A stretch of 23,913 bases of DNA from a virus. The position numbers were made by a program, and so were the translations under genes. Position 1 is the first letter of the stretch; every line of letters starts with the position of its first letter. Where the stretch lies: positions 1 to 23,913 of IMG/VR virus record IMGVR_UViG_3300032156_001655. One strand, 5' to 3'. The notes beneath the pieces are model-generated. The model saw only the letters and a program-made list of their open reading frames with translations, was not told the DNA's origin and did not search any database. Of the stretch, positions 1 through 23,913 are shown in pieces.

Positions 1-1058
1 CAACAATCTCCCTTTGGAACCCATGGAACCTCTTCTACACTACGGGTCTTAATCCAATTGTCTATCCGTTTTTGCCCCCCTCTTTTCCCTCGAATGTTAA
101 GAACGTAATCACAAGGGCTATTAGGGAACCATGGAGCATCTTTCATCTCACCAGTAACGAAATAAGTATAATTGTATTTGAGCCAGTTGTTGAAGTTCTC
201 ATTGATCGTATCTATTCCACAACAACATCGGCTATCACTCAATTCATGCCAATCATTATCTCCTACCCCCACAGGAACAGGTGAGGCTGATTTAATTAAT
301 CTTATGTTACTTAGTTTTTCCAAATGGTCTAACTCCAAGTTCCGCATGTTTTGATCCATACGGTAGTAATGACTCAAAGCTGTTTTGAAATACCGGAAGG
401 TCTTGGGGTCATCAACCGACAATTTCAAATGCTCCACCGTAATGTAATTAACATCCTTGCCAATTGCCTGAACCAATTCTAATGCTTCTTTTAAATCTAT
501 TAGGGGTTGTAAACGCAAGCTCACCCAGAACCCCCTTTTCTTTAAATCCCGAATGACATTCATACGTTGTTTTGGAGATGGGGTTTTACTTTCGTATAGT
601 CGGATAAAGGGCTCATTTGGACTAATGAGACTTATTTGGAAGGCATGAATTTTTGGGTCAAATAATTCCCAGTAGTCTTCAGGAAAGGAAGCACACTTGG
701 TAGAAATCAAAACAGGATAGTTGTATTTCTTTGTGAGTTTTAAAAATCGGTAAGTCAAACGATGTTTCCATTCTCTGAGTTGAAACGGATCAGACATCCC
801 GCCCAGATGTAACGGGACACGATGGCGGATGAGTTCATAGTCTAAGTTGTTTGGGCCTTTGTCTGATTCCAAAGCACTCAAGAATGTTTTCTCTACTATC
901 TTAAAATCTGCAATATCTACAGATTGTTTGAAATTTCCTTTTCTGGAATTAGCAAAACAATAGATACACCCAAAGTCACAGCCCTTATACATATCTGCTC
1001 TGAAGGCATTTCCACAAAACCGAAATTGTTGGGTTAAGGCTATGGGATATCTATACAT
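1..1058 (-). CDS. Radical SAM protein, SPL-like (3' end cut by window edge)
   Basis: A long open frame starts at the ATG at 1058 and is still open at base 1, giving about 352 visible codons, so the C-terminus is missing. The N-terminus has the radical-SAM cluster motif C27-DFG-C31-IY-C34 followed by F, which binds a 4Fe-4S cluster and S-adenosylmethionine in this superfamily. A later STKCA segment resembles the TK-containing strand of spore photoproduct lyase relatives. Near residues 278-280 there is a run of three cysteines followed by GID, matching CC(G/E) clusters in the radical-SAM proteins at 2222-3625 and 3877-4953. The start lies inside the last codons of the upstream gene (8-nt overlap), which suggests translational coupling. 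Substrate is unknown; DNA or nucleotide chemistry is only an inference from the SPL-like fold. The radical-SAM assignment is firm, the subfamily less so. Confidence 0.88.
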   Translation of the reverse strand, partial: MYRYPIALTQQFRFCGNAFRADMYKGCDFGCIYCFANSRKGNFKQSVDIADFKIVEKTFLSALESDKGPNNLDYELIRHRVPLHLGGMSDPFQLREWKHRLTYRFLKLTKKYNYPVLISTKCASFPEDYWELFDPKIHAFQISLISPNEPFIRLYESKTPSPKQRMNVIRDLKKRGFWVSLRLQPLIDLKEALELVQAIGKDVNYITVEHLKLSVDDPKTFRYFKTALSHYYRMDQNMRNLELDHLEKLSNIRLIKSASPVPVGVGDNDWHELSDSRCCCGIDTINENFNNWLKYNYTYFVTGEMKDAPWFPNSPCDYVLNIRGKRGGQKRIDNWIKTRSVEEVPWVPKGDC

Positions 1059-1530
1059 TCAACTCCTCATCAAAAAACCCACCCAACGGTGGTGGATTAA
1101 TGATATATTTATTTCCCTTCAAAAACCATTCCATCCCCTTCTTTACAATTACATCTTCAAAAACATACTCATATTCTCTAACTCCATCAGTCAACCGATA
1201 CACAAGACCCAAAGCCCTTAGTTGCCCAATGGAATGGCAAACCGAAGTTCGATCAAATGGAATGTTTAGAAGTTTCTCTTTTCGGATGTCCTCTATCAAA
1301 TCCGTTACCATAAAATGTCTTGTCTTATTACAATCAAATCTCTTTCGACAAGCCTTCCAAACAGCAAAATGAATTGGGGCAGTCAAATTATAGCCCTTTC
1401 GAGCAATCATTATATCATCTGATCCAAATCCAAAACAGGATTGCCGGTCATATTGGTTAAGAACCCACTCAGAATATTCGCCAGCCAGTTCACAAATTTC
1501 TAATGGGACATTTAACGACCATCTTTCCAT
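1051..1530 (-). CDS. Hypothetical protein, possible winged-helix DNA-binding
   Basis: This 159-residue protein starts at an ATG preceded by a strong GAGGGGG ribosome-binding site. I do not recognise the family. Residues from about 60 to 125 alternate helices and then a short hairpin (SVCHSIGQLRALGLVYRL, then REYEYVF), which is the usual look of a winged-helix DNA-binding domain. The N-terminal third contains an aromatic, acidic stretch without a known motif. It is the first gene after a repeated TCCTGTATAT motif and overlaps the following radical-SAM gene by 8 nt, so the two are probably translated together. A regulator or DNA-targeting partner of the radical-SAM enzyme is possible but not shown. 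Confidence 0.75.
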   Translation of the reverse strand: MERWSLNVPLEICELAGEYSEWVLNQYDRQSCFGFGSDDIMIARKGYNLTAPIHFAVWKACRKRFDCNKTRHFMVTDLIEDIRKEKLLNIPFDRTSVCHSIGQLRALGLVYRLTDGVREYEYVFEDVIVKKGMEWFLKGNKYIINPPPLGGFFDEELNV

Positions 1531-1560
1531 TTCATCCCCCTCTTTTTCTCTTTTTCTATT

Positions 1561-1586
1561 CCTATATACAGGATATACAGGAAAAC
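1561..1586 (-). promoter_or_regulatory. Doublet of TCCTGTATAT motif, candidate promoter or operator
   Basis: Read on the minus strand, two copies of TCCTGTATAT lie in direct tandem, 9 nt apart, about 40 nt upstream of the ATG at 1530. The same core recurs upstream of other gene groups (near 5750, 14965 and 16905). A TAGACA hexamer sits upstream of the doublet, but a convincing -10 box at the right spacing is not clear. It could be a phage promoter or a regulator site. Confidence 0.45.
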
Positions 1587-1636
1587 ATGTCTACGGCACG
1601 GAAAACTGGGTAAAACAACTATGTTTAAGACCTATT

Positions 1637-2221
1637 CTACCCCAAATTAATGATGCTCTTTAATAATTCACCTTTGGTCGGTAAATAATCTCTATACCTA
1701 ATAAATTTCCAACCTTCTTTCTCCAAATTTTGTTGCCTTTTGTTATCTTTCTTTTCATCCTGATGCCAATAAGAACCATCATACTCAATAGCTATCTTTT
1801 GGCATGGAATGGCTATGTCTATGGAGTAGTTTTTGCAGGGATAATTTAATTTGACTCCAAGTAAAATGCTTTTGGTTAGATTATAAAGTTGGAGTTGTGG
1901 TTTGGAAGGAGATTTATTAAAAGAGAGAGCATGAGATGCCCCACCACTTTTCATTCTTTGAATTTGATTGGGGCACTTCATAGGATTGTTATTCCCATGC
2001 ATATGGGGATAGACTTTTCCAAGATTTTTTCCTAAATTATTAATTGATATTTTCAATCTAACTTCAAGACGTTTAGAAGAATTATTTTCTCCCGTCATAC
2101 CGGCTCTAAATTTTGGATTTTTCCATTGCCTAATAGTTGCAGCCCGAATTTTGGCTTGAACCTCTGGGCGTTTAGACGGGCTATGGCTTTTCATCCACAG
2201 ACTATGTAGTGGGTGTTTCAT
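1637..2221 (-). CDS. VSR-like (PD-D/ExK/EDxHD) homing endonuclease
   Basis: This 194-residue protein has two parts. The basic N-terminal half contains NUMOD3-like DNA-binding repeats (SKRPEVQAKIRAA, KNPKFRAGMTGENN). The C-terminal half (about 125-194) has the core of very-short-patch-repair-type nucleases: YSIDIAIP, then IAIEYDGSYWHQ, then GWKFIRYRD. The conserved D, E, D and H residues fit catalysis. Such proteins act as free-standing homing endonucleases. It starts at the base directly after the stop of the upstream radical-SAM gene, so it looks inserted into that operon without breaking a reading frame. Its neighbours are not homing genes, and other homing genes in this window belong to the HNH family, so it was acquired separately. 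Confidence 0.85.
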   Translation of the reverse strand: MKHPLHSLWMKSHSPSKRPEVQAKIRAATIRQWKNPKFRAGMTGENNSSKRLEVRLKISINNLGKNLGKVYPHMHGNNNPMKCPNQIQRMKSGGASHALSFNKSPSKPQLQLYNLTKSILLGVKLNYPCKNYSIDIAIPCQKIAIEYDGSYWHQDEKKDNKRQQNLEKEGWKFIRYRDYLPTKGELLKSIINLG

Positions 2222-3625
2222 CTATTGGGTCCTTATTAATCCTTCTAATAATTCTTCTCTGAAATCTTCTTCTTTTTTAAACGCCCAAATCTTTCTTCCA
2301 CATTTATCTACTCCATATGGAACAATTCCCTGAGCCCAATCTACAGAATAAGCAAGATTTCCAGATAAATTCCAAGAATCGAAAACAATTTTCCTAATTC
2401 CCTCCCCCAACCATCCTCCATTCTCTTCTACATGTTCTTCAAACATCTCCCAAGTTGTGGGGTTTCCATTTTGTTTACAAATGAATCTAATGGCCATTAT
2501 ATTATTTCCATAACTAAAATTTTCAAATATATCCTCACATTCACAACAAACGTTTTGAGAATTTGAAGAAGAGCAACCAAAATCGAAAGTAGAACAAGAC
2601 AATCCATTCTCCCTAAGATATTCTATAAACTTACTTAACAAAAGACTTCCCAACCATTGGGAGTCAGACATTAGGAGAAACATCCGTTCAAAGTCCACCC
2701 CTTCCATTTCCATTTGCCTTTTTATACCTGGGGATGTGGCTGACCAGCTATAGGTGTCTAAGGTAACGTGGTTGACCCCAGCCCACTTGACCGCAGAAAT
2801 CCAATCATCAACCTTCCCACGATCATCGTTAATAAAAATCATAAAGGGTTCAATCCTTGCTACCACCCTCACCCCAGCCTCAGAAAGAAACTTTGCAGCC
2901 GTTATCCTTTCCATAAAAGGTGGGGCTGCAGGTTCTAACAACTTGTTCAAATTATCGTCTGAAGAAATTACAGTGATGTGCACAGCTGACCCACCCTCAT
3001 TATCAGCTAACACTCTCACATAGTCTTCGTTCCCAATAAGAGAGGATTTAGTGTTTACCATTATTGGATAGGATTCATCCTTCAGATAGGATAGAAAATC
3101 ATAACTTACACGTTTTCTATTTTCGATAGGTAAAAAGTCCTCAAACCTTATGCCCAACCGTATAGGAATTTGTATTGCTATGGCTCTTTGTAGCTCTGAG
3201 CCTTTGGCCCTTGTGCCCCTGTGTTTCATAAGTTTGTCCATCTCTGAACGAAAGAAGGAAGGGTTGCAAGTTCGCATTCCCAAATTTTTAGAATTATCAA
3301 AAAAGGAAGTATAAAGAGATGCACGAAATGAATCAGCAAAACAATATCTGCAACCATAAGGGCAACGGACTGCGTCGTAGGTATCTGAATTTAGAGGCAT
3401 GGGGCAATGAGCAGCCCTTAATGAGACTTCCAAAAATGAATTAATCTCATCTTTGTTGAGCAGACGTTGGTGGACTTCCATTTGGCCTGTGTCTAAATTA
3501 AACTGGGTGTAATTGATCTTTCGTCCCTTTTCCTTTACCAACCCCAAATGCTTTTCCAAGTCCTCCAACTTACTTCGTCTGGGGATTAGGTCTTTGATGA
3601 TTGATCTGATTTCCCAGTAGTTCAT
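2222..3625 (-). CDS. Radical SAM protein, SPL-like
   Basis: This 467-residue protein has the radical-SAM motif C88-PYG-C92-RY-C95-F and an N-terminal extension of about 80 residues before it. Downstream features include VNTKSSL (residues 190-196), matching the TK-containing segment of spore photoproduct lyase relatives, and RIEPFMIF near 258. A second cysteine group lies at C344, C351, C360, C361 and C363, compatible with an auxiliary metal or Fe-S site. The same region of the two other radical-SAM proteins here has CCCG or CCG. Its start overlaps the end of the small zinc protein by 4 nt (ATGA). The reaction is not known. The SPL family repairs or modifies DNA, so a nucleic-acid substrate is a reasonable guess only. 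Confidence 0.88.
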   Translation of the reverse strand: MNYWEIRSIIKDLIPRRSKLEDLEKHLGLVKEKGRKINYTQFNLDTGQMEVHQRLLNKDEINSFLEVSLRAAHCPMPLNSDTYDAVRCPYGCRYCFADSFRASLYTSFFDNSKNLGMRTCNPSFFRSEMDKLMKHRGTRAKGSELQRAIAIQIPIRLGIRFEDFLPIENRKRVSYDFLSYLKDESYPIMVNTKSSLIGNEDYVRVLADNEGGSAVHITVISSDDNLNKLLEPAAPPFMERITAAKFLSEAGVRVVARIEPFMIFINDDRGKVDDWISAVKWAGVNHVTLDTYSWSATSPGIKRQMEMEGVDFERMFLLMSDSQWLGSLLLSKFIEYLRENGLSCSTFDFGCSSSNSQNVCCECEDIFENFSYGNNIMAIRFICKQNGNPTTWEMFEEHVEENGGWLGEGIRKIVFDSWNLSGNLAYSVDWAQGIVPYGVDKCGRKIWAFKKEEDFREELLEGLIRTQ

Positions 3626-3777
3626 TTGATTTCCTTTTCTTTAAACTCATGACAATCACACAAGGTGCAATGACATATCATCTCTTTAGTCTTTTCATCT
3701 TGGGCTGTTACATGACTTACCTTTTTATGTCCACATTGGCAAGTCTTATAGTCACTCATCCAATTTCCTTTGTCCAT
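3622..3777 (-). CDS. Small zinc-ribbon-like protein
   Basis: This 51-residue protein carries a CxCGH...H half followed by CHCTLCDCHEF, a pattern typical of small zinc-binding proteins found in phages and archaea. I chose the ATG at 3777 because GGGGGGTGAT sits just upstream. An in-frame upstream ATG at 3837 would add 20 residues but lacks that site. The gene overlaps the following radical-SAM gene by 4 nt and lies between two radical-SAM genes, so it may be an accessory or a nucleic-acid adaptor for them. No enzymatic motif is visible. Confidence 0.75.
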   Translation of the reverse strand: MDKGNWMSDYKTCQCGHKKVSHVTAQDEKTKEMICHCTLCDCHEFKEKEIK

Positions 3778-3876
3778 TATATCACCCCCCTCGAATTGAT
3801 TCAATCCTTCTCTCTTCTTAACCCTTCTACATGGCATTAGAATAACAGCCCTTTCTTTTCGGAAATGGATTTTTGA

Positions 3877-4953
3877 TCAATCCCATTTGATATCATTAAT
3901 TGAAAAAAGGTCTTTATTATTTTCAAACATCAGTCTCTTTCCCAATTCAAAGTTCCCCACCCCATCCCAAGTAGATTTCAAAATGTTTTCTTTAAGATTA
4001 TTTATTTTATGTTTATCACTTATATGATTCAATCCCTCTTTGATCCATTTTTTCCAAGTTATTAAGTTAAAACTGCACGGATTATTTACATTAATCCCAC
4101 AACAAGTATTACTTGATTCCATATAACTTCCAGAATTGATAAAATCGGGGCAACCTAAAATCATATCATATTTCTTGGCTATTTCAATCATCTCTCTCAG
4201 AAGGGGTTTCCAATATAAATCAGAATTGTAAATCCATATTTTCTCAAAGTCTAATCCCTTTTCCCAAAATCTTTTTATTACAAACTCATTTAAGTGAAGA
4301 TTATAAATGTTATAACTTTTGACCCCGTTACTTTTGATAATTCTTAAAGTTCTTTCAAATTGTTTAACAGTATGATAGCCTGGAATAAAAGGCTCCCCTG
4401 TAACACCCACATTTATTCCTTCTTTTATTAAAAGGGAAAGGTGTTGAATTCTTTTTTCTGGAGAAGTAGTTAGTCGTCCTTCAAACACCTCCCAATCACT
4501 CATGAATCCTGGGGAGATATTAATTAAAACAAAGAGGTTTTTGTTTCTTTTAAGAATTCCTAAATATTCCATCATTAATTCGGAGCATTTCGTCTCTATT
4601 ACTACAGACCATTCCATCTCAGCTAAGATTTCTAAAGCCTGTTTAGAGACTCGAAATACTGACTCTGCGGGCTGGAATGGTTCTGACTTGTTTCCAAATT
4701 TAATAGTTTTCTTTTGTTTTAAGGCTTGTGCTATTGGGCTTTTAGGATTGGAATTTCTTAGGCCATTTGTTAGGGTTCTTTCAAAATTTTCCAAATCCAT
4801 AGGTCGTAATTCTTTATCCCAAATCTTATTCAATCTTCTAAGAAAACAATAAACACAATCTATTTTACAATTGGAATAACTATCCAAACAAAATGAAAGG
4901 GGGCAATATTGCATGTCTCCTCTTAGATGAAGTGAAGATTTAAAAAGTTTCAT
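3877..4953 (-). CDS. Radical SAM protein, SPL-like
   Basis: This 358-residue protein has the radical-SAM motif C29-KID-C33-VY-C36-F near its N-terminus, then VIETKCSE (about 118-125), the TK-containing segment seen in SPL relatives, and GEPFIPGYH near 186. The C-terminal part has C268, then NTCCG with C284 and C285, and C293, parallel to the cysteine cluster of the two other radical-SAM proteins here. I chose the ATG at 4953, with AGGA in front. A GTG at 4986 would extend it by 11 residues but lies in the arm of an 18-bp inverted repeat. The third copy of the family in 5 kb, it is clearly diverged, so it probably has a distinct substrate rather than being a recent duplicate. Confidence 0.88.
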   Translation of the reverse strand: MKLFKSSLHLRGDMQYCPLSFCLDSYSNCKIDCVYCFLRRLNKIWDKELRPMDLENFERTLTNGLRNSNPKSPIAQALKQKKTIKFGNKSEPFQPAESVFRVSKQALEILAEMEWSVVIETKCSELMMEYLGILKRNKNLFVLINISPGFMSDWEVFEGRLTTSPEKRIQHLSLLIKEGINVGVTGEPFIPGYHTVKQFERTLRIIKSNGVKSYNIYNLHLNEFVIKRFWEKGLDFEKIWIYNSDLYWKPLLREMIEIAKKYDMILGCPDFINSGSYMESSNTCCGINVNNPCSFNLITWKKWIKEGLNHISDKHKINNLKENILKSTWDGVGNFELGKRLMFENNKDLFSINDIKWD

Positions 4954-4983
4954 ATTATTCCTATATTTTCTTCCTCCCCTCTC

Positions 4984-5029
4984 CACTCACAAAGGTTTGT
5001 AAAGTAAAGAATACAAACCTTTGTGAGTG
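4984..5029. repeat. Perfect 18-bp inverted repeat with 10-nt loop
   Basis: Arms at 4984-5001 and 5012-5029 (CACTCACAAAGGTTTGTA and its exact complement) flank a 10-nt loop. It sits between the stop of the gene ending at 5056 and the ribosome-binding site of the radical-SAM gene starting at 4953. On the transcript it would form a long hairpin, but no U-tract follows, so it is not a standard terminator. An RNA-processing site, a hairpin controlling translation, or a dimer-binding operator would all fit. Confidence 0.8.
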
Positions 5030-5055
5030 TGAATGATGATGGTGTAGACAAAAGA

Positions 5056-5604
5056 TCAGATTCGTTTATACTTATCTTCGTTGATCTCAAGAACCCCCAT
5101 GGCAGAAAGAGCAGGAAGAATTTTGTTGACCTGAGCCCTTGACTCTTTTTCATTGCTTTGGCCCCCCTTTTCAACATAAAGAGCGTCGGACTTTTGGATC
5201 AATTCACTTACCAATCCGGCCTTCGTTTTCTTCAAAACCTCCCCCACCGCCTCACACCGACTGAACTCTTTTTTGTTGGTCTCTTTTTTCACCTTGATTT
5301 TGGGGATTTTGGCCACGATGGCGGGCTTTGTGGCTTTGGCCGCAAGTTTTGGGGCAGTGGTCTCCACAACAGGCTCGACATCCTGATCAAGCCCCAAAGT
5401 CTTGACGATTTCGTTGTAAGCGTTGATAACGACTGCGTCCAGGCCTTCCTGATCTTTTTCGGGAACTGCCTCCACGGCTTTGATGAAAGCAGGGATGAGG
5501 CTTTCTTTAGCTACTTTCTCTGCATTCTTGATCCCTATGAGCTTGCTGGCCTGGATCAATGTGGATTGATTAATCTTCTTCAATAACTTTGGATCGAACT
5601 TCAT
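5056..5604 (-). CDS. Winged-helix-like protein, paralogue of the protein at 21302-21901
   Basis: This 182-residue protein has a helical N-terminal domain (1-75), an Ala/Lys/Pro-rich linker (about 80-110) and a C-terminal domain (115-182). The C-terminal domain aligns by eye with the end of the 199-residue protein encoded at 21302-21901: both have VG(E/D), DELI- or SELI-like segments, KxDAxxVxxGGxSNxKE, QVxK and MG(V/L). The ending looks like a winged helix. It has a strong AGGAGGAC ribosome-binding site in a leader related to those at 19.7 and 21.9 kb, suggesting gene and leader were duplicated together or share control. Function is unknown; a DNA-binding structural or regulatory protein is likely from composition. 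Confidence 0.8.
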   Translation of the reverse strand: MKFDPKLLKKINQSTLIQASKLIGIKNAEKVAKESLIPAFIKAVEAVPEKDQEGLDAVVINAYNEIVKTLGLDQDVEPVVETTAPKLAAKATKPAIVAKIPKIKVKKETNKKEFSRCEAVGEVLKKTKAGLVSELIQKSDALYVEKGGQSNEKESRAQVNKILPALSAMGVLEINEDKYKRI

Positions 5605-5740
5605 GGTGTTGTCCTCCTTTTTCTGGTTTAGTTTGTTTTGATTAAGAGATACTGGTTTTGGTTAAACAAAGTTTTCCTCCTTTCTGTTTTTTCCCTCTTG
5701 TCCCCCTGTTTGGATTTTAACCTTCACTTTTTCTCCTCTC

Positions 5741-5762
5741 ACTATCTAAATACAGGATTTAG
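5741..5762 (-). promoter_or_regulatory. TCCTGTATTTA motif, candidate promoter or operator
   Basis: Minus-strand AAATCCTGTATTTAGATAG lies about 140 nt upstream of the ATG at 5604 and just past the end of the initiator gene. It shares the core TCCTGTATWTA with sites at 1561-1586, 14956-14985 and 16893-16913. The 140-nt leader that would follow also holds a second ribosome-binding site (AAGGAGG near 5680) in front of a 13-codon TTG frame, a possible leader peptide. Confidence 0.42.
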
Positions 5763-5791
5763 CCTAAAACTCATTGAAATATTTTTTATCT

Positions 5792-7078
5792 TTAATCAAT
5801 CCTCCCAAGTTTCCCTAAATATCTGGGTAACAATTCAGTATAAGTCCATTCAGAGCTAATGTTTCCAATTTGGATTTGCTCACGTGGGAACTGATTTAAA
5901 AGAGCATCCACCACGTATTCACAAAACTCCATTGGCCCCGTTAGCAGGTTAGCTCGCTTTCTTAAATTAGTCATTGATGATACGAGAAGATTGGAACCTT
6001 TGATGAACTTGTTAATTTCAACTTGGTTAAAAATTTTGGGTTGACCTAACAAAACTTTGTCCGTATAGAATTGTTGTAACCAAATGGTCAACTGAGGATT
6101 CAACTCTTTCTCTTTAGGGACAGTGTTCTTTAAGAGAATGGGCGGATTGTTTAAACATTCTAAAAACATGCTTGGAATATAAGAAGAATATGTATTCCAA
6201 AAGAAGGTTGTAAGATTTACGCTTTTGAGCGTGGATTTGTTAGCTGGAGAATAGTCTGGATTGGTAAAGCGTATTTTAAATCCATCAATAGCTCTAATAA
6301 TATCCTCTACAGAATAAGAAGGCCAAGCCTGTAAAAACTTTCCATCTACAACCTCACCTATTATTTTGAGGATTTGTAGGAATGTTTTAGATGGAAGTTG
6401 GCTATTGCTATTAGGAATATGATGTCGGGGCAACCCTGGGCTGTTATTCCAATAGGAGATTATAGACATCACATCTTTACGATAGGTGTGATGTTTGGTT
6501 TGGAATTCAATAGGATTGGGATTTTTCCTAATCAATAGAGAGGGAGTTTTGTTGTATGTTACGTTTTGCTCTTCGCAAAACGTATCAGACATTCCGTAAG
6601 GAATGTCTTTATTCTCTTTAGTCTTATTATCTTTAGTCTTATTATAAGGTTGAAGGGGTTTTACCCTCATTGTTGAGGGGATATTCCCCTCATTGTTGAG
6701 GGGAATATCCCTTGTTTCATTGTTTAAATCCGAATCCTCATAAATCATTTCCTGTATCTTTTCATAATTAATTCGATAATGATTGATAGGTGGTAGACCT
6801 ATTTTTCTTACTTGTATTATTTTGAGTTCCTTGAGTTGTTTAATGGCTGAACGTTGTTGGTCTTCGGTGAGTCCCACGTTGAATTCAATTAACTTTCTGG
6901 ACATAAAGAATTCTTCATTCTCTTTTATTTGATCTTTTTCTATTAAATGGAGATGCCATTCTATCAAAGCACTTAAATAAACACTATTGGTTAGTCCAAA
7001 GTGTTTTAGGAATGATTTGGGAACTTTTAAATACCATTTAGACAACCAAATCCATCTAACTTTAGTTTCCATTTCCAT
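5792..7078 (-). CDS. Replication initiator-like protein with N-terminal winged helix
   Basis: This 428-residue protein begins with a winged-helix-like domain of about 110 residues (helical segment SVYLSALIEWHLHLI, then TEDQQRSAIKQLKELKIIQVRKIG). This resembles the N-termini of phage replisome organiser and plasmid initiator proteins. A low-complexity Asn/Lys/Thr linker (about 115-180) follows, and a helical C-terminal domain completes it. It lies immediately upstream of the left module and 30 nt after the DnaB-type helicase gene, the usual position of an initiator or helicase loader. The linker is encoded by DNA full of tandem and inverted repeats (6561-6715), as in lambda O, where the origin lies inside the initiator gene. 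The role is inferred from fold appearance and position; I see no catalytic motif. Confidence 0.65.
   Translation of the reverse strand: MEMETKVRWIWLSKWYLKVPKSFLKHFGLTNSVYLSALIEWHLHLIEKDQIKENEEFFMSRKLIEFNVGLTEDQQRSAIKQLKELKIIQVRKIGLPPINHYRINYEKIQEMIYEDSDLNNETRDIPLNNEGNIPSTMRVKPLQPYNKTKDNKTKENKDIPYGMSDTFCEEQNVTYNKTPSLLIRKNPNPIEFQTKHHTYRKDVMSIISYWNNSPGLPRHHIPNSNSQLPSKTFLQILKIIGEVVDGKFLQAWPSYSVEDIIRAIDGFKIRFTNPDYSPANKSTLKSVNLTTFFWNTYSSYIPSMFLECLNNPPILLKNTVPKEKELNPQLTIWLQQFYTDKVLLGQPKIFNQVEINKFIKGSNLLVSSMTNLRKRANLLTGPMEFCEYVVDALLNQFPREQIQIGNISSEWTYTELLPRYLGKLGRID
6561..6715. repeat. Clustered hairpins and tandem repeats, candidate replication origin
   Basis: Within 155 bp of the initiator gene there are four ordered elements. 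First is a 9-bp perfect hairpin (6561-6569/6575-6583, ACGTTTTGC). Second is an 8-bp perfect hairpin with GTAA loop (6588-6595/6600-6607, GACATTCC). Third is a perfect tandem 15-mer (6615-6629 and 6630-6644, TCTTTAGTCTTATTA). Fourth are two copies of the self-complementary unit CCCTCA-TTGT-TGAGGGG, 23 bp apart (from 6664 and 6687), separated by ATATT. Repeats next to an AT-rich stretch inside an initiator gene are the classic layout of an iteron origin. Origin activity itself is inferred. Confidence 0.6.
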
Positions 7079-7108
7079 AATTAACTCCTTTTTTCTGAGA
7101 AGTAAAGC

Positions 7109-9865
7109 CTAATCTTTTTGATATTCATAATAAATAATTTCACTGTCTAAAATGGGTTGTCCTATATCGAAGTGTTGTAGAGCCATGAGTTGCTGACGCT
7201 TGTTAAATCGTCTCCAACGGTGTTCCAGTATTCCAATGCGCCAAACCCCCCGTTCCTTCTCTTTGGCGGTCTGGTTGAGGGCAAGCCAAATGTCTGCGTG
7301 GGCTAACTTACGAGCCTCCTCTGCTATATCTTTTTCGCTTAACACTTCCTTTTCTGTAGAACCACGGTTGCCTTGACTCCCCGAAACAACCAAACACGAC
7401 CTCTCATATGCCATCCCTTTCAGGCGTTTCCATATCTCATCTATTTGATGTCTAACATCTTTGTGCTTGGTTTCTGGAGCTAAAATATCGGCATAGTCTA
7501 TGATAATTACATCTGGAATAAATCCCTCTTGAGTCTCTAATCTTTCTAAATCCTCTTCTACATCGGTCAAGGTGGCAGAGAAGGCAGGGTAACTAATCAA
7601 CCGAAACAGATTTGGGCCAACCATCTTTTGGAGTTTTAATAACTCTTTACGGACATTCTTACGAGTTAGGGCTGGATGCTTTTGTAACTGGAACCAAGTG
7701 GTTGGAGCAAAGTCCTCTTCTATTCCTTTAACCCCACGACAAGCGGTGCAAGGTTTGTATGTTTGATTATGTTTGAATTTGTCAGGTCTGGGTTCTTTAC
7801 TTACCCGTGTGGACTTACCGCAAGAGTTGTCTTGATTACTACAACAATCGAAACAGGGCACTTCATGAACCTTTTCAAACTCTCCAAGTTGTCCAATCTG
7901 AGAATAGAGTCTTACGGATTGGTGTTCGTCTGCCATTTCCAAAGATGCGAAGGCCACTCGTTTGCGGGACAACACAGCATCGAAGCCTATGTCTTGTAAA
8001 TCCCATGTGTTGTGGACAACTATATCATTTGCTACAAAATTGTGGGTTTTTTTAATTGTTAAATCAAAAGTGGGGATTTTTTTCCCTGAATTTACTTTTT
8101 TCACTTTATCCCAAAGGACATCTGAGTTTACTATCTGAAATGCTTGTTTATTATTTATAATAGAGGCTATTTTTTTAGCGGAATTTATGTTAAGACTTTG
8201 GTTTAGTCTAATACACTGGTTTAAAAGTCCTAATGACGTTTGATTCCACCAATCTCGGTTCTTTCTTACTTTTATGGTTTGTCTAAGTTTTTTTACAATT
8301 GGGGGAGGAAGGCTGTCTAAAAAACCTCTATTATCTCTCATTGGTTCTAATATGGAAAGAAATGAAAGAGCTTTGTCTTGTTTATGGAAACGGAATCCTA
8401 TTTGTTTGATAAAAGATGTTACTTTTTCTTTATCTCTAATAGTCCAGTCATACTTTCTACTTATCTTTCCCTTTATACCAAATCTTAAAAGAAGATTGGA
8501 TACTTGATAAATCATATCTTTACTTGCGGAGGAATAGCTCACTTCAACTCCATGATTGGTTTTATAGATTGTTCCATCACAAGTAAACATTGTAGATAGG
8601 AATAATTTTAAATTTTCTTTGGTTAATTCAAATACAATGTCTGGTATTTGTTTTTCTTTACTTCGGACTCTTTTTAAATTAATATTCCTAAACCAAATAG
8701 AAGTTTTAGACATTCCTAAGACAGCAGGTTCAGTTGGCATAACATGAACTGTTATTTTATCCCAAGGATTTACTCTTACATCGTCTCCAAGTTTTTGAAT
8801 AGAGTCTTTGAAATCTTTTTGTATTTTTTTGTCTATATTAGTAAAATTCATATTTCCAATACTTCCCTCTGCTAACATATAAGCTAAAACTTTTATTTTG
8901 TAATCTTCTAATTGTTTGTTTCCGAAATATGGAATGGTTTTGGGAATAGCTACAAAATCTCCTTCTTTTATTTTTGAAAGATGTTTCCATCCATTTGGGG
9001 TTAAAAAAGAATCGTTCCATGTGGCAGTGATTTCCCCTCCAGTTCTTGTTATCATTGTTCCAACTTCTTTTATTCCGTTTTTATGATATTTTACAATTTT
9101 TCCTATTCCTAATTTTCCATTTGGGAGAAGAGTTATTACTTCAGGGTCTTTGTCTTCTATAACCTTTTTTATAGGTTTAAGTTTTCCGTTTGGAAGTTGA
9201 ATCAAAGAATCTCCAGCAATACATTTACCCCGTTTGAATGGTCCCATCACTCCTATAAGCCATTTTCTGTATAATGGCCCAACCAACTCCCCCAACTTAC
9301 CTTTAAATTCCATCAGAGGGTTTTCCTTCTCATCAAAAACCATGTTAAGATACTTAACATCATCCAAAGGCTTAACCCAACGGTATTCAGCTTCTTGAAT
9401 AATTCTCTTACCCCCCTCAGCTAACTGTTCAGCCTTATCTACTTCTCCCGTTTCTAAAAGGGCAGACACATCCCCAACCATCCGTTTCAGGTGGCGTTCC
9501 TTTAAATATTGTAATCCACGATCTATTACAAACTGTTCATTAATACCTTCTGGCCCAGATTCATTCAAATACTCTTCAGAGAGCTTGGCTAAAAATAATT
9601 CTAATTCTTCAACAATAGCGGGTCGGAGTTTTTGTTTGGCTGTTAGGAATAGGTCTTTAATGTGAGATTTGGGAGCTTGTTTGTATTTGGTATGATAGTC
9701 CAAGAGCCATTTGGCTATCTCTTTGGACAGGTCTAATTCCAAAATGTTGGGTTGTAGGAAGGGTTTGAGCTTTTCTAAGACTTTATCTGAAACGATTAGA
9801 CCAGTGATGATTCGTTTTTCCACATCACGGTCTACGCTTTGTAACCGTTTTAGTAAAGGACTCAT
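7109..9865 (-). CDS. dnaB: DnaB-type replicative helicase containing an intein
   Basis: This 918-codon gene encodes a hexameric replicative DNA helicase interrupted by a 405-residue intein (residues 215-619). Spliced, the helicase would be 513 residues. The N-extein (1-214) has the helical DnaB N-terminal domain and ends in the Walker A residues GPFKRGK; the C-extein begins with the Walker A Thr (620). Walker B is PDVIIIDYAD (about 784-793), followed by SGSQGNR and HRWRRFNKRQQ, which fit motifs H3/H4 and the arginine finger region. Between Walker A and B, residues 671-709 carry six cysteines (C671, C674, C675, C682, C706, C709), a putative zinc-binding insertion not typical of DnaB. There is no clear ribosome-binding site: the ATG lies one base after the stop of the HNH gene, so translation is probably coupled. 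Confidence 0.93.
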   Translation of the reverse strand: MSPLLKRLQSVDRDVEKRIITGLIVSDKVLEKLKPFLQPNILELDLSKEIAKWLLDYHTKYKQAPKSHIKDLFLTAKQKLRPAIVEELELFLAKLSEEYLNESGPEGINEQFVIDRGLQYLKERHLKRMVGDVSALLETGEVDKAEQLAEGGKRIIQEAEYRWVKPLDDVKYLNMVFDEKENPLMEFKGKLGELVGPLYRKWLIGVMGPFKRGKCIAGDSLIQLPNGKLKPIKKVIEDKDPEVITLLPNGKLGIGKIVKYHKNGIKEVGTMITRTGGEITATWNDSFLTPNGWKHLSKIKEGDFVAIPKTIPYFGNKQLEDYKIKVLAYMLAEGSIGNMNFTNIDKKIQKDFKDSIQKLGDDVRVNPWDKITVHVMPTEPAVLGMSKTSIWFRNINLKRVRSKEKQIPDIVFELTKENLKLFLSTMFTCDGTIYKTNHGVEVSYSSASKDMIYQVSNLLLRFGIKGKISRKYDWTIRDKEKVTSFIKQIGFRFHKQDKALSFLSILEPMRDNRGFLDSLPPPIVKKLRQTIKVRKNRDWWNQTSLGLLNQCIRLNQSLNINSAKKIASIINNKQAFQIVNSDVLWDKVKKVNSGKKIPTFDLTIKKTHNFVANDIVVHNTWDLQDIGFDAVLSRKRVAFASLEMADEHQSVRLYSQIGQLGEFEKVHEVPCFDCCSNQDNSCGKSTRVSKEPRPDKFKHNQTYKPCTACRGVKGIEEDFAPTTWFQLQKHPALTRKNVRKELLKLQKMVGPNLFRLISYPAFSATLTDVEEDLERLETQEGFIPDVIIIDYADILAPETKHKDVRHQIDEIWKRLKGMAYERSCLVVSGSQGNRGSTEKEVLSEKDIAEEARKLAHADIWLALNQTAKEKERGVWRIGILEHRWRRFNKRQQLMALQHFDIGQPILDSEIIYYEYQKD
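8009..9223 (-). mobile_element. LAGLIDADG intein in the DnaB Walker A motif
   Basis: The insert begins with the nucleophile in CIAGDSLIQLPNG (splicing block A) and ends KKTHNFVANDIVVHN followed by Thr (blocks F and G with the terminal His-Asn). The insertion splits GPFKRGK and T of the P-loop, a known hot spot for inteins in helicases and recombinases. The middle contains the two LAGLIDADG helices, LAYMLAEGSIG (about residue 113 of the intein) and LKLFLSTMFTCDGTIYK (about 205). It is therefore a full-length intein with a probably active homing endonuclease. Length is 405 residues. The boundaries are exact to the codon from the family rules. Confidence 0.93.
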
Positions 9866-9866
9866 A

Positions 9867-10331
9867 TTAATATTTACCCCAAATGATTCTTTTGTAAAAT
9901 CTTTTCCATTCTTTTCTATTGATATTAGCTCTGGAATTACAAGATTTACACAGGGTAATTAAATTAAATTGGGAACAATCTTGTTTATCATAATTAATGT
10001 GATGAATTTCTAACAGTTTTGTTTTATAGTTACAATAAGGATTTTGGCATTCTTTATTATCCCTATTTTTTATGGATTGTCTGAGTTTTTCTGTCCACTC
10101 TGACGAATAAGGAAGAAAAGAAGCCCCACCTTTCCAATTCCAATGATTTTTTCCACTTGTTTTTAATACATGTATTCCTTTTCTTGATTTGGAAATTCTT
10201 TTTTTGGTTTCTTCAGATAAATGTTTTCCTTTATTCCTGTTCGATAGTTTGCGTTTTGTTGAAGAAGACATGGATTTACCTTTCCAGTTCGGATTGTTCT
10301 TCTTCACATTGTAATGATAGCCCTTGGGCAT
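9867..10331 (-). CDS. HNH homing endonuclease with NUMOD3 repeats
   Basis: This 154-residue protein has NUMOD3-type repeats at the N-terminus (KKNNPNWKGKSMSSSTKRK, HLSEETKKRISKSRKG) and a C-terminal HNH nuclease domain (about 67-154). The zinc-binding cysteines are in CQNPYC and LCKSC, and the catalytic HH in LEIHHINYD. Its C-terminal 88 residues match those of the HNH protein at 11485-12156 at roughly 54 positions by eye, including the closing (I/V)W(G/S)KY. It ends one base before the dnaB start. Both related genes abut or overlap the start codon of a core replication gene, which suggests homing into these junctions. A typical AAGGA site precedes the ATG. Confidence 0.9.
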   Translation of the reverse strand: MPKGYHYNVKKNNPNWKGKSMSSSTKRKLSNRNKGKHLSEETKKRISKSRKGIHVLKTSGKNHWNWKGGASFLPYSSEWTEKLRQSIKNRDNKECQNPYCNYKTKLLEIHHINYDKQDCSQFNLITLCKSCNSRANINRKEWKRFYKRIIWGKY

Positions 10332-10365
10332 TGAGGGGTTTTCCTTTCTATCTATATTAACTTTA

Positions 10366-10557
10366 TCAGGATAATTTTTTACTTAATAGTTCATCATCAA
10401 ATCTTTTAGAATTCAAAAATCGCAATTCATTTAAACAAATGGGACAAACTTTGATCTTTTCCCCAAGAAAATATATTTCAAAACTCCCAAGGTCTATCGT
10501 TTTTGTTTCACTATTTATTGGGGTCATACTTGCAATTCCACATCGTTCACATTTCAT
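10366..10557 (-). CDS. Small zinc-binding protein
   Basis: This 63-residue protein has a CERC pair at residues 3-6 and a CPIC pair at 38-41, a four-cysteine zinc ribbon separated by a beta-rich segment (SFEIYFLGEKIKV). The start overlaps the stop of the primase gene (ATGA), so it is translated with it. It lies between primase and helicase genes, so a replisome accessory is possible, but no family was recognised. After it the operon continues with an HNH endonuclease gene. Confidence 0.8.
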   Translation of the reverse strand: MKCERCGIASMTPINSETKTIDLGSFEIYFLGEKIKVCPICLNELRFLNSKRFDDELLSKKLS

Positions 10558-11492
10558 TTTATCAGCCCCCTAATCAATTCTTTTCCTTCTTCCAAAGTTA
10601 GTTCTCCAGGGTCTTTCTTATCATCTAAATATAAATTTTCTGTATCACAAAACCAGATTGCCTTACTTAATCGTTTGGCACTCTCTTGAGCAATCTCCTC
10701 ACTATCGAACAGGGTGTAAACCTTTTTGGGTTGAAGGGAGCGTAACAAAGCCACCTGTTCCATAGTCCAACCTGTGCCCCAAGTAGCCAGCGATCCTCGA
10801 CCCAGTTTCCACTGGTCTATTGGCCCCTCAACCAATATCACTGTGCTACTTGGGAGCACATCGTCATATCCATAAAGAGTATGTTTAATTGGAACGATCT
10901 CATCCTTTGGATTACAGGCTATATAAGGTTTTGAAGTCTTTCCAGTTACGTCACGTGTCATAAAAGTTATGAGTCGGCGTTGGATATAAACTGGAAAAAG
11001 AATACGAAACTTATATTCAACTCCCCAAAAGCCTGAATAGTAAATTTCCCTCTCTTTTGGTGTTTGGTATGGATCAAACCCACGGACAGTTAAAAATCTA
11101 TTTAGATGATAATGACTAAACGGTTTGCCTTCACCCACCCTTTTAAATTCTTTAGGTATCTTTACTTCTCCAGCTGGAATCCGTTCAGGAACGAAAAACC
11201 TTTCTGGCTTATTATAATTCTGAAACTTTTCCATTACGGCTAAAGCCCCAGACCAATTACAATCTTCAATCAATTGAACTAACTTAACTATATTCTTACC
11301 CCCGCATCGCCAACAGTTCAGAGCATTATTTTCCAGATTGATTCCCAGGTGCTTGTTATTATCATTACAAAATATACAATCTATGTTTATCCAATCTGGG
11401 CCACTGGTATTTGACCCTTCTGTAGCATAAGAAATATGTTTATGATCTAAATAAGATTTAACATCAAAAAAGTTTATAATTGGATTATTCAT
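10554..11492 (-). CDS. DnaG-like primase with zinc ribbon and Toprim domain
   Basis: This 312-residue protein starts at the ATG at 11492, preceded by TTGGAG. An upstream in-frame ATG at 11534 would add 14 residues inside the HNH gene. The N-terminal zinc-binding domain has C39-x2-C42 and C60-x2-C63 with intervening strands, like the CHC2-type ribbon that recognises template DNA. The C-terminal half has a Toprim core: VILVEGPIDQWKL (catalytic Glu and Asp) and VYTLFDSEE in the position of the DxD motif, where the second Asp is replaced by Glu. It would make RNA primers for the DnaB-type helicase encoded downstream. The start overlaps the upstream HNH gene by 8 nt. Confidence 0.88.
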   Translation of the reverse strand: MNNPIINFFDVKSYLDHKHISYATEGSNTSGPDWINIDCIFCNDNNKHLGINLENNALNCWRCGGKNIVKLVQLIEDCNWSGALAVMEKFQNYNKPERFFVPERIPAGEVKIPKEFKRVGEGKPFSHYHLNRFLTVRGFDPYQTPKEREIYYSGFWGVEYKFRILFPVYIQRRLITFMTRDVTGKTSKPYIACNPKDEIVPIKHTLYGYDDVLPSSTVILVEGPIDQWKLGRGSLATWGTGWTMEQVALLRSLQPKKVYTLFDSEEIAQESAKRLSKAIWFCDTENLYLDDKKDPGELTLEEGKELIRGLIK

Positions 11493-12156
11493 ACTTACTC
11501 CAAACAATCTTCTTATAGAAATGCCTCCATTCATTCCTATTGGCGTTCGCCTTACTATGACATCGGCTACATAAGGAAATTAGATTAAATTGAGAACAGT
11601 TTTCTTTGTCATAGTCAATATGGTGAACATCTAACTTCCTTGCCCGATGATCACAATAAGGATTTTGACATTCATTATTGTCTCTATCTTTTATAGATTG
11701 TTTAAGTCTATTATTGAAGGTTGTGGGATACGGAAGAAAAGAAATTCCACCTTTCCAATTTGGGTTTTTTTCCATTGGAGAACCAAATCTTCTTCTTTCT
11801 TTTTCGGAATAGATTCTTTTATAGTTTGGATTTTTATCTCCCCTTTTGGTAAGGGCTATTTTTTCTTTTGTTTTTTCAGATAAAGGTTTTCCTAAGTGAG
11901 AATATTTAAACTTTTTTGACGCAGAAAAAGAATTTTTATAATTTGGATTCTTTTCTCCAATTTTTGATTCCTTCATTTTTCTTTTTGTATCTTCTGAATG
12001 TTTCTTTCCCAAATGGGAAGAGGACATTTTTCTTTTGACTTTAGTTGTAAACTTTTTCCCTTTATTTTGGTGTCCTTTTACGAAGAATTCCCCAGGTTTT
12101 GGTTTTAAACCACAACCACATTTGCAAGTTCTCCGAATTAGGGTTTGCTCATTCAT
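11485..12156 (-). CDS. HNH homing endonuclease with multiple NUMOD3 repeats
   Basis: This 223-residue protein opens with a CKCGCGLKPKPGEFFVKGHQNKGK segment in which paired cysteines suggest a small zinc knuckle. At least three NUMOD3-like repeats follow (HLGKKHSEDTKRKM, HLGKPLSEKTKEKI, GDKNPNYKR). The C-terminal HNH domain has CQNPYC, DVHHIDYD and LCSRC. The last 88 residues are paralogous to the HNH protein at 9867-10331. Its stop overlaps the primase start, mirroring how the other copy meets dnaB. The N-terminal repeats differ in number, so the two have diverged mainly in their DNA-recognition part. Confidence 0.9.
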   Translation of the reverse strand: MNEQTLIRRTCKCGCGLKPKPGEFFVKGHQNKGKKFTTKVKRKMSSSHLGKKHSEDTKRKMKESKIGEKNPNYKNSFSASKKFKYSHLGKPLSEKTKEKIALTKRGDKNPNYKRIYSEKERRRFGSPMEKNPNWKGGISFLPYPTTFNNRLKQSIKDRDNNECQNPYCDHRARKLDVHHIDYDKENCSQFNLISLCSRCHSKANANRNEWRHFYKKIVWSKYE

Positions 12157-12208
12157 ATTATCTATCTTTCAATTATAAAACAATTCCCTTCTTAACATCC
12201 ACTATAAG

Positions 12209-12859
12209 TTAATTATACTTGTTTGTTTCAATTCCAATTCCAATCATACGCTTCAAACTGTTAATACAATTCTCAAATACCCAATGGGCATGTTCCAACC
12301 CTAAGCAAACAATTGCCTTTTCAGTTAGGAAATTACATACGATGTGTTCTCCACTTGTGAGTTTATACATACGAATAGATGCGCCATCATAAATTTCAAA
12401 GCCCATGACTCGGGTTGCTCGAAGTTTATCTAATGTTGGATTGAAAAATAGTTTGTTGGGATTATTTACTCTATTTCTTTCTGAAACATCAGGACGTTTC
12501 CACCCTTTAATTTTATTTGGCCCTGCTTTCTTCACTTTAGGCATTGATATTAGTTTAAGCATTCTCCCATCATTTTCCATATGGCATTTTCTACATAGCC
12601 ACTCCCAATCGTTTAAATCTCTTTTATATTTTCCTGATATATTTGTCAGGTCATATGGTGGATGTTTCTTACATTTTTTACATAGGTCTGGTTTTCTCTT
12701 ATGGTTTCTCACCCATTCGTGAAGGGAAGCATAACCCACGTTATCTCCTTTCCATTGGGGATTTCTTTCAGCTAATTTAGTTGTCCTCAACTTATCATGG
12801 TATTCAGATTTACCAATTGAATGGACTCTTCTTTGTGGATACCTTGTTTTTATTCTCAC
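12209..12859 (-). CDS. HNH endonuclease, phage/homing type
   Basis: This 216-residue protein starts at a GTG with GGAG just upstream. The N-terminal third has the hallmark sequence of a widespread phage HNH group: RNPQWKGDNVGYASLHEWVR, paired cysteines in LCKKCKK, PPYDLTNISGKYKRDL, and the closing LCRKCHMENDGR. The remaining 100 residues (GPNKIKGWKRPDVSERNR onward) look like a DNA-binding tail. It is unrelated in detail to the HNH pair at 9867 and 11485. It sits 14 nt after the SF2 helicase gene and before the HNH gene upstream of primase, so two endonuclease genes lie back to back in the replication operon. Confidence 0.87.
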   Translation of the reverse strand: MRIKTRYPQRRVHSIGKSEYHDKLRTTKLAERNPQWKGDNVGYASLHEWVRNHKRKPDLCKKCKKHPPYDLTNISGKYKRDLNDWEWLCRKCHMENDGRMLKLISMPKVKKAGPNKIKGWKRPDVSERNRVNNPNKLFFNPTLDKLRATRVMGFEIYDGASIRMYKLTSGEHIVCNFLTEKAIVCLGLEHAHWVFENCINSLKRMIGIGIETNKYN

Positions 12860-12873
12860 CCTTCTCCTTTATA

Positions 12874-14214
12874 TTATAACCATCCCTCATCAAAGTAAAG
12901 TGTAAGGCGATGACCAAAATGGTCAATCAAATATCTATTACTGGGGTCAAAATAATCCACAAGCGTTACCTCTTTTTTGTCTCCAATCGTTCGCAATCCT
13001 CGCCCAATGCTTTGGATAGTTACGATTTCTGATTTCCCTCCTGCAGCATTTACAATTGCCCCCAGAGATGGAATGTCAATCCCCTCTCGCCATACAGCAT
13101 TTGCAATTATAGCATCAAAGTTTCCTTCATTTAATAACCTCTTTGCCGTAACTCTGTCTTCAGATGGGGTTTGGCCCCAAACAAACTCAATATTCAAATC
13201 TGGAAATTTGGCTTTAGCCATTTCCATAAGGTTGTATCCATGTTGAATTTCCACTACCAGTATTAAGACAGTCTTATCTTGCTTGACTAATTCAACTGTG
13301 TCCTCTAATACCATCTTATGTCTCTGGGCATTATTAACAACCCCCATCTTATAAACATCTTTCCAATTCCTGAGATCATGGGTGGTTTTAGAAAAGGGAA
13401 TTTTTCGTAGCTTAATGATGATCTTTGCTAAACTTTTGACCTCTTGTGGTTTCTTTTCCGCTATCACTGGCCCAATCAACCCCTCTAAAGCCATCCGTCC
13501 CTTTTCTGTAGCTGGAAGAGTGGCGGTGAAGCCTAACCGAAGGATTGCTGGAATGGATGTTAGGACTTGATAATAGGTTCCAGAGAAATTATTCACATGA
13601 TGCGTTTCATCTACGATTAGTATGTCTTGCTCCCTATGGAATTCGGTTGTTTCCATTTTACTTAAAGTTTGAACCATTGCGATGGTTATTCTATTAGGTT
13701 CTAAAACTCCATTCCCTATAACCCCGACTTGACCTGGAAACTTGGCTTCTGCTTGTTCGTAGGTTTGGTGTAGAAGGTCTTGACGATGTAGAAGTATAAG
13801 GACATTGGCTTCAGGAAATACCTCTATAAAGGAAATAAATATTTTGGTTTTGCCTGAGCCTGTAGGATAGTGTATGACCCCACGTTGGTGTTTTAGGATG
13901 AGGTTTACGGCTTCATTTTGCTCTGGGCGTAAAGTCTCATTAAAATAATTCATTCCTGGAATGTGTAGTTGATGGGGACGGGTTATGAATTGGTAGACAA
14001 TTTTATTTTGGTAAAGATATTTAAACACCTTGGGTAAAAACCCTGTAAGAAATATTCCTTTCTTACTTACCAGTGGGCGTGTATATTCTTTACTTATTTT
14101 TCTGTATTGCCCTTGACGCCAGAAGGTGTCCTTGTAGCATAGGAATTGATTGAGGATTGGAATTCCCTCTTTACTTACTTGGGAATAGATTGGGTCAAGG
14201 TATTCGATCTTCAT
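12874..14214 (-). CDS. SF2 DNA helicase (UvsW/XPB-like)
   Basis: This 446-residue protein has complete superfamily 2 helicase motifs. They are Walker A YPTGSGKT (116-123), motif Ia in LLHRQDLL, DETH box (202-205), motif III GFTATLP (228-234), motif V in WREGIDIPSL, and motif VI QSIGRGLRT (401-409). The order and N-terminal extension of about 90 residues resemble phage T4 UvsW and XPB-like helicases, which remodel branched DNA during recombination-dependent replication and repair. The gene begins with ATGA overlapping the stop of a small Cys-rich gene. It precedes the endonuclease genes and primase in the same operon. Confidence 0.9.
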   Translation of the reverse strand: MKIEYLDPIYSQVSKEGIPILNQFLCYKDTFWRQGQYRKISKEYTRPLVSKKGIFLTGFLPKVFKYLYQNKIVYQFITRPHQLHIPGMNYFNETLRPEQNEAVNLILKHQRGVIHYPTGSGKTKIFISFIEVFPEANVLILLHRQDLLHQTYEQAEAKFPGQVGVIGNGVLEPNRITIAMVQTLSKMETTEFHREQDILIVDETHHVNNFSGTYYQVLTSIPAILRLGFTATLPATEKGRMALEGLIGPVIAEKKPQEVKSLAKIIIKLRKIPFSKTTHDLRNWKDVYKMGVVNNAQRHKMVLEDTVELVKQDKTVLILVVEIQHGYNLMEMAKAKFPDLNIEFVWGQTPSEDRVTAKRLLNEGNFDAIIANAVWREGIDIPSLGAIVNAAGGKSEIVTIQSIGRGLRTIGDKKEVTLVDYFDPSNRYLIDHFGHRLTLYFDEGWL

Positions 14215-14345
14215 AGCTTACTTACACGTTTGTTTTTACAACGCCAACTCCACATACAACTTCCACAATATCCTTTGTTGTTGGAGTTTGGGGAATTAAA
14301 GCAGATTGGTTTTCTTGATTTAGGTATGCTTCCCTTTTTGGTCAT
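14211..14345 (-). CDS. Small Cys-rich basic protein
   Basis: A 44-codon frame runs from the ATG at 14345 to a TGA that overlaps the helicase start (ATGA), which supports its being real. It encodes a very basic protein with four cysteines: one at residue 15 and three in GYCGSCMWSWRCKNK, a possible zinc-binding or Fe-S knuckle. Its start lies at the edge of a tandem heptamer repeat, and no good ribosome-binding site is visible, so translation may be coupled to the gene before it. No family recognised. Confidence 0.6.
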   Translation of the reverse strand: MTKKGSIPKSRKPICFNSPNSNNKGYCGSCMWSWRCKNKRVSKL

Positions 14346-14371
14346 TAGTCTTTAGTCTTTAGTCTTTAGTC
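14346..14371. repeat. Tandem heptamer repeat (TAGTCTT x3.7)
   Basis: Three full TAGTCTT units and a partial fourth lie head to tail. On the minus strand this reads as GACTAAA repeats. Because 7 is not a multiple of 3, it puts TAA in all three frames; the gene at 14359-14502 ends here and the gene at 14211-14345 starts at its edge. The word TCTTTAGTC also occurs in the tandem 15-mer at 6615-6644. Confidence 0.85.
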
Positions 14372-14502
14372 CAAAACAACATTTTGACTCTTTGAAAGAA
14401 TGGGAGTTTGGTTATCTTTTGTTCCAATCGCTTGTAGTGTTTGTCTTTTATCTTACAAGGAATGGTTCTGCCATCTGGAAGTTGTATTTCTATTTTTACC
14501 AT
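14359..14502 (-). CDS. Hypothetical small basic protein
   Basis: A 47-codon frame starts 2 nt after the stop of the gene at 14505-14750 and ends inside the GACTAAA heptamer repeat. The protein begins MVKIEIQLPDGRTIPCKIKD and continues with a basic helix, as small phage DNA-binding or adaptor proteins do. No family recognised. Its tight packing between two other small genes and codon use like its neighbours make it a probable gene. The stop codon comes from the repeat, so repeat length changes would alter only the last residues. Confidence 0.6.
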   Translation of the reverse strand: MVKIEIQLPDGRTIPCKIKDKHYKRLEQKITKLPFFQRVKMLFWTKD

Positions 14503-14504
14503 TT

Positions 14505-14750
14505 TTAAATATTTCCCTCTCGCCTTGTTATGAGTTTGGATTTAATTTTTTTAACATTTCTAATCCCACCCATAAAAATCACTTCTAAAAATTCAGCCTC
14601 ATCGTCTTGTCCTTTGAGATAGAGGGAATCAATGTAGGTTCGCTTTTGGTATATATCCATTCTTATCATTTTAACTACACAATTTGAACAAAGATAGTCC
14701 CTCTTTTCATCTGCCCCTCTTTCCTCTTTATGACACAACCCGCAAGACAT
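14505..14750 (-). CDS. Small zinc-finger protein
   Basis: This 81-residue protein has a treble-clef-like pair of CxxC motifs at its N-terminus (CGLC at 3-6 and CSNC at 21-24), then an acidic/aromatic middle and a basic end. It starts with ATG preceded by AAGGA, 8 nt after the stop of the gene at 14762. One of a row of small Cys-rich proteins in this region; likely binds zinc, with nucleic acid or protein as partner. No family recognised. Confidence 0.75.
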   Translation of the reverse strand: MSCGLCHKEERGADEKRDYLCSNCVVKMIRMDIYQKRTYIDSLYLKGQDDEAEFLEVIFMGGIRNVKKIKSKLITRREGNI

Positions 14751-14761
14751 TTTTATTTTCC

Positions 14762-14938
14762 TTATTTGTGGAGACTTAATTTCTTTTTTAGGAATGATTG
14801 TAATTTAGCAAACTCCTTTTCAACAAACCAAACATATTCTATTTCAGCCTCTGTAAGATAAATTCCACCCTTGTCTGATACCACTGTTAAGATTTGTTCT
14901 TTACTTGGTGGAACTTTTTTGATTCGGATTTCTGGCAT
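14762..14938 (-). CDS. Hypothetical small protein
   Basis: A 58-codon frame with ATG at 14938 and GAGG 8 nt upstream. The protein (MPEIRIKKVPPSKEQ...) has a mixed N-terminal half and a charged amphipathic helix (TEAEIEYVWFVEKEFAKLQ) ending in a basic tail. A sigma-70-like promoter overlapping a TCCTGTATTTA motif lies directly upstream, so this may be the first gene of a transcript that continues to the helicase. I do not recognise the family. Confidence 0.65.
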   Translation of the reverse strand: MPEIRIKKVPPSKEQILTVVSDKGGIYLTEAEIEYVWFVEKEFAKLQSFLKKKLSLHK

Positions 14939-14955
14939 AGTCTCTTTCCTCTATG

Positions 14956-14985
14956 TTTATAAATACAGGATTTTCCCGCTTTCAA
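14956..14985 (-). promoter_or_regulatory. Sigma-70-like promoter overlapping TCCTGTATTTA motif
   Basis: Minus-strand TTGAAA (14985-14980) and TATAAA (14961-14956) are 18 nt apart, each one base from consensus. The spacer contains TCCTGTATTTA, the motif repeated upstream of other gene groups. It lies about 20 nt before the ATG at 14938 and inside or just after the end of the sigma-like gene. Confidence 0.55.
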
Positions 14986-14992
14986 TCTTTAT

Positions 14993-15529
14993 TTATTTTG
15001 TTACAAGGGCAAGCTCTCTTTTCAATCTTTGTATCTGTTTGGGCTTCCATCCTTTAAACATCTTCAGATACTTACCTATGCTTTCTTGTATTCCGAAAGA
15101 CTTACTTAACATTGCTAATTCGGATGGGGTGTCCCGTAGGAGTTGGACAACCACTTTTATTTCAAATGGAAGGTCTATATAGGTGTCTATCTTGTTGCAG
15201 GGGTTCGATGTTAAGAATGGTTCTTTTAAATCTCCCTCTTGTCTATCAAGTAGAGATTCAAGAGAGAGAAAGACTATGTCTGCCCCCCTCTTTTCTGTCT
15301 TCAAACTGTGTAGTCTATTTATGAAGCGTTGCTGTATTTGAATACGCAGGGCAGATTGGAATGGGCAATTCAGAGGTTTTGTTTTTTCTTGGCTACATAG
15401 GTCTATAAAAGTTTCATACCCTTCTGAGATTAAATCTTCAACATCCACCCCAACCTTCTTAAAGGAAGGAAGGAATTTCCAAGCTGTCTTTTTGATCAGC
15501 TTTTGGTAGTCCCCAAGATTTCTTTCCAT
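14993..15529 (-). CDS. Sigma-70 region 2-like transcription factor
   Basis: This 178-residue protein has an N-terminal domain like sigma-70 region 2: helical LIKKTAWKFLPSF, then VDVEDLISEGYETFIDLC, then ALRIQIQQRFINRL, the core-binding and -10 recognition helices. The second half ends in a basic helix (GWKPKQIQRLKRELA) that could stand in for region 4. Small sigma-like proteins of this kind are used by phages to redirect host RNA polymerase. The ATG has GAGGGGG upstream and overlaps the end of the gene at 15496-15738. The repeated TCCTGTATWTA motifs are candidate targets, though this is inference. Confidence 0.75.
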   Translation of the reverse strand: MERNLGDYQKLIKKTAWKFLPSFKKVGVDVEDLISEGYETFIDLCSQEKTKPLNCPFQSALRIQIQQRFINRLHSLKTEKRGADIVFLSLESLLDRQEGDLKEPFLTSNPCNKIDTYIDLPFEIKVVVQLLRDTPSELAMLSKSFGIQESIGKYLKMFKGWKPKQIQRLKRELALVTK

Positions 15530-15738
15530 TTTGCCCCCTCAAATTGTCGTTTGATAAGTTTAGGTTTGGATACGGGTTTAATTGGTTCGCCGTTGATATA
15601 TCCTGCTCCAAATCCCATCCCACATAGATAACAACATCCCCAGTTTTCATCCCTCTCAAATGGAGTTCCAAAATAGAGGTTTGGAATATTTGGATTGACT
15701 TGTTTCATACAGAAAGACTTTTTACATTTCTCAGTCAT
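15496..15738 (-). CDS. Small Cys-rich protein
   Basis: This 80-residue protein has cysteines in KCKKSFCMKQ and in GCCYLCGMG, which suggests a zinc-binding fold, followed by a basic C-terminal half. GAGG lies 8 nt before the ATG. Its last 11 codons overlap the start of the sigma-like gene in another frame, so the two are probably co-translated. An accessory to transcription is possible only by position. No family recognised. Confidence 0.65.
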   Translation of the reverse strand: MTEKCKKSFCMKQVNPNIPNLYFGTPFERDENWGCCYLCGMGFGAGYINGEPIKPVSKPKLIKRQFEGAKWKEILGTTKS

Positions 15739-15748
15739 TGGTTTTTCC

Positions 15749-15937
15749 TCAACGAATCAAACCTGATTCCTTCAACCCCAATCGAATAGCTTCATCCTTC
15801 TTGGAAAAGGCTTTGCCTTCACCATTTCTGAATCTGGAAGCTTGCCTTCTTGTCGGCTCACATCCCGCAATTTCACAACATTTCAAAAACAACTGATTTT
15901 CTTTAGAGAACCTAACTAATCTCATTTTGTTGTTCAT
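15749..15937 (-). CDS. Hypothetical small basic protein
   Basis: A 62-residue protein with an ATG preceded by GAGG. It has two cysteine-containing segments (KCCEIAGCEPTRRQASRFRNG) followed by a KKDEAIRLGLKESG helix. The central part, with TRRQASRFRNGEGKAF, resembles a short DNA-binding basic segment. It is the second gene after the sigma-70-like promoter at 16198-16226, spaced 10 nt from its neighbours. No family recognised. Confidence 0.65.
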   Translation of the reverse strand: MNNKMRLVRFSKENQLFLKCCEIAGCEPTRRQASRFRNGEGKAFSKKDEAIRLGLKESGLIR

Positions 15938-15947
15938 ATGTTTCGCC

Positions 15948-16169
15948 TCATTTCTTTTTATACAGTAAGGTGGCAGGTGCCATTGTCCTCCTCAAGATTG
16001 CTTCCAGAATTATCCTTGAACGATTTTCCTCTAACTTTTGCTCTGGGGTTTTGGTAAGTTTTACTTCAACCCTTTTTGCCATTTTCTGTTCAGCCTCGGC
16101 TTTTTGTTTGGCTATTGCAATGGCCTTCCTTTCCTCAAATGTCTTTCCACTTCTTTTAACATCACCCAT
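15948..16169 (-). CDS. Hypothetical coiled-coil basic protein
   Basis: A 73-residue protein rich in Lys, Glu and Ala with a predicted long helix (EERKAIAIAKQKAEAEQKMAKR, then EQKLEENRSRIILEAILRR). The ATG has AAGGAG upstream, and a sigma-70-like promoter precedes it, so it is probably the first gene of the transcript through the sigma-like gene. Low-complexity composition prevents any family assignment. Confidence 0.65.
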   Translation of the reverse strand: MGDVKRSGKTFEERKAIAIAKQKAEAEQKMAKRVEVKLTKTPEQKLEENRSRIILEAILRRTMAPATLLYKKK

Positions 16170-16197
16170 AATTATTCTCCTTATTCGGGTTAAATCT

Positions 16198-16226
16198 ATT
16201 CTAAAAAATTAGATCGTAAAAGTAAA
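16198..16226 (-). promoter_or_regulatory. Sigma-70-like promoter
   Basis: Minus-strand TTTACT (16226-16221) and TAGAAT (16203-16198) are separated by 17 nt, and TAGAAT differs from the -10 consensus by one base. The start of transcription would lie about 20 nt before the ATG at 16169. The surrounding 16170-16312 stretch holds no gene that I can support and is AT-rich. Confidence 0.5.
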
Positions 16227-16312
16227 GTGTTTTTTTAATAAAAGATTTCCTTTTAGTTTTTAGTTTTATGTAGTTACTTGTATTTAGGAGGAAAGATTAT
16301 ATTGTGTCTTAC

Positions 16313-16618
16313 TTACTTATACATCGGATGAACCCCGTTATCAAAAGAAATCAACTGTATGATCATCCAAGCCAATAGAGAAAGGACTCCTACAGAAATT
16401 AACAAGAGCCACCAATCAACCCATCCTCCCTCATTCCTAAATATAGCTATGATCTTTTTCCAAATTGGTTCTCTTTTGAGTCTTAATTCCTCTATTTTCT
16501 CTTTTGTTAGCTCTTGTTTATGTTTAATTCTTTTGGCTTCAAACTTACCACTATGAAATTTAATTTTATGGTGGTGCCCTCTTCCGTGAACCACTCTTCT
16601 GCAAATGTTGCAAATTAT
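16313..16618 (-). CDS. Small membrane protein with N-terminal zinc knuckle, probable non-AUG start
   Basis: The C-terminal part has one clear membrane segment (WWLLLISVGVLSLLAWMIIQLI). A charged helix precedes it (TKEKIEELRLKREPIWKKI). The first methionine-type start is GTG at 16594, but the frame is open further and adds ICNICRRVV, giving CNIC...HGRGHHHK, which looks like a zinc knuckle. A strong AGGAGG (16632-16627) lies 8 nt before an in-frame ATA (16618) and 11 nt before ATT (16615); no ATG fits it. I therefore propose an ATA or ATT start, about 100 residues. The GTG version (93 residues) remains possible. Function unknown; likely inner membrane. Confidence 0.6.
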   Translation of the reverse strand: MICNICRRVVHGRGHHHKIKFHSGKFEAKRIKHKQELTKEKIEELRLKREPIWKKIIAIFRNEGGWVDWWLLLISVGVLSLLAWMIIQLISFDNGVHPMYK

Positions 16619-16636
16619 ATCTTTATCCTCCTTTTC

Positions 16637-16783
16637 TCAATAACAATAGTATTGGACATAGTCTTGCCCAATTGTTTTAGCAAATTTAATGTCCTCTTGG
16701 ATTGCTTTCTGAGTTTGTTTATCAATTCTCTTTCCAAACTTTTTCAACAAGCTTTTCAAATCACTCACATCCAAACAGGTCAA
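16637..16783 (-). CDS. Hypothetical small protein with TTG start
   Basis: A 48-codon frame with TTG at 16783 and GGGAG 5 nt upstream; a GTG five codons in is an alternative start. The protein is helical and basic (SLLKKFGKRIDKQTQKAI) and ends DYVQYYCY. Its stop overlaps the region just before the AGGAGG of the membrane-protein gene. It begins inside the 25-codon frame at 16761-16838 in the +1 frame, so the two could instead be one protein joined by a frameshift or separated by a sequencing error. Confidence 0.45.
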   Translation of the reverse strand: MTCLDVSDLKSLLKKFGKRIDKQTQKAIQEDIKFAKTIGQDYVQYYCY

Positions 16784-16838
16784 CCCTACTCCCTTGTGTA
16801 AACTCTATAAAGTCTGTAAAATGTCTCATCTCATTCAT
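16761..16838 (-). CDS. Short frame (25 codons), possible N-terminal part of the next gene
   Basis: ATG at 16838 is preceded by AAAGGAG, a good ribosome-binding site. It encodes MNEMRHFTDFIEFTQGSRV and six more residues before TGA. It overlaps the frame at 16637-16783, which continues in +1. Read together they would give one protein of about 65 residues. Either a tiny coupled gene or a 5' piece. Confidence 0.4.
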   Translation of the reverse strand: MNEMRHFTDFIEFTQGSRVDLFGCE

Positions 16839-16892
16839 CTCCTTTCAAATTTATAGTATGTGTTACTTACTTAAATGTGTTAAGTAGTCCTC

Positions 16893-16913
16893 TATACCTA
16901 TATACAGGAAATG
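16893..16913 (-). promoter_or_regulatory. TCCTGTATATAGG motif, candidate promoter or operator
   Basis: Minus-strand ATTTCCTGTATATAGGTATAG, 55-75 nt upstream of the ATG at 16838 and just after the stop of the gene at 16928. It shares the TCCTGTATWTA core with the sites at 1561, 5741 and 14956. TATAGA could serve as a -10 box. Confidence 0.42.
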
Positions 16914-16927
16914 CTAAAAAACAAACG

Positions 16928-17053
16928 CTACGTAACAAGCATCCGATAGTGCTTGTTGCACTTTGGGCAAGTGCCCTCATAAAGCTCACCATCTGTCAAT
17001 GATTCCACCCAGCCCAAATACAAATCCTCTCCATCACAACATATGATATACAT
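16928..17053 (-). CDS. Small zinc-binding protein
   Basis: A 41-residue protein with ATG at 17053 and a near-perfect GGAGGTGAT ribosome-binding site. It has CC at residues 5-6 and CPKC at 29-32 with a beta-like segment between, so it is probably a minimal zinc ribbon. It follows the gene at 17072-17221 by 18 nt. No family recognised, but the strong translation signal supports it. Confidence 0.65.
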   Translation of the reverse strand: MYIICCDGEDLYLGWVESLTDGELYEGTCPKCNKHYRMLVT

Positions 17054-17071
17054 TACCTATCACCTCCTCTC

Positions 17072-17221
17072 TCATGAAAAATATTCTTTCAGATAGTTGA
17101 TCAATCTTTGTCTTGTCGGAAAACTGTGTGCAACCAATATGCCAAACCTATAGGCTGACCAAGTTCGGTTTGTTTCCATTTGTAATTCAATCTCAAATAA
17201 TTCCAAAAAATCATTCATCAT
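17072..17221 (-). CDS. Hypothetical small protein
   Basis: A 49-codon frame whose ATG overlaps the stop of the preceding gene (ATGA). It encodes a helical, acidic N-terminus (NDFLELFEIELQMET) followed by a mixed segment and an amphipathic C-terminal helix (TRQRLINYLKEYF). An ATG at the next codon is an equal alternative. No family recognised. Confidence 0.6.
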   Translation of the reverse strand: MMNDFLELFEIELQMETNRTWSAYRFGILVAHSFPTRQRLINYLKEYFS

Positions 17222-17427
17222 TTCCTCTTCTCTGTTAAATAACTTCCAGGGAATGGGATGCCATCAAATGGCATCCCATTCAATCCATAGACAAGAACAG
17301 TGACCCAAGGATCACCCCAATCAAAGTCACCACGAAAATCAATAACACGGCCATACCTGCCTTTATATTCACCGTGATCTTTGATGTTAACCATCTTGCC
17401 TATATTCCTGCTGTTGCGTTTGATCAT
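17218..17427 (-). CDS. Small SH3/KOW-like protein
   Basis: A 69-residue protein with a VNIKDHGEYKGRYGRVIDF segment followed by WVTVLVYG, the strand pattern and Gly placement of small SH3-like barrels such as KOW domains. A GAGAGTGAT site lies upstream of the ATG at 17427. The stretch coding for NGMPFDGIPF forms a perfect 13-bp inverted repeat at DNA level. It overlaps the next gene by 4 nt. Function unknown. Confidence 0.65.
   Translation of the reverse strand: MIKRNSRNIGKMVNIKDHGEYKGRYGRVIDFRGDFDWGDPWVTVLVYGLNGMPFDGIPFPGSYLTEKRK
17252..17280. repeat. Perfect 13-bp inverted repeat inside a gene
   Basis: AATGGGATGCCAT (17252-17264), loop CAA, then its exact complement (17268-17280). It lies inside the SH3-like gene and encodes NGMPFDGIPF on the minus strand. 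The transcript would form a stable hairpin. Confidence 0.8.
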
Positions 17428-17451
17428 TTTTTTATCACTCTCTCATCCTCT

Positions 17452-17595
17452 CTATTCTTGACTAAACACATCAATGTCAAGAATCAATTTACAGTCTTCC
17501 CCATATCTTTTTCTCAACCTATTTATAACATTCTCAAATTCACTGGTGTCTTGGCCATCATATTCTACGTAGATGTGTTCCAAAGGTTTACTCAT
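17452..17595 (-). CDS. Hypothetical small protein
   Basis: A 47-codon frame with AAAGGAGGATATAAT before the ATG at 17595, an excellent ribosome-binding site. The protein has a strand-helix-strand look: LEHIYVEYDGQ, then DTSEFENVINRLRKRYG, then KLILDIDVF. It starts 15 nt after the stop of the VWA protein gene, so it ends that operon. No family recognised. Confidence 0.65.
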   Translation of the reverse strand: MSKPLEHIYVEYDGQDTSEFENVINRLRKRYGEDCKLILDIDVFSQE

Positions 17596-17609
17596 ATTAT
17601 ATCCTCCTT

Positions 17610-18899
17610 TCAAACGTCAGTCATTTGTATAACCTCACCAAATGGTGGTTTGAACGAATGTTTGTTATTAATAACCCAGAGGACAGGGAATGAACAAAAG
17701 GATGGGAAGCTTGAGCAATAACCATCTGTCAACACTATAACGCAAACAGGGGACAATTGGCTCTCTTCCATCTTACTAAATGCGGGCTTGTAGTCTGTGT
17801 CTCCACCCAAATCTCCAAAGTTCAAACTTTTGATTTGTTCTCTGTCCATAACCTCTATAGGATTTGTAGCTTTGGTATCAAAGAATATGACTTGTAGAGT
17901 TGCCCCAGCATAGGCTTCAACAATTCCCAAACCTTCTGTAACCAGTTCCCTCAGTTGTGCATCAGACACACTTCCAGAAGCATCAATCAAGAGAACAACC
18001 TCACCCAACTCAGTGCTCCGAATTTCAGGCAAATACAATCCTTGTGTGATATACCTTTTGTTTGGCCTCCTCCAGCTGAAATCGTTGCGAGCATATACTT
18101 CAGCAAATTCATTCAGCCATGATCTCCAGTCCATTTTAGGTTCAAGCAACTCCCCCACTATCCTCTTCAATCCGCCAGGAGTGTTACCTGCCTTCTCAGA
18201 TGCTTGTAATGCTTTTCTTACTTCAGCCTTGGCCTCCTGTTCCATTTCCTGTTGGTCAATATCTGTGGGTGGAATAACGCCACCACATCCACCTGGATCA
18301 TCCCCAAATATGGGTTGTTTATCCTCTGGCTTGTCTGGCTTGCCCTTTTCTGTGCCTTCTGGCTGTTGGTTTGGCCCATTTCCTTGTGCGGTGTTACTCT
18401 CTATGTCCTCTTCCTTTTCCACACCTTCCTTCTGTTGTTTTTGGGCATCCTGCTGGGTTTTTTTCGCATTTCTCAGAAGATTATACACTTTTTCCAGTTC
18501 CATGTCCCTAAATTGTGAATCCAAGAGGATGCCTTTGGGTGGTTTGCCTATGTTAGCATCGTAGAGAATTTGATTGCCCACATAGTCTGCTGACTTATTA
18601 AACAGGGACAAATCCACATCCCCATATCTTTTCATATCCGCCAATCGTATGTGATGAAGCAATCCTTTATGAATTCCTGCTTCATGAGCAAGCACAAATT
18701 CTGCTTCAGGGACAGATAGTTGTTCCACAAAATCCCTGTGCCAATATATCCTCTTTCCATCAGTGGCCATGGTGCCTAAACTATATTGGCCAGTTTTATC
18801 CTCTACCAGATCCATTCCCATACAGAGGATGCCCCAATATGGGCAATCCTCTGTAAGCAAACGGGCACGTGCTTTGGTTAGTATGACCTCTGCCTTCAT
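17610..18899 (-). CDS. Metallopeptidase-like/VWA-like domain protein (DUF2201 type)
   Basis: This 429-residue protein has the two-part layout of the metallopeptidase-like plus VWA-like proteins. The N-terminal domain (1-145) contains FVLAHEAGIHKGLLHH (68-83): H72-E73 with further His residues at 77, 82 and 83, so the spacing is HExxxH rather than the usual HExxH. A Gln/Lys/Asp-rich linker follows (145-220). The C-terminal VWA domain has a MIDAS site: DASGS (306-310), Thr in GGDTDY (368) and D392 in LTDGY. Partner genes upstream encode a DUF3150-like protein and a MoxR ATPase, with a 4-nt overlap to the former. MoxR-VWA pairs act in metal or cofactor insertion and complex remodelling in bacteria; the phage role is unknown. 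Confidence 0.85.
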   Translation of the reverse strand: MKAEVILTKARARLLTEDCPYWGILCMGMDLVEDKTGQYSLGTMATDGKRIYWHRDFVEQLSVPEAEFVLAHEAGIHKGLLHHIRLADMKRYGDVDLSLFNKSADYVGNQILYDANIGKPPKGILLDSQFRDMELEKVYNLLRNAKKTQQDAQKQQKEGVEKEEDIESNTAQGNGPNQQPEGTEKGKPDKPEDKQPIFGDDPGGCGGVIPPTDIDQQEMEQEAKAEVRKALQASEKAGNTPGGLKRIVGELLEPKMDWRSWLNEFAEVYARNDFSWRRPNKRYITQGLYLPEIRSTELGEVVLLIDASGSVSDAQLRELVTEGLGIVEAYAGATLQVIFFDTKATNPIEVMDREQIKSLNFGDLGGDTDYKPAFSKMEESQLSPVCVIVLTDGYCSSFPSFCSFPVLWVINNKHSFKPPFGEVIQMTDV

Positions 18900-19735
18900 A
18901 ACAACTCCTCCACTTCCTTCAGAATTTCACCTGCCAAATCTGCTGTGGCTTCTCTGAACTCTGGAAATTTTCTCAGGTCATCGGTATCCAAATTGGCCAA
19001 TTCCTCTTCAGTTATGCGGGTCAATTCAGCCAATTTTTCATCCCCAGCAAAATTGAGTTTGGGCAGGATTTGTACCAGCTCAGCAATATTCTTGACCATG
19101 CTGTTGTGGAACTTCCCATCTGGGTCGGATAGTCTATCATACATGTGTTTGATAACATCGTGCAATCTCTGATACAAATCTCTGGAAGCATCCGCAAGAA
19201 TAGAGTTCAAATGATCATTAAACTGGGATTTGATTTCATCCACTTCAGAGGATTGGAGATTGATCCTAAAATCACCAACTGTGGGGACAGGCAAGAAAAA
19301 GATTTCAAACGTGAACTTGCCTTTCAACTCCTGCAGGTTTGGATAGTCCGAAGGATTGAACAAAGTTTTGAGCCTGTCTCTCTCTTTGACAATCTGATCA
19401 TCATACTTACTTTCCAACTTCTCAAATGTCTCCTCAAACTTGTCCTTTATTGACCGCAGTTTTTTGATATAGTCTGCGTGCAATTCGATAGGCAAAATGC
19501 CCGTGCCGTCACTATTCCAAGGGGAGGTCAAAGTGCGGTGGATGCTTCGTGCTTGATTGCCAAGTGACTCCAGTTCCTTTAACTCAGGCAGATTGAGGAT
19601 GATCTTTCTGAATGAGCCTATGTTATGACTTTTATAAGTTTCATCTATCATCATCTCTACACTCTTGTCCTTCTTCCTTGCTTCCCAAACTCCGATTTTC
19701 AGTTTTGCCAATAATGCCTTTTCTTCAAGTTTCAT
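18896..19735 (-). CDS. DUF3150-like protein
   Basis: This 279-residue protein matches my memory of the DUF3150 family. Recognisable parts are WEARKKDKSVEMM near the start, LESLGNQARSIHRTLTSPWNSDG, LFNPSDYPNLQELKGKF, FEIFFLPVPTVGDFRI and DRLSDPDGKFHNSMVKN. It is largely helical. I use the ATG at 19735: it has AAGGAGGAC at ideal distance, inside a 33-nt leader identical to that of the gene at 21302-21901. A longer frame to 19843 only reads through that leader and the MoxR gene end. It sits between the MoxR ATPase and the VWA protein, the normal place for DUF3150 in phage cassettes, and probably bridges them. Confidence 0.85.
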   Translation of the reverse strand: MKLEEKALLAKLKIGVWEARKKDKSVEMMIDETYKSHNIGSFRKIILNLPELKELESLGNQARSIHRTLTSPWNSDGTGILPIELHADYIKKLRSIKDKFEETFEKLESKYDDQIVKERDRLKTLFNPSDYPNLQELKGKFTFEIFFLPVPTVGDFRINLQSSEVDEIKSQFNDHLNSILADASRDLYQRLHDVIKHMYDRLSDPDGKFHNSMVKNIAELVQILPKLNFAGDEKLAELTRITEEELANLDTDDLRKFPEFREATADLAGEILKEVEELL

Positions 19736-19765
19736 GGTATTGTCCTCCTTACTTTGGATTTGGTT
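19733..19765 (-). promoter_or_regulatory. Conserved 33-nt translational leader
   Basis: AACCAAATCCAAAGTAAGG followed by AGGACAATACCATG precedes the DUF3150-like gene. An identical 33-nt stretch precedes the gene at 21302-21901 (21899-21931), and a related leader precedes 5056-5604. It carries a strong ribosome-binding site and an A/C-rich upstream part that may be an enhancer of translation or a regulator site. Confidence 0.75.
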
Positions 19766-20849
19766 AGATTTGAACGTCACTATGTTTAATGCTCCATTCC
19801 ACAAACGGTTTTGTCTTTTTGATAGTTGAATCTTTGCGAGCACAATCTGTCATTAAGAACACACTCCACTCTGGAGCCAATCTACCTGCATACTTACTTA
19901 TGGCTGGGAAGGTTTTGCTGTTCACTCTGGCAACCAGGGCAGTCAATACTGACCACAAAACAGATGGGTTAGTAGGAATGTCTGCTTGCTCTGGATTAGA
20001 GAGGATAACATCAGGATGAACCAAATCCCTGTATTGAGAGAGGAATGAATAAAAGGCATTTCCCTCTTCCTCACCCACAGCACCAACAAACATTTCTCTC
20101 AAGCAATCCAGAGGATAGTTATGAGAGAGGATATCACTCATATACTCCCAAGCACGTGGTGACGGGGAACGGGTCATTTCTCTGGTAGGCCTGAAATTGG
20201 ATAGGTGATTTTTATCCTTGTCATTGTTACCGCACCATCTGTGGTAGGCTATGACCTCTGGCTTAACACGCCCAGAGAGAGTTGCCCACTCACACCAGTC
20301 TTGCCAATGGCTCTCTACATTAATCAAACTCATAAACCTATCTTTCATAGGCTCAAGAATTCCTTGAACTCCCGCATTGTCTCCACGTTTGTTGGTGCAG
20401 GCTACGAACACTACGCCATCACTAATCGTATGACCGTTGATGCGTCTGGCTCTAACTATCTGCATAAATGAAGCTTGAACCAGAGCAGGTGCTTGACCAA
20501 AATCGTCCAGCACAACTACCAATAAATAGTTAGCATTGATCATTTCCAATAAGTCACCAAAGGGCAAAAACACAGCCTCGGATTTGCCCTCTTTACTTAC
20601 AACAACAAAAGGTAATCCCTTGGCATCTGTTGGGTCAGATATAACTGCGTGGATGAAGAGGGATTTGATGGCTTTGGTTTTGATCCAGGACGGTTGTAAA
20701 ATTGTCCCATCGGCAAATCCTCTCTCTATAAAGGATACAGCCTGGTCAACTATTTCAGATTTGCCCACTCCTGGGTCACCTATAAACAGCAGACTGTCTC
20801 TGTTTAGGATTGCTTGGACTAATACTTGGCTAACTTTTTTTGTCCTCAT
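19764..20849 (-). CDS. MoxR-type AAA+ ATPase
   Basis: This 361-residue protein has the AAA+ core: Walker A GDPGVGKS (24-31), Walker B YLLVVVLDDFGQA (108-120, with Asp-Asp instead of the usual Asp-Glu), sensor 1 in VVFVACTNKRGD, and an arginine in EPMKDRFMSL. The sequence from KAIKSLFIHAVISDPTDAKGLP also fits MoxR proteins, which remodel partner complexes with a VWA protein. The DUF3150-like and VWA proteins are encoded next. GGAGGG lies before the ATG. It is likely cytoplasmic and may act on phage or host protein complexes, but no target is visible. Confidence 0.87.
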   Translation of the reverse strand: MRTKKVSQVLVQAILNRDSLLFIGDPGVGKSEIVDQAVSFIERGFADGTILQPSWIKTKAIKSLFIHAVISDPTDAKGLPFVVVSKEGKSEAVFLPFGDLLEMINANYLLVVVLDDFGQAPALVQASFMQIVRARRINGHTISDGVVFVACTNKRGDNAGVQGILEPMKDRFMSLINVESHWQDWCEWATLSGRVKPEVIAYHRWCGNNDKDKNHLSNFRPTREMTRSPSPRAWEYMSDILSHNYPLDCLREMFVGAVGEEEGNAFYSFLSQYRDLVHPDVILSNPEQADIPTNPSVLWSVLTALVARVNSKTFPAISKYAGRLAPEWSVFLMTDCARKDSTIKKTKPFVEWSIKHSDVQI

Positions 20850-20869
20850 TTTGCCCTCCTTTTTTTGGA

Positions 20870-21052
20870 TTAAATTTCAATTGGATCAAGTTCAGAAACT
20901 GCAGAGTCAAGACACATAACAACAAAATTTATTTCCTTTTCTGACAGTTTATTTTCATCCATTTTCTCTTGGACATTCTTTGCAACCCAAAGCAAATCTT
21001 GAACTCTCTTTTCAATCCTCTCTTTCGTCGTCATCCTCTTTTTCATAGCCAT
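20870..21052 (-). CDS. Hypothetical small helical protein
   Basis: A 60-residue protein with GAGGAGGG before its ATG. It is almost all helix and charged (MTTKERIEKRVQDLLWVAKNVQEKM, then SEKEINFVVMCLDSAVSEL). It lies 20 nt before the MoxR gene, so it belongs to the same operon and may bind the ATPase, but nothing in the sequence shows it. No family recognised. Confidence 0.7.
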   Translation of the reverse strand: MAMKKRMTTKERIEKRVQDLLWVAKNVQEKMDENKLSEKEINFVVMCLDSAVSELDPIEI

Positions 21053-21071
21053 TTTAGTGCCCTCCTCTGGT

Positions 21072-21212
21072 TTAGGTTAAATGCTCCCTTCCCAGTCCAT
21101 AGACTATACCAGCCTCAATCCACTTGGTCAATCTGAGAGCAATACGTTTGCCTAAAATAGGCCTCAATCTGTAGCACAAACAGATGTTTTTATTTATCAA
21201 CCAGCTTCTCAT
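21072..21212 (-). CDS. Hypothetical small basic protein
   Basis: A 46-codon frame with GAGG and ATG at 21212; it ends 19 nt before the next gene. It encodes MRSWLINKNICLCYRLRPILGKRIALRLTKWIEAG and a short tail: basic and amphipathic with two cysteines. It may be membrane-associated or nucleic-acid-binding. Weakly supported; the ribosome-binding site and packing are the main evidence. Confidence 0.5.
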   Translation of the reverse strand: MRSWLINKNICLCYRLRPILGKRIALRLTKWIEAGIVYGLGREHLT

Positions 21213-21239
21213 TTCATATCCTCTATTGAGTCTCATCAG

Positions 21240-21292
21240 GCAAGGCATCTCATCCTTGCGACACGGGGCAATCCTCTCTCTCTGCCCCGTGT
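21240..21292. repeat. Two adjacent hairpins, possible terminator or RNA element
   Basis: First, ACACGGGGCA (21261-21270) pairs with TGCCCCGTGT (21283-21292) around a 12-nt loop. Second, GCAAGG (21240-21245) pairs with CCTTGC (21254-21259). They lie directly after the stop of the zinc-ribbon gene (21302) and before the small gene at 21072-21212. GC-rich stems stand out in this AT-rich DNA. No U-tract follows, so an intrinsic terminator is not certain; a processing or attenuation element is possible. Confidence 0.6.
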
Positions 21293-21301
21293 TTCGACAG
21301 G

Positions 21302-21901
21302 TTAGACAATCGGTTTGAAAAAGAATTCTTTGCCCTCTACCTTTACCAAGCCCATCCGTGCAAGTAGACAGATAGCTTTGGACACCTGTGTCCCTGCCTC
21401 TTTGAGATTGGAGTTGCCCCCATTCTTGACGAAGAAGGCATCAGCCTTGTTGATGAGTTCATCCTCTGTAAAGGTTTTGAGCTCAAGAATTGCGTCTCCT
21501 ACACTCTCATTTCGATTGTAGCTGACCTTGGCTTCTTTTTGAACCTTGACCTTGGATTTGGCTTCAGCCTTACTTGCGACCTTATCTGCAATCTTACTTG
21601 ACTTGTAAAGCTTCTCACCGCAGTTGGAGCAGATGACTTTGCCCTTTGGGTTGCCCGTATTACAGCTGGGGCAAACCTTTTCATCCTCTGCCTTTGCCTT
21701 GGCCTCAATCTCAAGAAGCTCAGCTGTAGGCTCATCCCCATCGGCAATCCTCTTGGCTACAATTGCCTGCTCTGGCGTGGTGTGGATAGGTATAGAGGAT
21801 TTGATGGTTGCTCTTTTGGAGTGCTTCTCAATCAGCACTTTTTCCTCTGCCTGTGTCTTTGCTTCTGCCTGTGCCTTTTCCTTTTTTGTGATTTTACTCA
21901 T
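21302..21901 (-). CDS. Zinc-ribbon plus winged-helix-like protein
   Basis: This 199-residue protein starts at the ATG at 21901 with AAGGAGGAC; the longer frame to 22006 only reads through the leader. The N-terminal 75 residues are Ala/Lys/Glu-rich. A zinc ribbon follows: CPSC (77-80) and CSNC (91-94). A basic linker comes next, then a C-terminal domain (127-199) paralogous to the end of the 182-residue protein at 5056-5604 (shared KADAFFVKNGGNSNLKE-like segment, QVSK, ARMGLV). That end looks like a winged helix. Function unknown; a DNA-binding regulator or architectural protein is plausible. Two hairpins lie after its stop. Confidence 0.82.
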   Translation of the reverse strand: MSKITKKEKAQAEAKTQAEEKVLIEKHSKRATIKSSIPIHTTPEQAIVAKRIADGDEPTAELLEIEAKAKAEDEKVCPSCNTGNPKGKVICSNCGEKLYKSSKIADKVASKAEAKSKVKVQKEAKVSYNRNESVGDAILELKTFTEDELINKADAFFVKNGGNSNLKEAGTQVSKAICLLARMGLVKVEGKEFFFKPIV

Positions 21902-21931
21902 GGTATTGTCCTCCTTACTTTGGATTTGGTT
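21899..21931 (-). promoter_or_regulatory. Conserved 33-nt translational leader (second copy)
   Basis: Identical over 33 nt to 19733-19765 and placed the same way in front of an ATG. The upstream continuation differs (AACCAAAAACCAAA here). It implies duplication or strong constraint on the leader. Confidence 0.75.
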
Positions 21932-22006
21932 TTTGGTTTTGGTTCGTATAGTGAACCGTACTTGCCCCTCATCAGGTATGGAGCAAACCTTCAAATTGTG
22001 CCACAT

Positions 22007-22225
22007 TTAAGCCAAGGATTTGACCTCAGAGATGATCTCCTCTCTGATGGCATCCCTCTCTATGTGGGTGAGTTTTGCGATGCGAATAACTAACTTGCGT
22101 TCAAACTTACTATCGTGCGGTGATAAATAGATATGGTCACCGTCAAAATGCAGTTCATAAAGGTTAAACAATCTCTCTCTTAATAGTCCAGCATCTGCCC
22201 AAGTTTGATTCGATCCATATGCCAT
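22007..22225 (-). CDS. Hypothetical small protein
   Basis: A 72-residue protein with AAGGAGGACAAAGTA before its ATG, which overlaps the stop of the HNH gene (TAATG). It has a mixed middle (NLYELHFDGDHIYLSPHDSKF) and an amphipathic C-terminal helix (HIERDAIREEIISEVKSL). No family recognised; shape is consistent with a small phage adaptor. Confidence 0.7.
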   Translation of the reverse strand: MAYGSNQTWADAGLLRERLFNLYELHFDGDHIYLSPHDSKFERKLVIRIAKLTHIERDAIREEIISEVKSLA

Positions 22226-22572
22226 TACTTTGTCCTCCTTATTTTGGTTTTGCCGTTAACCTTTATGACTCTCTTGATTTGACGTCGGATGCGTTTGGCG
22301 ATATTCTCTATACTGATGTTTTTCTGTTGTAAATATTTGAGGAATTGAGTCAGAGACAAATCTTTTTTCGATGAGTTACAAGATAGACAAGCTGTAATTA
22401 AGTTCCAATGATCGTGGGTGCCTCCAAGTTCAGAGGATATAATATGATCCAAAGTTAACATAACTTCATCCTCTATCCCTTTGCCACAATACACGCACCT
22501 GAAATCATCCCTCTTGTAAATCGCTTTTCTCTTTTCAGGCTGGATCCATTTGGAACCGTTATTTTTAGGCAT
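22225..22572 (-). CDS. HNH endonuclease (McrA-like)
   Basis: This 115-residue protein has a compact HNH domain: RDDFRCVYCGKG, then LTLDHIISSELGGTHDHWNLITACLSCNSSKKD, with the zinc cysteines, the catalytic HxxxxGG core and a closing CxxC. A basic tail (KRIRRQIKRVIKVNGKTK) follows. It lacks NUMOD3 repeats and differs from the three HNH genes at 9.9-12.9 kb. Such proteins act as phage packaging-type or homing nucleases, or in defence. The start is directly next to the stop of the zinc-ribbon gene at 22573, and the end overlaps the next start. Confidence 0.85.
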   Translation of the reverse strand: MPKNNGSKWIQPEKRKAIYKRDDFRCVYCGKGIEDEVMLTLDHIISSELGGTHDHWNLITACLSCNSSKKDLSLTQFLKYLQQKNISIENIAKRIRRQIKRVIKVNGKTKIRRTK

Positions 22573-22731
22573 CTATTTTCCTATGACTTTTTTAGGAATG
22601 AAAACATGAACACATTTAGGGCAACACCTCTCTCCCGTTTGAGAGAATATTTCTTCGCAATCTTTTAAGGTTGCCCCACAATTACAAAAGTGAGAAAACT
22701 TGACTTCTTTTATGCCGTGTTTTTTAAGCAT
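22573..22731 (-). CDS. Small zinc-ribbon protein
   Basis: A 52-residue protein with CNCG near residue 16, C25, and CCPKC at 36-40, a zinc ribbon, then a basic tail. The ATG at 22731 has GAGAGG 7 nt upstream. Its stop touches the HNH start (22572), so the two are co-translated. It may help the nuclease bind DNA, by position only. Confidence 0.65.
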   Translation of the reverse strand: MLKKHGIKEVKFSHFCNCGATLKDCEEIFSQTGERCCPKCVHVFIPKKVIGK

Positions 22732-22774
22732 CCTCTATCCTCTCTTTTTATCCGATTTGGATTTTCAGATATAC

Positions 22775-22945
22775 TTACTTTTTGATTTCAGTTATAATTT
22801 TTGTGTCCATGTCATAGGATATGCGTTTGCCGTAAAGTGTAACGAAAACTTTGCAACCTCTAATTAATACATTTTCACAAACGCATCCCTCTCCCTTATC
22901 ATTAAGGGCATTACCGCAAATAGCACACTTCATAAGCTTCTCCAT
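22775..22945 (-). CDS. Small Cys-rich protein
   Basis: A 56-residue protein with ATG at 22945 and AAGGGAGGATAAA upstream. It has CAIC (7-10), CVC (21-23) and C31 with Gly between, likely a zinc-binding fold, followed by a strand-rich basic second half (CKVFVTLYGKRISYD). No family recognised. Confidence 0.65.
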   Translation of the reverse strand: MEKLMKCAICGNALNDKGEGCVCENVLIRGCKVFVTLYGKRISYDMDTKIITEIKK

Positions 22946-22958
22946 TTTATCCTCCCTT

Positions 22959-23024
22959 TTATCCGAGTTGAATTTTTAGATTGGCTAAACCAACAACTAC
23001 CACTAAAACAACAATTATCAACAT
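22959..23024 (-). CDS. Single-pass membrane micro-peptide
   Basis: A 21-codon frame with GAGGAGG upstream of the ATG at 23024. It is almost entirely a hydrophobic helix (MLIIVVLVVVVGLANLKI), long enough to span a membrane. An upstream in-frame ATG at 23099 would add 25 residues but lacks a ribosome-binding site. The frame runs directly up to the next small gene. Small phage membrane peptides can act in lysis, superinfection exclusion or host modulation; none is shown here. Confidence 0.55.
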   Translation of the reverse strand: MLIIVVLVVVVGLANLKIQLG

Positions 23025-23112
23025 TTTCTTTTCCTCCTCTTGGATTTGGCGTATAACTACCTTTATATAAGCGAAAATCATACCGAAAATGAAATTCATT
23101 TAAGAAAATCAA

Positions 23113-23340
23113 TCAATAATATCAATAGGTTATAAAATATTTTTACTCAATGATATCAGTGGCTTATAAGTTCGTCAATAATATCAATAGTTTAAACTGT
23201 GCCTGTAAGGTAAAAAATAGCCGTAAAACGTCTCTGCTATATAAAAAAGTTATAGTCTAATGTATTGATATCATTAAAGTTTTTTACCAGTATAATTTTT
23301 TTATATACCATTGATAAATGCTTGATATCATTAAAGTTTT
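23113..23340. repeat. Iteron-like repeats (five copies, two orientations)
   Basis: Three direct copies of about 25 bp begin at 23113, 23147 and 23175 (TCAATRATATCARTRG, followed by a TTATAA-like tail in the first two). Two copies in the opposite orientation begin at 23265 and 23322, sharing TTGATATCATTAAAGTTTT and 57 bp apart. All contain TRATATCA. This spacing and orientation fit an initiator or partition protein binding array, or operators of a regulator. Confidence 0.7.
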
Positions 23341-23381
23341 GAGGCTGGTATGAACTGGAGTATTATTGGATGAATATGAAA

Positions 23382-23512
23382 GAGGATAGGCTAAATTGAT
23401 AAACAAGCAAATCGTAAACAGAGAGGATAGGCTAAAGAGAGAGGGAACAACCCATCTCAATTCAATTATCCTCTCTCAATTTGATCCAACCCATCCTCTA
23501 TCCTCTGTTTAT
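23382..23512. repeat. GAGGATAGGCTAAA repeats and related words
   Basis: GAGGATAGGCTAAA occurs at 23382-23395 and 23423-23436. Opposite-strand forms (ATCCTCT, and AAACAGAGGATAG-type) follow at about 23465-23510, giving a mirrored arrangement. The word AGAGGATA recurs through the right 7 kb. Confidence 0.6.
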
Positions 23513-23682
23513 TAGTCAATAGGATTGATTCTAACCCACTCAATCTCTCTCTCTATCGTTGAGTTGATAATAGGTGTAAGTCATTGGAATAGTTGAATAT
23601 AATCAAAACTCATAGGTTGTAGCCTGTAGGATAGGATGGGGATGAAAAACAGAGGTTCATATATATCAATTATATCAATCAT

Positions 23683-23892
23683 TTATACCATTTCAGTTGA
23701 TATTCTTTTTGTTAGATAATAACACCACCTCGACAATCCTATTAATTGGAAATAGAGAGGATGGTTATGATATCCTCTCTTGAGTTTGAATCCTCTGAAA
23801 ATAAAGGAATTCATAGCCTGTAAATGAAACACCATAGAATCAATCCTAAACAATCCGATAGGATAACAGCTAAACTCATTGTTTTCATTCAT
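23683..23892 (-). CDS. Hypothetical protein, weakly supported
   Basis: A 69-codon frame with AAGAGGATAACA before the ATG at 23892. The protein is aromatic and rich in Phe, Tyr and Ser without a recognisable motif (CYPIGLFRIDSMVFHLQAMN...). It would be the first gene before the long non-coding stretch. Composition is less convincing than its neighbours, and it could be a chance frame. Confidence 0.35.
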   Translation of the reverse strand: MNENNEFSCYPIGLFRIDSMVFHLQAMNSFIFRGFKLKRGYHNHPLYFQLIGLSRWCYYLTKRISTEMV

Positions 23893-23913
23893 TGTTATCC
23901 TCTTGAACTATGC

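Follow-up and report, generated by a model that had tools for sequence, protein, structure and literature searches.

Two of the three radical-SAM genes carried by this phage DNA, A and B, apparently belong to a real, coherent and virus-only pair of radical-SAM enzymes, and the literature searched holds no description of such a phage pair. The conserved unit is A with B, not the trio of A, B and C. Hypermodification of DNA is the best-supported reading of the pair; it is unproven, and we judge its chances of being right and of being wrong to be about equal.

Radical-SAM genes of the window

The window is the whole virus record of 23,913 bases, a fragment as judged from its own gene content. The genes from the primase to C all lie on the minus strand; taken from the right-hand end leftwards, this replication block comprises a primase, DnaB, an initiation protein, a winged-helix-like protein, A, a Cys-rich protein, B, a homing endonuclease, a further winged-helix-like protein and C. 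The DNA primase (10554..11534) and the DnaB-type replicative helicase (7109..9865), which carries an intein and anchors the block, were assigned from domain matches and neighbour clustering, and the replication initiation O-like or helicase loader protein (5792..7078) from a PHROG match together with neighbour clustering. Directly upstream of A is a small protein with a winged-helix-like C-terminus (5056..5604; block gene cl4), a paralogue of which is found at 21302-22006. A itself occupies 3877..4953; its start is ATG 4953 or GTG 4986 and its end 3877, and our residue numbers follow the 358-aa form. B (467 aa; 2222..3625) has an N-terminal extension of approximately 75 residues, and C (1058-<3) is at least 352 aa long, its C-terminus being lost at the contig end.

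The initial annotation described three radical-SAM genes with CxxxCxxC followed by F, a TK segment and a C-terminal CC cluster. We confirm all three, and the cysteine positions it quoted are correct: C29xxxC33xxC36-F, TK 121-122 and CCG 284-286 in A; C88xxxC92xxC95-F, TK 192-193 and CCEC 360-363 in B; and C27xxxC31xxC34-F, TK 120-121 and CCCG 278-281 in C. A further cysteine precedes the motif in each protein (C17, C74 and C15, respectively). The three share little besides these motifs, as had also been observed, with pairwise identities of 22-24%. The Pfam Radical_SAM model matches C at 1.1e-7, and B (1.7e-5) and A (0.0028) below its cut-off; all three fall into one common PHROG, 13321, of unknown function.

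The small Cys-rich and winged-helix-like proteins said to be interleaved with these genes are present, and a DUF559/NUMOD-type homing endonuclease is there in addition. The Cys-rich, zinc-like protein (71 aa; 3622..3837) has weak PHROG matches only and no counterpart among the related loci compared. Its stop overlaps the start of B, and the winged-helix-like gene (1051..1530) similarly overlaps C; to judge from the sequence, these overlaps resemble those of a translationally coupled operon. Homologues of this winged-helix-like protein lie 3' of B in related contigs (L158, L159, L160, L214, L021, L212 and L179; best match 5e-11). The homing endonuclease (1637..2221; Pfam/PHROG-type matches to DUF559/REase_MTES_1575, NUMOD-type) is probably an insertion between B and the winged-helix-like gene, outside the system.

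The A-B pair and its replication block

A joint profile of A, B and C recovered 47 viral loci and was the sole approach that worked on viral contigs; scans of those contigs with each window protein singly found nothing. Among 50,697 phage records, tblastn picked up three from the human gut, all weak and unannotated, and sequence searches of the PDB, with C alone and with an A2 profile, returned chance matches only. A cellular origin of B was considered and rejected: a genome-assembly scan for B gave three contigs, from MAGs, each of which bears phage synteny. The radical-SAM family is thus apparently restricted to viruses. The phage group bearing the pair is little known.

In the radical-SAM tree there are five well-supported clades, A to E, and the window proteins fall inside A (27 rows, support 100/100), B (32 rows, 100/99) and C; the window's B is nearest to the B of L021, a phage of E type. 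A second scan, with B as query, gave 78 viral contigs with B, and in 69 of them the gene directly upstream on the same strand is A (57) or the replacement class E (12), while eight of the other nine have little or no upstream sequence. The order and strand of A or E and B are constant, with a gap of -13 to 3730 bases. Once near-duplicates were removed, 28 B records were left, 27 of which have A or E upstream, 27 the block gene cl2 and 24 the block gene cl6. Because all B-bearing contigs form one viral lineage, this linkage partly reflects common descent.

The conserved co-occurrence that the initial annotation asked about for all three genes therefore holds for A (or E) with B and not for the trio, which we rejected as the unit, since only A or E and B are linked in the neighbour counts. 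Few pairs have a third radical-SAM gene beside them: two records with class D, and the window with C. Orthologues of C, with 45-56% identity, are found in L008-L013, and class C is mostly solitary in other phages; the trio is therefore either an accident of the window phage, or C is an optional third step. In L008 and L009, inspection by eye places C beside DNA methyltransferase-like genes.

Around the pair, the conserved gene order is primase, initiation protein, DnaB, small winged-helix protein, A, a variable slot, B, cl2, cl6, clamp, UDG, PolA, clamp loader, cl19 and SSB. The two genes between B and the clamp, cl2 and cl6, are uncharacterised, and the window contig stops short of their expected positions. 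The second of them, cl6, resembles GNAT proteins of the DUF2156/LPG_synthase_C type, with a Pfam match of 0.0016, below the cut-off, and a match of 8.5e-4 to the structure 2hqy, which we take to be a DUF2156 protein.

The slot in or near the A-B interval holds PALP, a PLP enzyme, in 34 loci and an aldo/keto reductase in about 15, with both in one locus only. DUF362 is found in 11 of the 12 E loci, whereas none of the 57 A loci has it. An FAD oxidoreductase accompanies the aldo/keto reductase in four loci and an NAD epimerase accompanies E in five; methyltransferases and a few nucleotide enzymes also occur. In the window itself TAGT is not seen, and the A-B interval contains neither PALP nor an aldo/keto reductase nor DUF362. 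The DNA glycosyltransferase TAGT, which is TET-associated, lies in or near the block of L025, L048 and L087 (1e-43 to 1e-50; above cut-off in three of the 38 records searched), with a further BLAST match in L149 and one below cut-off in L188.

Fold and cysteine signature

Both the motif, present in 97-99% of 80 viral proteins, and the models, which match many radical-SAM structures, place these proteins in the radical-SAM superfamily. An SPL-like fold had been proposed, to be checked by AlphaFold, and SPL does rank first for both members of the pair. The AlphaFold2 model of A is confident (pLDDT 94.5) and has SPL as its top structural match (Z 18.3, rmsd 3.1, 250 aligned residues), followed by SuiB (Z 16.5, over 20-358), RlmN (16.0, residues 1-272 on 100-347), lipoyl synthase (15.8) and viperin-like enzymes (approximately 14.8). 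That of B is less so (pLDDT 84); SPL again comes first (Z 16.7, rmsd 3.4, 257 aligned), PFL activase at 15.8 being within a tie, and RlmN reaches 15.3. The match to SPL (SplB) spans the whole barrel and includes CxxxCxxC, but identity is 12%, and the phage proteins add an N-terminal Cys and a C-terminal extension with an invariant CC. In A, residues 1-270 align to SPL 65-341, and the CC (284-285) lies in the extension past the end of SPL. The phage enzymes differ further from SPL in being an obligatory pair within a replication block.

At the sequence level, the closest families are the PA0069 and Rv2578c types and TIGR04470, yet all are far below their cut-offs: the window proteins score 50-65 bits against NCBIfam PA0069 (NF033668; cut-off 360) and 37-47 bits against the Rv2578c family (NF038135; cut-off 430), and B alone matches TIGR04470 (radical SAM mobile pair B), with 23.8 bits against a cut-off of 410. 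A profile search of 299 Pseudomonadota genomes found matches in about 110, mostly of PA0069 type and limited to the barrel (approximately positions 22-227 of A2).

Among the 80 viral relatives, the N-terminal Cys is present in 95%, the radical-SAM cysteines in 97-99% and both C-terminal cysteines in 99%, so the pattern did not arise by chance. Near-invariant are the Cys before the motif, D, CxxxCxxC, G, F-E, TK, R, P, D and CC, and in a 38-protein alignment the invariant positions are, in A numbering, C17, D24, C29, C33, C36, G87, T121, P188, D270, C284 and C285. We inspected 29 cellular homologues of PA0069 type, none of which has the CC or the upstream Cys, while the CC is present in 77 of 78 phage proteins; because of this difference, the CC marks the viral family. 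As a general trait of SPL-like proteins it is rejected for the PA0069 type. The proposal of a shared C-terminal CC is thus borne out by the alignments of viral relatives and by the cellular comparison, and on the strength of these alignments we regard the CC as homologous across the viral family. For A and B, then, the cysteines are related and the genes are habitually together, which is the reverse of what the initial annotation had named as telling against it.

The location of these extra cysteines is suggestive. RlmN and lipoyl synthase each bring residues from ahead of the motif and from beyond the barrel together in the active site, where they are the methyl-Cys and resolving Cys in the former and ligands of the auxiliary cluster in the latter; in E. 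coli RlmN, these are C118, upstream of the motif, and C355, after the barrel. By analogy, the extra cysteines of A and B may also meet at the active site.

Proposed DNA hypermodification and its alternatives

With evenly balanced confidence, we propose that the two SPL-fold radical-SAM enzymes are the core of an oxygen-independent pathway of base hypermodification in genomic DNA. The substrate of A (or E) and B, acting sequentially or as partners in a complex, would be a base of the DNA or a group that the base carries. SAM would be cleaved at the [4Fe-4S] cluster of the CxxxCxxC motif of each enzyme, and the resulting 5'-deoxyadenosyl radical would take a hydrogen from, or add to, the nucleobase or attached group. 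Of the invariant extra cysteines, one precedes the motif by 11-13 residues and a neighbouring pair closely follows the barrel; all three probably come together at the mouth of the barrel, where they would either bind an auxiliary, site-differentiated Fe-S cluster or form a catalytic set like that of RlmN. Tailoring enzymes that vary from phage to phage would then complete the intermediate: PLP enzymes, aldo/keto reductases (some accompanied by an FAD oxidase), DUF362 where class E replaces A, a GNAT/DUF2156-like transferase and, in some phages, a DNA glycosyltransferase. In the window, C could be an optional third enzyme of the same chemistry. The DNA base as substrate, the order of steps, the role of the CC, the independence from oxygen and the purpose, evasion of host defence, are all parts that we infer.

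The initial annotation had raised DNA bases as a possible target, and the context does point to DNA: the pair is placed within the replication block, in a constant gene order. A few blocks also contain, or lie near, genes for enzymes that decorate DNA or act on nucleotides: TAGT as listed above, thymidylate synthase (L185) or dCMP deaminase (L146). A constant pair of radical enzymes, a transferase-like cl6 and exchangeable finishers in a replication operon are the anatomy that would be expected of genome hypermodification. Counting against hypermodification, TAGT is found in a small minority of blocks, the enzymes that characterise the known thymidine pathway are not seen in 41 records, and the window has no slot enzyme between A and B.

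The thymidine pathway of Pseudomonas phage M6, as Lee et al. are said to have described it in 2018, reportedly involves 5-hmdU, a kinase, a PPlase, transferases, a PLP enzyme and a radical-SAM isomerase. Clustered radical-SAM, PLP and transferase enzymes and variable tailoring are common to that system and ours, but here there are two obligatory SPL-fold radical-SAM enzymes inside the replication block. Thymidylate synthase is found in none of the 41 records, which are possibly fragments, with one full-length homologue in the L185 block; the ADDT/aGPT-PPlase transferase domain is likewise absent from the 41 records, a weak negative in that the control was silent too. TET-based hypermodification is similar in that TAGT is in or near the block of a few members, but the Tet_JBP oxygenase was not found in 34 records, again a weak negative with a silent control. 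Radical-SAM enzymes could supply a functionalised base without oxygen. More tentatively, and with a probability clearly below that of hypermodification as such, A and B may be the oxygen-independent counterpart of TET-based hypermodification, with an auxiliary cofactor site at the CC, direct functionalisation of the base (for example at the methyl group of thymine or at a carbon of the ring) and swappable finishers giving different new bases in each phage.

A different polymer, RNA, is an unlikely target: the pair would alter tRNA or rRNA for phage translation, or against tRNA-cleaving defences, in the manner of RlmN/Cfr. RlmN and Cfr, class A radical-SAM methyl synthases, share with the phage proteins the fold, at a Z score around 16, and a Cys before the motif and just after the barrel; the upstream Cys and post-barrel CC are topologically similar to those of RlmN. 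The C-terminal cysteines differ in spacing and number, however, and no sequence match was found; the genes are within a DNA replication block and not with tRNA genes, of which the window has none, and both TAGT and the contents of the tailoring slot suggest DNA.

Action on small molecules is equally improbable in our estimate. Instead of acting on polymeric DNA, the pair would then produce or change a small compound, such as an antiviral-like nucleotide, a modified dNTP or a precursor derived from an amino acid. The PLP enzyme, aldo/keto reductase and FAD oxidase families use small molecules, viperin-like enzymes are among the fold matches, and dCMP deaminase (in the L146 block) and thymidylate synthase occur in some blocks. 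The viperin-type matches, on the other hand, rank lower than SPL and do not stand out from many other radical-SAM enzymes, and the TAGT found in some blocks belongs to a family that works on polymeric DNA in T-even phages (PMC13390438).

DNA repair is still less probable. SPL acts on DNA thymine, and as the best fold match it would fit A, B and C being photolyase-like SPL relatives that fix UV or other lesions during phage replication, with UDG and PolA in the same block. Repair, however, has no need of an obligatory second paralogue or of swappable PLP, aldo/keto reductase, FAD and DUF362 partners; the CC is outside the SPL fold, and no SPL-named NCBIfam model matched A, B or C at E values up to 1. 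Least likely is that a phage or host protein is matured in a RiPP/SPASM-like way. The SPASM enzyme SuiB, the second fold match of A, would speak for this, but the invariant columns of the 80-protein alignment contain no SPASM-like group of seven cysteines, we recognised no small precursor gene that recurs next to the pair, and the context is one of replication.

If DNA hypermodification is correct, the pair would be a radical-based, oxygen-independent route to modified DNA, and its modular tailoring slot predicts several new nucleosides across dozens of uncultivated phages. It would also offer biotechnology new radical enzymes that act on DNA, and the conflict between phage and host a new shield or a new target. 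Regardless of the substrate, these phages carry a coherent, virus-only family of radical-SAM proteins, marked by a second cysteine site that is invariant and by a pair of genes whose conservation is strict.

Mobile elements in the window and intein-like insertions in related B genes

An intein that includes a LAGLIDADG endonuclease interrupts the DnaB helicase of the window (7109-9865), and homing endonucleases of the HNH/NUMOD/DUF559 type, three of them recognized by eye, lie at 9867-10331, 11485-12156, 1637-2221 and 22225-22572. The endonuclease at 1637-2221 starts immediately past the stop of B, the second radical-SAM gene. In several relatives, B itself appears to be interrupted: judged by eye from the ORF, an intein-like insertion is located at the first Cys of the CxxxCxxC cluster motif in L199:8887-9897 and in about eight more related loci, and in the loci with this insertion tblastn matches to B begin only at residue 88-95. 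Active sites are frequent insertion points of inteins.

Other window genes and MAG-binned relatives

The stretch 17610-20849 encodes, judged by eye, a MoxR-like ATPase paired with a DUF2201 metallopeptidase/VWA-like protein; DUF2201 is also present in the related record G031. The small winged-helix-like protein of the block occurs as two paralogues in the one phage (5056-5604 and 21302-22006).

Three contigs that had been placed in MAGs of Bacteroidota, Bacillota and Thioalkalivibrio (L085, L086 and L087) are phage contigs of the A+B lineage. This placement is probably a binning artefact, and is no proof of host.

Neighbours of the radical-SAM genes

At L008:8422-9141 and L009:5473-6213, solitary class C radical-SAM genes adjoin, as seen by eye, DNA methyltransferase-like genes, and at L012:3519-4526 such a gene adjoins a PP-loop ATPase-like gene. 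Near one block lies a further radical-SAM gene (L034:5665-6378; Radical_SAM match, 1.1e-10), QueE-like by eye, for which a 7-deazaguanine link is possible.

DUF362, a putative tailoring gene beside the conserved pair, is strictly tied to class E, the radical-SAM class that replaces A (L026, L030, L049, L021, L158 and others). This linkage may help to define the function of DUF362.
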